The notes under the pieces are model-generated. The model did no database searches, was not told the origin of the DNA, and worked only from the letters and a program-made list of their open reading frames with translations. A program made the position numbers and the translations under genes. Positions 1 through 64,000 of a stretch of DNA of 64,000 nucleotides are shown one piece after another. The number at the start of each line of letters is the position of its first letter. The first letter of the stretch is position 1. Source of the DNA: a virus; IMG/VR virus record IMGVR_UViG_3300028572_000010, positions 62,001-126,000 of that record; one strand, 5' to 3'.

Positions 1-1
1 G

Positions 2-160
2 GTAACTGTTCAAGATAAGAATAAGGCACAGATTTTTGCTAGTATAGGTAATCAATTCTGGGAAGAGTTTAAAGATAAGGTAGTTAATATAAAGATCACT
101 ATCAATGTAGCTAATGCATTTGGAACTATGCCTTCAGAGTTGATCTATGTAGCTAGATGA
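2..160 (+). CDS. 3' end of an unknown gene, truncated by the window edge
   Basis: An open frame runs from base 2 to a TGA at 158-160 and gives the last 52 residues of a protein that begins outside the window. The end reads KITINVANAFGTMPSELIYV, then AR and the stop. It lies one base upstream of the next gene on the same strand and heads the tail operon, so a virion (neck or tail-completion) role is likely by context only. No family recognised. Confidence 0.6.
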   Translation, partial: VTVQDKNKAQIFASIGNQFWEEFKDKVVNIKITINVANAFGTMPSELIYVAR

Positions 161-161
161 T

Positions 162-464
162 ATGGCTGAATACGATAAGATAGTAGATAATGCTAAAAGT
201 GGACCTACCACTAATCAAATACTAGGTGATAAGAAGTTTGCATTGAACTTAAGGCAGTGGTGTTGTGAGAAGAAGATTAAATCATCATTAAAGAGACTGT
301 CTGGTAGTAAGGTTGTGGCTCAGGATCAAATACAGAAAATGATTCACGATAAGATAATGAATAATCCTAACCTATTTATGAGTGGTAGAAGTAAGGGGAA
401 AACTGCCTGGAATATTACTAAAGAATACTACGATAAATTTACTAGACTAAATGTTAAACACTAA
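162..464 (+). CDS. hypothetical protein, 100 aa
   Basis: Small basic protein that begins one base after the preceding stop and overlaps the next gene by 14 bp. It is rich in Lys and Asn with no membrane segment or recognisable motif. The tight packing with flanking structural genes argues that it is a real gene. By position, upstream of the sheath, it could be a neck or tail-completion component; that is inference from order, not from sequence. Confidence 0.55.
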   Translation: MAEYDKIVDNAKSGPTTNQILGDKKFALNLRQWCCEKKIKSSLKRLSGSKVVAQDQIQKMIHDKIMNNPNLFMSGRSKGKTAWNITKEYYDKFTRLNVKH

Positions 465-1251
465 TCCATTCATTAATATACAATTAAGTATAGTTGGAAA
501 TGTCATTACGGTACAATATGACATTGACCCTTTATTTAATGGCAGGGCACCTTATACTTTTGAACTACTAGCATTTGAAGATGAATCATTTAAAACTACA
601 CTATATTGTATCCCTAGTACTACTTTCTTTGTAATAGATAATACTAATATTAGGCAGAATCAACTACCTGGATTCTTCTACAAACTAAGGTTAACAGATT
701 TAAATAAGAAATGTTATTATAGCAATTTCTTTGGCTGGCATCCTTCAGATTCAGTAACTCAACATCACTATCTATTAGCTTCGGAAATTACTAGAAGGGA
801 ACAGGTAAGATTTAACTATGCTGGACTATATGTTTACTTATTAAAGCGAAAGAACTATGCGACTGACTGTATAGCAGAAACAGATCCTATAACTGGGGAA
901 CCTATGCTAGATACAGTTAAGACTTTCGGTACTGGTGTGGTAGGTGGATATTATGAACCAGTATTGACTAGGATAAGTATTGAGAACAGGGAAGTTAAAG
1001 AAGATTATGATGCTGCGGGTCGAGGGACACAATTTTCAGAAATGTTGTTAATTAGAAGTGCAGGGTTCCCATATATAGATCAACATGATATAATAGTAAT
1101 GAGAGATGGTAAGAGATTCATAGTAATAGACCCGGCAAATAAATACTTTCCTGGTACTACTATGATATTACTACAATCTCCTACACTAAGATTAATACCA
1201 AGTACTGATACTACACAAAGCATTCAAGTTCCTCCATTTCCAGTTCTATGA
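451..1251 (+). CDS. putative structural protein (neck/tail region), 266 aa
   Basis: Beta-rich protein without signal peptide. The N-terminal part (about residues 1-95) looks like an Ig-like or other beta-sandwich segment (QLSIVGNVITVQYDIDPLFN). A central part has DPITGEP and a Gly-rich VVGGYYEP. A tail segment carries IVMRDGKRFIVIDP, which resembles head-tail completion proteins. It shares a 4-bp ATGA overlap with the next gene, implying translational coupling. Role inferred from its place before the sheath; family not recognised. Confidence 0.55.
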   Translation: MLNTNPFINIQLSIVGNVITVQYDIDPLFNGRAPYTFELLAFEDESFKTTLYCIPSTTFFVIDNTNIRQNQLPGFFYKLRLTDLNKKCYYSNFFGWHPSDSVTQHHYLLASEITRREQVRFNYAGLYVYLLKRKNYATDCIAETDPITGEPMLDTVKTFGTGVVGGYYEPVLTRISIENREVKEDYDAAGRGTQFSEMLLIRSAGFPYIDQHDIIVMRDGKRFIVIDPANKYFPGTTMILLQSPTLRLIPSTDTTQSIQVPPFPVL

Positions 1252-1931
1252 GCTACAATATTACCTCAACTGCACTTACCCCTAGTCAAAGACATGGACT
1301 TGAAGTATGTGAACATGATAGATTATTTTTAAATACTATCACCATACCTAGAATAGTATATGAAATAATAAAGAGGTATATGCTCACTAATAAACCTTGT
1401 GATGTAGGTGTCAGGCTAGCTCAAAAATATAGTGCGATAGAAGCTGAGAGTGACATTCTATTAGCTATTGGTTATGATTGGAAACCTAAGACGATGAGTA
1501 AGGTTCCAGCTATCTATGTTCAAAGAGGTGAGGCAGATTTTCAGGCCAAAGTACTGAGACAGGCTATAGCAGGTAATCAACCAGATGGATTAGAGATTAG
1601 AGATGTATTTGTTAAATTACCAGTCATCATTACTTGTGTAGCAGCCGAACCAGTAGAGGTAGTTGAAAACTTAGCTGAATACGTTAAACAACCACTATTA
1701 TATTTTAGACGTACTATTCAACAAGATTTCGGTATTAGAACATTTGAACTAGAAAAGATGTCAGCTCCTGAACTCTTAAAAGAAGGTAAAAACAACTTTT
1801 CCATCCAATTAATGCTTAATGTAACTTATAATGATAGTTGGTCTATTACTAGAAACTCACTGAAAATGAAGCATATATCTATTGAGATTTATAATGCAGT
1901 GCAGGACTTAATAGAAGAGATTTCGTTATAA
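1248..1931 (+). CDS. putative tail terminator/neck protein, 227 aa
   Basis: ATGA overlap with the preceding gene. Soluble alpha/beta protein immediately upstream of the sheath, the usual place of tail-terminator or neck proteins in contractile phages. No catalytic motif is visible. The family cannot be named from sequence; it could equally be a head-tail connector. After its stop there are 80 bp without a gene (1932-2011), very AT-rich, which may hold a promoter for the sheath/tube genes, but no convincing -35/-10 pair was found there. Confidence 0.5.
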   Translation: MSYNITSTALTPSQRHGLEVCEHDRLFLNTITIPRIVYEIIKRYMLTNKPCDVGVRLAQKYSAIEAESDILLAIGYDWKPKTMSKVPAIYVQRGEADFQAKVLRQAIAGNQPDGLEIRDVFVKLPVIITCVAAEPVEVVENLAEYVKQPLLYFRRTIQQDFGIRTFELEKMSAPELLKEGKNNFSIQLMLNVTYNDSWSITRNSLKMKHISIEIYNAVQDLIEEISL

Positions 1932-2011
1932 AAAGTAGTTGCCTAAGCCAGTATAACAAGATAATATTATAGTAAGACATTTAAGTAATCTAACAAGAGA
2001 TAAATAATTTT

Positions 2012-3670
2012 ATGGCATATACAGTCCCCCAACTACAGATTAGTCAGCAATTTACTAATACGCCAACTTCTGTAGTAAGCCCACTTTCTGCCTTGATAAT
2101 TGGTCCCGCTTACACTAATAATTCTATTACTGCTGTAGCTCTGGGTACTGCTGGTACTGGTTACACAGCCCCAGTAGTTGCAGTAACTGATTCAACCGGT
2201 TCTGGTGCTGGTGCAATTATTACAGCTAATTGTGTTCCAGTAGGTGCAATTACTGCTGTAGCTCTGGGTACTGCTGGTTCTTTGTATACTCTTCCACCTA
2301 TAGTTTCAATTGCTGATCCTACTGGTTATGGTGCAGTAATCACATCAAATTTAAGTGGTAATGCAGTTGGTTCATATACTGTAGTTTCTGGTGGATTTAA
2401 TTATACTTCTCCAGTTATCACAGTAACTAATGCTCCTGGAGATTCTACTGGGCATAACGCTGTTCCTGGTGCTGCAACTCTATCTACTGGTGCTATTACT
2501 AGTTATACTGTTGTAAATGGTGGTAATAGTTATCTTACACCAGTTCTGGTGGTTACTGATTCTAATGGTAGTGGTGTAAATGCAGTTCCTGGCACTGTTA
2601 CTATAAGTTCTTCACCTGTTCTTAATACTGCTTATAGTTCTGCTATTGGCTCGGTCAACACAATAACAGATATCGAAAATTTGTTTGGTAATCCTACTGC
2701 TAATCCTAGTGCAAATCCTTTAGCTTATGGTCTTTATTGTGCAGTATTAAATAGTAATAACAATACTGTTTATTATGGTGCAGTTCCTACTAATAACTTG
2801 GCTGGCTACAATGCTATTTTAGCCTTGGCTGCTAAATCAAATAATTACTATGGTATTGTACCGTTAACTAATGATGCAACTATTTCTGGAATCAGTGCTG
2901 CCGTTATTAGTCATATAAACTCTATGAGTACACCAGCCAATGCTAAATGGCGTACTTGTTGGTTGTCTCCCTCACTTTCTGGTATTGGTAGTTTACAAAC
3001 ACAAATTAATGCATATATTGCAGCTCTTCCAGACGGATTAGCTGAGAATATTAACATTAATACTGGTCCTCGTAGAATACACTATGTTTTCCCTGATACT
3101 TATTATATTGGACCTAGTACTAATGTTTCTGGATATTACTTAGCTGCTTCATTAGCTGCTACGAGGTCTGGTGCTGCTCCTAATCAGAGTTTAACCAATA
3201 CTCAGGTTCTTGGACCTTACTATCTAGATAAACCTTTGTCTACTTTTACTGATACACAACTCAATCAATTAGCTGCGGCTGGTGTCTGGATTGTAACACA
3301 GGTAGGTAAAGGTGCTACAGCCTATACTAGACAGCAATTAACTGGTGATAATACTAATCTTAATTTCTCAGAAGATAGTATTACAGCTAACGTAGATAGT
3401 ATTAGCTATGCACTACAAGCTGCTCTAACTCCATTCATAGGTATTTACAACATTACACCAGCTACGGTTCTTGGAGTTAAAGCTGCTATCAATTCAGTAT
3501 TGCAATTTTACATGTTGGAAACCTTTACTGAAAGAGCTGGTAATCAATTAATCGGATATACTATTAATAGTATTCAGCAAGACCCAACTTATCTAGACCA
3601 GATTGATATTGTAGTTACATTGCAGGTTCCATACCCAATGAACTTTATCACCTTGTCTCTGAGTGTTTAA
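2012..3670 (+). CDS. tail sheath protein, 552 aa
   Basis: Contractile sheath subunit. The C-terminal 200 residues fit the sheath family: LGPYYLDKPLSTFTDTQLNQ, then a VWIVTQVGKG segment and a final PYPMNFITLSLSV strand typical of sheath C-termini. Residues about 30-210 are an insertion of about four Gly-rich repeats of the form ITAVALGTAGTGYTAPVVAV, probably a surface domain. It overlaps the next small gene by one base (TAATG) and is followed closely by the tail tube gene, the classical order. Length is in the usual sheath range. Confidence 0.85.
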   Translation: MAYTVPQLQISQQFTNTPTSVVSPLSALIIGPAYTNNSITAVALGTAGTGYTAPVVAVTDSTGSGAGAIITANCVPVGAITAVALGTAGSLYTLPPIVSIADPTGYGAVITSNLSGNAVGSYTVVSGGFNYTSPVITVTNAPGDSTGHNAVPGAATLSTGAITSYTVVNGGNSYLTPVLVVTDSNGSGVNAVPGTVTISSSPVLNTAYSSAIGSVNTITDIENLFGNPTANPSANPLAYGLYCAVLNSNNNTVYYGAVPTNNLAGYNAILALAAKSNNYYGIVPLTNDATISGISAAVISHINSMSTPANAKWRTCWLSPSLSGIGSLQTQINAYIAALPDGLAENININTGPRRIHYVFPDTYYIGPSTNVSGYYLAASLAATRSGAAPNQSLTNTQVLGPYYLDKPLSTFTDTQLNQLAAAGVWIVTQVGKGATAYTRQQLTGDNTNLNFSEDSITANVDSISYALQAALTPFIGIYNITPATVLGVKAAINSVLQFYMLETFTERAGNQLIGYTINSIQQDPTYLDQIDIVVTLQVPYPMNFITLSLSV

Positions 3671-3870
3671 TGAGAATTTTAGTAGCAGGTGGGCTTAAAA
3701 ACCCAGTATTACTAGATACAACTGAGGCCACAGCATTATTGATAGCTGATGACGAAGGCAGACCAAACGTAATCTATAAAATTCAAGATACTGGTAAAGG
3801 TTGGATAAGATTTACTAAAGGTGAAGATAAGAATTTTAGTGAAGTAGCAGCTGATTTAGGCTTAATTTAA
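3670..3870 (+). CDS. hypothetical protein between sheath and tube, 66 aa
   Basis: Starts on the sheath stop (TAATG overlap), so translation is probably coupled. Small acidic/mixed protein containing IADDEGRPNVIYKIQDTG and GWIRFTKGEDKNF. No known motif. Could be a small tail accessory protein; nothing more can be supported. Confidence 0.55.
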   Translation: MRILVAGGLKNPVLLDTTEATALLIADDEGRPNVIYKIQDTGKGWIRFTKGEDKNFSEVAADLGLI

Positions 3871-3895
3871 CAAAATATTTACAGGATAATAATAT

Positions 3896-4432
3896 ATGGC
3901 AACAAACCAAGACATCTTTGGCAAGCCACAATTTGGAATCACCCATCCAATTACAGCTGACCAGATTTATATACAATGGGAAGGTGTGGATGGTAGTTTT
4001 GATGATATTTATCAAGCTACTAATGTGCAGCTTCAATATCAGCAATCAGTGTCTCGTAGATACACACTTTCTAGCCAACAGAATCAAGCAGTTATAATTC
4101 CAGGTCGTCCTATAGGTACCATGACGATTGGCCGTTTATTTGTTGGTACTCAGCAAGATATTTTTACTACATTGCTAGGTTGGAATGTCTGTTTAAACCC
4201 AGCAACCATTCATATTAATCTTAGTGGTGCAAATGCTACTGATTGTTCTACTTCTACTGGTGCTTTTCAATTAGCTGGTTGTTACGTCACTGCTTACTCA
4301 TTCCAAGGTAACGCTGATGACCTACAAGTAGTTGATAATATTACTATTGAATTCTTGCAACTACTTACATCTGGCTGGTCTCCTATTAATGTTTCCCAAG
4401 ATCCTAACTTTCCTCCTACTGGTCCTAGCTAA
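3896..4432 (+). CDS. tail tube protein, 178 aa
   Basis: Size, all-beta character and position just after the sheath fit the contractile tail tube (Hcp/gp19-like fold). It has a PITADQIYIQWEGVDGSFDD segment, an IPGRPIGTMTIGRLFVG loop and a C-terminal DDLQVVDNITIEFLQLLTSG strand. The start is ATG after AATAATAT with no Shine-Dalgarno. A strong hairpin follows, so sheath and tube may form a highly expressed subunit of the operon. Assignment rests on fold-like features and gene order. Confidence 0.75.
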   Translation: MATNQDIFGKPQFGITHPITADQIYIQWEGVDGSFDDIYQATNVQLQYQQSVSRRYTLSSQQNQAVIIPGRPIGTMTIGRLFVGTQQDIFTTLLGWNVCLNPATIHINLSGANATDCSTSTGAFQLAGCYVTAYSFQGNADDLQVVDNITIEFLQLLTSGWSPINVSQDPNFPPTGPS

Positions 4433-4451
4433 TAATAAGAAATTTGACAAC

Positions 4452-4497
4452 AACCTAGTTTGGCTTTATCCTTTAATAGCTAAACTAGGTTTTATCA
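4452..4497 (+). terminator. intrinsic terminator after the tail tube gene
   Basis: A perfect 10-bp stem (AACCTAGTTT at 4452-4461 with AAACTAGGTT at 4482-4491) is followed by TTATCATTT. It lies between the tube gene and the spike gene and could tune sheath/tube mRNA against the downstream baseplate genes. Confidence 0.7.
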
Positions 4498-4500
4498 TTT

Positions 4501-6843
4501 ATGTCTCTAAGTCAACAAGAACTGAGTAAAAATTTCGCCCCCTATCTTAATAGTGATATTTTTAATGCCACTGTAGTTAGTTGTGATCCGGCTACTCATT
4601 GTATAATTGTCTCTCCTGATGGTGAGTCTGGATTTATGACTTATCAAGCACATCCCCTTTGTGCTACTTACAGTGCAGCTATGGGATTTAATGAAACTAT
4701 CTTACCTGGAGTTGGTTCTAGAGTATTGTGTCAAGGTAGAAGTGGTGATAGTACAATATTAATTGGCACTATTCCTAGTCCTGAATCCAATGGTGTTTTA
4801 GCTTCCTCAGTTTTAGCTAATAAAGCAATCCTGGCTAGTAGGGAGCCGGTACATGATTCAGTTCATAAAACTGGTTATGCCTCTCATATAACTAAAGGTG
4901 CAGTATTAAATAATAATCTACCTACTGATACTGTGCAGGGTGAGAAAGTTATTGCCAATGAATTTGGTGTAATGATGGGTTTATTTAAGTTATTTGCTAA
5001 TCTCAAAGCTTCTGAACTATCACAAATTCAATGTCACTTTCTGGATGATTTGGTTAGAATTATTAGTCATAACTTTCAACATTATACAGCTTTGGGTGAG
5101 TTAAGAGTATTTCATGATGGACAAGGAATCCATCTTGAAATTGGCGCTACTCATGATCCAGATGAAAGTATGGGGAATTCCGTCAATCCTGCTATATCAC
5201 CTACCGATCCACAAACCGAATCTAATTTATCAAGATTCTATAAATTATCTTCTGACCAATTAAATATGTTGGAAAGAATGAAAGTATTTGTAGGTAAATT
5301 AGGGCAATTTGTGAACTTTTTAATAGTTAAACCTGCTAATATACCTCACACTTTGGACGGAACTGTACCTAAAACACCAGATACCGGTTTGCTACAAGTT
5401 AAAGCAGGATTAGACGGTACACTCATTCTTAGAAGTGCCAATGGTATATATTTGGAGAAAACTGATTGGATTAGAGTACCACATAGAATTAGAACTCCAG
5501 AAGACCCTACTGGTGATGCTGGTGATCTATTAGATTATCCTACTACCGAAGATTATACATTTACTGATACTTATACTGCACTAGATGCAAATTACAATGA
5601 CACAGCTTTTCTTTATTATCTACAGCTGAAAGATTATCTAGCTTATATCAATGAAGAGATAGGTTATGCTAATTTTAAAGCCCAGACCAAGGATTTCTAT
5701 GTTAATGATGATATTACTAAAGAGACAGAGTTAAATAATATCACCTTTGTAGATCCATTAACTGGTTCTAGTTTTAAAAAGAATAAGAGTTGCATAGCTT
5801 TAATGAAGAATGGTGGAATAAGTCTTTCTGATAGTTGGGGTAGTGCTATTAATATGGAAGGTGGCAACATCTATATTCAACCAGCCAAGGATTTAATAGT
5901 TCAACCTAATCGAAATATTATAGGTAAGGTTGGTGGTAATATAAGTATTGCAGCTCAACAAGATATAGATTTAAGCAGTACTTCTGGTGGTATGAGAGTA
6001 AAGACAAACTTGGCACAATATCTATATAGTAGCCAAGGCGGGATAGTATTACATACAGATGGTCAGGACTTTACCAACAATGTATCTACTTATCCTAACT
6101 CAACTGTAATATCTAGTGTATCTGGTATTGTAATAAATGCTCCCAATTCATCAATAAGTGCTAACGCTAGTCAAATAGGATTAAATGCCAGCAATTCACT
6201 CATAGCTACTTCTCCGGACGCAATTATTCAAACTACCAATGATCTACTACTATTAAGTGATCAAAGCTTATATCTATCTAGTAATGTAACTGGTGTATTT
6301 GCAGACCAGGAAATAATAAGCTTTAGTAATGGGTCAAATGTAATGATAGGATTGTCTCAAAGTTTAGTTGGTATTAAAGGACAATACTTTGGGGCAGCTA
6401 ACTTTGGTGGTGGAGAAATTCCAGTAGAAGGATTATTACCTCAATCTAACAAGTTCATAACCCAGGTACAAGCAGTGGTAACTCAATTAGAGGCTACAAA
6501 CACAGCTAAACTACTAGATGTATTTAGCACTCCTACACAATACAATACTATCAAATTTCAATTTCTACCTAGCAGTTATTATGAGTTGGAAGCTTCTGAT
6601 GTTATTCCTCAAACCGTATCCCAGCAAATTGATGCCTTGTTAAATGAAAACTTAAATAATTGGATTGAAACCCCGGTAAATAATACTTATCCTTATCCAG
6701 GTAATGATAATGCTCAAACCTATATCACCATACCTTTAAGTAATATATCAAATACCGATCTAGCAAACAAAGCAGTGGGATTAATCTCCCAAGAACAACC
6801 TTTCGCCGTTAAAAATATATTCACAGATTATAAATCATTTTAA
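4501..6843 (+). CDS. baseplate central spike / OB-fold tail protein, 780 aa
   Basis: The N-terminal ~100 residues look like the OB-fold of gp5/gpV/VgrG spike proteins (FNATVVSCDPATHCIIVSPD, then a GVGSRVLCQGRSGDSTILIG turn). The middle is charged and alpha/beta. Residues about 450-620 form a repetitive beta-strand region rich in Ser, Asn and Gly (SGIVINAPNSSISANASQIG) suggesting a trimeric beta-helix needle. No lysozyme motif is evident. It lies between tube and chaperone genes, a common place for baseplate or spike genes. The exact ortholog is not determined. Confidence 0.65.
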   Translation: MSLSQQELSKNFAPYLNSDIFNATVVSCDPATHCIIVSPDGESGFMTYQAHPLCATYSAAMGFNETILPGVGSRVLCQGRSGDSTILIGTIPSPESNGVLASSVLANKAILASREPVHDSVHKTGYASHITKGAVLNNNLPTDTVQGEKVIANEFGVMMGLFKLFANLKASELSQIQCHFLDDLVRIISHNFQHYTALGELRVFHDGQGIHLEIGATHDPDESMGNSVNPAISPTDPQTESNLSRFYKLSSDQLNMLERMKVFVGKLGQFVNFLIVKPANIPHTLDGTVPKTPDTGLLQVKAGLDGTLILRSANGIYLEKTDWIRVPHRIRTPEDPTGDAGDLLDYPTTEDYTFTDTYTALDANYNDTAFLYYLQLKDYLAYINEEIGYANFKAQTKDFYVNDDITKETELNNITFVDPLTGSSFKKNKSCIALMKNGGISLSDSWGSAINMEGGNIYIQPAKDLIVQPNRNIIGKVGGNISIAAQQDIDLSSTSGGMRVKTNLAQYLYSSQGGIVLHTDGQDFTNNVSTYPNSTVISSVSGIVINAPNSSISANASQIGLNASNSLIATSPDAIIQTTNDLLLLSDQSLYLSSNVTGVFADQEIISFSNGSNVMIGLSQSLVGIKGQYFGAANFGGGEIPVEGLLPQSNKFITQVQAVVTQLEATNTAKLLDVFSTPTQYNTIKFQFLPSSYYELEASDVIPQTVSQQIDALLNENLNNWIETPVNNTYPYPGNDNAQTYITIPLSNISNTDLANKAVGLISQEQPFAVKNIFTDYKSF

Positions 6844-6845
6844 AT

Positions 6846-7346
6846 ATGGAAGACCTAATATTACCTAATACACAGACAGATCAATTAAAAGAAGTAAAAG
6901 AGAAGTTAACTGAAGCGGAGAAGGAGCAATTCTTTAAAGCTTTCTTAGCAGATAAACCTTATGTAGCAGAGGAAACTCTTTTTAATGGAAAACTAACAGC
7001 CAAGTTTAAGACATTGAATATGGCTGAAAGCAATCTAGTCATGCTACAAATGCAACTAGACAAAGAAAATGGTACAGCCAAGGATAATGATGCTTACCTT
7101 ATTAAAGTTATTCAATATAGAATAGCAGCTAGTTTAATAGAATTAGATAAAAAGCCATTTAACGCTGGTATAAATGAAACCAGCAATCCAACTGACCTTA
7201 AAACTGGCACAACTTATTTGATTGAAAAACTCAAGATAATGGATAACTGGCCTACTTTCAAAATTAGTGGTATAACAGCAGCTTTCCAGAGCTTTGAGAA
7301 GAAAGTCAGGGCATTGACTGAGGAAAGTTTCAAAGAAAATTTTTAA
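6846..7346 (+). CDS. tail assembly chaperone (gpG-like), 166 aa
   Basis: Acidic, helix-rich protein directly upstream of a second short frame and the tape measure, matching the G/GT arrangement of tailed phages. The frame ends in GAA AAT TTT TAA. The A AAT TTT heptamer at 7337-7343 is in the correct phase for -1 slippage, which would fuse this protein to the next frame. The protein is expected to bind the tape measure and help tube polymerisation. It starts at ATG after TAAAT, with no Shine-Dalgarno. Confidence 0.7.
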   Translation: MEDLILPNTQTDQLKEVKEKLTEAEKEQFFKAFLADKPYVAEETLFNGKLTAKFKTLNMAESNLVMLQMQLDKENGTAKDNDAYLIKVIQYRIAASLIELDKKPFNAGINETSNPTDLKTGTTYLIEKLKIMDNWPTFKISGITAAFQSFEKKVRALTEESFKENF

Positions 7347-7391
7347 ATAGCCGTCGCGCCATAGCTATAACTAGAGGGTATGTTGGCGGCT
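7337..7391 (+). promoter_or_regulatory. programmed -1 frameshift site with downstream hairpin
   Basis: The in-phase slippery heptamer A AAT TTT (7337-7343) immediately precedes the zero-frame stop TAA (7344-7346). A hairpin can form 5 nt downstream: AGCCG at 7349-7353 pairs with CGGCT at 7387-7391, with an alternative CGCCA/TGGCG pairing inside. The -1 frame from 7343 is open through to 7741. Spacing and geometry match known phage tail-chaperone frameshift signals. Confidence 0.7.
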
Positions 7392-7741
7392 TGACTAGTT
7401 TTGAATATCCCATGCCGTTTAGCCGGCTTAGGGAGGATTACCTAGTAAATTATCTAGAAAATCAAGTAGTGGCTGAATTGTTAAAGGTTCAGGCATTAAT
7501 GTTGTCTAGTCTTCTCCCTCTTTCAGGTAAATCCAAAGATATAGCTAAGAATGTGTTTGATAAGTATGAAGCTTATTGTGGAATAGTTTTGCCCAACAAC
7601 AAAAAATTGGCTAATATTAAGGATATACCTAAGACTGAAATTAAAGCAATCAAAGATAACTTGGCAGCTATGAAGAAGTTAATGCAGCAACCTAAAGCAG
7701 TAACTAATAAGAAGTTAACAAAGAAACCTCCTAAACCTTAA
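7343..7741 (+). CDS. frameshift extension of the tail assembly chaperone (T-like part)
   Basis: Read as the -1 frame continuation of the upstream chaperone, this adds 132 residues to give a fusion of about 298 aa. The only independent initiation candidate is a TTG at 7391 with no ribosome-binding site, while the frame is open back to the slip site, so the fusion reading is preferred. The region is helical and Lys-rich at its end (KKLTKKPPKP). Its stop overlaps the tape-measure ATG at 7741 (TAATG). Confidence 0.7.
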   Translation, partial: LNSRRAIAITRGYVGGLTSFEYPMPFSRLREDYLVNYLENQVVAELLKVQALMLSSLLPLSGKSKDIAKNVFDKYEAYCGIVLPNNKKLANIKDIPKTEIKAIKDNLAAMKKLMQQPKAVTNKKLTKKPPKP

Positions 7742-10449
7742 TGGGACATTTTATATATTTACCTGGTGAACAACCTGCAAGTCTAGCTCAATTTGCAGGG
7801 CTTCATTCCTATTCTACTGGGGCAGGTTACGGAGATAGACTATCTTTTGGTAGTGGTAGCTTGCTTACAGCCTTAATGGGTAATATGATGGCTCCTATAC
7901 CTTCTCCGGGTACTCCTGAAGGTATATATGATGCTATGGCTCAAAGGCAGCAGAGTATTCAGATGATGCAGATAGCTAGAAATACTGTTGCTAGTTGGAG
8001 GCCATTTCAGAATTTAGGCGGTTTAAATCAAAATAGTCTACTAAGTACGGTAGCTACTAGTATGATGAGCAATCCAGATGGTATTGCTGCTACTTTAATG
8101 AAGCCTTTCTTAGGAGGTAACCCTATACAAGCTCAAATGGCCGCTTTCGCTAACCTACAAGGCATTGGAGCTGCAGGGTTAGGTAAAGTCACTGGTACTA
8201 GTATTGGAGAGCTTAGAGGGGCTGCAGACGCTTTTGAGAAGTACTTCTATAATCAACAGAATACTGGTATTAAACTAGCCCCAGACAGCCTTAAGCAAAT
8301 TACTGATGCTGTGGAGAAGGGTGCTAAAGCTGGCATATCTAAAGGTACGGAAGATTCTTTTAAGATTACTAGAGGTGTAAATTATACTAATACTTTGGGC
8401 TTTAGTTATGAGAATTTGATGGGTGCTAGAGATGAGATGATTAGAAATGGTCTGGTAGGTGGAAAGGGATTTACTGATTTAATAAAGATAAGTGAACAAT
8501 TTGGTGGGAGTAATAATGCCGGAATACCCAAGTTATTAGATGCTGCTAGATCTGCTTTTGGTAATGACTTAAGTGGCAAGCAATTAGCAGATAGATTAAG
8601 CTCATTTGTAGGATACAGTAATTACAATCTCAATACTACAGCTGGTCAGACAGCATTAGAGAATAATCTACGTACTTTAAAAGCCACTGCTAGAGTAACT
8701 GGTATTAGTTACGATACTATGCTGAATGTTATAGGTCAGGCACAAGGAGTAGCAGGAAGTAATCCTCTATTATCTCATTTAGGTGGTGCTGAATTAGGAC
8801 CCATGGCTAGTGAGGCAGCTTTAAGGACTATGGTGATGGCTTCTGGTATGACTGGGCAAGATGTTCGTTATTTAGGTGGTACTGCTAATATGTTTAGAAG
8901 TACTATTGAGGGGAATTTAAGTAGTGCTGGACAAGGTATATCTACTCAATTAGCCGCTATGCACACTTACTTTCAAGGTAATGGAACTGTGCAACAAGCA
9001 ATAAGAAATTATGCCGTATCTGGTAATAAGACTGCTGGTGGTTGGCAGGCATTTCAAGAAAGTATAGCTAGAGCAACTGGTGTAAATGCTGTGGATATGC
9101 AGAGATATACCCAATACAATCCTGCTGCTACTAGATATGGTTTTCAAGATGCTCCGGAAATATTAAAAGCTGGTGGACAAGCTCAAGTACAAGGTTTACT
9201 ACAAGGTATAAACTTATTCTATGGTAATAATAGTTATGGTAAATATGCTGCTGGTTTGATTAGAAGTGGTAATTTTAAGCAATTGTTAACTGATAGAAGA
9301 TTAAATCAAGGGGAATTTGGACCGGCTTGGGAAGATGCTTTATCTAAAGGGTATCTTTATGATTATGCGGTAGCTAATAATAGTACATTTGCTAAACAAG
9401 ATGCATTGTTAAGAAATAGAGTACAATCTACTATATTATTAGATAAAACTGTATCTTATCATATGGGTAAAATGAATGCCCCTACTATGCAAAGAATGAT
9501 TCAGTCTTTGTTTAGTGGTGATTTGAAAGATAAGGGTATTTCATCCATGTTTGAAAGTTTGGGATTCTCAAAAGATAATACTGTAACTGCTGGTATAATG
9601 AAAAATGTAGACCAGATACAGAAGTTAACAGGTGCTAATTCTATAGAGAATTTAATGCTTGTATCTGGAGCTAAAGGACCAGCTGCTAAAAATGTAGCTA
9701 CTTTTGCAGCTTTAGCTCAGAAATTTGGAATAAAATCCAGTGCTATACAAGACATATTAAAGGCTGGGCCAAGTGCTGATGCATTGAAAAAACTAGTAGC
9801 TAATCCTGCTAATATGGATTCAGCTTCAGCTCAGCAATTATTCACCGCTACCCAACATATGGTTAATGGTGGAACGTTATCAGGTTATGTTGGAGATTTT
9901 TCTCAAGGTAGTATTGCTGATTTCTTAAAACAACCTTTAGTTGGAGCTACGGTAGATGCGTTAGGGAATACAGCTCAAAGGAATAAAGGTTTCAATGATA
10001 TGTTGATGGGTTGGGCTTCAGACCTTCAAAAAGGTGGTGGGGAAGGTGGTCAGTTAGGTAAGGCTATTAGTAGCCTTGGTAGTAATGCTTGGGATGTATT
10101 AAATGGTATACAGAGTGAGGCTGGAATGGGTTATGAAAAAAATAAAAATGGTAAATATGTATTAACTGGAGACACATTAAAGTTTGGCTTGGGCATAGGT
10201 AAAGATTGGGGGAAAGAATTTGATTCAGAAGATGCGGCTAAAAAAGCTGCTGAAACCGTACAAGCCATAGCTGGTTCTAATTCTACTGTAACAGGATTAG
10301 TAGGAGAAAAGACCCAAGCTGATGCAGATAGTCAGGCAATTAAGGATAGTGCTGTGAAACAAGCAAGTGATATGGATGGTATAAAAAATGGTATTGCTAG
10401 TTTAGTCACGCAATTACAACAAATAAACAGTACCTTAACCAACATGTAA
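7741..10449 (+). CDS. tape measure protein, 902 aa
   Basis: Longest gene of the tail module and located right after the chaperone pair, as expected for the protein that sets tail length. Composition is Ala/Gly/Gln/Asn-rich and mostly helical, with Gly-flanked amphipathic segments and a C-terminal helix (GIASLVTQLQQINSTLTNM). No peptidase or lysozyme motif was noticed. At roughly 0.15 nm per residue a tail of about 135 nm would be expected, as a rule of thumb. Confidence 0.8.
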   Translation: MGHFIYLPGEQPASLAQFAGLHSYSTGAGYGDRLSFGSGSLLTALMGNMMAPIPSPGTPEGIYDAMAQRQQSIQMMQIARNTVASWRPFQNLGGLNQNSLLSTVATSMMSNPDGIAATLMKPFLGGNPIQAQMAAFANLQGIGAAGLGKVTGTSIGELRGAADAFEKYFYNQQNTGIKLAPDSLKQITDAVEKGAKAGISKGTEDSFKITRGVNYTNTLGFSYENLMGARDEMIRNGLVGGKGFTDLIKISEQFGGSNNAGIPKLLDAARSAFGNDLSGKQLADRLSSFVGYSNYNLNTTAGQTALENNLRTLKATARVTGISYDTMLNVIGQAQGVAGSNPLLSHLGGAELGPMASEAALRTMVMASGMTGQDVRYLGGTANMFRSTIEGNLSSAGQGISTQLAAMHTYFQGNGTVQQAIRNYAVSGNKTAGGWQAFQESIARATGVNAVDMQRYTQYNPAATRYGFQDAPEILKAGGQAQVQGLLQGINLFYGNNSYGKYAAGLIRSGNFKQLLTDRRLNQGEFGPAWEDALSKGYLYDYAVANNSTFAKQDALLRNRVQSTILLDKTVSYHMGKMNAPTMQRMIQSLFSGDLKDKGISSMFESLGFSKDNTVTAGIMKNVDQIQKLTGANSIENLMLVSGAKGPAAKNVATFAALAQKFGIKSSAIQDILKAGPSADALKKLVANPANMDSASAQQLFTATQHMVNGGTLSGYVGDFSQGSIADFLKQPLVGATVDALGNTAQRNKGFNDMLMGWASDLQKGGGEGGQLGKAISSLGSNAWDVLNGIQSEAGMGYEKNKNGKYVLTGDTLKFGLGIGKDWGKEFDSEDAAKKAAETVQAIAGSNSTVTGLVGEKTQADADSQAIKDSAVKQASDMDGIKNGIASLVTQLQQINSTLTNM

Positions 10450-10456
10450 ACGTAAT

Positions 10457-10975
10457 ATGGCTGCTATATTTTATACAATCCCTGATAATGGTAACAGTGT
10501 CTTTCAAGGAGGAATAACTGTAAATAACTCTGTTCATATACCATTTCTCACCAATCTTATTAATCCAGATGCTATGTTAATAGTTTGTGAAGTAAGCATT
10601 CAGAATAAAGATACGGTACAATACTTTTTAACCTTCAATGATTTGGTTACCTTCTTTTATTTCGGTAAAGGATTGGGTAGTTTGTCTATTAGTGGGTTAA
10701 TTGCTGGTTCCTGTTTAACTTCTTCTTCACAATTCAGTTATAATGGACCTACAAACTATCCTGGAGTAGATCAGTTAATGAATGTAATAGGAAATCAATT
10801 AAGAGGCAAGTCACAACAGATAACCTTTGGAAATACTACATTCTGGTGTGTATTATCCAGTTTCTCTTTTAAGGCTTCATCCGAGTCTTCAGCCATAAAC
10901 TTTGTAGAGTATAACCTGCAATTCGAGATTGTAGATCATACTTTGCCATCACCAGTATTTATTTCAAACTGTTAA
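10457..10975 (+). CDS. baseplate/distal tail protein, 172 aa
   Basis: Beta-rich protein following the tape measure. It contains a QYFLTFNDLVTFFYFGKGLG stretch and a Cys near the C-terminus (SNC). Genes at this position usually encode distal tail or baseplate hub-adaptor proteins. The start is ATG in TAATATG context without a Shine-Dalgarno. Family not recognised; role inferred from order. Confidence 0.5.
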   Translation: MAAIFYTIPDNGNSVFQGGITVNNSVHIPFLTNLINPDAMLIVCEVSIQNKDTVQYFLTFNDLVTFFYFGKGLGSLSISGLIAGSCLTSSSQFSYNGPTNYPGVDQLMNVIGNQLRGKSQQITFGNTTFWCVLSSFSFKASSESSAINFVEYNLQFEIVDHTLPSPVFISNC

Positions 10976-10976
10976 T

Positions 10977-11426
10977 ATGTCATACATTAATAATTTTAGA
11001 ACTAGATTGATGAATATTACTCCCACTAATATAGCTGGAGAATATATTGATTCAACCTTTACAACCATAACTTTACCTACACAATTAAGCAGCTTCTATA
11101 GTTTATTGTATCCATCCAATACAGAGACTGATATTCTTACCAGAACTAATGCTTATACTCAGTTAATAGTTGCTTGTAAATTAGATCAGGTTTTTAAACA
11201 AGTAGATCCTAGAATAGCCTATACATTACAAGATTTAGCAGTGTTTCAAACTACTCCGCCAAATTTAATAAGTGTGGCTTCAAGTGTCATTGGTAATATA
11301 ACTACTACCAATATGTTAAATTACAATACCAACTATCCTTTATATTTGGATATATATGAAAATGGCACTACTAATTTGCAAAAATTGGCTGGGCTAATCT
11401 GTAATTATTCATATAAATTAGGTTAA
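10977..11426 (+). CDS. baseplate-associated protein, 149 aa
   Basis: Starts just after the preceding stop (TAATATG) and ends 2 bp before the hub-like gene. Moderately hydrophobic soluble protein with alternating helix and strand and no clear motif. Its place between tape measure and hub suggests a baseplate role; nothing in the sequence identifies a family. Confidence 0.45.
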   Translation: MSYINNFRTRLMNITPTNIAGEYIDSTFTTITLPTQLSSFYSLLYPSNTETDILTRTNAYTQLIVACKLDQVFKQVDPRIAYTLQDLAVFQTTPPNLISVASSVIGNITTTNMLNYNTNYPLYLDIYENGTTNLQKLAGLICNYSYKLG

Positions 11427-11428
11427 AG

Positions 11429-13102
11429 ATGAATACAAATGTACAGATAACTTTGAGCAGCACCGACCCGATTATAACTGCTATTATCCCAAACTTAAAG
11501 GTATTAGGAGCTTCTATATCTTATGGAATAAATAGGTTGCCTGTAGCTCAAGTAGATGTAGATCCATCAGGACTGCAAACTTTCTGTGACTTTGATAACT
11601 ACCGTAGAAGAGATCTTACGGTAACTATAAAGACTGGTGGGTTATCCTATGATCCTGGTTGCTTACAATTTAATGGCTGGTTGGATGGTGTTAATATATC
11701 CCAACATCCTGGTAGCTTATCTTCGGCTTTAATAATCAAGCATAAGTTTGTATTGTTGAATGAAATTTATCCTAGAATATTAGGACTCAACGCCGGTACT
11801 GCTAATATGTTTACGGTCCAACAACCAGTAACTTATGAACCTAATCAATTTGGACCAGCTTCAGCCAATACTCAATTCTTGACCAGTGATTTACCTTTAT
11901 ATGGCATATTTAGTGGACCACAATTTACACCTGACCTGACATTACCTATTATTCCATTTATTATTCAATTATTTAAAATTGTAGTAGTATATCAAGCAAC
12001 TACTGGTGTTCTACAAGTAGCTAACAGTTATTTAAACATACAAAATGCTTTAGGCAAGGTTATCGAAGCCCAACAAATAAATGCCAATAATCTATTACCA
12101 GTTGTTAAGAATCTCTTAAATCAAATTAATACAAGTTATACTTCAAATGAGGTATTACAAGCTAGTAATACCTTATTAAGTGCTGGTAGTCCGACCATCG
12201 CCTGTTCCATCATAAGTGCCATGTCTGGTCTGGATGATACAGTACTTAATTCAATGATACGCTTTATAGGACAATATGGTTCGACATTTGTAGTTGGTAA
12301 TAAAACTGCCTTTGTTGTTCCTGAAGCGGCATATCTACAAGTTACTATAGATCCTTCACTACTAGTCAATAAAAGGTCAATACAAAGAAATGTGGCTTAC
12401 CCTGCTGATTATGATTCTTTTAACTTTAATGATAATGGAGAGAATACGATTAAAGGCGTATATGTAGTACCAGATACAGTAGGTTTGCAAGGAACTTGGG
12501 CAGTTGGAGGGGTTAATGTATTAAATGGTTATTATATAGATCCTGCTCCTAATACCTTAGGTAATATTGTAGTAAAAACACTACCTCAGTTAGCGGAATC
12601 ATACGTTAGTAGGATAGTTACTCAAGGTAGTATGGCTATTCAGACAAATATAAAAAATGGAGATAATTTGATAACTAAAAAAGTGGAAACTGAAGAAGCT
12701 ACTGATAATTTCATGGCTAATAAGAGCCAGATACTGGCTGAACGGGATAATATTTTATCATTCTTAAATGCCTGGGCTCAAGGTGAATATTGTAGAATAA
12801 AGTATGGCGATAGAGTTGGTTCGATATCAATGCCATTTAACAATAATTGGACTCCTGGTGCTCCTGGGGCTGCATATACTAATCATCCTGGTACTTGGGT
12901 TCACTTTTACGTAACTGAAGTAAGTCATTCATTTCAAGTAACTCCTGGCAGTGGTAATGCATCAACCAATGTAAACTTTAACGGGGGAAGACCTGGTAAA
13001 TCAATTAGTTCTGGCTTAACTTCTGTGCCTCTATATAATTATACATATGCTAATAGTCAGGATTTTTGTAACCATTTTGTAACTGATATATCTCCTAGTT
13101 AA
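11429..13102 (+). CDS. baseplate hub protein (gpD/gp27-like), 557 aa
   Basis: The N-terminus (ASISYGINRLPVAQVDVDPS), then RRRDLTVTIKTGGLSYDPGC and NGWLDGVNISQHPG, resembles the hub domain of protein D/gp27-type proteins, where strands present short epitopes around a central channel. The C-terminal part has YCRIKYGDRVGSISMPF and a VHFYVTEVSHSFQVTPGSG segment, also hub-like. It lies two genes downstream of the tape measure. The call is by fold pattern and order, not by an exact signature. Confidence 0.6.
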   Translation: MNTNVQITLSSTDPIITAIIPNLKVLGASISYGINRLPVAQVDVDPSGLQTFCDFDNYRRRDLTVTIKTGGLSYDPGCLQFNGWLDGVNISQHPGSLSSALIIKHKFVLLNEIYPRILGLNAGTANMFTVQQPVTYEPNQFGPASANTQFLTSDLPLYGIFSGPQFTPDLTLPIIPFIIQLFKIVVVYQATTGVLQVANSYLNIQNALGKVIEAQQINANNLLPVVKNLLNQINTSYTSNEVLQASNTLLSAGSPTIACSIISAMSGLDDTVLNSMIRFIGQYGSTFVVGNKTAFVVPEAAYLQVTIDPSLLVNKRSIQRNVAYPADYDSFNFNDNGENTIKGVYVVPDTVGLQGTWAVGGVNVLNGYYIDPAPNTLGNIVVKTLPQLAESYVSRIVTQGSMAIQTNIKNGDNLITKKVETEEATDNFMANKSQILAERDNILSFLNAWAQGEYCRIKYGDRVGSISMPFNNNWTPGAPGAAYTNHPGTWVHFYVTEVSHSFQVTPGSGNASTNVNFNGGRPGKSISSGLTSVPLYNYTYANSQDFCNHFVTDISPS

Positions 13103-13103
13103 T

Positions 13104-13745
13104 ATGAACGATATTAAAAAACTTTTAGCTGACTACGATAAAATGATAAAATATGAAGCTGGAAAATATAGTAAGTTAATTCCTTATGAAGTAGTATTGG
13201 CTGAGGCATATAAGTTAGCTCATAAAGCAGCTGAGTCATTTGATCCTTCTAAGAATATTAAATTCAGTACTCATCTTACTAATCAATTGAAGAAGCTTAG
13301 TAGAATATCAACTTTATATGGTGCTGCAGTGAGATTGCCTGAAAATAAACAATTTAAATCACAGCACATTAATGAGGCGGAACTATATCTAAAAGATGAA
13401 TTAGGTAGAGAACCATCAGCTATGGAAGTAAGTGAGTATACACATATACCATTGGTTCATGTAAATAAGATAAAACAAAACAAAGCCAATGAAGTTAATC
13501 TAAGTAGTTTAACACATACTCCAGTCTTTTTAACTAATCAAAATGATGATTGGCTTCATTTTGTATACCATGATTTATCAGATTTAGATAGAGTAATATT
13601 TGAATATAAAACTGGTTTTAATAATAAACCTACATTAAATAACGAAGAGATAGCTAAAAAATTGAATATCTCTACCAATACTGTAATAAGTAGGGTAAAA
13701 GTTATAGGAGATAAAGTTAAATCTGGTTGGGAGGATGATGAATAA
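13104..13745 (+). CDS. RNA polymerase sigma factor-like protein, 213 aa
   Basis: Resembles the sigma70 family. Region 2-like helices lie at residues ~10-70 (FDPSKNIKFSTHLTNQLKKL, similar to the FDPxxGxxFSTYA motif). A region 3-like LGREPSAMEVSEYTHIPLVH follows an RLPENKQ segment at ~80-125. A region 4 helix-turn-helix lies near the C-terminus (NEEIAKKLNISTNTVISRVK). It sits inside the baseplate operon, 2 bp after the hub gene and overlapping the next gene by one base (TAATG). It probably directs host RNA polymerase to phage promoters, perhaps late ones. Promoter specificity cannot be read from sequence. Confidence 0.75.
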   Translation: MNDIKKLLADYDKMIKYEAGKYSKLIPYEVVLAEAYKLAHKAAESFDPSKNIKFSTHLTNQLKKLSRISTLYGAAVRLPENKQFKSQHINEAELYLKDELGREPSAMEVSEYTHIPLVHVNKIKQNKANEVNLSSLTHTPVFLTNQNDDWLHFVYHDLSDLDRVIFEYKTGFNNKPTLNNEEIAKKLNISTNTVISRVKVIGDKVKSGWEDDE

Positions 13746-14158
13746 TGCCTCAAACATATACACAATTAGCAGAATCTATTAGAACTTGGTTAAGTGATAC
13801 ATATACTTCAATGTATACTGATCCTACTGAAAGACAGTGGTGTTTACTAGGAATAACTGATATACTTACACCAAGCAATATAGATACTTATTTTGATTCA
13901 AGTGTCCCTAATAAAGCATTTGATGCCCAAGTAGCAGCTGTGGCACAAGCTAAAACATTAACCAATGTACCAGTAGCCCAACTACAACTAGAAGCAGATA
14001 ATATATATAGTCTAGCTAAATCAATGGTGTATAGACATCAACCTAGGCTGAGAAATTATCGGGATGATATTGAGAATAAAGATATTAGAACCTCAACATC
14101 CATAGCAATAAGTTTAGGTAGATATAATTTGTTACAAGCAATAATGAAAGGTACTTAA
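13745..14158 (+). CDS. putative baseplate protein, 137 aa
   Basis: One-base overlaps (TAATG) with genes on both sides. Helical N-terminus (TYTQLAESIRTWLSDTYTSM) and an Arg-rich segment near the C-terminus (RHQPRLRNYRDDIENKDIRT). Upstream of baseplate J, where wedge subunits are common. No family recognised. Confidence 0.45.
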   Translation: MPQTYTQLAESIRTWLSDTYTSMYTDPTERQWCLLGITDILTPSNIDTYFDSSVPNKAFDAQVAAVAQAKTLTNVPVAQLQLEADNIYSLAKSMVYRHQPRLRNYRDDIENKDIRTSTSIAISLGRYNLLQAIMKGT

Positions 14159-14601
14159 TGCCAGTCTCAGGAACATCAGTAGATTATAGTGGTAGACTAG
14201 TTGATATGTATATTTCTGGTACTTTAAATCCATTAAGTACCGCTACTCAGAATATTACTTATTCATTTGGCTATCCTACTCAATATATAGCTGGGGTACA
14301 AAAGTTAATACAACGTTATATTATAAGTCTTATAAATTCAGGATTTGTTGAAGATTTGATAGGGTTATCCAGTAATAATATACAGACTGCCAAGAATTTA
14401 TTTAACAACTATAATGCTATTGTTATTCAAAACTTTAAGAGTTATCAGAATAGTCAAACACCCTCTTTATTCTTGGATGAACAGTTAAGCACAGTGCAAC
14501 TAAATAACGTGACCAGTACTGGGACATATGTAAATTATTCCATGACTTTAACTACTCAAGCAGGTACCACAGTTACAGTTTTATTACCTTTACCACTTTA
14601 A
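14158..14601 (+). CDS. putative baseplate wedge protein, 147 aa
   Basis: Position immediately before the baseplate J gene is typical of gp25/W-type wedge proteins, but the family motif was not recognised. The protein contains SFGYPTQYIAGVQKLIQRYI in a helical middle and a beta-strand-rich C-terminus (VNYSMTLTTQAGTTVTVLLP). Role inferred from position and size. Confidence 0.45.
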   Translation: MPVSGTSVDYSGRLVDMYISGTLNPLSTATQNITYSFGYPTQYIAGVQKLIQRYIISLINSGFVEDLIGLSSNNIQTAKNLFNNYNAIVIQNFKSYQNSQTPSLFLDEQLSTVQLNNVTSTGTYVNYSMTLTTQAGTTVTVLLPLPL

Positions 14602-14604
14602 TTT

Positions 14605-16179
14605 ATGTCAGAAACAATTGCCCAGACTTTAGCTAGATTGACTGCATTTATACAATCATCAGCACCTACTCTTGATTTATCTCCAGGTTCAGTATTTAGT
14701 GAGCTAATACTAGGTTTGGAATCTCAAATACAGAATCAGGTATATAATGATATTGATGCTATATCTACAGAACAAGCTATTAGTCAAGTCATCAATAGCT
14801 TAACACCTACTTACAGCTCTATAATAGATCAAATTGCTAGTAATTATAATGTAACTAGAATTCAAGGAGCGGCAGCTGCTGGTAATATTAAAGTATTCAC
14901 TTCTGCACAAAATGCCAACACTTATGTTTTACCTAGTGGGACTTCGTTTACCCAACCAGCTCTAGGCTATACTTATCAAACTACTAGTCCGATAACCTTA
15001 AATTCTGGTTCATTCATACTTCAAAATGGTTTGTATTACTTTATCATACCTGTTTATGCTACTACGATAGGTATTCAAACTGCAGTATCTAATCTAGCTC
15101 CATTCATACTAAATGCTACTAGTGCTATTCCAAACTATGTAAATTCAGTGGCTTATGGCACTTTCTCACAAGGTATTAATCAAGAAACAGACCAACAACT
15201 TATTACTAGATTCAGAACTGGGCTGGCTACAACAAATCTATTAACTGCTGCTAGTATTAATAATCAATTAACTCAGTTATATCCCAGCTTTAGAGGGGCA
15301 TATTTAGCAGATACAACTTCTCCAGTAAATATAAGAAGTCAAAATAACCTTCTAAATATAAAAGTACCTGGTTGTGTAGATGTATATGTTAAAAATGACA
15401 TTACTATTCCACAAACAAGCTTCCAAATAGTTGGTTCTTATGATTCAATCAATGCAGTCTGGGATGTTACTATTCCAGCTACTCAAGCTCCTGGATTTTA
15501 TAGAATAGTTAATGTACAGGATGCAGCAGCTACAAACTTAGCTTATTTACCATTTACAGTTACTTATGGTTATGATAATACTACTCCTAGTCAGATAACC
15601 ACACCTGCTCAAGCTAGATATTCCATTTATCAGACCGCAACTTTAGCTATTACTTATGTACCTCCTGTAATGAGTCAGCCGTTTACATTCAATATAACAG
15701 CTATTGCTCCATTTAATCTAAGTCCTACCCAAGCACTGTTTTTAAACAATAATAATAGGATTCCTTGTACCGATTATCTAGCTAAAGGTATTATTCCTTG
15801 TAATGTTAGCATGTCTATTTCTATTGTAAGAAATAATGTAACTGATGTAATTAATGTATCTGCTATCCAATCTGCCATATTTAATTATGTCAATAGCCTG
15901 CCTATCGGAAGTTCAGTAGCAGTAAGTCAAATAGTCAGTATTTGTCATCAGTTTAATATAGCTAGAGTAGATTTACCTATATTGTTAAATGGACAAATAC
16001 TAGCTCCTTATGATGCAAATCAAAACGCTACTGATGAAAATATTATAATTGAAGGAAATGACTTCTTAGAGATACCTACTACATTAACTCAATATGGTGT
16101 CTCTCCAGCAAATACAATGTTCTTCTTAAGCTATTATAATGATTCTGGGACACAAAATATTAATATAACTGTTAAATGA
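14605..16179 (+). CDS. baseplate J-like wedge protein, 524 aa
   Basis: Fits the baseplate J/gp47 family. The N-terminus reads PTLDLSPGSVFSELILGLES, followed by GAAAAGNIKVFTSAQNANTY and LPSGTSFTQPALGYTYQTTS, the typical extended motif of J proteins. The C-terminal half has a GSSVAVSQIVSICHQFNIAR helix often seen in the same family. It overlaps the next gene by 4 bp (ATGA). Product forms baseplate wedges linking hub and fibres. Confidence 0.75.
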   Translation: MSETIAQTLARLTAFIQSSAPTLDLSPGSVFSELILGLESQIQNQVYNDIDAISTEQAISQVINSLTPTYSSIIDQIASNYNVTRIQGAAAAGNIKVFTSAQNANTYVLPSGTSFTQPALGYTYQTTSPITLNSGSFILQNGLYYFIIPVYATTIGIQTAVSNLAPFILNATSAIPNYVNSVAYGTFSQGINQETDQQLITRFRTGLATTNLLTAASINNQLTQLYPSFRGAYLADTTSPVNIRSQNNLLNIKVPGCVDVYVKNDITIPQTSFQIVGSYDSINAVWDVTIPATQAPGFYRIVNVQDAAATNLAYLPFTVTYGYDNTTPSQITTPAQARYSIYQTATLAITYVPPVMSQPFTFNITAIAPFNLSPTQALFLNNNNRIPCTDYLAKGIIPCNVSMSISIVRNNVTDVINVSAIQSAIFNYVNSLPIGSSVAVSQIVSICHQFNIARVDLPILLNGQILAPYDANQNATDENIIIEGNDFLEIPTTLTQYGVSPANTMFFLSYYNDSGTQNINITVK

Positions 16180-17846
16180 GCTTCTTAAGTTACAATCAAG
16201 ATATTTATCCTGGTAACAATGCTACCGATAGTAGATATTTGTTCAATTCTCTAGGCTATTTCTGGCAGCGAGTATTTAGTGAGCAACAAGTTATTACTGG
16301 GTTGACTTCTGGGCAAGCAGCGGCAGCACAACAAGCATATACTAACATGCTTGAATTGATTAATAGTTATAGTAGTAAACAGATAAGTATATTTGATCAT
16401 CAAAATTGGTATCCTATTTACATATATTTATCGGCAATGGATAATAACACCTTATTATTTGGTGAAAATGTATTGTTTGGAGCTGAAGTGATGGGGAATC
16501 CGTATTTATTCGGAGCCCCCATACCTGAAGATACCAATGTTTATAGTGTAATTCTACCTAATAGCTTGATGTTAACTTCTATTATAGTAGATCAGATAAT
16601 CAATCCTAACTATGTATGGGTTAATGGTCAGAACTTTCAATTAATAAATGAAAGGTTATTCTTTTATGGAAACCCTTTTACCATACCTGGGGTAACTCCA
16701 ACTATCATCTATAATTCTGACGGTACAGATTCTGGAGATAGATTACTTACTCTATGGTGTTATAATGCGGCCATAGATAGTGAGAGTTTAAAATACAATA
16801 TAGGTTATTTATTCGGCCTTGATGTCCCTCATTCAGAACTAGGTAAACAAGTATTAGCAAGTGTAGTACAAATGTTTACTAATGGACCTACCATAAATGA
16901 TCTAAAAGCAATTGCTCTTAGTAGTCTAGGCTTGCCGGTCATTACTCAGCAATCAACTATCCAATCCATATTAAGTGATAATGGATATAATGTATTTGTA
17001 ACTAATACTGGAGCTTATAGATATCCAAATACATATACCATCAAACCTGGTATAATTGTAAGTTCTGTATTGAATATAGGTGATGTTCCAGTAGAAGTAG
17101 TAGAAGTATATGATGAAGTAAATACTGCTAATTGGTGGCAGACACAATTAGGTATTAATATATCTACGCCTACAACTAGATATGTAATTGACCCTACACA
17201 TCAATCAGGATTATTAGTACCTGTTACTGGATTATCTCTGGTTCCTTTAGTATTACCTGCTAGTATGATATTAGTCTCTGCTAATTATTCAGTTCAATTC
17301 AATAATGATCTGGAACCAATCTCTTTGGATAATAATGGATTTCCTATCTTCCCAGTAATAGGCAATCCAACTGACGTAGCTAACTATCAAGCATCATTAA
17401 AAAATACAGCATTTTTAAACTTGGTTAATACTCAAATATCCCCACCTCTATCCAATTCAAATCCAGTTAATGTAATTAATCCAGTAAATTTCATATTTAA
17501 TTGCATATTAAAGAGTTGTGCCGCTCTATTAAGGATAAAGTTCTTTACTACTGACCAAGTTGCAGCATTTCAACAATATTTCGAAGCAGTAAAGGATATG
17601 CTGCCTCCTAATATATTCTTGATAGTTTTATGTGATATTGGTAATGTTGGAGATGAAATTTACCAGATGAATACTGAAGTGATCGATGATGGAATGAGGA
17701 CTTATCAACCACTACAAAAGACTAACGATTTAGTATCATTTAACTCAGGTTCAGGATTGCTGATTAAAGATATGAGTCCGAGCCGGGTTATTGTAACTAA
17801 TCCTATTTCACCAATTACTGGTGTGAGCTTAACTATTGCATCTTAA
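16176..17846 (+). CDS. baseplate wedge/structural protein, 556 aa
   Basis: Translationally coupled to the J-like gene by ATGA. Large beta-rich protein with aromatic clusters (DHQNWYPIYIYLSAMDNNTL) and a C-terminal helix pair (VAAFQQYFEAVKDMLPPNIF). Its place after J corresponds to tail protein I or gp6/gp53-like genes. No exact family. A 40-bp gap with a promoter-like sequence follows. Confidence 0.5.
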   Translation: MSFLSYNQDIYPGNNATDSRYLFNSLGYFWQRVFSEQQVITGLTSGQAAAAQQAYTNMLELINSYSSKQISIFDHQNWYPIYIYLSAMDNNTLLFGENVLFGAEVMGNPYLFGAPIPEDTNVYSVILPNSLMLTSIIVDQIINPNYVWVNGQNFQLINERLFFYGNPFTIPGVTPTIIYNSDGTDSGDRLLTLWCYNAAIDSESLKYNIGYLFGLDVPHSELGKQVLASVVQMFTNGPTINDLKAIALSSLGLPVITQQSTIQSILSDNGYNVFVTNTGAYRYPNTYTIKPGIIVSSVLNIGDVPVEVVEVYDEVNTANWWQTQLGINISTPTTRYVIDPTHQSGLLVPVTGLSLVPLVLPASMILVSANYSVQFNNDLEPISLDNNGFPIFPVIGNPTDVANYQASLKNTAFLNLVNTQISPPLSNSNPVNVINPVNFIFNCILKSCAALLRIKFFTTDQVAAFQQYFEAVKDMLPPNIFLIVLCDIGNVGDEIYQMNTEVIDDGMRTYQPLQKTNDLVSFNSGSGLLIKDMSPSRVIVTNPISPITGVSLTIAS

Positions 17847-17850
17847 AACA

Positions 17851-17879
17851 TTGAGATGCTAGAATAAAACTGTTATTAT
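17851..17879 (+). promoter_or_regulatory. sigma70-like promoter, nearly leaderless
   Basis: TTGAGA (17851-17856), a 17-bp spacer and TATTAT (17874-17879) lie before the ATG at 17887. The expected start of transcription falls at or within about one base of the start codon. It would allow the fibre genes to be transcribed separately from the baseplate genes. Confidence 0.5.
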
Positions 17880-17886
17880 CATTATT

Positions 17887-18411
17887 ATGGACTATTTAGA
17901 TAAAGCCTATACTGTAAATAAAGATGCATTTGGTAGAGTTCGGATATGGCGTGTTAATCCTGAAGGTAGTAAAGAACTGATACTTGAACAACAGAACACT
18001 ATTGTTTTAGGTGGAGCAGACATTACAGCCAAAGCATTGAGTGGATTACCTAATACTGGTATTACTCATATGTATGTAGCTAATGATAATGTAGGGGCTA
18101 TTCCTACAGTAACAGTCAATGATACGGTAACTAGTTTTGGTAGTACATTTACTAGAATACCATTAACATTTTCACCCAACTATTCAAATGAAGCAGGTTA
18201 TACATCAAATCTGGTCTATTTTAGTGTGTATATTACAGGTTCTACAATACCTAATGGAAATTTTATTACTAGTTTGGGTCTTGTCAATGCTAGTGTTCCG
18301 AGTAGCTCTTCTGGTGATAAGCTATTTTCTAGAATTGCTTTTAGCCCTATTACATATAATAGTACTCAAGGATTAGTAATTACTTGGGGATTAACTTTTC
18401 GTGCTTCTTAA
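17887..18411 (+). CDS. tail fibre/adaptor protein, 174 aa
   Basis: The N-terminal part DKAYTVNKDAFGRVRIWRVN and the following GGADITAKALSG resemble small phage structural proteins that sit between baseplate and fibres. The rest is beta-rich and ends in LVITWGLTFRAS. It has its own promoter-like element and is followed 3 bp later by the large fibre gene. Function inferred. Confidence 0.5.
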   Translation: MDYLDKAYTVNKDAFGRVRIWRVNPEGSKELILEQQNTIVLGGADITAKALSGLPNTGITHMYVANDNVGAIPTVTVNDTVTSFGSTFTRIPLTFSPNYSNEAGYTSNLVYFSVYITGSTIPNGNFITSLGLVNASVPSSSSGDKLFSRIAFSPITYNSTQGLVITWGLTFRAS

Positions 18412-18414
18412 AAT

Positions 18415-20610
18415 ATGAGTACATGGACTGCAAATGTGCCGTTATTTACAGACGGTGTTAGTATATTGAATCAAGCTACGGTTAATCCTGTAGTTACTGC
18501 ACTAGCTAATAGAGATCAATATCTATTTGAAATGCTGAATAATAAGTCAGATAAGACTGTATTAATCAGTTATAACCAACCTATTTATGGTAACCTAGCT
18601 CCAGGCACACCAGTTTACTTTAATAACTCTAGTGGGCAGGCAGTCTTATATCCTGCGCAAGCTGGATATTCACCTGATAGTACCGGTCATCTAATTCCTG
18701 CTACCTCTGCCTTTATATTTGGTATAGTAGATGATATATATGAAGGGCAAACCGGTCCTGTAGTATATGGTGATATTTATGTAAGAGGATTGATAAGTGG
18801 TATTGATTTTAGTCAGGTACTAGATACTGCAAGTTTAGCTGAAGGGACTTTACAACCTGGACCACTTTATCTCTCTAGTAATGAGCCTGGTAAATTAACC
18901 ATCTATCCTAGTGGTGCTGGTATATTTGTAGGTTATTATATTGGTTCAGAAAGCCTGGTACTAGCTCCTAACATTGATTCTTTAAATCAACTATATTTTA
19001 ATTATAGAATAGAAGTCCCTCCTCTAGTAGCTGGTACACCGTCATTACCTAGTGCTGACAATGGTTCTTTATTTGTATGGCATAATACTACTACTGGTCT
19101 TAATTATACTATTAGTAGTGTTAATAACCCACCCCAACTAGCCTGGGTTGTTACCGCTACTGCTATTAATGCTAACAATAATGGAGCAGGTTTAATCTGG
19201 ACCGATCCTACTAATGGACTTAATTATACTATTAGCTGTGTCAATAACCCACCCCAACTAGCTTGGGTACTAACCGGTTCTCCCAATACTAATAACGGAG
19301 CAGTGATGGTATGGAATAATACAACTACTAATCTAAACTATACTATTGAAGCTATTGGTGCTCCTCCCCAACTAGCCTGGCTTACAACCTCAGTTAATAC
19401 TAATGTTTGGACTATTATTCATAATCCAAATGCTACTACTGACATGACTAATAAAGTAGGTTGGGTTAATGCTTCAGATGCTCAATCAGTACTATTAATC
19501 ACACCGCCTACTAATGCTCAATTCTATTATAATCTTCCTACTGCTGCAGTAATTATTGCAACTACAGAAGATAATACTCAACCCTATTATTTGACAGCTC
19601 TGCAAAAAGATAATGCTTTGGAATTGTTGAATGCTTTACCAGCTTATCCAGTAGCTTATACCATGGTTTTCATGAATGGTATATTACAGACCTTAAATGA
19701 TACTGACCACCCTAACGGAGCTTATATTATAGATGAGAATGGATTATGGTGGACTCAAAATCAAATCAATTATGTACCTTGGTCAGGAAGTCCAGGTCCA
19801 GTAGATTTGCAATTGCTTATAACCAAGCTTAATCCTAACTTTAGTGATAGTGTAGTTACTAGTCTAACACCGACTAACTCAGCTTTAACCATAACTAATC
19901 CTGCCGGTCAACCTGCTACGGTAGGGAATTTAAATATACAGCTACAACTTCCTATTACTAATATAGGAAGTACTGGTAATGGAACTGCACTACAAAGTAT
20001 AGCTTATAATACTTCTACTGGATTAACTACTACACAAACTGCACCAGTAATAAATAGTGTAGTGGTAGGACCTGGATTAGTAGTTACGCAGAATATACCA
20101 GGTCAATTAGTCCTTTCACTTAGTAATTTCTCATTAACCGGAGAAGTTGCCGATATTGAGCCAGAAGAGGCAGATTTTATATATAAAGGACTTAATGCAT
20201 ATCTTAGACTAAAGAATCCTATAGTTAATCAAAAGCTGGGGTTTGTAGGCAAGTTTATGGTGCCTGCTACTATACCAAGTAATACGCCAATCTCTATTCA
20301 ATTAGTATGCTTTACTGATAATAATACGGTTGGTTCTGGTACGGCTGCCTTTACATTTGAATATGCAGTAAGCTATAATACCTCTTCCATATCAAGTGCT
20401 ACAGTATTATCTAATGTAAGTATACCTGGTTCACTATTCCCTAGTTTAACTCAGACTACTATTTATACTGATTCAAACAATAATCCTTATTTCACTATTC
20501 CAGCCTCTGCGTTCTCAGGAGGGTCATATGTAAACTTCAGAATAGCTAGAGTGAATTCTAACTATAGTAATTCCATAGGTATACTTGGTGTTCTTTGGAT
20601 AATTGCATAA
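18415..20610 (+). CDS. tail fibre protein with repeated NPPQLAW modules, 731 aa
   Basis: Long beta-rich fibre. The N-terminal half contains decoration-like PLYLSSNEPGKL. Residues about 215-325 carry three tandem modules ending in NYTISSVNNPPQLAWV or close variants, each 30-40 residues. The second half has a NLNIQLQLPITNIGSTGNGT segment and a globular C-terminal domain (residues ~575-731). Similar modules occur in the minus-strand fibre genes at 34.5-36.1 kb, pointing to domain exchange. Probably a receptor-binding or collar fibre. Confidence 0.6.
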   Translation: MSTWTANVPLFTDGVSILNQATVNPVVTALANRDQYLFEMLNNKSDKTVLISYNQPIYGNLAPGTPVYFNNSSGQAVLYPAQAGYSPDSTGHLIPATSAFIFGIVDDIYEGQTGPVVYGDIYVRGLISGIDFSQVLDTASLAEGTLQPGPLYLSSNEPGKLTIYPSGAGIFVGYYIGSESLVLAPNIDSLNQLYFNYRIEVPPLVAGTPSLPSADNGSLFVWHNTTTGLNYTISSVNNPPQLAWVVTATAINANNNGAGLIWTDPTNGLNYTISCVNNPPQLAWVLTGSPNTNNGAVMVWNNTTTNLNYTIEAIGAPPQLAWLTTSVNTNVWTIIHNPNATTDMTNKVGWVNASDAQSVLLITPPTNAQFYYNLPTAAVIIATTEDNTQPYYLTALQKDNALELLNALPAYPVAYTMVFMNGILQTLNDTDHPNGAYIIDENGLWWTQNQINYVPWSGSPGPVDLQLLITKLNPNFSDSVVTSLTPTNSALTITNPAGQPATVGNLNIQLQLPITNIGSTGNGTALQSIAYNTSTGLTTTQTAPVINSVVVGPGLVVTQNIPGQLVLSLSNFSLTGEVADIEPEEADFIYKGLNAYLRLKNPIVNQKLGFVGKFMVPATIPSNTPISIQLVCFTDNNTVGSGTAAFTFEYAVSYNTSSISSATVLSNVSIPGSLFPSLTQTTIYTDSNNNPYFTIPASAFSGGSYVNFRIARVNSNYSNSIGILGVLWIIA

Positions 20611-20611
20611 T

Positions 20612-21481
20612 ATGGTAACATTAGATTATCTTAACACGAATTCACTACGTAACTACCCTATTAAGGATGGTTGCTCTAGAACTTCTGTGGATGGATTGTT
20701 TACTATTCCGAACAGTTTAATTGTAGATTTGGTATTATGTAATCCAGGTACAGTGAGTTTAAGCCTTTATATTTCTGCTGTATCTGTCTCTCCTACAAAT
20801 TTATCTATTGAAATATCTGATCAAACTTTAGGAGAAATGGGGGTATTTCAAACTACATTACCACTAACTAACTATAATACTGATTTATCTTTGATTCCTG
20901 GTTCAAACTTCCCCTCAGCTACTGGGAATATTACTATTGGTTCAGGAGATGATTTAGTAGATTTAGTATCAGGAAACTTTATCTTTAGTTATACTGCTAC
21001 AACTTTATTAATGAGAGTTTATAGTCCTAGTAATCCAGGACTTAGCTGGATATCATTTAGTGATGTTAAAGGCAATACCTCAACTCAAACTGGCTATGTA
21101 CAAATTGATGGTCATAGTAACATCCAATTCAGACTAGGTAGTGGGGTAGTCTATATAGATGCTGGTGAAGATTTAGGACTAAATAAAATTTGTGTTTCCA
21201 ATCAAATCCCTATTACTACTATTAATGGGGTGCCTCCTAATTCAGATGGTAATTTTACGCTAATTCCTGAGCAATGTGTAGCATTAACAACTGCACAATT
21301 CGGTTTATCTATTGCTGATAATTGTGGCCAGACTTGTTTGGGTTGTACAGCTATAGAAACACTAACTACTCAAGTAAATAGCTTGGAGACTAGTGTGATC
21401 AATATAAGAAACTTTACAAATAACCTGCAAGCTGCTATTACTCAAGCAACAACATTACTGAACTACCAATGTCAGTGCTAA
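20612..21481 (+). CDS. adhesin-like structural protein, YP-motif family member 1, 289 aa
   Basis: First of five related tandem genes. Start set at ATG 20612 (MVTLDYLNTNSLRNYPIKDG), since the only upstream alternative is a TTG. The family mark is L-x-x-N-x-x-x-x-x-YP near the N-terminus, then a beta-rich body, an INGVPPNSDGNFTLIPE motif, and in this member a C-terminal coiled coil (ETLTTQVNSLETSVINIRNF) flanked by Cys pairs. Probably a trimeric fibre tip or adhesin. Function inferred from repeats and context. Confidence 0.6.
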   Translation: MVTLDYLNTNSLRNYPIKDGCSRTSVDGLFTIPNSLIVDLVLCNPGTVSLSLYISAVSVSPTNLSIEISDQTLGEMGVFQTTLPLTNYNTDLSLIPGSNFPSATGNITIGSGDDLVDLVSGNFIFSYTATTLLMRVYSPSNPGLSWISFSDVKGNTSTQTGYVQIDGHSNIQFRLGSGVVYIDAGEDLGLNKICVSNQIPITTINGVPPNSDGNFTLIPEQCVALTTAQFGLSIADNCGQTCLGCTAIETLTTQVNSLETSVINIRNFTNNLQAAITQATTLLNYQCQC

Positions 21482-21484
21482 TCT

Positions 21485-23161
21485 ATGCAGGTTTTAGAAT
21501 ATCAAAATGAATGTAGCCAAATTCGCTATCCATTCCGGGATACAGCTACATTAATATGGAGTAGTGGCGGTAATAGTGGAGTTCTGCCTAATAATGTTAT
21601 TGTCGATGCTCAATTAATAGCTCTGGATAGTGTATTTTCCTCACTATCCTTAACAACAATAGTGTATAGTTCTATTTCCTGGATATTTAATTTCACTGGT
21701 TCAGCAAGCTTATCAATAACGGTACCTATACCTAGTCCTGCCTGTATAAGTACATTTAATATAAGTACTTCTACTAAAGTATTATATGTAGATATTAACG
21801 TTACTGCATTAACAACTTATTTTACTGGATTATCTTACGGAACTTATACCTTTGATGGTAGTTGTTCAATCTGTTTATCTTGTGTAAAACTACTACCTCC
21901 TAATATAACTAGAATAGCTTTGATTAATACTACTAGTTTAGGAATAACTACTATATATGATACCGGAGCTATACTAGTACCTGGAACTGGATTGGCTTTG
22001 AGTGAAGGAACAAATCTTGGCTTTACCACTACACCTAATACTTGTACTTTTGATGTTAATCAAGGGTTAGGCCAAGGACAATATGATAATTGTCCTGCTA
22101 GTAGTGCAATCTTAACTATTAATGAGGTTGAAGCTGATAGTACGGGAAATTTTGTGTTAACTAATGATGGCTGCTATTCTTCTTATGCAGGAATAAGTGG
22201 ATTACATCTACAAAATATATGTAACCCCGAATGTACTGCAGCTAATATAATCAATTTTGCTGACTACTATAATAGAGTTACAGATTTAACAACTCAGATG
22301 GCTGGTTATGCTAATACAACTAATACCAATTATAATACCTGGCTTACTAACTATACTATAACTCAAAATGCACAGCTACAACCATCTACTCCATATATAT
22401 TAGCTCAGGCCAACAGTATTACTAATATAGTTAATCAATATCATACCATCGTTGTAGGTGTGTATTATTCTACTAATTCAGCTATAACTACTTCATTATC
22501 ACTATCTTTAAATACCTCTGAGTTTACTATAGTAAGTGGAACTTATTATTTAGTGGAAGATAATACTAAGAAGGTTCAGCCTACCCCAGTATTTTCATCC
22601 AGTACTGCTCCATTATTCAATACTTCATTTAATTGTGCCACTACTACATTAGCTGGACTGACTTTACAAGAAGCGGCAGTATCAGGCATGTCCCATTTAA
22701 ATCAAGGAACTGCTTTATATGATGCAACCTTTTTATTAACTACTAGTAGTGTTGGGATAAGTGGATTTGTTTTGCCTTTAAACCCAAGTAATTTTAACTT
22801 CACACTAGCTTATGTAGTTCAATACATCTATTCAGTTCCAGGTAACATATTATCACCTATAGCTTATCAAGTAGTATCATTTGATTTAGGTTTTCTAGAT
22901 CCAACTAATACTACTGGAAATTTAAGCTTGGCAGTTTCAGGAATAGTAGGTACAGTAACTCTTAATCAGACTATATTTGATGGAGTTACAGCTAGTCATA
23001 GTGGTTCTGGATTTACTAGTTTAAGTATTAATCCTGTAAATAGTAATCATTATTACTTAACTCTAACCTGTGCTGCAACTTTAAGTGGTACATATCCCAT
23101 AACTTTTACTACTTCTGGAGTAGGAAGTGCTAGCAAGACTGTGAATATAGTGCTAATTTAA
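21485..23161 (+). CDS. adhesin-like structural protein, YP-motif family member 2, 558 aa
   Basis: Begins MQVLEYQNECSQIRYPFRDT, matching the family N-terminus of its neighbours, and has the internal ILTINEVEADSTGNFVLTND motif around residue 220. The larger C-terminal part contains beta-sandwich repeats and ends in a possible Ig-like domain (SGTYPITFTTSGVGSASKTV). Several Cys residues could form disulphides. Starts 3 bp after the previous stop. Confidence 0.6.
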   Translation: MQVLEYQNECSQIRYPFRDTATLIWSSGGNSGVLPNNVIVDAQLIALDSVFSSLSLTTIVYSSISWIFNFTGSASLSITVPIPSPACISTFNISTSTKVLYVDINVTALTTYFTGLSYGTYTFDGSCSICLSCVKLLPPNITRIALINTTSLGITTIYDTGAILVPGTGLALSEGTNLGFTTTPNTCTFDVNQGLGQGQYDNCPASSAILTINEVEADSTGNFVLTNDGCYSSYAGISGLHLQNICNPECTAANIINFADYYNRVTDLTTQMAGYANTTNTNYNTWLTNYTITQNAQLQPSTPYILAQANSITNIVNQYHTIVVGVYYSTNSAITTSLSLSLNTSEFTIVSGTYYLVEDNTKKVQPTPVFSSSTAPLFNTSFNCATTTLAGLTLQEAAVSGMSHLNQGTALYDATFLLTTSSVGISGFVLPLNPSNFNFTLAYVVQYIYSVPGNILSPIAYQVVSFDLGFLDPTNTTGNLSLAVSGIVGTVTLNQTIFDGVTASHSGSGFTSLSINPVNSNHYYLTLTCAATLSGTYPITFTTSGVGSASKTVNIVLI

Positions 23162-23162
23162 T

Positions 23163-23984
23163 ATGGAATTAAATTTTATACAGAGCAATTGGTTAAGACA
23201 ATATCCGTTTAGGAATTTTAACGGTGGATTTGATTCTTATAATAATAAATTACCTACCGATATTATAGTAGGTTTAAAGATAAGTTGTCTATTATCAGAT
23301 TTAGATTTATATATTAACAAGATTGTAACTGATAATGGGAATATAGGGATTACATTTGCAGGTAATAATGGTCCAATAGGTTATGCTAATAGTGTAATTA
23401 CTACAAATAATCAAAACTTAATCATCTATAACTTTAATGAAGGAGTGATAGGAAATGTTACGATAGGGAATAGTGCCAGAATCATGCCTAAGCAAACATT
23501 CTCGTTTAACAATACTAATGGATTGATTGAAGGAAGCACTATTACGATTATCTCACCACCTCTAGTAACTGGTATAACTATCAAAGGTACAACTATGACG
23601 GGTGCTATTACATTGACCAGTACTAGTCTTGGTATAAATACAGGTTCAGAACTAAATCTATCTGTCCTTTATCCAGTTAATATATTATCTAGAGGGGATT
23701 TAAGTTCAACCCAGTTATCTTGCAATAACTTTGTAATATCTGGTATAAATACTGTAATACCTAACCTTAATGGAAATATTGATATCTATGCCATATCTCC
23801 ATTAGTAATAAGTACTGGTGTAGTAGATGGAGTTACTCAACTAATTATAACTACACCTGGAATAACCTTGTCTAATGTTTGTGTTCCTATCAATCTACCT
23901 CCTATTAACCCATCCCAGACTAGCTATGAGCCTATTAATACCATAGTTAATCCAGAATATAGTACCTGGCCACAATACTCTTAA
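23163..23984 (+). CDS. adhesin-like structural protein, YP-motif family member 3, 273 aa
   Basis: N-terminus MELNFIQSNWLRQYPFRNFN matches the family YP motif, followed by DIIVGLKISCLLSDLDLYIN, a segment equivalent to those of the neighbouring members. The SGINTVIPNLNGNIDIYA segment corresponds to the INGV-x-P-x-x-x-GN motif. C-terminus Pro/Asn-rich and extended. Part of a same-direction array with 1-4 bp gaps. Confidence 0.6.
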   Translation: MELNFIQSNWLRQYPFRNFNGGFDSYNNKLPTDIIVGLKISCLLSDLDLYINKIVTDNGNIGITFAGNNGPIGYANSVITTNNQNLIIYNFNEGVIGNVTIGNSARIMPKQTFSFNNTNGLIEGSTITIISPPLVTGITIKGTTMTGAITLTSTSLGINTGSELNLSVLYPVNILSRGDLSSTQLSCNNFVISGINTVIPNLNGNIDIYAISPLVISTGVVDGVTQLIITTPGITLSNVCVPINLPPINPSQTSYEPINTIVNPEYSTWPQYS

Positions 23985-23985
23985 T

Positions 23986-25419
23986 ATGCAAGGAATAGGA
24001 ATAACTAACTGGCAAAATATAAATAATACTGAATATCCTCTAGTCAATGCTGGAGGATTAAATGGAGTATTCTGTGATGCATCATTTATTAGCTATGATA
24101 ATTTTGTACCTACATTAAATACTATTACCATTACTGAAACTGAGCTTATACTAAATATATTAATGGATGATGGAGCTTATGATTTTGCTTATGCATTATC
24201 TACTTTGTCTGAAGGTGTATCAGTTAGACTAAGGACTATTAATAGAAGCTACGGATGTCTAGTATTTGGCCAGTTAATATCTGATATAATAGCTAAGAAA
24301 TACAGTAATATAATTACTTTAAATGCCGCTTTCAATAATAATACGGTAAGGACAATTACCTCTACTAATGGAGTATATAGTATTAATGGCTTATTAGGGA
24401 ATGTAAGTATAGCTTTCGATAACAATCTAATATATAACACTAGCTCCTACTTCGGCTACCCTACCATCAGTGCTGCTAGTCTACCTACAAATCTACAAAC
24501 TTTAGAATTATCTGCTAACCAAGCATACCTTTTTAACTCTAGCCAGGAACTCATTCTAGCAAATACTGTAAATAATACGCTTTCCCCTCAAACTACATTA
24601 GATAAGGTGTATGATATTATCTATGATGAAAGTTCTCATTTAATTGGAGTATTAAATGAATATAATAAAGCTACCATCTATGATTTATCCAGTATTCCAG
24701 CTACACCATTATTAACTAATATAACTGGAAATATAACTGGTATCACTACAGATAATGCTTCTAATCTTTGGGTATTAATAAACAATAGTCTTTATAACTA
24801 TGGTCATTATCCATATACCGTTAATAATACTGGAATCGATACTGGGATAACTAATACTCTAGGACTAACTTATCTAAATAGTACTTTTTATACCTTTACT
24901 AATGGTCCACAAGATTATAGTACATTGCCGAGTATTGTATATTTTAGCAGCTTTATTTATACTGTTACAGTTAGTGGTCTTACTGCTACTTCTACATTAT
25001 TAGGCCCTCTAGTAGATCCAACTATAAATAACTCTATACATTATACTGCTAATCAACATGTTCCTTGGTTAGGAGGGATATTCATCTATAATAATGCATT
25101 GTATGGTTGGAATATGTATAGTACTAGTTTTAATATATACAATATCAACACTAATACACTTTATATAACTCCTTATTTTCAATCAACTTACAACTTATCG
25201 AATAATATAAACACTGTATTTATTGGAGGACCTACTATTACATTGAATAGCATTATACCTTTAAAAACTATTAATGGAGTATCACCATATAATAATCAAA
25301 TTACTATTACAGGTGATGCAGTAATGTCCATCGCTCAAACTACTGGAAATACTTTAACCTTGAATATACCTATTAAAGACAGTAACTTAAATGTAGCCAG
25401 GTCTGTAGTTTATGAGTAA
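23986..25419 (+). CDS. adhesin-like structural protein, YP-motif family member 4, 477 aa
   Basis: N-terminus GITNWQNINNTEYPLVNAGG keeps the YP motif in degenerate form. The middle (about residues 170-400) has blade-like repeats with LWVLINNSLYNYGHYPY and similar strands, suggesting a beta-propeller inserted into the family scaffold. The common KTINGVSPYNNQITITGDAV motif is near the C-terminus. It overlaps the next gene by 8 bp. Confidence 0.6.
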   Translation: MQGIGITNWQNINNTEYPLVNAGGLNGVFCDASFISYDNFVPTLNTITITETELILNILMDDGAYDFAYALSTLSEGVSVRLRTINRSYGCLVFGQLISDIIAKKYSNIITLNAAFNNNTVRTITSTNGVYSINGLLGNVSIAFDNNLIYNTSSYFGYPTISAASLPTNLQTLELSANQAYLFNSSQELILANTVNNTLSPQTTLDKVYDIIYDESSHLIGVLNEYNKATIYDLSSIPATPLLTNITGNITGITTDNASNLWVLINNSLYNYGHYPYTVNNTGIDTGITNTLGLTYLNSTFYTFTNGPQDYSTLPSIVYFSSFIYTVTVSGLTATSTLLGPLVDPTINNSIHYTANQHVPWLGGIFIYNNALYGWNMYSTSFNIYNINTNTLYITPYFQSTYNLSNNINTVFIGGPTITLNSIIPLKTINGVSPYNNQITITGDAVMSIAQTTGNTLTLNIPIKDSNLNVARSVVYE

Positions 25420-26161
25420 TAGTTCAACAATATTAGAGTGGCTGAATGAAAATGCTTTAAGGGATTATCCTTTAGTAGCAAATAGTCCTTATTCAATCAC
25501 TACAGGGAGTACTACAATATATATTAAACCATTGATACTTGATGCCTGCTTATTCTATAGTAGTGTGCCTAGTTCGGTTACTTTAAATACCATAATTACA
25601 ACTACTGCATTATCCATAAACATAACTGGACAACCTGTATTTACGATACCTAACTATCTTACTGCAACTTATCCTTATTATGTAAGAAATAGTAGTAATA
25701 GTTTATTAGTAGTAGGAGATGCAACCCACATATCAAATAATCTTACCTTTAATGTCAATGCTGTATTTGAACCTACTACTTTGATAGAGATTTACCCCAA
25801 CACTTTAGGTCTGACTAATCTTAATATAAATGGGAATAATCTTACTGGAAATGTGAGTTTAAGTGATGGATATCAATTAACTTTATTACCAGAAAAACAA
25901 GAATTAAGTATAGAAGTGGGTAGAAATGAAGGACATCCACTACCTTGTATCAATATTAAAGGTGTAGTAAATGATTGTAGCAGCATAGTTAGTACGGTTA
26001 ATGGAGCTAGTCCCTCAAATACTGGCAACCCAATCTATATAAAAGCAGGGAATCACTTTAAAGTATACGATGATATTAACAATAGTCGTGTTTATATTGG
26101 GTTGGATTTTAACATTACAGATATACTTCCTACAACCCTACCTAACCCTCCTACAATATGA
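25412..26161 (+). CDS. adhesin-like structural protein, YP-motif family member 5, 249 aa
   Basis: N-terminus ILEWLNENALRDYPLVANSP is the clearest YP motif together with member 1. It carries STVNGASPSNTGNPIYIKAG near residue 195, the family motif. It is short and lacks the large insertion domains of members 2 and 4. Overlaps the following gene by 4 bp (ATGA). Confidence 0.6.
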   Translation: MSNSSTILEWLNENALRDYPLVANSPYSITTGSTTIYIKPLILDACLFYSSVPSSVTLNTIITTTALSINITGQPVFTIPNYLTATYPYYVRNSSNSLLVVGDATHISNNLTFNVNAVFEPTTLIEIYPNTLGLTNLNINGNNLTGNVSLSDGYQLTLLPEKQELSIEVGRNEGHPLPCINIKGVVNDCSSIVSTVNGASPSNTGNPIYIKAGNHFKVYDDINNSRVYIGLDFNITDILPTTLPNPPTI

Positions 26162-26469
26162 GTAACAGTTATACTATAAGTGGAATAGACCATGTAATAA
26201 GACTATTAAGCCAATATCCTCAATTAATGGCCTTATCTAGTCTTACTCCTATTAAAGACATAGCTAAGAAAGCCCAGGATGCAGTAAAGAAGAGTGGTTG
26301 TGGTTGTAGTGCTGGACCAGTCTATGCTGCTAATAAGAACACCTTTGAACGCAGTCTAGATATGTTAAGCCAGGGTGATCATATAGTTGCAAAAACTATA
26401 TTAAAAGTGGATAAAATCTGTTATTATACTAGAGATAGCTCTGGTAAAACTACTTTGAAGTGTATCTAG
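26158..26469 (+). CDS. small structural/unknown protein, 103 aa
   Basis: ATGA-coupled to the last adhesin-like gene. Helical N-terminal half, a KKSGCGCSAGPVYAANKNTF motif in the middle and two further Cys near the end (KICYYTRDSSGKTTLKCI), which may be a metal or disulphide site. No family recognised. A promoter-like element follows it. Confidence 0.45.
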   Translation: MSNSYTISGIDHVIRLLSQYPQLMALSSLTPIKDIAKKAQDAVKKSGCGCSAGPVYAANKNTFERSLDMLSQGDHIVAKTILKVDKICYYTRDSSGKTTLKCI

Positions 26470-26482
26470 ATTAAGCTATAAT
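26455..26482 (+). promoter_or_regulatory. sigma70-like promoter, nearly leaderless
   Basis: TTGAAG (26455-26460), a 16-bp spacer and a perfect TATAAT (26477-26482) lie 5 nt upstream of the ATG at 26488. Predicted transcription start coincides with the start codon. The -35 lies inside the end of the preceding gene. Confidence 0.55.
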
Positions 26483-26487
26483 GAATT

Positions 26488-26955
26488 ATGAAAGAGTTAC
26501 CAAATTACTTGCCAACCCAATTTGAAATGTATGGTGTGAAACAAGAAGCTCCTAACCACTATCAAGGAGATAATATTATTATTCCTATTTTTGAACTGAT
26601 AGATACTGCTAAATATACATTACATGCATATCTTAAAGCTGAATTAGATGGTCCGGGTCTAGTCTGGGAAGGTTCTAGAGATGATGGCATAGTATTAGAA
26701 GATGGATTTGTTATTATAAAGATAAGAGCTAGTACTGCACAAACCTTTCTGCCAGGTATATACTATTTAACGCTAGCCGGCTCTACAGATCGAGATGTTA
26801 ATACTAGACATGTTTTGACACAGCTAGTATTTTCGATCACTCCTGCAGCTAGTAGTAATTACTTTAATATCAATATCAATAATAGATACTGTAATAATGA
26901 TGTAGGTAGACCAATACCTAATTATGTAGGTATTCAATATTTTAGTGCAGGATGA
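26488..26955 (+). CDS. putative virion protein, 155 aa
   Basis: Beta-rich protein. A segment from residue 20 (EAPNHYQGDNIIIPIFELID) resembles the N-terminal domains of small phage baseplate-upper or fibre-base proteins. Later segments include TFLPGIYYLTLAG. Downstream of its own promoter-like element and overlapping the next gene by 4 bp. Role inferred. Confidence 0.45.
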   Translation: MKELPNYLPTQFEMYGVKQEAPNHYQGDNIIIPIFELIDTAKYTLHAYLKAELDGPGLVWEGSRDDGIVLEDGFVIIKIRASTAQTFLPGIYYLTLAGSTDRDVNTRHVLTQLVFSITPAASSNYFNININNRYCNNDVGRPIPNYVGIQYFSAG

Positions 26956-27323
26956 ATATTAAACCTTATCATGCAGAGGAGAGAGGCAAAGAAAGACTAA
27001 ACCTCAGTCCAGAATCTGTCAGTGCTTTACAAAGAGCTGCTGATAAGATGTGGTATTCTGGTGGGTATAAGAAACTTACTGGAAAGAACTATTATAGCAA
27101 TATTAGAGACCCGAGACAGAATTTACTAGGCTATGCTGCTTATAAGGTAGTAGGAGGAGTAGTTAATAGACCTAGACTTATTCTTGCTTCTATTCTATCT
27201 AAAAATATGAGACCTAGAGGGAGTAATATATCTACCTTCTTTAATGAAAGATTGTTAGATAATAAGGTGAAGTTAAACGTTCCTACCCAATTCGATAAAT
27301 TCCCTAAAATGTTCAATAACTAA
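26952..27323 (+). CDS. hypothetical basic protein, 123 aa
   Basis: ATGA overlap with the preceding gene. Basic, helical N-terminus (YHAEERGKERLNLSPESVSA) followed by an aromatic KMWYSGGYKKLTGKNYY patch, perhaps nucleic-acid or protein binding. No family recognised. Confidence 0.45.
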   Translation: MNIKPYHAEERGKERLNLSPESVSALQRAADKMWYSGGYKKLTGKNYYSNIRDPRQNLLGYAAYKVVGGVVNRPRLILASILSKNMRPRGSNISTFFNERLLDNKVKLNVPTQFDKFPKMFNN

Positions 27324-27324
27324 T

Positions 27325-27591
27325 ATGATAGGAACTATTGAATATGGCGAGCCGGAATTAGGTAGTCCAGCTATAATACCACCTATTAATCCTGTAATGC
27401 CTGGTATTCTAGGATTGTGTGAGTTAGGGCAACCGGTTTGGAGAGAGAATACCTTGGTATATAAAACTTCTGAGCATTGTTATCGTAGTCATGCCAGGAT
27501 AATTAATACTTCTGGCTTTACACAAACTAATAAAGTTAGTTATAACTGTAATGCCAGAATGACTAGAAGGCCGATTTATCTTCCTATTTAA
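27325..27591 (+). CDS. hypothetical protein, 88 aa
   Basis: Last gene of the rightward tail operon. Pro/Ile-rich N-terminus (SPAIIPPINPVMPGILGL) and three Cys. Its 3' end overlaps the convergent minus-strand gene by 8 bp, so the two transcripts meet tail to tail without a visible terminator hairpin. Confidence 0.45.
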   Translation: MIGTIEYGEPELGSPAIIPPINPVMPGILGLCELGQPVWRENTLVYKTSEHCYRSHARIINTSGFTQTNKVSYNCNARMTRRPIYLPI

Positions 27592-27817
27592 CGCCAGTAA
27601 TATCTGCGTTATAAGTAATAGGCAGATTATATACATTACCAGGGATTATATTACTCTTTCCTGAAGACTTCCTATAATTGAGAATATCATTAGTATGTTT
27701 CTTACTAAATGTATATGAAACACTCCTATAATGTTTATATTGATTCATCATCTGCTTAAACACTTCTGGAGTTAATGTGACCTCTTCCGGTATTGTAAGT
27801 AAATATCCTTTATTCAT
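27584..27817 (-). CDS. hypothetical protein, 77 aa
   Basis: ATG at 27817 gives MNKGYLLTIPEEVTLTPEVF. A TTG at 27853, overlapping the stop of the small gene upstream, would add 12 residues and cannot be excluded. Basic C-terminal half with aromatic residues (QYKHYRSVSYTFSKKHTND). Last gene of the leftward host-surface operon. Family not recognised. Confidence 0.45.
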   Translation of the reverse strand: MNKGYLLTIPEEVTLTPEVFKQMMNQYKHYRSVSYTFSKKHTNDILNYRKSSGKSNIIPGNVYNLPITYNADITGVK

Positions 27818-27849
27818 AATTGAAATACTATGATGAAATAAAGAACTAG

Positions 27850-27954
27850 TCAAGAAGAGATATTAGCCAGTCTTTTCCATTCAATAAACCAGGCATGCTC
27901 CCACCAATTAAGGCTACCATCATACCTCATATACTGATGAACTAGATTGAACAT
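27850..27954 (-). CDS. small hypothetical protein, 34 aa
   Basis: A 34-codon frame starts two bases after the stop of the pectate-lyase-like gene (TAAGATG) and its TGA overlaps a TTG of the next frame. It reads MFNLVHQYMRYDGSLNWWEH and ends WFIEWKRLANISS. Four Trp in 34 residues is unusual. Real by tight spacing, but not proven. Confidence 0.35.
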   Translation of the reverse strand: MFNLVHQYMRYDGSLNWWEHAWFIEWKRLANISS

Positions 27955-27955
27955 C

Positions 27956-29848
27956 TTATTGTATGATACTACCAGTCATACCAGTACCATATAACATTTC
28001 GTGAGGATGTAGAGTAAGGAAATCATTATTAACAGCAATCGTACCTATAATAGCATTGGCGGTACTAACGTTATTACTAAATATGATAGTTGTACCTTGA
28101 AGATTGAATACTCTAACATCATAGGTATTATTGTTAGTATAACCGGTAGAGGTCATAGTTGCTTGATTAGTACCTAATATTCCGATTGAACCAGCAAATA
28201 CATTAGCTTGATTGGTATAATCAACAACATCTGCTACCCAATTTGTCCCGTTAACCCAGTGTGAATCTGATAAACCTGATGATTGCACAAAAAAGTCTAA
28301 GACGTGAGAATAAGGAGCATTGACCGACATGTCTGGTCTTCCTCCGTTTTCCGTGACTCCGTTATTAAAATAAGCATTCCCAAGCGACAAAAAACCGTTA
28401 TTAAAATTCGCTGAATTGCCAAACGTGCAATATTGTCCTACGCCGTTTTCATTCACTGCAACCATACATCCTGCCGCCCCAATTGTTACCGTGCCTTGGC
28501 CTGGCGCCCAAACTACCGTATTTGTCCCGCTAATTACTGCCGGCACCGTCCCTTGAATCGGATAATTTACCCCTACATCATTCAAGTTTGTATGCCACGT
28601 AAAACCACATGTGTTTGCAGATAAATATTGCGGATATTGCAAAAAATCAATGTTGCCCATGAATCCGTCTGCCGTCCAAATATCGAATACGTTCGTCTCA
28701 TTCGGCAGCTGGCCGGTAAACGTGTCCGACCGGAAAGAGATATGCTGACCGTTCGTCGCGTACAAACCAATTGCGGCAAGATAATTACTTGTTCCAAAGA
28801 CACCGTTCCCCGCAATGTGGCAATCCTCGAAGTGCACTACTGAGTTCCAGATTTCGAACTGGCACAGATTTGTGGGATAGCTCGCAAACATCCCTTCATA
28901 TTCGCCACCCCGGAAAAAGATCGTTGATCCACCCACCCAGGGCGACACTTTGAAAGCTTGCTTATCGCTGCCGCCGTTATTGTAGCTGACCTCTAGATGG
29001 ATGCAGTACGCATCTAGCTGGATGTCGATGCAATTATGACGCTGTGAATCAACAACGCTGGTCGGTGACGAGTTATTGTCATCCAGGGTGTTCATGTCGT
29101 TCAGCGTGATTATGCTCTCGTCACCGCCCTCGCTCGACGTCTGCGATTGTGCAACCGACTGGGCCACATAAACCTTGTTGCTCCAACAGTTACCCATCAT
29201 ACAATGTCTAATATCGAATTGCGGTGTATTAATAATCTCTACATTCCTCCAGAGGTTTGAAAAGTGAACAAATTCTGTTTTTAAATCTTCGAAATAGCTA
29301 AATCCTAATACCCCATTTTGGATACCTACAACGGATGGATCGGGGGCATTTGTTCCTTGTCTCTCAATTGTTAGACCGTGATAATAAGCTCCATTGCCTA
29401 ACTGTCCTTGTATTGATTGGCTGTGTATAAACACAGACCCAACGAAATTACTAGGGACTACTATGGTTGCATTCCTAATTTCAATATGTCCCCTAGTCCA
29501 AGCAACTCCAGAGGTGATATAATACGTCTGCCCCTGCCCATCCCATACCAGGATGTTGCCCGCGTTCATGGCGGTAACTGAATTGCTCAAAGCCAAAGTA
29601 TCATTTGCTATACCGTTACCAACTGCACCATATTGCATCGGTGAAATAAAGGTAAAATTAGTCACAATTGTAGGGCTACTAGCATTTACTGCAGCATTAA
29701 AAGGAATAGAGTTGGAGGCAAATATATTTGTACTTTGACCTAGCAGAACTTCGTTAGTATCAGTAACAACTTCCAAATCTACTAGTTGGGCTTTAACGCA
29801 AAATACATTAAATAATAAAGCTAACGGTATTAAATATTTCTTAAACAT
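27956..29848 (-). CDS. exported pectate-lyase-like tailspike/depolymerase, 630 aa
   Basis: Signal peptide at residues 1-20 (KKYLIPLALLFNVFCVKA), then a VVTDTNEVLLGQSTNIFA linker shared with the 831-aa gene at 31989. Residues ~70-95 have YGAVGNGIANDTLALSNSVT, the start of the pectate-lyase-3/tailspike beta-helix, followed by a long beta-helix and a C-terminal beta domain. Likely cleaves or binds cell-surface polysaccharide. The middle of the gene (about 28400-29200) is clearly GC-richer than both ends, evidence of a transferred domain. The signal peptide is odd for a tailspike. Confidence 0.65.
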   Translation of the reverse strand: MFKKYLIPLALLFNVFCVKAQLVDLEVVTDTNEVLLGQSTNIFASNSIPFNAAVNASSPTIVTNFTFISPMQYGAVGNGIANDTLALSNSVTAMNAGNILVWDGQGQTYYITSGVAWTRGHIEIRNATIVVPSNFVGSVFIHSQSIQGQLGNGAYYHGLTIERQGTNAPDPSVVGIQNGVLGFSYFEDLKTEFVHFSNLWRNVEIINTPQFDIRHCMMGNCWSNKVYVAQSVAQSQTSSEGGDESIITLNDMNTLDDNNSSPTSVVDSQRHNCIDIQLDAYCIHLEVSYNNGGSDKQAFKVSPWVGGSTIFFRGGEYEGMFASYPTNLCQFEIWNSVVHFEDCHIAGNGVFGTSNYLAAIGLYATNGQHISFRSDTFTGQLPNETNVFDIWTADGFMGNIDFLQYPQYLSANTCGFTWHTNLNDVGVNYPIQGTVPAVISGTNTVVWAPGQGTVTIGAAGCMVAVNENGVGQYCTFGNSANFNNGFLSLGNAYFNNGVTENGGRPDMSVNAPYSHVLDFFVQSSGLSDSHWVNGTNWVADVVDYTNQANVFAGSIGILGTNQATMTSTGYTNNNTYDVRVFNLQGTTIIFSNNVSTANAIIGTIAVNNDFLTLHPHEMLYGTGMTGSIIQ

Positions 29849-29851
29849 AAA

Positions 29852-30079
29852 TTATTTCGGTTTAACTTCCTCAATTATCTCTGGATTTAAAGTACCAGTT
29901 TTAAAGAATAGACTAACACCCTTCCACCCACCTAATTGAGTCCAGAACTTAATACAAGCCCAGATATGAAGATAGAGTGTGTGAGGGAGTGCAAGTAGTA
30001 ATGCTACTTCATAACCACTTAAATGATAACCTGCTGCACTAGCTATTTGTTGTGCTAATTGAATTTCGTTCGTATTCAT
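29852..30079 (-). CDS. small membrane protein, holin-like, 75 aa
   Basis: One hydrophobic segment (YEVALLLALPHTLYLHIWAC, residues ~23-43), an amphipathic N-terminus and a charged tail (EIIEEVKPK). Lies between two exported beta-helix proteins. Size and topology are compatible with a holin or antiholin, but no endolysin is adjacent and no holin family signature was recognised. Confidence 0.4.
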   Translation of the reverse strand: MNTNEIQLAQQIASAAGYHLSGYEVALLLALPHTLYLHIWACIKFWTQLGGWKGVSLFFKTGTLNPEIIEEVKPK

Positions 30080-30080
30080 A

Positions 30081-31913
30081 TTATTTCTTAATACCTACTA
30101 ATACCCCATTACTATATACTAGAGTTATATTAGATGATATTACTTCATTAGTTGTCAATCCACCTATTAATCCTAGATAAGGTATATTTGTAACTCCACT
30201 ACCATTACCTGAAAATGTACCAGTTAACTTATTAGTATTGTTGTTAAGATTAATTGTATTGGAATATGTGCCAGAAATCAATGAAGAACTAATTGTACCC
30301 TTATTTAGGTTAGTAGTATTTAAATTAGTTAGATTAAGTCCACTCCCACTAAAAGTACCGGTAAAGTTATTAGAATAAGTTCCAGGTAATAGATTGGAGG
30401 CGGTTAGATTAGTAAGATTAACTCCATTACCTATATAATTACCTATGAATGTATTACTAGTACTTGTAAAGTTAACTATATTAGAGTAGTTACCTGATAT
30501 TAATGAAGATGTTATAAACCCAACCAAATTAGTAGTATTAATATTTGTTATAGTAGACCCATTACCTGTTATAGCACCATTTACAGTTAAATCATTCCTC
30601 ACATTTATAGGATCAGTGAATATATTAGTACCTATACCTAGCATTGGATTTCCGAATAAATCTGTATTGTTATGAATAGCTACATTAATGGAAGGTGCCC
30701 AGGTAAATATATTATAATTCATTGAACTATCATAACTATTACCGCTTACATTTAATCCAGTAAATGCCCCACCAGCTACGAATCCTTGCCAGATTGCATT
30801 AGATACACCTGCTACATATTCAACTACATTCCCTGTTATCCAGATGTTCGTAAATGAAGTATATATAGTTCCTGGATAAAAATAGAATGCACAGGGAGGA
30901 AATGGTTCAGCTCCTACATTAGTTGAGTTATTAAAGAAACTTAATATCCTTACATGATTATTGGCTATAGTTATATTAACTCTATCAAATCCTATAGCTT
31001 CTACTCCGTAATCACAATCCAGTATTTGATTATTTTGAATTATTACATTATGTGCCCAACCCGTATCTCCAGGTATGCCAACGTCACAACCTTCTAGATA
31101 ATTGCCTTCAATCAATACATCATGCTGCCAACCACCTAAACCGATACCAAACCATGAACCTTTTGAATATATAGGATAATTTGTACTAACTAATATAACT
31201 TTATTATTTCTTATAATACCAGATATAGTTTGAGCTGGTTCTGAATTACTACCAAAATTATCTCCACCACCTGCTAATGCTATACTAGTGATACCTCCAC
31301 CACCCCTATACTGAGATACTTCACATTCTTCTATAATATTTCCTATACTGTCTGGTAAATAATAATTTGCTATCACTATTCCCCAAGCCTCACTATTGCC
31401 ACCAAATTTACCGCAGTTAATTACCTTAACTCTTCTTATACTATTTTCTGTACCAATCAATCCAACTCCACTATATGTATCTAAAACATTACTTACATTA
31501 CAATCTATAGTTAAGTCTTGTATCTCATTGTTAGTAACTGAACCAAAATTTCCCATTACTGATACTCCTGAACCTCCTACAAAAGTTGGTGCTACTAATT
31601 GGACTATAGTATTATCAATGCCACTACCGCATACTTTCTGTCCAGACTTTAATCCATATCCTTGCCACGATCCTTTAGTTTGGAATGTACCTGTTAATAA
31701 GTGAATAGTAGAATTTGCTGGGATTAGACCCATATTCAAATCGAAATTAGTATTATTTGAACCGTCTAATGGATTATCTATAGTACCATTAGTAGGAAAG
31801 ATATTACCGGTATTAACTGTAGATACCCAATACTCATTAGGTATGGAGGTAGAAGCTAAAATATAGTTAATTGATAACAATAATAGAATAAATACTTGAT
31901 TCACGATCTTCAT
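30081..31913 (-). CDS. exported right-handed beta-helix protein with fibre-like tail, 610 aa
   Basis: Signal peptide (VNQVFILLLLSINYILA). Residues ~30-420 look like a parallel beta-helix of the pectate lyase/NosD type, with many short Asn-rich strands such as NVIIQNNQILDCDYGVEAIG. Residues ~440-590 hold several repeats of the form GNGVNLTNLTASNLLPGTYS, common in trimeric phage fibres. This suggests a polysaccharide-binding or -cleaving head on a trimeric stalk. AT-rich throughout, unlike its two neighbours. Confidence 0.6.
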   Translation of the reverse strand: MKIVNQVFILLLLSINYILASTSIPNEYWVSTVNTGNIFPTNGTIDNPLDGSNNTNFDLNMGLIPANSTIHLLTGTFQTKGSWQGYGLKSGQKVCGSGIDNTIVQLVAPTFVGGSGVSVMGNFGSVTNNEIQDLTIDCNVSNVLDTYSGVGLIGTENSIRRVKVINCGKFGGNSEAWGIVIANYYLPDSIGNIIEECEVSQYRGGGGITSIALAGGGDNFGSNSEPAQTISGIIRNNKVILVSTNYPIYSKGSWFGIGLGGWQHDVLIEGNYLEGCDVGIPGDTGWAHNVIIQNNQILDCDYGVEAIGFDRVNITIANNHVRILSFFNNSTNVGAEPFPPCAFYFYPGTIYTSFTNIWITGNVVEYVAGVSNAIWQGFVAGGAFTGLNVSGNSYDSSMNYNIFTWAPSINVAIHNNTDLFGNPMLGIGTNIFTDPINVRNDLTVNGAITGNGSTITNINTTNLVGFITSSLISGNYSNIVNFTSTSNTFIGNYIGNGVNLTNLTASNLLPGTYSNNFTGTFSGSGLNLTNLNTTNLNKGTISSSLISGTYSNTINLNNNTNKLTGTFSGNGSGVTNIPYLGLIGGLTTNEVISSNITLVYSNGVLVGIKK

Positions 31914-31988
31914 TTTAATTTAAGTCTGATTTCGGAATTCACTTAATAATATTGGTCAAAAACAGGATTGCGGTGGTTAGGGTCATAG

Positions 31989-34484
31989 TTAGAATCCAGT
32001 CACTGCTGTATGTGCCACCTGTCCAGCATCAAAGTACGTTCTGTATCCGATTGGTACAGCGGTCCCTGCTGCATTGTTGCTTTCCCACAAAAGCGATACG
32101 TTAGAAATTCCAAACCATGTCGGAGTACTCGTTAAGTTGTAAATGCGATATACTAGATTGGTCAATGCACTTCCATCAAATGTCGTGCGTTGTGCGCCAT
32201 TTGTATCCCCCAATTGAAACGACAGCTGTTGCATTCCCTGAATCCCGGCATCAACCGTCCCCATGCTGGAATTGTAATTCAGCCATGTTGCTGACCAGTT
32301 CGGATACGGCCACGGTTTGAATGCACAGAGATCCGCGAAACCGAGGTTAAAATTGTGCGCGAAAAGAGTGCGTGCGTCAGGATGGATGGGGGGCACGTCG
32401 GCCGAAAATGCGGCCTCGACATTTGACCCCACATAATCCGACTCCCGGATTACCCCGGCGATGGATTGCAGAAAGTTGGTATACAAGGCCGCTTGCACGT
32501 TCTTCCAATACAGATTCGTTGACGCCCCAAAGCGGTAGTCCCAGTGTGTATCTATTAACCAAATTGGGATGCCCACATTGTATAAGGGGATATAAAACGA
32601 GTTCCAATAAGAGATAATATTGGCAATGGACGTGTTGGCAAAGGCATCGTTGCGCGGCCCATCAGTCTCAAATATTACACTGGGATAGCGCAAGCGGTTT
32701 AGGTTGGTCATGGCACCCGGACTCCAAGAGTTTGTCCCATAACCCTCATTGTTATAGGTCGCCATCGTGCTTCCGGGCGAAGCATCAACAAGCGTCAGCA
32801 CGTCTGGGTTCTCGACCGCGAACAAATAAGGCATCGAGTTGGTGTAGACAATGCCGCTTCCCAGACCGACGAACTTGGCAGGTACAGCAAAATTAATGAG
32901 ACTCGACCCGCCAAAATCAACCGCCGAGTGATAACGCATTAAATCGGTCGCAAATTTGTATCCCGCGATAGCAACAGACGGGTTATTTTCCGCACTAACA
33001 TTGTACAGGATATAACCACCCAGAGTGCCCACGGCGTTGGTGATGAAGTTCCCAGGTGCACTCAAGGCAAAATTGGTTCCAGCACCACCAATCCATAATT
33101 GATTATAAGGGCCGCCTGCTGGACCAAAGTTGTTGACATTCGTTGGCACTGCCGCGAATGTGAAGAAACCAGGCTTCGACTGGCACCAATAACTGGCTTG
33201 ACCATTGGTGTTACCACTAATGCCGATGACATAAGGGATTCCCATCGGTGTGCGCGAATCGTACTGCCCATTCATCATGATCTTGGCTTGATTTGTCGAA
33301 ATATTAAATGGGTTCTGATAAGTGTTGAAATTTGTACCAAATGGGCTTGCCCATATCTGTTCATTTTGGTTTACGTCAATGGTCGTACCAGCAATGCCGG
33401 ACCAATTATTGGTATTATAAAGTGCCACCCATGGACACGCCCCATTACCCTCGTTAAGGTTATTTGCATCCATATTGCTGGCATTATTCCAATACCATAA
33501 GACCGCAAAGAAATTAGTTAATGGGGCAATGTTGACCGTGAAAATGTTGGTTCCGGACTCCCGTGCTCCGTTGATGTTCGGGCCTGTAAAACCGTAGCTC
33601 ACCCCCAATGGGACTGTCATCGGGTTCAGCATTAAATCGTAATTGGTGGGGTTGAACCGGCTATCAAAGCATCCAGCTGACACCACATTAGACGCGACAC
33701 TTAATGCGTACTGATCATTCCAAGCTGTTGTAAGAAATGACTGTGCTTCAATGTCTGATACATGATTTGTATTGCAGTAAGTTCTGGCAAGAGTGTCATT
33801 ATATATCGTTATTGCAGTATTTGTGCTGACGTAGTTATTCGTCGTCACCACACTCCCTGGCAGGCTGGCGATTGGGAGCGTGCCGGTTGCGGTGGAAACC
33901 GAGTAGTTGGTTGCGTTGACCAGATTCAATGCTGGTGATGCGCCATTAGTGACAAACGAAGGTAGATTGGTCGGGTTGATAATACCGACGATGTTTGGGC
34001 CGGACAGATTAGTCCCAGCGCCTAGATTCGATGGCTCGACGAGGTTAAATCCATTCGTCCACGTTGCTACTAAGTTTCCACCAGAATCACGAAGCTGTCG
34101 AGTAGTTGTATTAATTGCCTGAAAGCCACCAATGAAATCAAATCCAGTTAGTCCGTAAATCGTCTCACTAGCTGTCTGTGTAATGCCATTCGTAGCCGTA
34201 AAATTACCACTCACCAATAGTGTGTTGTTCACGGTTACATTATTACTAAAGGTTACAGGTCCAGTAGCATTATTACTAAGGATATTCTGAGGTATGGTAA
34301 ATCCTAACACTGTGCTATTAGTCAGTGTTGCAGCCAAAGCCGGAGCATTGGTCTGGAATAGATTAGTACTTGAACCTGCTAAAACCCCATTAGTATCAGT
34401 AATAACAGCTACTGATATAATATTAGCCTGGATTGATACTAAACTAAATAATAGGATTGATGATGCTATGAATTTCTTAAACAT
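31989..34484 (-). CDS. exported mosaic fibre/enzyme protein, 831 aa
   Basis: Signal peptide (KKFIASSILLFSLVSIQA) and an AVITDTNGVLAGSSTNLFQ linker nearly the same as in the 630-aa gene at 27956. Then a fibre-like repeat region. From about residue 90 onward the gene is much GC-richer and encodes a globular domain with YPSVIFETDGPRNDAF and GIPIWLIDTHWDYRFG, reminiscent of SGNH/GDSL-type esterases (weak), and HPDARTLFAHNF near residue 720. Probably acts on or binds surface glycans. Clear mosaic of AT-rich anchor and transferred domain. Confidence 0.5.
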   Translation of the reverse strand: MFKKFIASSILLFSLVSIQANIISVAVITDTNGVLAGSSTNLFQTNAPALAATLTNSTVLGFTIPQNILSNNATGPVTFSNNVTVNNTLLVSGNFTATNGITQTASETIYGLTGFDFIGGFQAINTTTRQLRDSGGNLVATWTNGFNLVEPSNLGAGTNLSGPNIVGIINPTNLPSFVTNGASPALNLVNATNYSVSTATGTLPIASLPGSVVTTNNYVSTNTAITIYNDTLARTYCNTNHVSDIEAQSFLTTAWNDQYALSVASNVVSAGCFDSRFNPTNYDLMLNPMTVPLGVSYGFTGPNINGARESGTNIFTVNIAPLTNFFAVLWYWNNASNMDANNLNEGNGACPWVALYNTNNWSGIAGTTIDVNQNEQIWASPFGTNFNTYQNPFNISTNQAKIMMNGQYDSRTPMGIPYVIGISGNTNGQASYWCQSKPGFFTFAAVPTNVNNFGPAGGPYNQLWIGGAGTNFALSAPGNFITNAVGTLGGYILYNVSAENNPSVAIAGYKFATDLMRYHSAVDFGGSSLINFAVPAKFVGLGSGIVYTNSMPYLFAVENPDVLTLVDASPGSTMATYNNEGYGTNSWSPGAMTNLNRLRYPSVIFETDGPRNDAFANTSIANIISYWNSFYIPLYNVGIPIWLIDTHWDYRFGASTNLYWKNVQAALYTNFLQSIAGVIRESDYVGSNVEAAFSADVPPIHPDARTLFAHNFNLGFADLCAFKPWPYPNWSATWLNYNSSMGTVDAGIQGMQQLSFQLGDTNGAQRTTFDGSALTNLVYRIYNLTSTPTWFGISNVSLLWESNNAAGTAVPIGYRTYFDAGQVAHTAVTGF

Positions 34485-34487
34485 AAA

Positions 34488-35000
34488 TTAATTAGATACT
34501 ACCCAAGCGAGTTGAGGAGGATTGTTGACACACTGTAAATTATAACTTAATCCAGTAGTGGTATTGCTATAAATAAACGATGAACCATTTGATGTACTAG
34601 ATCCTACTACAGATAATGTTACTGGATTATATAGATTATCATGAGAGATCCAAATATATAGATAATTACCGGTTAAATTAAGATTAGTATTTGATTCAAA
34701 ATCAAATAAGTTACTATTATAAGGATTAATAGTCTTTATAGTAGTAGACCCTGAATTACCGTCTACTACAACATTCTGCCTAATCGAACCAGCAATTAGA
34801 CCAGAACTAGTTAAAGGTAGATTGGAACTTGTAATAAGATAATTGATACTTACTTCTGCACCTTGAGCTGGAGGATTAGTACCATTTACTAAAGTTACGG
34901 TAAAGGTAGGAGAAGTCCAGCCACCACCTACTTGAATAGCATTGGCATCATATTCATAGGTTGCAGCCAAAGTCTTGTTAGTTATTAGATTTGTACTCAT
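34488..35000 (-). CDS. fibre-associated protein with NPPQLAW ending, 170 aa
   Basis: Beta-rich protein with an Ig-like start (GGGWTSPTFTVTLVNGTNPP) and a C-terminal module reading TGLSYNLQCVNNPPQLAWVV, the same module repeated three times in the plus-strand fibre gene at 18415. Probably a fibre tip or adaptor encoded next to the main leftward fibre gene (3 bp gap). Confidence 0.55.
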   Translation of the reverse strand: MSTNLITNKTLAATYEYDANAIQVGGGWTSPTFTVTLVNGTNPPAQGAEVSINYLITSSNLPLTSSGLIAGSIRQNVVVDGNSGSTTIKTINPYNSNLFDFESNTNLNLTGNYLYIWISHDNLYNPVTLSVVGSSTSNGSSFIYSNTTTGLSYNLQCVNNPPQLAWVVSN

Positions 35001-35002
35001 AA

Positions 35003-36100
35003 TTATACATTACCTGCATCTAATGTAGGTGTGGGTAAGGAGGTATTGCCTGTAGTTAGGGTATGCCATAGATTGGTTGTACTATTATGATATTGCATAC
35101 CTTTTACCAAATCAAATCTAAAGTTACTACCTGAACCTGTAGTTGTGGTTCCATCATCAAAAGCTAGTTCGGCTGGATTACTTATACAAAGAAGCGTATG
35201 CCATTTAGTAGTAGAAGTATTGTAGAATTGAAAACCTAGATTGTCTATAAATCTCACATTAGAGAAGTTATTATTAAATAAGTTATTATTAAAAGCTGGT
35301 TGGGGGGTTGAGCCGTAATTCATTAATGTATACCAGGAAGTTGTAGGTATATGATATAATTGCCACCCTATATTCTCTTTAAACCTAACTCCAGTAACCC
35401 CTAATGTATAATTACCATATAAATCCCTGGTCATATTTAAACTACTGTTATTATATATATAATTAACGTAATTTAAACTTGTACCACTAACAATACCTCC
35501 AGCATCGGTTATGTCTGGAAAGAAGGAAGCTCCTGATACCGCTTGAGTAGAAACTGCAGTAATCAAACCTTTAGCATTAACTGTAATTACTGGAATGTGT
35601 TGTAAATCACCAAAAATACCTACATTAGAGTTTACTGTAGCTAAGGTAGTTAATACTGATCCTACTGAAGTTGTTATATCTCCGGTCAAGGCTGGCATTC
35701 TTAGCGTAGGCAATGTTCCGGATATAATAGCAGAGGCATCAAAAGTAGAAGTAGTAGCTGCTAATGTATTGATAGCAGATTCAATATCAGTAAGTGTTTT
35801 TGCTGTAACTACTAAACTAATTATATCCCCTACTAATATAGACCTTGGACTAGTTCCTTCCTGTGCTCTAGTTATTGCTGTAAATGTATCCCCACTAACA
35901 GCAGTAACTCTAAAGATTTCCGAGTTTAATAAGGTTGGGAAAATACCTGTAGGATATACTACTACATTAAATGGCGGGCTAGGAAATAAGGCTCCACCAC
36001 CACTAGCTAGAGTTAAAGATGTTCCGGATAGGGCTGGACTAGGGGCACCTAATACTGAAGTACTAACCAGGTTCTTGTGAAGATCAAAAGTAAAAGCCAT
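35003..36100 (-). CDS. tail fibre protein with conserved N-terminal head, 365 aa
   Basis: The N-terminal ~110 residues carry PPFNVVVYPTGIFPTLLNSE, then FRVTAVSGDTFTAITRAQEG, a widespread phage fibre/tail attachment domain. The middle has an ALTGDITTSVGSVLTTLATV motif typical of tail fibres. The C-terminal 150 residues form three repeats of the form GWQLYHIPTTSWYTL. Start is ATG in ATAAATTTATG-like context. Likely a receptor-binding fibre attached to the baseplate. Confidence 0.7.
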   Translation of the reverse strand: MAFTFDLHKNLVSTSVLGAPSPALSGTSLTLASGGGALFPSPPFNVVVYPTGIFPTLLNSEIFRVTAVSGDTFTAITRAQEGTSPRSILVGDIISLVVTAKTLTDIESAINTLAATTSTFDASAIISGTLPTLRMPALTGDITTSVGSVLTTLATVNSNVGIFGDLQHIPVITVNAKGLITAVSTQAVSGASFFPDITDAGGIVSGTSLNYVNYIYNNSSLNMTRDLYGNYTLGVTGVRFKENIGWQLYHIPTTSWYTLMNYGSTPQPAFNNNLFNNNFSNVRFIDNLGFQFYNTSTTKWHTLLCISNPAELAFDDGTTTTGSGSNFRFDLVKGMQYHNSTTNLWHTLTTGNTSLPTPTLDAGNV

Positions 36101-36103
36101 AAA

Positions 36104-36478
36104 TTATGTTATGATTATCGTCTCGCCTATAAGTTTTCCATCATCTTCACCAGTATAACCTAAATGATACTCAGTATTAATTATTTTACCGTCACTTTGG
36201 ATAGTTATAGTATTTCTTCTAAAGTGCTTCAATTTTATATAGTTAGGATTAGTATGGGTTGGTTTAAATATTATATGCTTTTTAAAATAAAATGTTAATG
36301 TAGCTAGGTCCAAACTAAACCAGTTTTCGTCATTATAGAGAGTAAATGTCTTAATTTCATCCAATTTAAGATCAGAATAACAGCTTTTAGTAGGATCTAT
36401 AATAGAAATATCTTCCTCATTCTGTTCATAAGTAGACCCATCATTATAAACTACTTTGTATAAATATTTAAACTTCAT
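36104..36478 (-). CDS. hypothetical protein, 124 aa
   Basis: Overlaps the upstream gene by 11 bp. Beta-rich, strongly charged, with RRNTITIQSDGKIINTEYHL near the C-terminus. Part of the leftward fibre operon. Could be a small virion component; family not recognised. Confidence 0.45.
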   Translation of the reverse strand: MKFKYLYKVVYNDGSTYEQNEEDISIIDPTKSCYSDLKLDEIKTFTLYNDENWFSLDLATLTFYFKKHIIFKPTHTNPNYIKLKHFRRNTITIQSDGKIINTEYHLGYTGEDDGKLIGETIIIT

Positions 36479-37019
36479 TATAACTTACCTGGAGTATTAC
36501 ATTGTTTAAATCTCCAGCATTGGCATTGATGGCTACTTGTAATTGAGTTATAAAATATGTGCTATATAATGGAGTTCCTGAATTACCAGCTGCATTAGAC
36601 TTACCATCAGCTCCAGCACCATCTACATTATTAGGAGCAGGACCTATTAACAGATTAACTGAACTACCTACACTACTTAAATCATTGGAGGTGATGGAGG
36701 TAGTTGCTGTAGTAGGTGTAATATAAAGTGGTCTATTACTAGTTTGAGTTATAGTTGGATTCGACATTAATTTCACTCCGGAAGGGAGGGTACCGGTTAA
36801 ATGAGTAACTGATACATTTCCTATACTTGTAAATACTCCAGTAAATTTAAAATAATTATATACAGTATAGCTATTATTGCCTAGATTGAGGACAGCATTA
36901 TAAGAACTATATGGAGTAGTAACATCATCTACAGCTTTCCAACTAATTGAGCTTATATTCTCTGTAATCAAGCCTGGTATAACACCATTCCTTTCACACA
37001 ATGAGATAATAGCTGACAT
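36468..37019 (-). CDS. hypothetical structural protein, 183 aa
   Basis: Start set at ATG 37019 (MSAIISLCERNGVIPGLITE), since a promoter-like -10 box lies 6 nt upstream of it; an earlier in-frame start at 37034 would include that box. Beta-rich body with SNRPLYITPTTATTSITSND and a Gly/Ala-rich loop before a final ILQVSYNEV strand. First gene of the fibre operon. Probably virion-associated. Confidence 0.5.
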   Translation of the reverse strand: MSAIISLCERNGVIPGLITENISSISWKAVDDVTTPYSSYNAVLNLGNNSYTVYNYFKFTGVFTSIGNVSVTHLTGTLPSGVKLMSNPTITQTSNRPLYITPTTATTSITSNDLSSVGSSVNLLIGPAPNNVDGAGADGKSNAAGNSGTPLYSTYFITQLQVAINANAGDLNNVILQVSYNEV

Positions 37020-37025
37020 AACTAT

Positions 37026-37054
37026 ATAATACAATCAAGTTAATCTATATTCAA
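37026..37054 (-). promoter_or_regulatory. sigma70-like promoter for the leftward fibre operon
   Basis: On the minus strand TTGAAT (37049-37054), a 17-bp spacer and TATTAT (37026-37031) lie 6 nt before the ATG at 37019. Like other promoters in this window the transcript would begin at the start codon. Confidence 0.5.
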
Positions 37055-37111
37055 GGCAAACTTACTGATAGCTAAAAAAAGGTGTGCTTTGCAGCTATCA
37101 CCTTAGGTAGA

Positions 37112-37219
37112 TTAAAACAGAACATATCTGGGAGGGCTATAATTAAGTGGTCTAGCTTCATTCTTAGTCAACTTAATATCTGCCATTGTTGCTATATTAT
37201 ATAATATGTGAAGTTTCAT
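37112..37219 (-). CDS. small hypothetical protein, 35 aa
   Basis: ATGA overlap with the end of the cysteine-repeat gene upstream. Reads MKLHILYNIATMADIKLTKN and ends YSPPRYVLF. An internal ATG (MADIKLTKNEARPLNYSPPR) might be the true start. It is the last frame of the leftward cysteine-repeat array. An inverted repeat GATAGCT/AGCTATC lies at about 37067-37099 just downstream and may end the transcript. Confidence 0.4.
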   Translation of the reverse strand: MKLHILYNIATMADIKLTKNEARPLNYSPPRYVLF

Positions 37220-37593
37220 AATTCTAATTCTAGCTTTCTATCATTAATATTGTATTCCTGTCTAATTTTAGCAATTTTATTCTTTTTCTTAGATTTAATA
37301 GGCTGTGGTTTATAGTTTTTCTTAAAGTCTAATTCTATTGACTGTTTGCAACCTTTACAACCTATACAATTATAACAAGCACTACAACGACTACAACTTC
37401 TACAACTATTACAATTAATACAATCACTACAATAACTACAATTAATACAACTACTACAATTACTACAACTACTACAATCTCTACAATTATAACAATTAGT
37501 TAAGGTAGGTGAATATGTAGTAGCTAGTTCTTCAGTTATCCAACTATTACCGTTTTCGTCATACCATCTATCAGCTCTTTTTGTTAGTTTCAT
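37216..37593 (-). CDS. cysteine-triplet-repeat protein, 125 aa (family member)
   Basis: N-terminal cap (DRWYDENGNSWITEELATTY, then SPTLTNC), about 17 x-x-C triplets at residues ~33-83, a Lys-rich linker (KKNYKPQPIKSKKKNKIAKI) and the tail NDRKLELEL. The linker and tail are nearly identical to those of the member at 37769, two genes upstream. Cys codons are almost all TGT. Function unknown; metal binding or a Cys-ladder solenoid are possibilities. Coupled to neighbours by 4-bp overlaps on both sides. Confidence 0.75.
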   Translation of the reverse strand: MKLTKRADRWYDENGNSWITEELATTYSPTLTNCYNCRDCSSCSNCSSCINCSYCSDCINCNSCRSCSRCSACYNCIGCKGCKQSIELDFKKNYKPQPIKSKKKNKIAKIRQEYNINDRKLELEL

Positions 37594-37772
37594 GATTGTG
37601 TTACTGAAATATAACGTAAAGAACTACCATTTAAAGCATAAGCGTAATTAAGTATTCTAACTTCATCATCACTTAAATCAACTATGGTAAGGTCTTCAAA
37701 ATTTAATGTTCCATTTATCTTATCAACCAATATATAAGTATCATCGATTGTATTTTTATTGTTTATTATCAT
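37590..37772 (-). CDS. hypothetical protein, 60 aa
   Basis: Sits between two cysteine-repeat genes with ATGA overlaps at both ends. Acidic, with a DDTYILVDKINGTLNFEDLT start and YAYALNGSSLRYISVTQS end. Lacks both the Cys repeats and the family tail. No family recognised. Confidence 0.5.
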   Translation of the reverse strand: MIINNKNTIDDTYILVDKINGTLNFEDLTIVDLSDDEVRILNYAYALNGSSLRYISVTQS

Positions 37773-38182
37773 AGTTCAATCTCCAATCTTCTATCATTAA
37801 TATTGTATTCCTGTCTAATTTTAGCAATTTTATTCTTTTTCTTAGATTTAATAGGCTGTGGTTTATAGTTTTTCTTAAAGTCTAATTCTATTGACTGTTT
37901 GCAACCTTTACAAATACTACAACCACTACAACGACTACAACTAATACAATTTCTACAATTACTACAATCACTACAATTATAACAATTAATACAACTACTA
38001 CAATTACTACAACTACTACAATAACTACAATTATAACAATCTCTACAACTACTACAATTACTACAACCTCTACAATCATAACAATTAGTTAAGGTAGGTG
38101 AGTATTGAGTAGCTGATTCTTCAGTTATCCAACTATTATTATTTTCGTCATACCATCTATTATTTCGTTTTCTTAGTTTCAT
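37769..38182 (-). CDS. cysteine-triplet-repeat protein, 137 aa
   Basis: Cap NRWYDENNNSWITEESATQY, about 21 x-x-C triplets, Lys-rich linker identical to the member at 37216 and tail NDRRLEIEL. The cap and first dozen triplets (YDCRGCSNCSSCRDCYNCSY onward) are nearly identical to the member at 44156, while the C-terminus matches the member at 37216, so it is a mosaic of two lineages. First gene after the hairpin at 38203-38230. Confidence 0.75.
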   Translation of the reverse strand: MKLRKRNNRWYDENNNSWITEESATQYSPTLTNCYDCRGCSNCSSCRDCYNCSYCSSCSNCSSCINCYNCSDCSNCRNCISCSRCSGCSICKGCKQSIELDFKKNYKPQPIKSKKKNKIAKIRQEYNINDRRLEIEL

Positions 38183-38202
38183 AGTGCTGTTTGTAAATGA
38201 TA

Positions 38203-38230
38203 ATAGCCTCCTAATTTTGTAGGAGGCTAT
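38203..38230 (-). terminator. intrinsic terminator hairpin
   Basis: Perfect 11-bp stem (ATAGCCTCCTA / TAGGAGGCTAT) with a 6-nt loop, downstream of the SGNH-like gene on the minus strand and upstream of the next cysteine-repeat gene. The flank on the minus strand is ATTATCATTT, a weak T-rich tract. Confidence 0.6.
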
Positions 38231-38243
38231 GTTAAGATTGATA

Positions 38244-38942
38244 TTATTTATTTAAATAATGGACTAATTTCAATTTAATTTGATTAGCTAACTTCTTCCA
38301 ACCACTACTATTAGGATGTATTTCATTACCCCAGTCAGAAGTAGTTAATGTTCCTTGAAAATTAATATGAAGATGATTAGGTAGACTGAGCAAACTTATT
38401 CTTCTTTCAAATTCTAAAAGAATAAGCTTCGTTATATCAGCAGCATCTTTAGGATTAGTCCAGCCACAATGATCCATCCCAGGTTTAATCCAAGGACCTA
38501 ACCACAATACACCATTACCAATCATTTCAGGAACAGGAAAATCATAGCTATGTGTAATTATGAGACAGTTAGGAGCTATTTCATCTCTTAACTGAAACAG
38601 ATCCTCATAATCTGCTATAGCAAGATCCATGGCTGCATCAAGTCTATCAAGATCTATGGCTTTATTAATATTTCCATCCTTATTATCATTTAGAAATATA
38701 GGAAGCTGATCACCCACAAAATCATCACCACCACCTGAGAATAATAAGATATCACTGTTTGGTAGATATTGTTCCAACTTTAATCTCTTCTTTAAGCCCA
38801 TTGTTTCTTCAGTACTATCACCGGGATGGGCATAGTTTTCAATATCAATATCTAACACAACAGCTAAATGATCAGCCAACCCACCACCAGAGAAAGGAAG
38901 TGGGTAGCTGTTCCAACTATCACCATCTGCTATTATTTTCAT
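38244..38942 (-). CDS. SGNH/GDSL-like hydrolase, 232 aa
   Basis: Block I GDSW at residues 7-10 supplies the likely catalytic Ser9. A Gly block FSGGGDDFVG lies at 68-77, where the usual Asn is replaced by Asp. The C-terminal block WGNEIHPNSSGWKKLANQI places His209 three residues after Asn206, where the family normally has Asp. Serine esterase of the SGNH type, perhaps deacetylating a glycan or lipid. No signal peptide, so it acts inside the cell or in the virion. Overlaps the upstream cysteine-repeat gene by 4 bp. Confidence 0.65.
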   Translation of the reverse strand: MKIIADGDSWNSYPLPFSGGGLADHLAVVLDIDIENYAHPGDSTEETMGLKKRLKLEQYLPNSDILLFSGGGDDFVGDQLPIFLNDNKDGNINKAIDLDRLDAAMDLAIADYEDLFQLRDEIAPNCLIITHSYDFPVPEMIGNGVLWLGPWIKPGMDHCGWTNPKDAADITKLILLEFERRISLLSLPNHLHINFQGTLTTSDWGNEIHPNSSGWKKLANQIKLKLVHYLNK

Positions 38943-39262
38943 AATTCTAGTTCCAATCTTCTATCGTTAATATTGTATTCTTGTCTAATTTTAGTAATTT
39001 TCTTCTTTTTCTTAGATTTAATAGGTTGTGGTTTATAGTTTTTCTTATTTGCAAGATGATTACAACTCCTACAATTAACACACATATAACAATCTCTACA
39101 ATCACTACAATCACTACAACTATTACAATTATTACAATTACTACAATCACTACACCAGTTACAATTAGTTAGATTAGGTGAGTGTAGAGTAGCTAGTTGT
39201 TCTGTTATCCAACTATTATTGTTTTCGTCATACCATCTATCATTTCTTTTTGTTAGTTTCAT
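38939..39262 (-). CDS. cysteine-triplet-repeat protein, short form, 107 aa
   Basis: Cap DRWYDENNNSWITEQLATLH, then only about 12 x-x-C triplets, the Lys-rich linker KKNYKPQPIKSKKKKKITKI shared with the members at 37216 and 37769, and tail NDRRLELEL. Contains NHLANK in place of the last triplets, suggesting contraction of the array. ATGA-coupled to the SGNH-like gene. Confidence 0.75.
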   Translation of the reverse strand: MKLTKRNDRWYDENNNSWITEQLATLHSPNLTNCNWCSDCSNCNNCNSCSDCSDCRDCYMCVNCRSCNHLANKKNYKPQPIKSKKKKKITKIRQEYNINDRRLELEL

Positions 39263-39292
39263 AGTGTAGTAGTATAAACTACTCTAACTAAA

Positions 39293-39925
39293 TTAGAAGT
39301 TGTATTTCCAACTAACGAATAAGTGATATCTATGTCCAGACTCAGTTCCGGCATTGATCCATTCACCCCAAGTAAACCCAGCGCCGACTTTACTAGTAGC
39401 AGTATTATAAATATCAACGTTGTATCCTATATCCCACAACTCAGCTGCCCCAGATGACCCAGATAAGGGTGTTCCGATACCAGCAATAGCAATAGGATCA
39501 GCTTCAATGTTACGAATACCGGTAGGAAGCCAGTTTAATAGTGATGTTGATGCTAATGGATGCGTAGGTGTTGAAAGAGTTACTGAACCACTGACCAAAG
39601 ACCAGGACCCCAACCAATCTGCCCCTAACACTGCACCAACTGCTCCTAAAGACCCGGTAAGTGTTGGGACATTATATACTGCCAATACACCACCACCATA
39701 TTTGTTAGCTGACTTAGGTGCATAAGTACCATAAGGACTAACTCCCCAATTAGTTGCCTGCATAATACCAGAATTTGCAATGTCCTGATAGATAGCCTGC
39801 ACAGCTGTTGAGACAGGAATGTTGGCCATCAAGTTTGGGACTTGAGTGACATTAGTTTGACCGAAAGCAGAAATAGTGCATAGACTAATTACTGCCATTA
39901 TTGATGTTATTGATGTTAATTTCAT
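39293..39925 (-). CDS. exported outer-membrane beta-barrel-like protein, 210 aa
   Basis: Signal peptide SITSIMAVISLCTISAFGQ at residues ~5-23. Amphipathic strands follow (WDIGYNVDIYNTATSKVGAG) and the C-terminus is HRYHLFVSWKYNF, ending in Phe as outer-membrane barrel proteins usually do. A second protein with the same design is at 59749. It may modify the host surface, for example against superinfection. Own promoter-like element upstream. Function inferred from topology only. Confidence 0.5.
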   Translation of the reverse strand: MKLTSITSIMAVISLCTISAFGQTNVTQVPNLMANIPVSTAVQAIYQDIANSGIMQATNWGVSPYGTYAPKSANKYGGGVLAVYNVPTLTGSLGAVGAVLGADWLGSWSLVSGSVTLSTPTHPLASTSLLNWLPTGIRNIEADPIAIAGIGTPLSGSSGAAELWDIGYNVDIYNTATSKVGAGFTWGEWINAGTESGHRYHLFVSWKYNF

Positions 39926-39931
39926 ATGTTT

Positions 39932-39959
39932 ATTATACGTTAATTTGTTTGTTTGTCTA
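39932..39959 (-). promoter_or_regulatory. sigma70-like promoter, nearly leaderless
   Basis: On the minus strand TAGACA (39954-39959), a 16-bp spacer and TATAAT (39932-39937) precede the ATG at 39925 by 6 nt. Confidence 0.5.
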
Positions 39960-40202
39960 GTTGTTATTCTTAAAAAATTCTTTGGTTAATCTTCTTATTC
40001 CTGATATCAAACCTAAAATTGCATATAAAGGCCAAATTGTTACATCTATTACAGCATATATGGCAATTACTAGGATAAATAATATTAACTTACACTTCTT
40101 AGGATAGTAATGGATGTCAGTATATTCAATAACAGTTCTTAAAGCTATAAGTATCCCTACTACTAAGTAACAGCTGGTTAATATTATATGGTTTGCTATC
40201 AC
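39957..40202 (-). CDS. small membrane protein, 81 aa
   Basis: Two hydrophobic segments (ILTSCYLVVGILIALRTVIE and KLILFILVIAIYAVIDVTIW) and a basic C-terminus (RRLTKEFFKNNN). ATGA overlap with the upstream cysteine-repeat gene. Family not recognised; similar in style to the membrane protein at 59236. Confidence 0.5.
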   Translation of the reverse strand: MIANHIILTSCYLVVGILIALRTVIEYTDIHYYPKKCKLILFILVIAIYAVIDVTIWPLYAILGLISGIRRLTKEFFKNNN

Positions 40203-40678
40203 AGTTCAATCTCCAATCTTCTATCATTAATGTCATATTCCTGTCTAATTTTACTCTTCTTAGCTCTACGTTTATACTTCATAGGTTTATAATAGCTTTT
40301 CTTAAAACCAAAAGCACAGTTTCTACAAAAAGAAAAGGTATTACATTTATAACAGTTTTTACAGTTACTACACTCACTACAATTATTACAATAACTACAA
40401 TAACTACAATCAATACAGCCAGTACAATCACTACAACGATTACAATCAATACAACTACTACAACCACTACAACTACTACAATTACTACAATCATTACAAT
40501 CATAACAATCAATACAACCAATACAACCTTTACAATGAATACAATTCCTACACCATCTACAATCTCTACAACTACTACAATTAGTTAGGGTAGGAGAGTC
40601 AGTAGTAGCTAGTTCTTCTGTAGACCAACTATTATTGTTTTCGTCATACCATCTATTATCTATTTTAGTTATTGTCAT
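40199..40678 (-). CDS. cysteine-triplet-repeat protein, long form, 159 aa
   Basis: Cap NRWYDENNNSWSTEELATTD, about 27 consecutive x-x-C triplets plus two further Cys (FSFCRNC), a Lys/Arg-rich linker (YKPMKYKRRAKKSKIRQEYD) and tail NDRRLEIEL. Triplets are more varied than in other members (IHC, KGC, IGC, TGC). The gene before it (40675) carries the same tail although it has no Cys repeat. Confidence 0.75.
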   Translation of the reverse strand: MTITKIDNRWYDENNNSWSTEELATTDSPTLTNCSSCRDCRWCRNCIHCKGCIGCIDCYDCNDCSNCSSCSGCSSCIDCNRCSDCTGCIDCSYCSYCNNCSECSNCKNCYKCNTFSFCRNCAFGFKKSYYKPMKYKRRAKKSKIRQEYDINDRRLEIEL

Positions 40679-40968
40679 AAGTCTAGTTCTAATCTTCTCT
40701 CTCCTCCCTCACTTCTAATTGACTTATTACCTTTAAATTCTACTAGCTCAAACTCAAGAATTTTAGTAACGAGAAAATTAAAACTATTCATTAGTGTAAT
40801 TTCATATAGTTCGTCTCCAATTTTTTCTCTATCTTCAAATACTCTAGCATTTTTTACTTCCCTTGTTGTATAGTCTATATAAGAATTCACTGCTAAATAC
40901 CGAATTTCATCAGCATTATCATATAGAAAACCATTTAGTTTTAGAACCTGTATTAGGTATATTTTCAT
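40675..40968 (-). CDS. hypothetical protein with the family C-terminal tail, 97 aa
   Basis: No Cys repeat; alpha/beta protein starting MKIYLIQVLKLNGFLYDNAD. The last residues SEGGERRLELDL match the tail of the cysteine-repeat proteins and are almost the same as those of the gene at 43426 (SEGGERRLEPDL), which is otherwise different. ATGA overlap with the downstream cysteine-repeat gene. Confidence 0.55.
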   Translation of the reverse strand: MKIYLIQVLKLNGFLYDNADEIRYLAVNSYIDYTTREVKNARVFEDREKIGDELYEITLMNSFNFLVTKILEFELVEFKGNKSIRSEGGERRLELDL

Positions 40969-41020
40969 TTAGAATATATTGTGCTAGTTCATATTTATCT
41001 ACTACTTCATATATGTTCAT
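40919..41020 (-). CDS. possible small overlapping ORF, 33 aa
   Basis: Starts with an ATGA overlap on the stop of the gene at 41017 and reads MNIYEVVDKYELAQYILNEN, then runs 50 bp into the 97-aa gene in another frame. Either a short gene or the displaced N-terminus of the 97-aa gene after a frameshift. The ATGA junction, used throughout this array, is the only support. Confidence 0.25.
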   Translation of the reverse strand: MNIYEVVDKYELAQYILNENIPNTGSKTKWFSI

Positions 41021-41289
41021 AATAGTTTAATTAATCTTGCTATTATTAATTCATGGGTATAAATAATGTCTGGATTAGATTGAACTGATTTACACATATG
41101 TATATCCCTTATACAATCTCTAACCCCTTCTCTCCTAGCATCTCTTTGTATTTCTTCAACTATATCTTCAAACCGATGCGCAAAAGTATCCATAAATACA
41201 TTTTTGCCTTCTAATTTAGCTTTAGCTTCTCTCTCACAAGCAGCTATAAGTTCTTTTTGTTGTTCTTCAAATTCGTATAGTGTCTTCAT
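41017..41289 (-). CDS. hypothetical coiled-coil protein, 90 aa
   Basis: Charged helical protein (TLYEFEEQQKELIAACEREA) lacking Cys repeats and tail. ATGA overlap with the upstream cysteine-repeat gene. No family recognised. Confidence 0.5.
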   Translation of the reverse strand: MKTLYEFEEQQKELIAACEREAKAKLEGKNVFMDTFAHRFEDIVEEIQRDARREGVRDCIRDIHMCKSVQSNPDIIYTHELIIARLIKLL

Positions 41290-41684
41290 AGTTCTATTTC
41301 CAGTTTTCTATTGTTTAAGTCAAATTCTTCTCTAACTAAATTTTCTTTGCAGCTTTCAATTAAACTTGCATCAACTTCAACTCTATCAAATAAAGAAGCA
41401 ATAAACTTACAATTATCACAATCACTACACCTACAACAACTCCTACAATTACTACAACTACTACAACTACCACAATTATTACAATTAATACAATCTCTAC
41501 AACTATCACAATCATTACAATTACTACACCAATTACTACAATCACTACAAACACTACAATTACTACAATTACTACAATTATAACAATTAGTTAGGGTAGG
41601 TGAATATAAAGTAGCTGCTTCTTCAGTATCCCAGCTATTATTGTTTTCGTCATACCATCTATTAGCTATTTTTGTTATTTTCAT
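41286..41684 (-). CDS. cysteine-triplet-repeat protein, 132 aa
   Basis: Cap NRWYDENNNSWDTEEAATLY, about 21 Cys with one extra Trp in the run (SNWCSNC) and a CC pair (RSCCRCSDC) that shift the register. Then a unique linker (VEVDASLIESCKENLVREEF) and tail NNRKLEIEL. The linker differs from the Lys-rich version, showing exchange of C-terminal parts. ATGA overlaps with both neighbours. Confidence 0.75.
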   Translation of the reverse strand: MKITKIANRWYDENNNSWDTEEAATLYSPTLTNCYNCSNCSNCSVCSDCSNWCSNCNDCDSCRDCINCNNCGSCSSCSNCRSCCRCSDCDNCKFIASLFDRVEVDASLIESCKENLVREEFDLNNRKLEIEL

Positions 41685-42013
41685 AAATCTGGTTCTAATA
41701 GTCTATCTCTACAATCTATAAACGGTCTAGTTACTGGTTCATACTTCTTATTATCAGTCCAATCACTACAATCAATACAGTTACTACAATCATTACACCA
41801 TCTACAATAAGTACAACTACTACAATTACTACAATTACTACAATTACTACAATTATAACAATCTCTACAATCTCTACAATCATTACACCATCTACAATCT
41901 CTACAACTAATACAATTAGTTAGAGTAGGTGAGAATTGAGTAGCTGATTCTTCTGTAGACCAACTATTATCGTTTTCGTCATACCATCTATCATCTCTTT
42001 TAGTTATTTTCAT
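41681..42013 (-). CDS. cysteine-triplet-repeat protein, 110 aa
   Basis: Start set at ATG 42013 (MKITKRDDRWYDENDNSW), which matches the family start; an ATG at 42025 would add four residues. About 17 triplets, then SDWTDNKKYEPVTRPFIDC and tail RDRLLEPDL, the C-terminus also used by the members at 44156 and 46599. Its first 14 bases overlap the end of the upstream gene in another frame (see 42000). Confidence 0.7.
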   Translation of the reverse strand: MKITKRDDRWYDENDNSWSTEESATQFSPTLTNCISCRDCRWCNDCRDCRDCYNCSNCSNCSNCSSCTYCRWCNDCSNCIDCSDWTDNKKYEPVTRPFIDCRDRLLEPDL

Positions 42014-42245
42014 AGTATTCACCATTATACTGTTTAAGTTCTCTCCTTTTTATAATAGCTTTAACCTGTGTCTCTCCTACTTTATTATATACTAAAAAGT
42101 AGTTATTATTATCTTCTATAATTACATCGAATAAATAATGTAGATCACCCCACCACTGTACATCTATTTCTTTAGTTATTATGACTTCCATATTACTCAA
42201 AAGCCGAAATCGAGTAGGAAAGATACGAGGATTTGGATCTGACAT
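42000..42245 (-). CDS. hypothetical protein, 81 aa, overrun by a cysteine-repeat gene
   Basis: Beta-rich small protein (NMEVIITKEIDVQWWGDLHY). Its end, GEYYENN, is encoded in a second frame by the first codons of the cysteine-repeat gene. The gene at 57890 ends in the same way (FEYYENNKKI) at the same junction bases. This suggests that the cassette inserted into, and truncated, two unrelated genes. Confidence 0.5.
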   Translation of the reverse strand: MSDPNPRIFPTRFRLLSNMEVIITKEIDVQWWGDLHYLFDVIIEDNNNYFLVYNKVGETQVKAIIKRRELKQYNGEYYENN

Positions 42246-42246
42246 A

Positions 42247-42687
42247 CTAAATCTCGTCTAACATAGATTCCTGCTCAACCTTACGCCGCATTAACATACC
42301 AAGTACATAGCAATTAGGTGAAGAAGAAAGCCAAAAATTGTCTTTTAACACATATGAATGCATAATATGTAGATAGAGACAAATAGCTGAACTTCTAGAT
42401 ACCCCAGCTGCACAATGAACTATGAAATCTTTGGTTAAATGCTTATCAATGAACTTTAATATTTTAAAAGCATCTTCAGCACTAATAGGATGATACATTT
42501 CGCCTTCATGAGTTAAAGGTGCAGTTATATCAGTAAATCTTAAAGTTAACACATTTTCTGACTCTCTATCCAACTTTAAAGGATAAAGTGGCTCATATTC
42601 TTCATTTATTGATATCAATACTGTGTTATCTGGTAGTTTATTGATATCTTTGGCGGCATGACAATTTATATTTGTGGCTTTAGGCAT
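42247..42687 (-). CDS. dual-specificity protein (or RNA) phosphatase-like, 146 aa
   Basis: Signature HCAAGVSRSS at residues 91-100 gives the HC-x5-R P-loop with Cys92 and Arg98. FTDI at 51-54 offers Asp53 as general acid. Length about 145 residues matches a minimal DSP domain. Such enzymes dephosphorylate Tyr/Ser/Thr, and some viral relatives act on RNA 5' ends; substrate not determinable. No tail motif. Located in the cysteine-repeat array between unknown genes. Confidence 0.75.
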   Translation of the reverse strand: MPKATNINCHAAKDINKLPDNTVLISINEEYEPLYPLKLDRESENVLTLRFTDITAPLTHEGEMYHPISAEDAFKILKFIDKHLTKDFIVHCAAGVSRSSAICLYLHIMHSYVLKDNFWLSSSPNCYVLGMLMRRKVEQESMLDEI

Positions 42688-42692
42688 ATTGT

Positions 42693-43019
42693 TTATAATT
42701 CTAGATCTAATCTTCTGTACTGGTTCTCTATTCTTATTTCAGGCTTACTTAACTCAGCTAATTCTATCTCAACTATTTCGTATTTGTACGCTTCTTTTAT
42801 CATCCTTACCCTTTTAATTTCTTGTTCCACAGCTTCTTTACTAAGATACAAAGAGGCTTGGTATAAATCTACAGGTTCAATACTAGTCTGTTCTTCATCA
42901 TCACAGTAACCTTCCCTATCATAAAATTCGATATACTTAATAACTACTCTAACAAACTTATTAGGTAGGGTATTTCTACTATATTTAACTTTCAATATTT
43001 TAATAGCATATACAATCAT
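42693..43019 (-). CDS. hypothetical protein with the family C-terminal tail, 108 aa
   Basis: No Cys repeats. Basic N-terminus (KVKYSRNTLPNKFVRVVIKY) and helical middle. Ends QYRRLDLEL, the family tail, with a TAA stop 5 nt before the next ATG, so here the tail is not part of a 4-bp stop/start overlap. This makes a pure RNA-level explanation of the tail less likely. Confidence 0.55.
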   Translation of the reverse strand: MIVYAIKILKVKYSRNTLPNKFVRVVIKYIEFYDREGYCDDEEQTSIEPVDLYQASLYLSKEAVEQEIKRVRMIKEAYKYEIVEIELAELSKPEIRIENQYRRLDLEL

Positions 43020-43429
43020 AAATCTAGGTCTAGCTTTCTATTATTAATGTCTAATTCTGGTCTTATTTCCTTATTAACTTCATCTCCATAATACATGGAC
43101 TTAAACCACGATTTATCATTTTCTGAAGAAATATTACTACAACTACTACAATAAATACAATCTCTACAACTACTACAATCACTACAACCATTACAATCTC
43201 TACAATCAATACAATTACTACAATTATAACAATCTCTACAACCATTACAACCACTACAAGCATTACAATCACTACAATATCTACAATTACTACACCTTCT
43301 ACAATCACTACAACCTCTACACCATCTACAATCAGTTAGGGTAGGTGAGTGTAAAGTAGCTGATTCTTTAGTATCCCAGCTATTATAGTTTTCGTCATAC
43401 CATCTAGTATCTCTTTTAGTTATTGTCAT
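43016..43429 (-). CDS. cysteine-triplet-repeat protein, 137 aa
   Basis: Cap TRWYDENYNSWDTKESATLH, about 22 triplets with many aromatic/Arg positions (RWC, RRC, RYC), then a short linker (SSENDKSWFKSMYYGDEVNK) and tail NNRKLDLDL. ATGA overlaps on both sides. Its upstream neighbour at 43426 carries the same type of tail. Confidence 0.75.
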   Translation of the reverse strand: MTITKRDTRWYDENYNSWDTKESATLHSPTLTDCRWCRGCSDCRRCSNCRYCSDCNACSGCNGCRDCYNCSNCIDCRDCNGCSDCSSCRDCIYCSSCSNISSENDKSWFKSMYYGDEVNKEIRPELDINNRKLDLDL

Positions 43430-43659
43430 AAATCTGGTTCTAATCTTCTTTCCCCACCCTCACTTCTAATTGTTATCTCATCTTTCTCAACCGATACAAA
43501 CTCCTTCAATTCAAATTCACCTACTACAGTACTATTATCTGTTAAAAATTTGATATATTCCAGGGCTGCCTCCTTATTTTGAAACGCTTGATATAGGACG
43601 TCTATAATAGCGTTAGTTGATGGAGATCTGATATGTCTTAGAATGATATAAAGAGTCAT
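43426..43659 (-). CDS. hypothetical protein with the family C-terminal tail, 77 aa
   Basis: Small alpha/beta protein (FQNKEAALEYIKFLTDNSTV) ending SEGGERRLEPDL, the same last dozen residues as the gene at 40675 but with an unrelated-looking body. ATGA-coupled to the downstream cysteine-repeat gene. Family not recognised. Confidence 0.55.
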   Translation of the reverse strand: MTLYIILRHIRSPSTNAIIDVLYQAFQNKEAALEYIKFLTDNSTVVGEFELKEFVSVEKDEITIRSEGGERRLEPDL

Positions 43660-43661
43660 AA

Positions 43662-44159
43662 CTACATTAACTTTTTAGGAAGTTTATATAGAGTAACTTC
43701 AATGTTACTTCCTTTAATAACCTCCTTAACCATAGTTTCAATAATATTCCAATTACCGCCAGCCCTATCCGCACCTATCTTATAAGGTAAAGCCAGTCTA
43801 GTCATATTCTGCTCACTCATTTGCTTTATTAATGACTCTAAAGCTAAGTAAAATCCTTCATAATGCACATATCTAAGATGCATTGTACCATAACCTAATT
43901 GACCATATAGATTGGCAACGTATAGTAGCTTGGTCTGATTAGGTAGAGTAGTGATAGGAACTAACACACATTTACCCAACATAGCTGAACCAAAGTTAAT
44001 ATAAGACTTGGTATCAGTTGCATATACTTCCGGAAATCTACATCTTAGGGCTCTGGCTACCCCACTACCCATTTTGTTCATATTATTACAGCAATGAGCA
44101 ACTACTTGGGCGTCTGCTAATAATATGTTTTGTTCTACTATTTTAAGGTTGTTATTCAT
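43662..44159 (-). CDS. macrodomain protein (ADP-ribose-1''-phosphatase-like), 165 aa
   Basis: Stand-alone macrodomain. The first loop reads VVAHCCNNMNKMGSGVARAL (residues 19-38) and the second PYKIGADRAGGNWNII (125-140), in the style of Poa1p-like Appr-1''-p phosphatases and ALC1-like macrodomains. It probably binds or hydrolyses ADP-ribose derivatives, either reversing host ADP-ribosylation or clearing products of RNA repair. ATGA overlap with the next cysteine-repeat gene. No tail motif. Confidence 0.8.
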   Translation of the reverse strand: MNNNLKIVEQNILLADAQVVAHCCNNMNKMGSGVARALRCRFPEVYATDTKSYINFGSAMLGKCVLVPITTLPNQTKLLYVANLYGQLGYGTMHLRYVHYEGFYLALESLIKQMSEQNMTRLALPYKIGADRAGGNWNIIETMVKEVIKGSNIEVTLYKLPKKLM

Positions 44160-44533
44160 AAATCTGGTTCTAATAGTCTGTTAGTACAGTCTATAAATGG
44201 TCTAATTACCGGTTCATATTTCTTATTATCAGTCCAATCACTACAATCTCTACAACGACTACAATAACTACAATCACTACAATCACTACACCTATTACAA
44301 TTATTACAATTACTACAATTACTACAATTATTACAATTAATACAACTACTACAATTACTACAACTACTACAATAACTACAATTATAACAATCTCTACAAC
44401 TACTACAATTACTACAACCTCTACAATCATAACAATTAGTTAAGGTAGGTGAGTATTGAGTAGCTGATTCTTCAGTTATCCAACTATTATTATTTTCGTC
44501 ATACCATCTATTATTTCTTTTTGTTATTGTCAT
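44156..44533 (-). CDS. cysteine-triplet-repeat protein, 125 aa
   Basis: Cap and first triplets nearly identical to the member at 37769; about 22 triplets; C-terminus SDWTDNKKYEPVIRPFIDC with tail TNRLLEPDL, nearly identical to the members at 46599 and 41681. A clear recombinant between two lineages, with the changeover somewhere in the repeat run. Confidence 0.75.
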   Translation of the reverse strand: MTITKRNNRWYDENNNSWITEESATQYSPTLTNCYDCRGCSNCSSCRDCYNCSYCSSCSNCSSCINCNNCSNCSNCNNCNRCSDCSDCSYCSRCRDCSDWTDNKKYEPVIRPFIDCTNRLLEPDL

Positions 44534-44955
44534 AAGTCTGGTTCCAACTTTCTATCATTAATGTCTAATTCTGGTCTTATCATAACTTCAGTCTTAATTT
44601 GAACTGGCTCTAGATGTGTTCCATTATCACATTTATAACATTTTTTACAATCACTACAATCATTACAACTACTACAATCACTACAAACACTACAAACACT
44701 ACAATTAATACAACCTCCACAACTACTACAATCACTACAAACACTACAAACACTACAATTAATACAACCTCCACAAGTACTACAACCACTACAATTACTA
44801 CAATCATCACAATAACTACAATCATCACAATTACTACAACCTCTACAATCTCTACAATTAGTTAGGGTAGGTGAGTATTGAGTAGCTGCTTCTTCTGATA
44901 ACCAGCTATTATTGTTTTCGTCATACCATCTATTGTTTATTTTTGTTATTGTCAT
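44530..44955 (-). CDS. cysteine-triplet-repeat protein with internal duplication, 141 aa
   Basis: Cap NRWYDENNNSWLSEEAATQY, about 26 triplets. The block GGCINCSVCSVCSDCSSC occurs twice in tandem, a recent internal duplication. Linker with THLEPVQIKTEVMIRPELDI and tail NDRKLEPDL. The first ~45 residues are almost identical to those of the member at 46599. ATGA overlaps on both sides. Confidence 0.75.
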   Translation of the reverse strand: MTITKINNRWYDENNNSWLSEEAATQYSPTLTNCRDCRGCSNCDDCSYCDDCSNCSGCSTCGGCINCSVCSVCSDCSSCGGCINCSVCSVCSDCSSCNDCSDCKKCYKCDNGTHLEPVQIKTEVMIRPELDINDRKLEPDL

Positions 44956-45218
44956 AAGAAAGGGTCTAGATTTCTATCATTAATGTCTAAGATAGGTCGT
45001 TTTTCATTTGTTGTATCAATGCTAGGTTGCGCTGACCAATTTTTCTTATTTATAAAATTATAAAGTCCTTCACAATCACTACAATTAATACCATTACTAC
45101 AATTATTACAATCATTACAACCACTACAATCCCAACAATCAATACAATCACTACAATTGTAGCAATCATTACAACCATCATGATTTATTAGTATTACTTT
45201 ATAGTCATAAGTTTTCAT
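44952..45218 (-). CDS. degenerate cysteine-triplet-repeat protein, 88 aa
   Basis: Lacks the usual cap: it starts MKTYDYKVILINHDGCNDCY and goes directly into about 11 triplets, broken once (SNGINC). Linker with SIDTTNEKRPILDI and tail NDRNLDPFL. Either an N-terminally truncated copy or a replaced N-terminus. ATGA overlap with the next member. Confidence 0.65.
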   Translation of the reverse strand: MKTYDYKVILINHDGCNDCYNCSDCIDCWDCSGCNDCNNCSNGINCSDCEGLYNFINKKNWSAQPSIDTTNEKRPILDINDRNLDPFL

Positions 45219-45230
45219 ACTACTTCTTAA

Positions 45231-45518
45231 TTAAAGGTCACGCATAGTATCGAATTCAGTTATATCAGCCCGCATAGTTCCTGGTTCTTCAACTTCACTG
45301 ATAACCGGCTCTGGAACCTTGAGTACAGTTCTAATTTCTCTAATAATATCTTCAAATATAGGACGATCCAGACCTAAGTGAATGTTATAAGCTACACTAG
45401 TTGCAAAAGCCATTCTAGTACCGGTAGTGTCATCGATATTCTCTAATTGATTTAAAACTGCCCAAAGAATGGCATCTTTAGGGTCAGAGACTAGGGCTGG
45501 TAATGGTGATATAGGCAT
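45231..45518 (-). CDS. hypothetical acidic protein, 95 aa
   Basis: Helical, acidic protein (AILWAVLNQLENIDDTTGTR; a Pro/Glu-rich stretch before EEPGTMRADITEFDTMRDL). Preceded by a leader made almost only of A and C (CAACCAAACCAACAAACC), a pattern seen before several minus-strand genes here. Family not recognised. Confidence 0.5.
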   Translation of the reverse strand: MPISPLPALVSDPKDAILWAVLNQLENIDDTTGTRMAFATSVAYNIHLGLDRPIFEDIIREIRTVLKVPEPVISEVEEPGTMRADITEFDTMRDL

Positions 45519-45551
45519 AATATTAGTTTGTTGGTTTGTTGGTTTGGTTGT

Positions 45552-46031
45552 TTACTTTTTGGTTTTTGGTTTAATAGCATCCTGGAAATTCTTGAGTTCT
45601 TGCTGAGCTGTTTTTATGCTTCTGGTAGTTAGTTTAGCATAATGTTTCTTCTTCTTTTCAATATCTTTTGCTTTTCGGATCAATGCTGGAATAACACTAC
45701 TATAATGTACAATCGACCTTTGTATTTTAATCAGACTATTATCAACTTCTATATATTCCGAACCAGGACTAAAATAGTGGTAATTATAGGTTAATCTATC
45801 AAACTCAAAATATAGAAGAGAACTTATTATTGGAATCTCTAAATAGATGTTAATGTCTCTACATTGACCTACTTTTAATTTATTGTTATTTTTTTGTTCT
45901 ATCCCACCAAAAGTTAAATTAGAATAAGTATTATTAGTATTCCATATTTGAACCAATCTATTAACTAAATCTATATTAATTTTAACTATTGTACTATTAT
46001 GGTCTTGGAAGCATTGTTCTAGGAAAGTCAT
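45552..46031 (-). CDS. hypothetical protein, 159 aa
   Basis: Alpha/beta protein with a basic C-terminal coiled coil (KAKDIEKKKKHYAKLTTRSI, ending DAIKPKTKK). Overlaps the upstream gene by 4 bp. No Cys repeat or tail motif; family unknown. Confidence 0.5.
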   Translation of the reverse strand: MTFLEQCFQDHNSTIVKINIDLVNRLVQIWNTNNTYSNLTFGGIEQKNNNKLKVGQCRDINIYLEIPIISSLLYFEFDRLTYNYHYFSPGSEYIEVDNSLIKIQRSIVHYSSVIPALIRKAKDIEKKKKHYAKLTTRSIKTAQQELKNFQDAIKPKTKK

Positions 46032-46348
46032 ATAAACAATATTTTAGGGTGTATTCTACATTTATTCAATTTAAGCTCAGCATAAATCTGTGTAGCTAAT
46101 TCAAAATCATCTTTATCTATTACTTTATAATAAGTGGAATCTACTTTAGCAGCTAAATAGACTGTATCATTATTATCAAGTTCCACCTTCTTTAGTGATT
46201 CTTTACTCGAAATTCTAATATATACGGTTGATTCGTCCAATACCTTTGAAATATTTGTAGATCCACTAAATCCATCAAACAAATCTTTTATAATACTAAG
46301 TGGGACTAGCTCTTTGGTAGGTTTGGCTACGATGAGGAAATAATTCAT
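46028..46348 (-). CDS. hypothetical protein, 106 aa
   Basis: Alpha/beta protein of the type MNYFLIVAKPTKELVPLSII, with ESLKKVELDNNDTVYLAAKV in the middle. 4-bp overlaps with both neighbours. Family unknown. Confidence 0.5.
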   Translation of the reverse strand: MNYFLIVAKPTKELVPLSIIKDLFDGFSGSTNISKVLDESTVYIRISSKESLKKVELDNNDTVYLAAKVDSTYYKVIDKDDFELATQIYAELKLNKCRIHPKILFI

Positions 46349-46602
46349 ATATTTATCATTTTTATATTAATACTTTGTTTAGTTGGTAAAATTTTAATCT
46401 TTTCTAGGAAGGAATTCATCATCCTTAAATTCATATCAGCTTCCATGAATACTGTTTCATTAGGTATGAAGTTTGTAAATTCTAGGTGATCTGGTTCAGT
46501 TATAATAGCTGTTTCTTCAGGTTTAAGCTTAAATTCTGAGGTTATAGTATTACCATTTACTATATTTTTAGCTATAACTATTGATATGTTTGGATTGTTC
46601 AT
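46345..46602 (-). CDS. hypothetical protein, 85 aa
   Basis: ATGA-coupled to the upstream cysteine-repeat gene. Beta-rich start (PNISIVIAKNIVNGNTITSE) and a helical end. No recognisable motif and no tail. Confidence 0.45.
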   Translation of the reverse strand: MNNPNISIVIAKNIVNGNTITSEFKLKPEETAIITEPDHLEFTNFIPNETVFMEADMNLRMMNSFLEKIKILPTKQSINIKMINI

Positions 46603-47051
46603 AAGTCTGGTTCTAATAGTCTGTTAGTACAGTCTATAAATGGTCTAATTACCGGTTCATATTTCATGTTATTAGTCCAGTCATTACAACCACTACAACT
46701 ACTACAATTATTACAATTAATACAATGATCACACCAACTACTACAACTATTACAACCACTACAATTATAACAAGTACTACAACCACTACAACTATTACAA
46801 CCACTACAACTACTACAACTACTACAATCACTACAAACACTACAAACACTACAACTAATACAACCTCTACAAGTACTACAACCACTACAATTACTACAAT
46901 CATCACAATAACTACAATCATCACAATTACTACAACCTCTACAATCTCTACAATTAGTTAGGGTAGGTGAGTATTGAGTAGCTGCTTCTTCTGATAACCA
47001 GCTATTATTGTTTTCGTCATACCATCTATTGTTTATTTTTGTTATTGTCAT
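46599..47051 (-). CDS. cysteine-triplet-repeat protein, longest run, 150 aa
   Basis: About 30 triplets, the longest run in the window, including one Trp insertion (SSWCDHC). Cap and first triplets nearly identical to the member at 44530; C-terminus (NDWTNNMKYEPVIRPFIDC, tail TNRLLEPDL) nearly identical to that at 44156. A three-way mosaic. ATGA overlap with the next gene. The DNA of the run is a degenerate 9-bp tandem repeat. Confidence 0.75.
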   Translation of the reverse strand: MTITKINNRWYDENNNSWLSEEAATQYSPTLTNCRDCRGCSNCDDCSYCDDCSNCSGCSTCRGCISCSVCSVCSDCSSCSSCSGCNSCSGCSTCYNCSGCNSCSSWCDHCINCNNCSSCSGCNDWTNNMKYEPVIRPFIDCTNRLLEPDL

Positions 47052-47091
47052 ATATTAAGGGGAAGATAGTAACTATCCTCCCATCTTATTT

Positions 47092-47310
47092 TTAGCTATC
47101 AACACCTCTAGCCGCAACATAAAGTTGATTATCTTTATTTACGCTTAGCAATACCCATTTAGGTTTATCTGTATTCAGTATCATTCCAAATACTACTGGC
47201 ATTTCATCGTCAATCATACTTTTAGCTTTGGTAACTAACTCTGCTGGAGCATTAGTCACACCATAATTCCAACCTTTACTAGTTATTTCTTCACAGATTT
47301 TATAAGTCAT
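47092..47310 (-). CDS. hypothetical protein, 72 aa
   Basis: 4-bp overlap with the VWA gene, so probably co-translated. Small alpha/beta protein (ITSKGWNYGVTNAPAELVTK; VVFGMILNTDKPKWVLLSVN). Might be a partner of the VWA protein. Family unknown. Confidence 0.45.
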   Translation of the reverse strand: MTYKICEEITSKGWNYGVTNAPAELVTKAKSMIDDEMPVVFGMILNTDKPKWVLLSVNKDNQLYVAARGVDS

Positions 47311-48119
47311 ATTTTAGTATCATTAGTTGAAGTTGGATTAGTGATGAAACTTATCTGACTAGTACTTGTGACTTTATCCAGGGCATCAATAGAACAAGTA
47401 AACATGGCAACAGTATCGACACAACGCTTTTGTAGGACATTGGAAGAAGCTAAACTATAAGCATATGCAATACCACTACTAGTTTGCTGATAATTCAAAC
47501 TTTGCCCTGGAGCTACACTATATTGTGAACTTTCTTGAATTGCATCCTGATTAGCACCTAGATAGATAAACTGCCAATTAAGACTTTGTTTATCCGCTAT
47601 CCTTCTAGACAGATCATCCTTCTTAAACTTAGTACTGCTATTTTCCGCCCCATCAGTAATGACTAGAAAAATAATCCTACCAGGCCTGTCTTCTTCTTTA
47701 GTCACATTAATAAACTGTGTGCAATCATCAATAGCTTTACAAAATGCATCTATTAATGGAGTTCCACCTACAGGACTTATCTCTTGAATAGGAGTGATGT
47801 CGTTAATATTAACTTTATCGAAATGAACTACATAATTGAAATTAACATCAACAGGTTCTCCATGATTAGAATTATAGTTAGTAAACCAATTACTAGGATG
47901 ACTAACACTACTAAAGAATACTACCGAAGTAGTACATTTAACATTATTACTACTATCACTTAAATCTTCTGCAAAACTAAGATTTCTATCCTGGCTTGGC
48001 AATACCTTCTGTTGATTCAAGAAGTTATTTATGCCATCTACGGTAGCTTGTCTAGTATTAAACATGCTACCACTATTGTCTACTAATACTACGATATGTG
48101 TATAATTTGTATTACTCAT
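47307..48119 (-). CDS. von Willebrand factor A (VWA) domain protein, 270 aa
   Basis: MIDAS metal site visible: DNSGS at residues 14-18, Thr120 in VGGTPLIDAF, and Asp156 in FLVITDGAENSS. The whole protein is one VWA domain with no membrane segment or signal peptide, similar to TerY-type cytosolic VWA proteins. Probably a metal-dependent protein-binding scaffold. ATGA overlap with the cysteine-repeat gene upstream. Partner unknown. Confidence 0.75.
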   Translation of the reverse strand: MSNTNYTHIVVLVDNSGSMFNTRQATVDGINNFLNQQKVLPSQDRNLSFAEDLSDSSNNVKCTTSVVFFSSVSHPSNWFTNYNSNHGEPVDVNFNYVVHFDKVNINDITPIQEISPVGGTPLIDAFCKAIDDCTQFINVTKEEDRPGRIIFLVITDGAENSSTKFKKDDLSRRIADKQSLNWQFIYLGANQDAIQESSQYSVAPGQSLNYQQTSSGIAYAYSLASSNVLQKRCVDTVAMFTCSIDALDKVTSTSQISFITNPTSTNDTKI

Positions 48120-48487
48120 AAGTCTGGTTCTAAAAGTCTCTGGGCCGGGTCAAATTCTTCTCTTAAAGTTGATTCACGAACAATTTCTTGGGGTTCTAGG
48201 TTTATTTTATTTAAATAATTAGCGCAATGTATGCAACTTCTACAAGCATGACAAGCATAACAATCTCTGCAATTACTACAATCATAACAATTAATACACG
48301 CAATACAATCATTACACCAACTACAACGACTACAATCTCTACAATCTCTACACTCTCTACAATAACTACAATCTCTACAACTACTACAATTAGTTAGGGT
48401 AGGTGAGTATTGAGTAGCTTCTTCTTCAGTTATCCAACTATTATTGTTTTCATCAAAGTATCTATTATTTCTTTTAATTATTGTCAT
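48116..48487 (-). CDS. cysteine-triplet-repeat protein, 123 aa
   Basis: Cap slightly different (NRYFDENNNSWITEEEATQY), about 19 triplets with IAC, YAC and HAC forms, linker KINLEPQEIVRESTLREEFD and tail AQRLLEPDL. ATGA overlaps with the VWA gene and with the upstream tail-bearing gene. Confidence 0.75.
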   Translation of the reverse strand: MTIIKRNNRYFDENNNSWITEEEATQYSPTLTNCSSCRDCSYCRECRDCRDCSRCSWCNDCIACINCYDCSNCRDCYACHACRSCIHCANYLNKINLEPQEIVRESTLREEFDPAQRLLEPDL

Positions 48488-49011
48488 AGATTTGGATCTA
48501 AATTTCTATCTTCATCTGAATACATAGTTCTAGTAGTAGATTGCTCGTCTACTGGTCTTACTGTAGGTCTTAGAGAGGCTGTATAATTTGTAGGATCTTC
48601 ATTTAATGATGGAACAACACTTCTAGTATCAACTACAATTTCAGATCCTCTAATTCCTTGTAGTACTCCTCCTACGCTAGCAGGAACTCCAACGACAGTA
48701 TCTCTTCTCATAATATTGCTTACCTGCCTTATATATTCCATCTCTGTCCTTAAAGAATTAATCGAATTTGCTAATAATTCTATATTAGATCTTAGTTCAC
48801 ATACGTCTCTATAACGACTATCTAAATTACTTTTAAGTCCTTTTAATTCAGACTGGGCCGAAAATTGATGAGTAGGTAAACTACATACTTCATTACTCTT
48901 ACCTATGTAAATTATATGCTTACCTACATAAGTTATATCAGCGCCTTTAGTTTCAGGTTTAATACTGTTGAATAACCAATTAATGAATTTAGCTTTGAGT
49001 TTGTTTAACAT
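48484..49011 (-). CDS. hypothetical coiled-coil protein with the family tail, 175 aa
   Basis: Amphipathic basic N-terminus (LNKLKAKFINWLFNSIKPET), central coiled coil (RSNIELLANSINSLRTEMEY) and a flexible C-terminus ending EDRNLDPNL, the family tail, although no Cys repeat is present. First gene of the array with the tail; ATGA overlap with the cysteine-repeat gene at 48116. Function unknown. Confidence 0.55.
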   Translation of the reverse strand: MLNKLKAKFINWLFNSIKPETKGADITYVGKHIIYIGKSNEVCSLPTHQFSAQSELKGLKSNLDSRYRDVCELRSNIELLANSINSLRTEMEYIRQVSNIMRRDTVVGVPASVGGVLQGIRGSEIVVDTRSVVPSLNEDPTNYTASLRPTVRPVDEQSTTRTMYSDEDRNLDPNL

Positions 49012-49014
49012 AAA

Positions 49015-49188
49015 TTATGAATTTACCCCCAACCCTCCAGCCCCTTTAGATTTAAGCTTAATATTTGATATTTTAAGCCTAAGTTGTTGATTTATAAGCA
49101 GAGTATTGTCTGCTAATGAGTTAATTTTTATCGTATAAAATAGTAGAGCTGAATCAAATAAGCCAATACTTAATATTTGATCCAGCAT
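49015..49188 (-). CDS. small hypothetical protein, 57 aa
   Basis: Frame from ATG 49188 to TAA ending 3 bp before the next start. Reads MLDQILSIGLFDSALLFYTI, then a Lys/Leu-rich segment and GAGGLGVNS. Supported only by tight spacing and plausible composition. Confidence 0.4.
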   Translation of the reverse strand: MLDQILSIGLFDSALLFYTIKINSLADNTLLINQQLRLKISNIKLKSKGAGGLGVNS

Positions 49189-49218
49189 TAAGGAAATCTA
49201 TACTAACCTATTTATATG

Positions 49219-49617
49219 TCAAGGAGAGACAGTAATTGAGGAACTATTGATGGTAACGGTTTCAGGAGTGGATAAAGTACTTAAATCATCCGTTTGTTGA
49301 CATAGAATTTGAATGTCAGAATATATGTGTGTACTTATATCAGTTAATAAAGTGGGATCTTCTGATATTAAAGATATGGCACTATCTCTGAAAAACATAT
49401 TGCCTTGATTAGGACTACTATAAGGCAAATCCTCCATCTCAGTAGGTGAAGCTACAGTATAGAAAGTATCGTCAAAAGTACCATCAGCTCTAACAATACG
49501 TTGTTTGACAAATATATGAGAATCTATATTATTAGAAGAAGTGACGGTAATATTTAATAAGTAGTTGCTCGGTCTGGTTGATTGAGCAGTCTGTTGTGTT
49601 AATGTTATGGATGTCAT
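49219..49617 (-). CDS. hypothetical protein, 132 aa
   Basis: Start set at ATG 49617 (MTSITLTQQTAQSTRPSNYL); an upstream ATG at 49641 would leave almost no space to the divergent plus-strand gene. Beta-rich with Thr/Ser-rich ends (VTINSSSITVSP). Might be a virion decoration protein; no family. A TATAAT on the minus strand (49628-49633) lies 10 nt upstream of the start. Confidence 0.45.
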   Translation of the reverse strand: MTSITLTQQTAQSTRPSNYLLNITVTSSNNIDSHIFVKQRIVRADGTFDDTFYTVASPTEMEDLPYSSPNQGNMFFRDSAISLISEDPTLLTDISTHIYSDIQILCQQTDDLSTLSTPETVTINSSSITVSP

Positions 49618-49644
49618 ACCACAAATTATTATATTAAACAAATT

Positions 49645-50301
49645 ATGGCAAGTATTTTAAGCATACCTTATGACCCGGAAATCGTTGAAGTAAGCCCTGA
49701 TGCTTCTGCTCCACCTAAAAGTTATATTGTTCCTAAATTCGATAATTTTGGTAAAAAGAAAGTAAATGGTGAAATGGTAGGTGGTAGTAAAGAAGCAGAG
49801 AAACTAAAAAGATTAATGTTAGATAGTATGCAGAATAGAGGTTCTTTGATGCCGGGGTTTGTAATGACTCCTACTGGCCCTATAAAAGCAGTACATGCTA
49901 AGCAGGAACCTTTAACTATTAAATTTACTAAGCAAGCAACTGAAGAAGTACAAAACTTAACCAAACCTAAAAAAGGTAAGAAAGCTAAACTACAAGAAAT
50001 TGAATCATTACCTATTATGGAAGAAACTATGCCTACTAAAACAGAATACCCTGTCACTTTCATTATTGAGTCAGGTAAGATCAAGGGTATGATAGATGCA
50101 GTATTGGAAGATGAATTATTCCTGGCACTAGTATTTAATAATGAGGGATCAGTAACTTATGTACCAGAACAAGGCAGTCCATTAAAATTATTGTTACCTG
50201 ATAAAAGACAATTAAATGTAGTTTTTTCAGGCTCTCAATTAGATTGGTACAATACTAATCAACAAATATTATTATTCCTTAAACAGGAAAAAGTTAGCTA
50301 A
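49645..50301 (+). CDS. putative head-proximal protein, 218 aa
   Basis: First gene of the plus-strand portal cluster. Lys-rich central part (NLTKPKKGKKAKLQEIESLP) and a C-terminal alpha/beta domain (VLEDELFLALVFNNEGSVTY). Divergent from the minus-strand gene. Role inferred from position. Confidence 0.45.
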   Translation: MASILSIPYDPEIVEVSPDASAPPKSYIVPKFDNFGKKKVNGEMVGGSKEAEKLKRLMLDSMQNRGSLMPGFVMTPTGPIKAVHAKQEPLTIKFTKQATEEVQNLTKPKKGKKAKLQEIESLPIMEETMPTKTEYPVTFIIESGKIKGMIDAVLEDELFLALVFNNEGSVTYVPEQGSPLKLLLPDKRQLNVVFSGSQLDWYNTNQQILLFLKQEKVS

Positions 50302-50317
50302 ACATAAGTAATGATGC

Positions 50318-50323
50318 TATAAT
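50318..50323 (+). promoter_or_regulatory. possible -10 box, nearly leaderless
   Basis: TATAAT at 50318-50323 lies 7 nt before the ATG at 50331. The -35 region is weak (TTAGCT at 50294-50299). Confidence 0.35.
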
Positions 50324-50330
50324 TAATTCT

Positions 50331-50522
50331 ATGATTGATATTAATGATTTAATCAAGATGGCAATGGAACCAGAACCTGAAAAACTAGAAGAACAACATT
50401 CTCCTACCAGAAAAGTATATGATGCTGTATCTAATAGTGCTACAGTTTTAGGTAGTGGTGTAGTGGCAGGTATTGCTAGTCTAAATTCATTAGATCAAAA
50501 AGCACCACCAAAAACTATATGA
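50331..50522 (+). CDS. hypothetical protein, 63 aa
   Basis: Acidic N-terminal helix (NDLIKMAMEPEPEKLEEQHS) and a Gly/Ala-rich segment (TVLGSGVVAGIASLNSLDQK). ATGA overlap with the next small gene. Family unknown. Confidence 0.5.
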   Translation: MIDINDLIKMAMEPEPEKLEEQHSPTRKVYDAVSNSATVLGSGVVAGIASLNSLDQKAPPKTI

Positions 50523-50689
50523 TTAAATATGGCATCGTAGATAAAGACTCTCATTCAGATTTCGACCTTACTAAAAAGGCCAAGTACTATGATGAACTAG
50601 GTACTGAGATTGCTGATGAGCAGAACAAAGATAAGCTTAAAGAACCTAAATTGATAGAAATTGAACCTACTAAGCAAAAATCTTCTTGA
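50519..50689 (+). CDS. hypothetical charged protein, 56 aa
   Basis: ATGA overlap with the preceding gene. Reads MIKYGIVDKDSHSDFDLTKK and ends PTKQKSS; rich in Asp, Glu and Lys. Supported by the overlap and continuous frame only. Confidence 0.45.
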   Translation: MIKYGIVDKDSHSDFDLTKKAKYYDELGTEIADEQNKDKLKEPKLIEIEPTKQKSS

Positions 50690-50722
50690 CTTTTATTTGT
50701 TATCTGATACCGTAAAACATTA

Positions 50723-50802
50723 AGTTATCTAGTTAAAAAAGCTACCTGTTTCTGTTGCATCAGGACCCTAGTTTGGGAGTTAATGCAACTAACTAGATAA
50801 CT
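50723..50802 (+). ncRNA. structured RNA or 5'-UTR element with nested inverted repeats
   Basis: A perfect 13-bp outer stem (50723-50735 with 50790-50802) encloses a 7-bp inner stem (GTTGCAT 50754-50760 with ATGCAAC 50783-50789) and a small CCC/GGG hairpin. The 18-nt single-stranded stretch is only on the 5' side. It lies 10 bp upstream of the gene at 50813, so it could be a regulatory leader, a processing site or a terminator for the upstream genes. No known riboswitch class recognised. Confidence 0.5.
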
Positions 50803-50812
50803 ACAATAATAT

Positions 50813-51037
50813 ATGAATAATCCAATAATGAGAGCTAAGCTTAAAGTAGATTCAATCACTTTAACTGAATATGGACAAATACTAAACTTAACTGTTAAGT
50901 ATTCTGACAATCCTGAAGATAATAGCTATTCTAAATATACACCCGTAGCTTCAGCTTCACTTACTATTACTAATCCAGCTTTAACAGACAAGTTTAAACC
51001 AGGACAAGTGTTCTATGTAGATTTTAGTGAAGCGTGA
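50813..51037 (+). CDS. hypothetical protein, 74 aa
   Basis: Beta-rich small protein (AKLKVDSITLTEYGQILNLT; SLTITNPALTDKFKPGQVFY). Similar in pattern to small single-domain beta-barrel proteins found near phage head genes. 136 bp follow (51038-51173) with only tiny frames of 14-20 codons. Confidence 0.5.
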   Translation: MNNPIMRAKLKVDSITLTEYGQILNLTVKYSDNPEDNSYSKYTPVASASLTITNPALTDKFKPGQVFYVDFSEA

Positions 51038-51173
51038 ATAACAATTCTGAAGAAATGAAAGAAGAGTACTTAAGTTAAACTACACTAATTTACAACCATT
51101 ATGGATAGCTATGTAGGGAATTCAGAGAAAAGTAATAAATCATTGGTAATCCACAAATTATAAAGAATAATAT

Positions 51174-52928
51174 ATGAGCCAAGGCCACTTAACTGAAATT
51201 GATAATGCACAGATACCTAACTTTTTTGGAGCTGGTGCAGGACCATTAAGATATTCTAATCCCTTCTACGGGGTCCCGCAGCAATTTCTACCATTAAATA
51301 TTGACCATCAAATTTGGTGGTCTGCACATTTTTTGGTACGCTTTGGCTTTTACAGAACCGCATTGGAGAGAATAGCTAACTATTTCATTACTTCTCTTAA
51401 GATAGAATGTGATGATATTGATACTAAACAGAAATATGAAGATGCCTTTGAAAAACTTAAGTGGAAAGAAAGACTTGCAGAATCAGGATTAAACTTGTTG
51501 TCTTCCGGCAATCTTATGGTCTCTGTAGCCCAGGGATTTGATAGATTCCTTCAATGTCAGACTGAAGGTTGTAAGAGAATTACTAATATACAAAAGATAG
51601 ACAATTATGAATTTACAGCAAAAGGACATTATATTCTTCAATGCCCTCAATGCCAGGTTAAAGGTGATCATTTATGCATAGATAAACCTAGTAAAGATCT
51701 GGAAAGACTTAACCTTATTTTCTGGAATCCTAGGGAAATTCAGATTAGATTTGATAGAACTACCAATACCTCAGAATACTTGTGGGATATTCCTCAAGAA
51801 TACAGCAGTAAAGTCACTCAAGTAAACAATAAGTTTTTTAGCAAGGTTACTCCTAAACCTATATTTGATGCTATTTATAATAAAAGATTGTTTGCATTTA
51901 ACAATAAGAACTTTGTACATATTAAAACACCTACTCCAGTTCTTATGCCTCAAACTGGTAAGGGTATTCCACTTTGTATTTATTTATGGGATTCGTTCTT
52001 CATGCTTAAAGTATTAGAACGTTATAATGAAACTATAATGTTTGAAGATATAGTTCCTTTTAGAGTATTTAGCATGGCTCAACCTGGTGGAGATAATAGG
52101 CAAACAAGTCCTGTTATTCATCAAAATGCAAGTCAATGGAAGGCACACATAAATAATATGATAGAGAAGCATAGACAAGACCCAGGTGCTTATCATATGT
52201 TCCCCTTTCCATTTCAATATGACCATTTAGGTGGTGATGGTAAACAAATTGCACCTACTGAGCTTATTCAGAACACTATAGGTAATATTCTTAATGCCCT
52301 TAATATACCTCAAGAACTATATACCATGAATCTACAAGTACAAGCTATGAGTCCAGCACTTAGATTATTTGAGAATAGCTGGTCTTTTATGATTGATGTA
52401 TATAATAACTTATTACAAGAAATAGCAGATATCATTAGTAAAATTCAAGGATATGCCAAGGCTAAGGTGAGTATATTGCCAGTCACTCTTTCAGATGATA
52501 TTGAACGTAAGAGTATTATTGGTCAATTAGTCAGTGCTAATTCAATTGCTAGAAGTACCTTGCTCGACATTTACCATCTCGACTTCAAAGACCAGCTCAA
52601 GAAGAAGATGGAAGAAGATGAGATTACAAAAGAATTGCAGGAAGAACAACAAATTAAAGATCAACTTAAGCAAATGGCTGAATCTGGTCAATCTAATCAA
52701 CAAGGTGGTTCTAGTCCAGGTGATGTATTGCAACAAGCCCAGACTATTGCTCAACAACTATTCCCGTTAGATGGAGCACAACGCAGAACTGAATTGCAGA
52801 AGATTAAAGCTACTAATCAAACATTATGGTCTAGTGTTAAATCTGCTTTGGACGATATGACTAGTCAGGCTAAGTCACAGGGAGTACAAGGAAGCAAACA
52901 ACAAGCTCAAGGCGGGCAGCAACAATAA
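51174..52928 (+). CDS. portal protein, 584 aa
   Basis: Length, place and pattern fit the portal of a large myovirus. An N-terminal wing region contains YRTALERIANYFITSLKIEC. Residues ~125-165 insert a Cys4 zinc-finger-like loop (CQTEGC ... CPQC). Then KTPTPVLMPQTGKGIPLCIY, a long crown/stem helical region with ALNIPQELYTMNLQVQAMSP, and a Gln-rich C-terminus. Forms the dodecameric DNA channel at the head vertex. The identification is by architecture, not by an exact motif. Confidence 0.7.
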   Translation: MSQGHLTEIDNAQIPNFFGAGAGPLRYSNPFYGVPQQFLPLNIDHQIWWSAHFLVRFGFYRTALERIANYFITSLKIECDDIDTKQKYEDAFEKLKWKERLAESGLNLLSSGNLMVSVAQGFDRFLQCQTEGCKRITNIQKIDNYEFTAKGHYILQCPQCQVKGDHLCIDKPSKDLERLNLIFWNPREIQIRFDRTTNTSEYLWDIPQEYSSKVTQVNNKFFSKVTPKPIFDAIYNKRLFAFNNKNFVHIKTPTPVLMPQTGKGIPLCIYLWDSFFMLKVLERYNETIMFEDIVPFRVFSMAQPGGDNRQTSPVIHQNASQWKAHINNMIEKHRQDPGAYHMFPFPFQYDHLGGDGKQIAPTELIQNTIGNILNALNIPQELYTMNLQVQAMSPALRLFENSWSFMIDVYNNLLQEIADIISKIQGYAKAKVSILPVTLSDDIERKSIIGQLVSANSIARSTLLDIYHLDFKDQLKKKMEEDEITKELQEEQQIKDQLKQMAESGQSNQQGGSSPGDVLQQAQTIAQQLFPLDGAQRRTELQKIKATNQTLWSSVKSALDDMTSQAKSQGVQGSKQQAQGGQQQ

Positions 52929-52930
52929 TT

Positions 52931-53266
52931 ATGTCTAAACCAAACAAACCCAAAACTACAACTACTGACGCTATTCTAGGTAAGGCTAAAATACTTAAAG
53001 AAGTAACTTATCCTACTACCTGTCTGATCTGTGAAAAGACCATACCAGCTGAAAGGTTAGAGGCACTTAAGTTAATGAATACTACTAGAGATAGATGGAC
53101 TTGTATTGGTTGTAGTCAGGTAAGTAAAGTTAAAGGTTTATACTTGGGTGAGAGTGGAACTAGTCAATTACAGATCTGTACTAGAGTATATAATGACTCA
53201 GTTAGAAGTGTATTTAAGAGTGCAGAGACTGATTTAGAAGATAATAGTGAAGAGGAAAAAGTCTAA
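52931..53266 (+). CDS. zinc-finger-like small protein next to portal, 111 aa
   Basis: Two CxxC pairs (TTCLICEKTIPAE and WTCIGCSQ) separated by about 30 residues make a treble-clef-like zinc site; acidic C-terminal tail (SAETDLEDNSEEEKV). 2 bp after the portal gene. May bind the Cys-containing portal loop or nucleic acid; inference. Confidence 0.55.
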   Translation: MSKPNKPKTTTTDAILGKAKILKEVTYPTTCLICEKTIPAERLEALKLMNTTRDRWTCIGCSQVSKVKGLYLGESGTSQLQICTRVYNDSVRSVFKSAETDLEDNSEEEKV

Positions 53267-53269
53267 CCT

Positions 53270-54064
53270 ATGTCTAGTCCATCACTACAAGAAATACTTA
53301 GTAGATTAAATATAAATGGTGCCACAACTTTAGGTGGCATCAATTTTCCCAACTATCTTGTATCTACTAATAACTCTGGAGTAATAGATGCAACCTTATT
53401 CACTAGTACCCAATCAGTATATCAAGTAACGACTATTGGTGGTGGATTAGGAAGTATTACTAGTCCTAAAACTTGTGAAATAGCTATATTAGATAGTTCT
53501 TCAGTCTATGTTTACTCCTTAAGTGGTTGGTTATTGATAAGCTATACTGGTTCTGGAGTATTACCTTTTACTGGAGCTGGGTTTTCCAGCACTAATGTTC
53601 AAGCTGCGATAAATGAATTAGCAGGGAAAACCTTGCTTAATACTGGAGGTACAATAACAGGTTTAGTCTCATTCACTAATAATCCTCCATTCAGTGTTTC
53701 TAATGCTAGTCTAGTAACTAATTTAACAGCAAATTATCTTTATGTTAATAGTGTAATTGGTAGTCAGCGAGGAGATTACTTTACTAATGCATCTAATCTA
53801 GTTAATGGTACTATCGGATCAAGCTTGCTTAGTGGTGCATATAATATTAGTGTGCAATCTGCCAGTACTGCTGTTACTGCTAATAATGCTCTACACGCTA
53901 ATTCGGCTACTACTTTAGATACCGGACTACCCTTCAATCAAGTTACTGTAGGTGGCAATAACGCATTATCATCTACTAATACTACCTTAACCATAGTTGC
54001 TGGGGCTAATATTACATTAAGTTTAAATCCAGCTACTAATACCTTAACTATATCTGCTAGCTAA
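53270..54064 (+). CDS. fibre-like structural protein, 264 aa
   Basis: Contains fibre repeats (NTGGTITGLVSFTNNPPFSV; GTIGSSLLSGAYNISVQSAS) and a FTGAGFSSTNVQAAINELAG trimerisation-like motif common in phage head or tail fibres. Its place after the portal suggests a head/neck fibre (whisker-like). Ends at the strong terminator at 54151. Confidence 0.55.
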   Translation: MSSPSLQEILSRLNINGATTLGGINFPNYLVSTNNSGVIDATLFTSTQSVYQVTTIGGGLGSITSPKTCEIAILDSSSVYVYSLSGWLLISYTGSGVLPFTGAGFSSTNVQAAINELAGKTLLNTGGTITGLVSFTNNPPFSVSNASLVTNLTANYLYVNSVIGSQRGDYFTNASNLVNGTIGSSLLSGAYNISVQSASTAVTANNALHANSATTLDTGLPFNQVTVGGNNALSSTNTTLTIVAGANITLSLNPATNTLTISAS

Positions 54065-54150
54065 AAAATAAAAATGAGCTGGAAAACTTATAGAGAAAAT
54101 TTCCCTACAGTTCTCCATCTTGTAGTCAAACTAAAGCAGTTCAATACTAG

Positions 54151-54178
54151 GCCCCTCCTACTAAAGAATAGGAGGGGC
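54151..54178. terminator. bidirectional terminator hairpin
   Basis: Perfect 10-bp GC-rich stem (GCCCCTCCTA / TAGGAGGGGC) with an 8-nt loop between convergent genes (plus strand ending 54064, minus strand ending 54185). T-tracts are weak on both sides. Confidence 0.65.
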
Positions 54179-54184
54179 GCAAAA

Positions 54185-54415
54185 TTATGTTTTGTTCCTT
54201 TTAGCCAGTTTTTCTGCCAAAGGTGCAGGAAGTTTCACTTTCTCTCTAGGTTTTTTGATTGTATCAGCAGCACACCAATCATACTTAAAAATCGCCCACA
54301 TTATTTTTATGGAAAATACTATAACTACTACTTTAAATAACAAACCAGTTTCATATAAACCAGCTACTAGAATAAATAATGCCAACCAACCAGAGGAAGT
54401 TAACTTCTTGTTCAT
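54185..54415 (-). CDS. small membrane protein, 76 aa
   Basis: Two hydrophobic segments (SSGWLALFILVAGLYETGLL and VVVIVFSIKIMWAIFKYDWC) and a strongly basic tail (KKPREKVKLPAPLAEKLAKR). Preferred over the antisense frames here because of membrane topology, the terminator placement and the divergent neighbour. Function unknown. Confidence 0.5.
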   Translation of the reverse strand: MNKKLTSSGWLALFILVAGLYETGLLFKVVVIVFSIKIMWAIFKYDWCAADTIKKPREKVKLPAPLAEKLAKRNKT

Positions 54416-54470
54416 TTTCTTATTAGGTATAATTGCCTCTAAATGGTGTATAAACCATAATAAGAAACGA

Positions 54471-54698
54471 ATGCGAATTTATCTACCTGAAACTAAAAGG
54501 TATTTGGCTCTAGCTTTGCAGCAAGAGTGGGGTGGGACGGTTAGTAGAATAAACCGTGATAAACACCATAATGTTATGTGGCAAATAACCAGCACACGTT
54601 CCTTACAAGCAATTCGGGAGGCAGCTTTAGCTATTAAAACCTGGCTACCTCCCGAATTCTATCAGCAATTAATGATGTTTCTACAAGAACATATCTAG
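54471..54698 (+). CDS. hypothetical protein, weakly LAGLIDADG-like, 75 aa
   Basis: Start set at ATG 54471 because upstream in-frame codons lie antisense to the membrane-protein gene. The text RYLALALQQEWGGTVSRINR and the following NVMWQITSTRSLQAIREAAL resemble one repeat of a LAGLIDADG endonuclease-like fold, without a clear catalytic acidic residue. Its 3' end overlaps the convergent gene by 4 bp. Confidence 0.4.
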   Translation: MRIYLPETKRYLALALQQEWGGTVSRINRDKHHNVMWQITSTRSLQAIREAALAIKTWLPPEFYQQLMMFLQEHI

Positions 54699-54925
54699 GC
54701 CTTTTCAGGCTTTGATTTGTGACCGGTATTGTGATTAAGCTTTTGGGCTTTCCGATCAGCCAAACTCAACACTTTCTTACCATTCTTCTTCACACCCTTC
54801 TTAATCCACATATCCCGTTTAGCAACTCGTTTAGCCAACTGCTGCTTTTTATGACGGATAGTGACTGATTTTTGGGCTTCGTAGTAGGACCTTTTCCAAC
54901 CTGATCCCTTTTTATGTTTAGGCAT
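54695..54925 (-). CDS. highly basic protein, 76 aa
   Basis: More than a third of residues are Lys, Arg or His (GSGWKRSYYEAQKSVTIRHK; KKGVKKNGKKVLSLADRKAQ). Probably binds nucleic acid. 11 bp after the 262-aa gene and likely co-transcribed with it. Family not recognised. Confidence 0.5.
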   Translation of the reverse strand: MPKHKKGSGWKRSYYEAQKSVTIRHKKQQLAKRVAKRDMWIKKGVKKNGKKVLSLADRKAQKLNHNTGHKSKPEKA

Positions 54926-54936
54926 GTAGGAGAAGG

Positions 54937-55725
54937 TTATGATTTGTGCTGTTCAGATTCCTCCAACACCTTATCCAAATCCGCCATAGCCTCCTGCATC
55001 GAGTTGATTGGAGGAGGGGCAACGAACTTGATTTTGGGCTTGGATTTCACCTTGCTGAAGTTATAGCTCCCTTTAAACTGGTTGCGCCGGAATTCGTTCC
55101 GCTTCTCGTAATCCACGCCGATATGTACCTCCAACTCTCCTATATCGATATTACCATTCTTGGAGAGAAGAGTATGCACATTGCTGGGTGTCCATATTTT
55201 CTTCGGTTTACCGCAGAACCAGGCCAGGAAAGTCTGCTGGTCCTGGGATGTGATGATCGTAATCACATCACACTTCAAGAACCTGAACCCGGCTGCATGG
55301 GCTACATAGGAGTAGGTGTTATGCTCCGGATCATAGTCCTTGGCAATACCCAAAGATTTGCCCCAGTTCGCCTTTTCGATTTCCGCAATAGTAGCGATGG
55401 TGCTGTGACCTTTCCCCTTATAAGAATCCACCAAGTTGAAGACCCAGGCCATGTCACCATCAGCCGTAACAGAGGTCAAATTCTTATCCATACTGGTAGG
55501 ATGAGAAATGACCTCCATAAACATGGCTTCTACTGAGAGGAAGTCAGTAACACCAACAACCGCAGAGCCTTCCCGGTATCCATGAGCTAGCCGGATTTTC
55601 TCAATTTCGAATTCCTCCTTGCTTTGAATGTTTTCCAGGTTGTTCACTGCATTACGATAAGCAGTGAGAATGACCTCTGTAAGAGAGGGTGTGACTTCAG
55701 TTTCCGGCAAGTTTTGTGTTTCCAT
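54937..55725 (-). CDS. hypothetical protein, 262 aa
   Basis: Soluble alpha/beta protein with GC-richer codon use than its surroundings, suggesting separate ancestry. Visible segments: SKEEFEIEKIRLAHGYREGS, TIATIAEIEKANWGKSLGIA and a basic KVKSKPKIKFVAPPPINSMQ tail. No motif recognised. Leader contains an A/C-rich stretch typical of minus-strand genes here. Confidence 0.5.
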   Translation of the reverse strand: METQNLPETEVTPSLTEVILTAYRNAVNNLENIQSKEEFEIEKIRLAHGYREGSAVVGVTDFLSVEAMFMEVISHPTSMDKNLTSVTADGDMAWVFNLVDSYKGKGHSTIATIAEIEKANWGKSLGIAKDYDPEHNTYSYVAHAAGFRFLKCDVITIITSQDQQTFLAWFCGKPKKIWTPSNVHTLLSKNGNIDIGELEVHIGVDYEKRNEFRRNQFKGSYNFSKVKSKPKIKFVAPPPINSMQEAMADLDKVLEESEQHKS

Positions 55726-55759
55726 ATACTATTTTTGTTTGTGGTTTACTAACTTTGGT

Positions 55760-56410
55760 TTACTGGTTTTGTGTGTTTTGTGTGTGTTCCGTAGAATCAT
55801 TAACTATCTGTTTAACCATCCGCTTCGCTAACTTTTTACCGGTAGGAAAATCTTCGAGAAGTGACCCGTAAAGCTGACCCCAGGCACTTTGCAAACCTTT
55901 CGTATGATTAAAAGGATCAAGAACAAAACATTTAGACTCTCCAGTATATACCTTACCAGTAACTGGATGTGTAAATGATACTTTGGTTGATCCGCCGTTA
56001 GGAAAAATATAATTAGTATGCCGGGCATAATTTTCAGCTATACCACCAGCAATTTCATTCAGAACATCCAATTCTCGTCTTGCATGAAGTTGATGTACTG
56101 GTTGAAGTACATCCTGGCACATACGCTTAAACTTTGAAAGGGCATGGACATATTGAGCTTTATTGGTTGCCCCCAATCTTCTCAATTTTTCCTTCCACAC
56201 ATTTGTCAATGATACACCATCCCAGTCACTAAACCGCTTTACTTCAACGTTTACAGTGTAATTCAATTTTTCCAGAGTAGTACGAATTGTGGTTGGCTTT
56301 TCCAGATTCTCAAAAATGTCAGCCAGCACAATCACATTTGTATCTGTAACTTTGCCAAGCCATTTCCTTTTTGCTGGTTTCTTTTGTTTGTCTTCTACTT
56401 TTTCATTCAT
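55760..56410 (-). CDS. hypothetical protein, 216 aa
   Basis: Basic N-terminus (KQKKPAKRKWLGKVTDTNVI), then an alpha/beta body with SKFKRMCQDVLQPVHQLHAR and SFTHPVTGKVYTGESKCFVL. Overlaps the MYG1-like gene by 4 bp, so the two are probably co-translated and may work together. Family unknown. Confidence 0.5.
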   Translation of the reverse strand: MNEKVEDKQKKPAKRKWLGKVTDTNVIVLADIFENLEKPTTIRTTLEKLNYTVNVEVKRFSDWDGVSLTNVWKEKLRRLGATNKAQYVHALSKFKRMCQDVLQPVHQLHARRELDVLNEIAGGIAENYARHTNYIFPNGGSTKVSFTHPVTGKVYTGESKCFVLDPFNHTKGLQSAWGQLYGSLLEDFPTGKKLAKRMVKQIVNDSTEHTQNTQNQ

Positions 56411-57393
56411 AATTCATTTTGTTTGGTTGCTGCTATTGCTAGTTTTGTTGCTCCTTCTATTGTTTTTGCGGTTGCCAGGAATTGAGCAGAATGACAGAAT
56501 ATTGCCTCTTCTACTCCCGAAATTGCTTGAAGTTTTTGGTCAGTTAATCCTGCCCATTCTTTAGGAAATGGTATTCTAAGATTTTCCGGGCCATTACTTT
56601 GATTGCCATCCATTCTGACTGCTGTGACTACATGAGCAGTTTTTTCCTGGTTAGGAAATATTACATGGGTTATATGAGGATGGTCTTTTACCACATCATA
56701 CCAAGTACAAAACTCCTCTAAGTATAAGAAAGGACTATGCTTGCTAATCCTAGCTTCGATATAAGGCTTGGCCAGAATCTCACTAGCCTTCTTTAAGATC
56801 AATCTAGTAAGCACAATACCAGCAGTACCAACCGCTAGTTTAAATGCATCATCATCTAAATCATAGCCTACTAAAGGAATTGGATTAAAACTACTTATAA
56901 TTGATTGAATTGTAGCTACTTCACAAATGAGTTCTGAATGACTACTATTTCTAGCTACAATGTTTAGTTGACCTTGGTCCTGCCAATCAATACTTTTGAC
57001 GAAGTTATCAACTTTATCAACAACATCAAATTCTAAGTTGGAGTCATAAATCTTTAACTTCTGCATACAATCATAAAGAAGATAACTTACAACTTGCCAA
57101 CCATGAGCTAACCAGACTAGACCAAATGAGCTATAGAGTGTCCCATCCTCCCTACAACTATTAAATCCAGGTTGGTGATGATCAAACTTACCATTAAGAG
57201 CATCATACTCACCCCCAACGTCTACCAAATAATCAGCACCTATCCAATCAACAGGATCACGACTTCTTATTACCGTTACAGGGATCTCTTCAGAATAAAG
57301 TAGTTGAAGGGTGGCACAAGCAAATACTTCATCGGCGTGAAAAATTCCTGTATGGGTCACTATAGTTATTTTTTCAGTTTTTGGCTCTTCCAT
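56407..57393 (-). CDS. MYG1-like metal-dependent hydrolase/exonuclease, 328 aa
   Basis: N-terminal motifs of the MYG1/UPF0160 family: THTGIFHADEVFACATLQLL (His20, Asp21), IRSRD (42-46), ADYLVDVGGEYD (53-64) and FDHHQPGF (70-77). C-terminal part includes GLVWLAHGWQVVSYLLYDCM and VTAVRMDGNQSNGPENLRIP. Family members are DHH-like enzymes; a eukaryotic member has 3'-5' RNA exonuclease activity. In a phage it might process RNA or nucleotides. Close to the tRNA/tmRNA island. Confidence 0.8.
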   Translation of the reverse strand: MEEPKTEKITIVTHTGIFHADEVFACATLQLLYSEEIPVTVIRSRDPVDWIGADYLVDVGGEYDALNGKFDHHQPGFNSCREDGTLYSSFGLVWLAHGWQVVSYLLYDCMQKLKIYDSNLEFDVVDKVDNFVKSIDWQDQGQLNIVARNSSHSELICEVATIQSIISSFNPIPLVGYDLDDDAFKLAVGTAGIVLTRLILKKASEILAKPYIEARISKHSPFLYLEEFCTWYDVVKDHPHITHVIFPNQEKTAHVVTAVRMDGNQSNGPENLRIPFPKEWAGLTDQKLQAISGVEEAIFCHSAQFLATAKTIEGATKLAIAATKQNEL

Positions 57394-57396
57394 AAA

Positions 57397-57912
57397 TCAG
57401 ATTTTGGTTTTGATAATGTGTTCAACCAGATTGATTAACTTCTTATACTGCTTACCAAACTTATTGTTTTTATGAGTCTTTTCTACTTTGTTTTTGAACT
57501 CAGTCAAATTTCCTGTAAAACAACCACAATCTACTTGAACATTCTTTCCTACCCAATAAATGGTAGTTTGAGCGTTTCTAGAACCAATTTTAGAAGAAGT
57601 AAATCTTTGTGGGTTAGATTTGAAACCAATACAAGTAATACAACTTATACAATCTCTACAATCTCTACAATAATTACAACTATTACAATCTCTACAATCA
57701 TAGCAACCATTACAACCTTTACAATAAATACAATCATTGCAATATCTACAATTACTACAATTATTACAACTACTACAATTATCACACCAACCACAATCAA
57801 TACAACTAGTACAACCGGTTAGGGTAGGTGAGTATAGAGTAGCTAATTCTTCTGATAACCAGCTATTATTGTTTTCGTCATACCATCTATTATATCTTTT
57901 TGTTATTTTCAT
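57397..57912 (-). CDS. cysteine-triplet-repeat protein with a distinct C-terminal domain, 171 aa
   Basis: Start set at ATG 57912 (MKITKRYNRWYDENNNSW) to match the family; an ATG at 57930 is also in frame. About 21 triplets, then a domain absent from the other members (KIGSRNAQTTIYWVGKNVQV, CGCFTGNLTEFKNKVEKTHK). That domain resembles a C-terminal domain I recall from other phage and bacterial Cys-repeat proteins (unverified). No R-x-L-E tail. 3 bp before the MYG1-like gene. Confidence 0.7.
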   Translation of the reverse strand: MKITKRYNRWYDENNNSWLSEELATLYSPTLTGCTSCIDCGWCDNCSSCNNCSNCRYCNDCIYCKGCNGCYDCRDCNSCNYCRDCRDCISCITCIGFKSNPQRFTSSKIGSRNAQTTIYWVGKNVQVDCGCFTGNLTEFKNKVEKTHKNNKFGKQYKKLINLVEHIIKTKI

Positions 57913-58141
57913 AGTATTCAAAAGCTTCATCTAATTGTTTTAAAGCCTGGTCACGTTTTGACCCTTCCTTATACTTGAGATTAATACCTTTATTACCAGT
58001 AAGTCCAATATACAACCATGCTTTAAGTAGATCTCTAGGTTGAGGTGATGGACTATCAAACTCATTATATGCATAATAATTAGTTATAGCTGATAAAACT
58101 AACCTATGTCCATCTATAAATATAATTTTAGAATTTTTCAT
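57890..58141 (-). CDS. hypothetical protein, 83 aa, overrun by a cysteine-repeat gene
   Basis: Alpha/beta small protein (KNSKIIFIDGHRLVLSAITN; RDLLKAWLYIGLTGNKGINL). Its last residues (FEYYENNKKI) are read out of frame from the start of the cysteine-repeat gene, with the same GAATACTATGAAAATAAC bases as at 42000. First gene after the tRNA-Cys. Confidence 0.5.
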   Translation of the reverse strand: MKNSKIIFIDGHRLVLSAITNYYAYNEFDSPSPQPRDLLKAWLYIGLTGNKGINLKYKEGSKRDQALKQLDEAFEYYENNKKI

Positions 58142-58164
58142 TGTTTTAGTTTTGTTGCTTTGGT

Positions 58165-58238
58165 TGGAGACGGTAATAGGAATTGAACCTATGAAACTTG
58201 TTTTGCAGACAAGTGCTTTGCCATTCAGCCATACCGTC
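58165..58238 (-). tRNA. tRNA-Cys (anticodon GCA), CCA encoded
   Basis: Complete cloverleaf on the minus strand: acceptor GACGGTA/TACCGTC, anticodon arm CTTGT-CTGCAAA-ACAAG with anticodon GCA (58204-58206), T-arm ATAGG-TTCAATT-CCTAT, discriminator U73 and encoded CCA (58165-58167). U73 is a known identity element of tRNA-Cys. A Cys tRNA in this phage fits the many Cys-rich repeat genes. Confidence 0.93.
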
Positions 58239-58351
58239 TAGGATTAAAATTAGTACAGTACTTCAGCTTACGTGATGACTAAATATTTAGCAGGAACGAG
58301 TATGAAGTACTGTAATATCATCATAATATTCGTGACCTATAATGATGAAAG
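58239..58351 (-). other. intergenic stretch with two strong inverted repeats
   Basis: Between tRNA-Cys and the tRNA-like element. Stem 1: CAGTACTTCA (58256-58265) with TGAAGTACTG (58303-58312), 10 bp perfect. Stem 2: 58318-58328 with 58338-58348, 10 of 11 pairs. No coding frame seen. These may be processing sites or parts of a longer structured transcript. Confidence 0.5.
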
Positions 58352-58491
58352 CGGAGCCGTGGGCCGGATTTGAACCGACATCGGCCGAATTTACTTCGGT
58401 GCTCTTCTTATTGAGCTACTTTTTCAAAAGACATTAATTAGCTAGATTAACGCGCGCTCTAGCCAACAACGTACAGTTAATAATTCACGGC
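58352..58491 (-). tRNA. tRNA-like element, aberrant (possible pseudo-tRNA or inserted tRNA)
   Basis: Contains a good T-arm (GTCGG-TTCAAAT-CCGGC) and a GCTC/GAGC hairpin (58401-58416). A CCGAA/TTCGG hairpin with only a 5-nt loop sits where an anticodon or variable arm should be. The 3' CACGGC can pair with GCCGTG at 58486-58491 about 130 nt away, leaving ~70 nt of inserted structure between acceptor and the first hairpin. No CCA (CCG instead). Amino acid not assignable. Confidence 0.35.
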
Positions 58492-58528
58492 ATTAAGGCC
58501 TGTCAAATAATGAAATTGACAGGGAAAG

Positions 58529-58940
58529 TGGTGGACGTGGTTGGATTCTCACCAACGTGTTTACTTCAAAACAATATGATTTCTACAAGCTTAGCCAGAA
58601 TTTTAATACTAGAATAAGGAACTGACTCAACCTTAGCTATTCCAGTATTTTGTCCTTGTTAATTAGATTGTAATAGTACATAGACTAAACTATCACAACT
58701 CACTTATAGATTACGGTTCGTTAGTCCCATAAGTTTCAGACCAGGAACCGGTATTGGTTAAACCAACACTTCATTGACGGAGGGAACGAACTCATCCGCT
58801 TGCGCAGAAATCGCCATCGCTTCATCAAGAATGCTCATTTTGTTAGCATTTAACGTTTGCATTCATTTTTAGGTAGCCGAGAATGCTTCTACCGCTTGCT
58901 GTCATATCTTTCTAAAATAAGTCGATTATGTTACACGCCC
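58529..58940 (-). ncRNA. ssrA: tmRNA (transfer-messenger RNA)
   Basis: 412 nt on the minus strand. Acceptor GGGCGTG (58934-58940) pairs with CACGTCC (58533-58539), including a G3-U70 wobble, the alanine identity element; discriminator A and CCA follow (58529-58531). A ~19-position helix P2 joins the 5' (TTATTTTAGAAAGATATGA) and 3' (TCATATTGTTTTGAAGTAA) parts. The T-arm is GTTGG/CCAAC with an unusual loop TGAGAAT. The most likely tag frame is 58758-58847 (29 codons plus TAA), its stop lying in a TTGGTT/AACCAA hairpin as expected for helix 5. An 8-bp hairpin follows the 3' end. Confidence 0.85.
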
Positions 58941-59097
58941 ATAAAGCATATAAGAAAATGTTACACTACTAAATTATAATATGCTAGTATAATTTAGTTA
59001 AAGAAGGATTTGATTCTATTAAAGAACTTATCCTTTATTTTTGTTATTCTCCTGATAATTGAATCAGGTTTTCGACTAAGGGGGCTTTATTATTTAG
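58941..59097 (-). other. non-coding spacer with three hairpins
   Basis: Between the tRNA-Leu-like gene and the tmRNA. Stems: CTAAATTATA/TATAATTTAG (58969-58978 with 58988-58997), AAGGAT/ATCCTT (59004-59009 with 59030-59035) and CCTGAT/ATCAGG (59051-59056 with 59063-59068). No reading frame of note. Likely processing sites in a common RNA precursor. Confidence 0.45.
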
Positions 59098-59231
59098 TGC
59101 AGGAGGTAGGATTCGAACCTACAAGACGAATCTAATATCTTCAATGCTACGTTCGTCGACGGAGACCGGCTACTGATTGAAGTCAGGTAAGCCTACTATC
59201 CGTTGCGTCTGCCAATTCCACCACTACCTGC
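59098..59231 (-). tRNA. tRNA-Leu-like gene with structured inserts in anticodon and variable loops
   Basis: The D-arm (GTGGAATTGGCAGACGC) and T-arm (GTAGG-TTCGAAT-CCTAC) are typical of tRNA-Leu. Acceptor GCAGG(T)AG/CTCCTGC has one bulged T. The anticodon stem ACGGA/TCCGT encloses 35 nt instead of 7, with an inner GGCT/AGCC and CTGA/TCAG hairpin. The variable arm GACGAA/TTCGTC has a 21-nt loop. CTTCAAT in the first insert can pair with ATTGAAG in the second. No CCA encoded. Either an intron-bearing tRNA or a tRNA-derived RNA. Confidence 0.6.
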
Positions 59232-59235
59232 AAAA

Positions 59236-59739
59236 CTATTCCTTAGACTTAAACTTACGTAATTGATACTGAGAAACACTAGAATAGACCTTACTGAGGT
59301 TGTTGTAAATTGCTTCAAATATATCACCGAACAAATTCCAAAACACACTCCAAGGCCAATAAGCAATCCAAGTTATAATCTTAGACTTCCAATAAGACAA
59401 GGATAGCTCACTTTTTAAACTCATTAATTGAACTTCACTTAATTCATTGCCGTATGCTGTTTTAAATTTTTCTATTATTTTTGCAGAAAACTTGAACCAC
59501 CGAAAAATGGACCAAAGCATTCCTATCACTAAATAACAGAAAGAATAAAGAATGACTGAACCCAAAGTTAAATGATGATGAATAGGTTCCCAACACATAA
59601 AAATCAAACTAGCCAGAACTATACTTCCAAATACTGGTTTATTGTGATCAATAGCGGCTGCCAATATCAGATTGGCAATTATGAGTAGCAACCAGAAAGC
59701 TAAGGTGCCAACTGCGAACAATGTGAATAAAGTATGCAT
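59236..59739 (-). CDS. membrane protein, 167 aa
   Basis: Four hydrophobic segments: LFAVGTLAFWLLLIIANLIL, FGSIVLASLIFMCW, TLGSVILYSFCYLVIGMLWS and IITWIAYWPWSVFWNLFGDI, with a basic C-terminus. Overall like small phage membrane proteins of unknown role. Ends just before the tRNA-Leu-like gene. Confidence 0.5.
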   Translation of the reverse strand: MHTLFTLFAVGTLAFWLLLIIANLILAAAIDHNKPVFGSIVLASLIFMCWEPIHHHLTLGSVILYSFCYLVIGMLWSIFRWFKFSAKIIEKFKTAYGNELSEVQLMSLKSELSLSYWKSKIITWIAYWPWSVFWNLFGDIFEAIYNNLSKVYSSVSQYQLRKFKSKE

Positions 59740-59748
59740 ATTGGTTTA

Positions 59749-60318
59749 TTAGAATTCAAGACCGATCCCTGCCTGCCAACGAACTCCATTATCACTCCCA
59801 CTAGTACGCCAACTCTTACCTGATTCTTGAGTAAACAAGTCATAATTAGCGCCGGCATAAGAATAGGTATGATCGTTAAAATACCATTGCAGCAAGATTT
59901 CAGGCCCGGTTCTCCACAAATCAGAAACACCAGCACCATAAACGTTACCTATACTCCAACCTCCGTTAAAGTATAGGTTCCTCCAAATCTGCTGGTTCCA
60001 ATCTGCATCAATATCTGTAGCCCCACCAAACAAAGGCTGCCAGTAAATGCTCTGACTAGCACCAACCCAGATACTCGGAACCTGTTTGAACGGATCAATA
60101 GAGAAGGAGGTATCAAATCCTACTGTATTGTGGTTGTTATATGAAGTACCGGCACCACCAAATGTAATGTCGATCTTATTATAGTCAACACTACCTACAT
60201 TAGTTTCACTCAATGTAGGCGGACTGAGTATAATTGGTGTGTGGTTAGTATTGGTTTCGGCCAATGTTGTAATTGCTGACAATATAGTAATTGCCAGCAA
60301 GATTGTAGTTTTTATCAT
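59749..60318 (-). CDS. exported outer-membrane beta-barrel-like protein, 189 aa
   Basis: Signal peptide (TTILLAITILSAITTLAE), then alternating polar/aromatic strands (FDTSFSIDPFKQVPSIWVGA; QWYFNDHTYSYAGANYDLF) and a C-terminal WQAGIGLEF, ending in Phe. Fits an 8-stranded outer-membrane barrel. Second such protein in the window (see 39293). May alter the host surface after infection. Confidence 0.5.
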   Translation of the reverse strand: MIKTTILLAITILSAITTLAETNTNHTPIILSPPTLSETNVGSVDYNKIDITFGGAGTSYNNHNTVGFDTSFSIDPFKQVPSIWVGASQSIYWQPLFGGATDIDADWNQQIWRNLYFNGGWSIGNVYGAGVSDLWRTGPEILLQWYFNDHTYSYAGANYDLFTQESGKSWRTSGSDNGVRWQAGIGLEF

Positions 60319-60333
60319 TGCTTTTGTTTTGTT

Positions 60334-61410
60334 TTAGTTTGAATTTACTGGGATGATGGATTGTAGAATAATGACCTTAAAAAGCACCATCAATTGCTGC
60401 TTACTAATATTGTTACCTGTCAGATCAATTGTAACTGCTGAATGTGACGTTGCATCATCTACTAATGGCAACGTATCTTTATATTTTATCGTACCGGTCA
60501 ATCCTGCAATCTTGGTATCAGTATCAAAGAAAGAGGATTCATCAGATGTTGATACACTAAAAGCTGCATCAGGATTAGGTAGAGGTTCATTAACTCTGAT
60601 ATCGAAGTCATATTCACCCAAACCATTTGATTCTCGATTAGGATCAGGAACCCACCTAAAAATACCAGCAATTCGATCAATTTTCACACCACTTATATCA
60701 TTGTATTGAGCAGTCAGATTATTAAGAAACCAACATTTCTTATCATAATCATATAACAGCTCACCATTGACAGTAACGGAATCATAATAACCTAACGGGC
60801 CTTGACCAATTATGACTTGATTAAACGACATCTTATCATACTTCTTTAGTTGTACTGTAGTTGTCTTACCATTAATACATCTGGTAATGTTAATCAGGCT
60901 TAGACTATCAGCCCAATTATCCGGTTTATTAGGTATCTTGCCAGCAGCAGTTCCTTTAAAGTAGCTAGTAAATCCTCCAGCTTGTCCCATTGGTAGAATA
61001 TCAAATACTAGACTACCTGAATCATAGTTATATACCCCATTATCATTAATAGGTACAATACCATGTAATGATCCAATATTCTTGGTTTGAGCAGGATTAT
61101 GTGGGTTAACTACATCACAATCAACGTTATAAGCCAATGCTCGATGTTGAGTCACAGCCTTGCTCACCCAACCACTAATGATTTGTGGAGTGTCTTGAAT
61201 AGTACCGTGAAATAAGACACTATTGGCTACGTTGAAATTCAGATTATACACATCCCTCACACCAGGTATGTTGGGTGAATTGAAGGTATTGAATTTAATG
61301 TCCATTGTCCCTTTAATGAATAAGGGTGAGGGAGGTGTTTGAGCCGATACTCCGAGCACAAAAAGAAGTGATAGGAGTAAGCTGTTGATTTTCCAAAGAT
61401 GTGTGTTCAT
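60334..61410 (-). CDS. exported protein of unknown function, 358 aa
   Basis: Signal peptide (WKINSLLLSLLFVLGVSAQ). Beta-rich mature part without a recognisable catalytic motif; segments include FKGTAAGKIPNKPDNWADSL and LGEYDFDIRVNEPLPNPDAA. Adjacent to the barrel-like gene and the small membrane protein, so probably part of an envelope-directed operon. Confidence 0.5.
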   Translation of the reverse strand: MNTHLWKINSLLLSLLFVLGVSAQTPPSPLFIKGTMDIKFNTFNSPNIPGVRDVYNLNFNVANSVLFHGTIQDTPQIISGWVSKAVTQHRALAYNVDCDVVNPHNPAQTKNIGSLHGIVPINDNGVYNYDSGSLVFDILPMGQAGGFTSYFKGTAAGKIPNKPDNWADSLSLINITRCINGKTTTVQLKKYDKMSFNQVIIGQGPLGYYDSVTVNGELLYDYDKKCWFLNNLTAQYNDISGVKIDRIAGIFRWVPDPNRESNGLGEYDFDIRVNEPLPNPDAAFSVSTSDESSFFDTDTKIAGLTGTIKYKDTLPLVDDATSHSAVTIDLTGNNISKQQLMVLFKVIILQSIIPVNSN

Positions 61411-61413
61411 GTA

Positions 61414-61548
61414 TTAGTTTTGTTGTTGGTTTTGGTCAGGCATAACAGCTTGACTATCTTGTTGTTGTTGAGCACGGTTTAAGGCCAAAGCTACCAAAAT
61501 CAAGATGACTATGATAACAATTGACCCCATCAGTTTATAGTGTTTCAT
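61414..61548 (-). CDS. small single-span membrane protein, 44 aa
   Basis: ATGA overlap with the upstream gene. One transmembrane helix (MGSIVIIVILILVALALNRA) followed by a Gln-rich tail (QQQQDSQAVMPDQNQQQN). Could be a partner of the 263-aa membrane coiled-coil protein encoded just before it. Confidence 0.5.
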   Translation of the reverse strand: MKHYKLMGSIVIIVILILVALALNRAQQQQDSQAVMPDQNQQQN

Positions 61549-62336
61549 GTGATTTTTTGTTTAGGTATTCTCACGATGTCATTGTTACTAGTTGAAGTAA
61601 CTTCCGCATCCCAAATCTCAGCATCTTTTAAGGCTTTAGGGGTTGAGCTAACAATAGCTTTCTGTTTATCCGCCTCTTCCTCAGCTAGACTGATCTCCAA
61701 ACTACTGAATGCCTGATTAAGACTAGTCTGCACGCTATCCAGAGCTGTAGTAGTCTTTATCTTGGCAAAAATATCATTATCATTGAATCCAGCTGCCTCA
61801 TTAGCTTCTCTAGCAGCTTGAGCTAATTGCCATTCAGCATCGACTCTTTCAATAGTCTTGCCAAACTTCTGCAATTCATCCTTAGCCGCCATTAATTTCT
61901 GGGTCCTGGCTTTATAGATTTGATGGAGTTTCACACTCTCATCCCGATAAGCTGCTGCTCTATCAGGATAGTCTTTAATAAAACCATCCAATTTACTGTC
62001 AAAATTCTTGCACTGGGCACCAATATTCTCTACTGCAACTTTAGCAGCATCCCACAATTTCTGCTTACGCTGCTGTTCCACTAATAGAGTTTCTACTGGG
62101 TTTTTATTAGCTTCAGCCCTAATAGCCTTCAACCTCCAATTAGCAAATTTCATGCCGATATAAGGCCAGAAGTAGAGGGTGGAGTAACTGATACCGAAAG
62201 CAACTATCATACCCACCAATCCTTGGATAATGGTGAATATAAATGGAGCAACTATCAATGCGGTTAAGCAAAGTCCTCCAATTTTTACAATTGCTTGAAT
62301 TCTTTCTTTACGTTGTTCTGGTGTTAATGTGTTCAT
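61545..62336 (-). CDS. membrane-anchored coiled-coil protein (PspA-like layout), 263 aa
   Basis: Two N-terminal membrane segments (IVKIGGLCLTALIVAPFIFT and GLVGMIVAFGISYSTLYFWP), then a long coiled coil rich in Ala, Lys and Glu (residues ~75-235) reminiscent of PspA/IM30, though no family signature is certain. May bind or reshape membranes. Preceded by an A/C-rich leader and the hairpin at 62369. Confidence 0.5.
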   Translation of the reverse strand: MNTLTPEQRKERIQAIVKIGGLCLTALIVAPFIFTIIQGLVGMIVAFGISYSTLYFWPYIGMKFANWRLKAIRAEANKNPVETLLVEQQRKQKLWDAAKVAVENIGAQCKNFDSKLDGFIKDYPDRAAAYRDESVKLHQIYKARTQKLMAAKDELQKFGKTIERVDAEWQLAQAAREANEAAGFNDNDIFAKIKTTTALDSVQTSLNQAFSSLEISLAEEEADKQKAIVSSTPKALKDAEIWDAEVTSTSNNDIVRIPKQKIT

Positions 62337-62368
62337 TATTTGTTTTGTTTTGGCTGTTGTTCAAAGGA

Positions 62369-62400
62369 GGGAGTGGACCCTTAGCACGGTATCCACTCCC
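62369..62400 (-). terminator. strong hairpin between RNA gene and CDS
   Basis: GGGAGTGGA / TCCACTCCC, 9 bp perfect. Lies downstream of the permuted tRNA-like gene and upstream of the CDS starting at 62336 on the minus strand. No T-run follows, so it may be a processing or attenuation element. Confidence 0.5.
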
Positions 62401-62460
62401 CATAATTATATTTCAGATATAACGTCTAGGCTAATCAACTTATTAATCACAATGCAACAA

Positions 62461-62600
62461 ATGTTTAACTTAATCATAACGCTCTACCGCTAAGCTACCG
62501 GGCAATTCTGTGAAGTGGAATAAAATGGCTGCCCAGCTCGGATTTGAACCGAGGTCTTTACTTTAGTACATCTGTTATTGTAATTAACTACCTAAACTAA
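62461..62600 (-). tRNA. candidate circularly permuted tRNA gene
   Basis: On the minus strand a tRNA 3' half comes first: T-arm CTCGG-TTCAAAT-CCGAG, then CTGGGCA, G73 and CCA ending at 62526. After 21 nt a tRNA 5' half follows: TGCCCGG starting at 62504, TA, D-arm GCTT-AGCGGTA-GAGC. TGCCCGG pairs with CTGGGCA over 7 bp (one G-U). The outer flanks also pair in blocks (GTTAT/ATAAC, ATTAA/TTAAT, TAAAC/GTTTA) separated by bulges, as in a bulge-helix-bulge. Anticodon uncertain. Confidence 0.5.
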
Positions 62601-62709
62601 TTTTGAACTTAGGGTGAAAACTTGAGCTTCAACCTTATCTTTAACTTTAACTTGAGCTTGAGTTGCAGAGCATAGTATATCTATGTCTCTGCTCACCCAA
62701 ATTGTTTGA
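62601..62709 (-). other. structured non-coding leader before the permuted tRNA
   Basis: A hairpin GCAGA..CATAG/CTATG..TCTGC occupies 62665-62692, and GGGTGA/TCACCC (62612-62617 with 62693-62698) closes a larger domain. Direct repeats of CTCAAG and GTTAAA lie between. No coding frame seen. Confidence 0.4.
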
Positions 62710-63453
62710 TCACTTACCAAGGATGTATTTGACTATGTCCTGGCCGATTTTCTCGCCCACAACATCAATATTGTTGGCGCGTGCTTGTGCTGACTTGATA
62801 GCGGCCACCAAGTCCTCACAACGAGACAAAAGATCACTTTTTTCAGCTGGTGTGAGCATGCCAGACCACTCCGTTTCATGCTTATAACCTATTATCACAT
62901 CCCTTACTTCTTTCGTAGCCTGGGCCGGATGTTGAGCTGTGGCAGGAACCAGTACGAAAGGATAGAACTCCTTGGTAGTCCTGGAAGTGACCCGAGGTTC
63001 AGCTTTATAAACATCTTCACCTTGATCATGGTCAGGCTTGAAGTTTTTGACTGGATCAAGAGTTGGGATCTTTTCGAGCAGACTTTTGAAGGTCTGAATA
63101 TGCTTTTCAAGTTCCAGCAGACCAGTAGCCGGAATGTCCTTGAGTAGAACTGTACCATCCACAATTACATCTGCCTTAGCCAGACAATTTGTGGAATTGA
63201 TTCGATTACAGACATCCAGAACATTAGCAAAATCATTGCCGATCCAGCTCAGTTCTTTCCGTACTGTAGTTTGCCGCTTCACGTTCTTCTCCACCACATC
63301 CTGTTGATTTTCGCCCAAAGGTTTGAATATAACATGTTCTTCAACAAAGTGAAGGTGCTTCTTAGTGAAGAGTTCAGTCAAGTCACTGATTAGCTTTGTG
63401 AGCTTACCAACGACACCTGACTTTACTGCCAGGATTTCATGTAGTTTAGCCAT
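62710..63453 (-). CDS. conserved protein of unknown function, 247 aa
   Basis: Starts MAKLHEILAVKSGVVGKLTK and contains NCLAKADVIVDGTVLLKDIP, LLEKIPTLDPVKNF, VPATAQHPAQATKEV and a C-terminal helix. From memory this order (KLH..LAV at the start, ADV.VDG, PTLDP, HPAQ) matches an uncharacterised family found in bacteria, including actinobacteria; unverified here. Slightly GC-richer than neighbours. Function unknown. Confidence 0.55.
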   Translation of the reverse strand: MAKLHEILAVKSGVVGKLTKLISDLTELFTKKHLHFVEEHVIFKPLGENQQDVVEKNVKRQTTVRKELSWIGNDFANVLDVCNRINSTNCLAKADVIVDGTVLLKDIPATGLLELEKHIQTFKSLLEKIPTLDPVKNFKPDHDQGEDVYKAEPRVTSRTTKEFYPFVLVPATAQHPAQATKEVRDVIIGYKHETEWSGMLTPAEKSDLLSRCEDLVAAIKSAQARANNIDVVGEKIGQDIVKYILGK

Positions 63454-63501
63454 AATTAGTTTGAGTTTAATGTTTAGTTTGAGTTTTAGCTTAGTGTTAG
63501 T

Positions 63502-63669
63502 TCAGGAATATACTTCCCGTTCTTCGTTTCTTTTTGTTTCACCAGTTCCTTTACAGACTGGACATTTTTGCTTGTTTCTTTTGTTGGTTACGTGATGCTT
63601 GCCAACAATCCCTCTCCCACCACAATTAAGGCAGGTGGTTGGTACTTCGACTAGTTTTGTGTGTTTCAT
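63502..63669 (-). CDS. DnaJ-type zinc-finger mini-protein, 55 aa
   Basis: TTCLNCGGRGIVGKHH and KCPVCKGTGETK form a pair of CxxCxGxG-like motifs about 23 residues apart, the zinc-binding repeat of DnaJ. No J-domain is present. Starts 4 nt after the previous stop. Might be a zinc-dependent chaperone fragment or an RNA-binding ribbon. Confidence 0.6.
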   Translation of the reverse strand: MKHTKLVEVPTTCLNCGGRGIVGKHHVTNKRNKQKCPVCKGTGETKRNEEREVYS

Positions 63670-63673
63670 GATT

Positions 63674-63811
63674 TTAGTGTATTACTCCAAAATGTTTAAG
63701 GCACCAGAAAATAAAGTAAATAACCCCGCACAGTATAGTTAAATAGATTGTTACTGTAATCACCCAACCTAAAATTAGGTATTTGATCGCTTTTTTCTTG
63801 TAGTCAAGCAT
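63674..63811 (-). CDS. small single-span membrane protein, 45 aa
   Basis: Basic N-terminus (MLDYKKKAIKYL) and one transmembrane helix (GWVITVTIYLTILCGVIYFI). Starts 4 nt after the cysteine-repeat gene upstream, which itself ends in a membrane helix. Supported by spacing and composition. Confidence 0.5.
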   Translation of the reverse strand: MLDYKKKAIKYLILGWVITVTIYLTILCGVIYFIFWCLKHFGVIH

Positions 63812-63815
63812 AGTT

Positions 63816-64000
63816 TTAGTGTTTTGTTAAATAGTTTACTAACATAAGTATCAAGGTTCCTCCAAGCAATACAAGAAATAGTTTTAAAACGAAATAAGGA
63901 TATTTATTTCGGTCCTGTATAGAATTGACGTTATGATGATAATCTTTACGATCTCTACAATATGTACAACCACTACAATTATTACAATCACTACAATGAC
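63816..64000 (-). CDS. cysteine-triplet-repeat protein with C-terminal membrane helix (5' end missing)
   Basis: The last part of a family member running in from the right edge: CSDCNNCSGCTYC triplets, then a short linker and a transmembrane helix (FVLKLFLVLLGGTLILMLVN) with YLTKH at the end. It lacks the R-x-L-E tail. The only member here with a membrane anchor. N-terminus lies outside the window. Confidence 0.65.
   Translation of the reverse strand, partial: HCSDCNNCSGCTYCRDRKDYHHNVNSIQDRNKYPYFVLKLFLVLLGGTLILMLVNYLTKH

What the first reader, a model, noticed from the sequence alone, without database searches (positions are those of the whole stretch)
13104..13745. Sigma factor gene inside the baseplate operon
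A sigma70-like protein with region 2-, 3- and 4-like parts is coupled to structural genes, so it is probably made with the virion proteins. It could be a late regulator or a virion-packaged sigma factor injected with DNA to start early transcription.
Basis: partly seen in the sequence, partly recalled or inferred. Interest (0 to 1): 0.58.

Follow-up and report, generated by a model that had tools for sequence, protein, structure and literature searches.

The report
Packaged sigma factor for phage RNA polymerase
A phage gene between the tail-tip genes encodes a bacterial-type transcription-start factor that travels with the phage's own RNA polymerase through a whole virus lineage, and in one studied relative both proteins are found inside the virus particle, probably ready to start phage genes on infection.

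Summary
ORF 13104-13745 (213 aa) is a sigma70-family protein with regions 2, 3 and 4, one base after a hub-like gene and overlapping the next gene, ahead of a Baseplate_J gene. Sigma and polymerase go together: 19 of 21 sigma-bearing records of 90 kb or more carry the polymerase (the two misses are distant sigmas in another gene context), and 32 of 32 records chosen by polymerase alone carry this sigma. Its place between hub and wedge genes is conserved (25 of 28 and 32 of 32 loci), and its tree follows the polymerase tree. In Salmonella phage Arash, which has the syntenic homologue, published virion mass spectrometry found the sigma (24 unique peptides, 100% coverage) with the polymerase, at similar spectra per residue; a second, early-type sigma was not found. 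Arash-type genomes carry two phage-specific, strand-partitioned promoter motifs. Best reading: a virion-packaged sigma70 specificity subunit of a phage polymerase. Packaging in the window's own phage, sigma-polymerase binding and promoter assignment remain inferred.

The parts
13104..13745 (+). sigma70-family factor, 213 aa (P0001)
13104..13322 (+). sigma region 2 domain (aa 1-73)
   Evidence: VIA-align: 8b3z_D 1.6 A over 73, 5h6x_A 1.7 A over 74
13362..13484 (+). sigma region 3 (aa 87-127)
   Evidence: Pfam Sigma70_r3, above cut-off
13539..13742 (+). sigma region 4 helix-turn-helix domain (aa 146-213)
   Evidence: VIA-align: 7kuf_B 2.0 A over 68; sub-threshold Pfam r4
11429..13102 (+). hub-like gene just upstream (557 aa), distant relative of Arash gp8 (cell wall hydrolase, virion protein)
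   Evidence: both profiles hit the same ORFs in relatives
13745..14158 (+). small gene overlapping the sigma stop (137 aa); counterpart of Arash gp11
14158..14601 (+). small gene (147 aa) that follows sigma in the lineage; counterpart of Arash gp12
14605..16179 (+). Baseplate_J protein (524 aa); counterpart of Arash gp13
   Evidence: Pfam PF04865 E 2.8e-7
16176..17846 (+). baseplate gene (556 aa); counterpart of Arash gp14
17887..18411 (+). 174-aa gene; counterpart of Arash gp15
2012..3670 (+). tail sheath of the same gene block
   Evidence: PHROG 279 E 3.3e-10

Best explanation
The gene makes the promoter-specificity (sigma) subunit of the phage's own multisubunit RNA polymerase. It is transcribed late with the tail-tip genes, and the protein is packaged into the particle together with the polymerase. 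After injection the packaged holoenzyme starts transcription from phage-specific promoters at once. Shown: sigma70 family; conserved operon position; lineage-wide coupling to the phage polymerase; presence of homologue and polymerase in Arash virions (published). Inferred: sigma-polymerase binding; packaging in the window's own phage; injection; which promoter it reads.
For: Sigma70 family and fold. Phage polymerase in the same record: Rpb2_6 E 4.8e-45 fused to Rpb1_1 and Rpb1_2. Coupling: 19 of 32 sigma records carry Rpb2_6; 11 of the 13 misses are fragments of about 80 kb or less, the other two are distant jumbo-phage sigmas. Reverse: 32 of 32 polymerase-chosen records of 90 kb or more carry sigma, E<=4.8e-41. 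Controls: sigma profile in 0 of 6 reference phages and 0 of 7 other polymerase-bearing isolates. Synteny: 25 of 28 and 32 of 32 loci. Trees: 10 of 15 splits shared, distance r 0.953, 0 of 2000 permutations. Polymerase keeps the clamp-helix hairpin, the sigma2 dock in bacteria. Arash virions: Gp010 100% coverage, 24 unique peptides, 467 spectra; Gp206 3516, Gp216 1210 spectra; second sigma Gp196 not listed. Spectra per 100 aa: sigma 200, Gp206 231, Gp216 200, helicase Gp217 243, against 66-151 for five tail proteins compared. Two promoter classes in Arash-type genomes.
Against: No data from the window's own phage; its sigma is only 28% identical to Arash Gp010. Virion lists include carry-over (primase, ligase with 2 unique peptides each), and the Arash authors allow carry-over as an explanation. 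Coupling and tree agreement can follow from vertical inheritance in one lineage. The Arash promoter motifs are not enriched in the window's phage or its relative G002; host-type promoters sit in intergenic regions there. Region 2.3 lacks the two Trp of sigma70 (N60 and H57 stand there, nearly invariant). The model's domain arrangement is uncertain (pTM 0.36). Structures were predicted singly, never as a complex.
Confidence: 0.62

Rival explanations
1. Late regulator: the sigma is made with the tail genes and directs the phage polymerase (or the host's) to late promoters as a positive loop; its presence in particles is carry-over.
For: It sits inside a late structural operon. Arash-type genomes have a structural-strand motif [CT]TAAA[AC]TA (22, 23 and 19 seen vs 4.6, 3.6 and 3.0 expected; 19, 22 and 17 on the structural strand). 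The Arash authors name carry-over as possible.
Against: Peptide density of Gp010 (10.3 unique peptides per 100 aa) equals the major capsid protein (9.8) and exceeds nonstructural proteins such as primase 0.2, ligase 0.6, RNR 1.4.
Confidence: 0.22
2. Host hijacker: the sigma binds the host's core polymerase, like sigma factors of phages that lack their own polymerase, and the phage polymerase works with another factor.
For: Phage sigma factors usually serve host polymerase (reviews PMC7598289, PMC13282480, passages). Host-type promoters lie in intergenic regions of the window's phage (12 of 18).
Against: Every polymerase-chosen record has this sigma (32 of 32), while 6 reference phages and 7 other polymerase-bearing isolates do not. 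In virions its spectral density matches the phage polymerase.
Confidence: 0.11
3. Structural co-option: the sigma-like protein is now a baseplate part, and promoter recognition is lost.
For: Rigid place between hub and wedge genes; homologue present in virions.
Against: Regions 2, 3 and 4 and the HTH are all kept across 24-73% identity; spectral density follows the polymerase, not its neighbours Gp8, Gp12, Gp13, Gp14.
Confidence: 0.05

Closest known systems
Salmonella phage Arash Gp010 (PMC10585845)
   Same: Homologous sigma at the same place in the tail operon; phage polymerase in the same genome; sigma and polymerase in virions
   Different: 28% identity; host and phage distant; Arash has a second sigma (gp196) and phage-specific promoter motifs not seen in the window's phage
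mReC phages, multisubunit RNA polymerase-encoding Caudovirales (PMC7481178)
   Same: Tailed phages with bacterial-like beta and beta-prime found in IMG/VR
   Different: The word sigma does not occur in that paper's main text; membership of the window's phage in that polymerase clade was not tested by tree
phiKZ and AR9 virion and non-virion polymerases with gp68/gp226
   Same: Phage multisubunit polymerase; packaged enzyme for early genes in phiKZ-type phages
   Different: Their specificity subunits lack sigma70 sequence similarity; the sigma profile finds nothing in phiKZ or AR9
T4 gp55 and sigma factors of polymerase-lacking jumbo phages
   Same: Phage sigma70-family protein
   Different: Those phages lack their own polymerase (T4, KVP40, S-PM2, SPO1: Rpb2_6 0 of 4); the sigma profile does not hit T4
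Yersinia phage YerA41 (PMC7354516)
   Same: Reported late-expressed, particle-associated 'sigma factor' and polymerase subunits
   Different: No sigma70 found in its GenBank record by the sigma profile, PF04539, or in 10 candidate proteins

Membership tests
sigma70 family | Regions 2, 3 and 4 in order | tested here: met
   Region 3 above the Pfam cut-off, regions 2 and 4 below it; PHROG 351 E 2.2e-11
sigma70 family | Sigma2 and sigma4 domain folds | tested here: met
   1.6 A over 73 residues and 2.0 A over 68, on a predicted model
sigma70 family | Binds core polymerase and gives promoter-specific start | not testable with these tools
   needs biochemistry
sigma70 family, housekeeping (sigma70/SigA) group | Trp pair of region 2.3 used to melt the -10 element (numbering recalled) | tested here: not met
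   N60 and Q61 stand there; N60 and H57 nearly invariant in the family. So it is not filed as a housekeeping-type sigma; the wider family does not need this pair (recalled)
mReC phages | Encodes beta and beta-prime | tested here: met
mReC phages | Polymerase falls in the phage clade of the RNAP tree | not tested
   no cellular RNAP tree was built
Virion-packaged phage polymerase holoenzyme | Polymerase and specificity subunit in the virion | tested here: inconclusive
   met in the published Arash virion list; no data for the window's phage
phiKZ/AR9-type polymerase | Non-sigma70 specificity subunit gp68/gp226 | not tested
   not searched in the window's phage; reverse test: no sigma70 relative in phiKZ or AR9

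The most novel reading that the evidence does not exclude
A large lineage of tailed phages packages a complete bacterial-type holoenzyme: its own beta-beta' polymerase with a true sigma70 subunit made inside the baseplate operon. In Arash-type members the packaged sigma reads GGTATAAG promoters for early genes, and a second, early-made sigma (gp196 type, host promoter, absent from virions) switches the same polymerase to the structural-strand promoters. This breaks the described rule that phages carry either a polymerase or a sigma factor.
Probability: 0.45. Interest if true: 0.86.

Novelty: new variant of a known kind. Interest (0 to 1): 0.73.

Why it matters
Reviews describe polymerase-bearing jumbo phages as lacking sigma70 homologues, and sigma-bearing jumbo phages as lacking a polymerase (PMC7824862, PMC7598289, PMC13282480, passages). 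This lineage has both. If the packaged holoenzyme is real, it offers a minimal phage model of sigma-dependent initiation, culturable in Salmonella (Arash) and with ready promoter candidates. My ten paper searches (listings, and the papers named here in part) turned up no report of the lineage-wide pairing, the fixed baseplate position or the two promoter classes; the Arash paper lists sigma and polymerase in virions but, in the section read, does not propose that they form one packaged enzyme.

Tried and rejected
Sigma-hub fusion in record G059: a 1219-aa open frame held sigma and seemed to hold the hub gene, which would have proved a virion part. On reading, the sigma starts at its own Met and the upstream frame is a spurious high-GC frame; the hub lies in another frame.

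Programmed frameshift in the second sigma (gp196 type): two-piece matches and in-frame TGA came from an annotated start too far upstream; the real start is the MGLTKYY Met after a ribosome site.

YerA41 as a sequence relative: its published particle-associated 'sigma factor' could not be found by the sigma profile, PF04539, or PHROGs and Pfam on 10 candidate proteins. I use it only as a report.

Promoter motifs for the window's own phage: motif search in G000, G002, G005, G006, G029 and G045 gave ribosome sites, terminators or low-information patterns. Host-type promoters in G000 are not above chance in number (18 vs 14.9) though 12 of 18 are intergenic.

The Arash GenBank 'structural protein' labels looked at first as if sigma had not been seen by mass spectrometry; the paper's Table 2 shows the opposite. 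A first search for the phage by name found no paper. My note says J in 26 of 30 loci; the output shows 25 of 30.

The polymerase model (931 aa, pLDDT 73.9, pTM 0.47) arrived late and was not searched against the structure library.

Full report
ORF 13104-13745 encodes 213 aa. Pfam region 3 of sigma70 passes its cut-off and regions 2 and 4 match below theirs; PHROG 351 'RNA polymerase sigma factor' covers aa 4-200 at E 2.2e-11. The closest solved sequence is WhiG sigma, E 1.7e-5. A model built from 21 sequences (pLDDT 78.2) matches sigma2 domains over aa 1-73 at 1.6 A and sigma4 domains over aa 146-213 at 2.0 A. The gene starts one base after the stop of a hub-like gene and its stop overlaps the next ATG; Baseplate_J follows two genes later.

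The window is part of a 127,352-base IMG/VR virus record. Outside the window this record encodes a multisubunit RNA polymerase: a 931-aa ORF with Rpb2_6 (E 4.8e-45) fused to Rpb1_1 and Rpb1_2, with further beta and beta-prime pieces elsewhere in the record.

Sigma and polymerase go together. Of 32 records that carry a sigma relative, 19 carry Rpb2_6; of the 13 misses, 11 are fragments of 9.7-80 kb and two are 350-kb jumbo records (Munch, G025) whose sigma is distant and lies in another gene context. In reverse, the polymerase alignment found 541 relatives in IMG/VR, of which 80 were kept. I took the 32 of these 80 on contigs of about 93 kb or more, leaving out two records already counted. All 32 of 32 carry the sigma at E<=4.8e-41. 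The sigma profile finds nothing in T4, phiKZ, KVP40, S-PM2, SPO1 or AR9 (0 of 6), nor in seven other isolates with a phage polymerase (0 of 7 at E<=0.1; PF04539 0 of 7). So the pairing belongs to one lineage, not to all polymerase phages.

The place is conserved. In 25 of 28 sigma loci the Baseplate_J relative lies downstream on the same strand; the three misses (L005, L006, L035) also lack Rpb2_6. Several of the 28 are near-identical records. In the polymerase-chosen set the 147-aa relative follows sigma in 28 of 30 short loci and Baseplate_J in 25 of 30; with ten longer stretches the small gene is seen in 32 of 32 and Baseplate_J in 31 of 32, the last (G057) being too short to tell. Sigma and polymerase trees of 18 genomes share 10 of 15 splits; the sigma-only splits have support 0 to 0.86; distances correlate at 0.953, reached by 0 of 2000 permutations.

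The dock is there. Aligned to E. coli RpoB/RpoC, the lineage's polymerases keep the catalytic DxDGD core, except in the window's own ORF where a split intein interrupts it, and the clamp-helix region, which is the sigma2 dock in bacteria (recalled). The predicted structure shows a helical hairpin there, residues 719-733 and 742-760. E34 of the sigma aligns with sigma70 E407, while the Trp pair of region 2.3 is replaced by a nearly invariant N60 and by Q61 (sigma70 numbering recalled). This fits a shared core and a different promoter.

The particle evidence comes from Salmonella phage Arash, whose gp10 is the syntenic homologue (28% identity). Its paper (PMC10585845; section 16 read, other passages seen) reports 116 virion proteins. 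Gp206 (polymerase) has the most spectra, 3516; Gp216 has 1210; Gp010 has 100% coverage, 24 unique peptides and 467 spectra. The second sigma, Gp196, is not in the main text or table. Per 100 residues the spectra are: Gp010 200, Gp206 231, Gp216 200, helicase Gp217 243; the tail proteins Gp8, Gp12, Gp13, Gp14 and Gp236 have 66-151, the major tail protein 144, portal 152, capsid 434 (22 of the listed proteins, chosen by me). Spectral counts are crude, but sigma tracks the polymerase, not its operon neighbours. The ten nonstructural proteins compared also reach 73-138 spectra per 100 aa, so spectra alone do not exclude carry-over; unique peptides separate better (10.3 per 100 aa for sigma, 0.2-2.9 for those ten). 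The authors name early transcription and carry-over as alternatives.

Promoters. In Arash, G018 and G024, GGTATAAG occurs 30, 33 and 31 times against about 3 expected, with 1 of 30, 1 of 33 and 1 of 31 on the structural strand; [CT]TAAA[AC]TA occurs 22, 19 and 23 times against 3.0-4.6, with 19, 17 and 22 on the structural strand. Unbiased motif search finds GGTATAAG-type patterns in all three, and TTAAAATA on the structural strand of G018. The second sigma has a host-type promoter (TTGACT, 17 bases, TACTAT) in 6 of 8 loci read. It is accessory: 13 of 19 polymerase records (plus Munch) and 4 of 19; the window's record shows none. A cascade follows as a hypothesis: packaged sigma reads the first class, the early sigma reads the second. 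Which sigma reads which is untested, and neither motif is enriched in the window's phage.

What is known. The mReC paper (PMC7481178; abstract, part 1 of the main section, passages) describes polymerase-bearing tailed phages and has no occurrence of 'sigma'. Reviews state that polymerase-bearing jumbo phages lack sigma factors and that sigma-bearing ones lack polymerase (PMC7824862, PMC7598289, PMC13282480; passages). YerA41 was reported to carry a late sigma and polymerase in particles, but I could not find a sigma70 in its record. I therefore rate the finding a new variant of a known kind: a sigma70 factor that serves, most likely, a packaged phage polymerase.

Noticed in passing
L008:11764-14559 and L008:14591-16312 (record 31764-34559 and 34591-36312): The polymerase active-site motif looks split by an intein whose N part is only about 13 aa (GAD|SIVDYIIYREKIN stop) and whose C part, with a LAGLIDADG domain, sits in a separate ORF ending KN|SDGDQ. 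Three other assemblies have the same 931-aa protein. If real, the polymerase is active only after trans-splicing.
   Followed up: partly
record 34556 (between the two polymerase ORFs): The second intein ORF has its own host-type promoter match (TTGACA, 17 bases, TATTGT), possibly separate control of polymerase maturation.
   Followed up: no
OQ632216 gp196 (120656-121693): Annotated start of the second Arash sigma is too far upstream; the host-type promoter lies inside the annotated gene.
   Followed up: yes
window about 37035-37100, and upstream of record 16115-16924 and 27586-27840: A repeated TTTTTTTAGCTATCAGTAA-like element follows terminators and precedes promoter-like sites in the window's phage.
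   Followed up: no
window about 58150-58250: A tRNA-like sequence (by eye, GCA anticodon) lies in the gap upstream of ORF 57890-58141; ARAGORN was not run.
   Followed up: no
L009:11829-13229: Protein with LigD 3'-phosphoesterase domain (E 2.6e-10) plus ligase-like domains.
   Followed up: no
L008:7837-10737: SNF2-type helicase interrupted by a LAGLIDADG/homing endonuclease domain.
   Followed up: no
L035, L005, L006 and phage Munch: Distant relatives of this sigma without a phage polymerase in the record and outside baseplate operons.
   Followed up: partly
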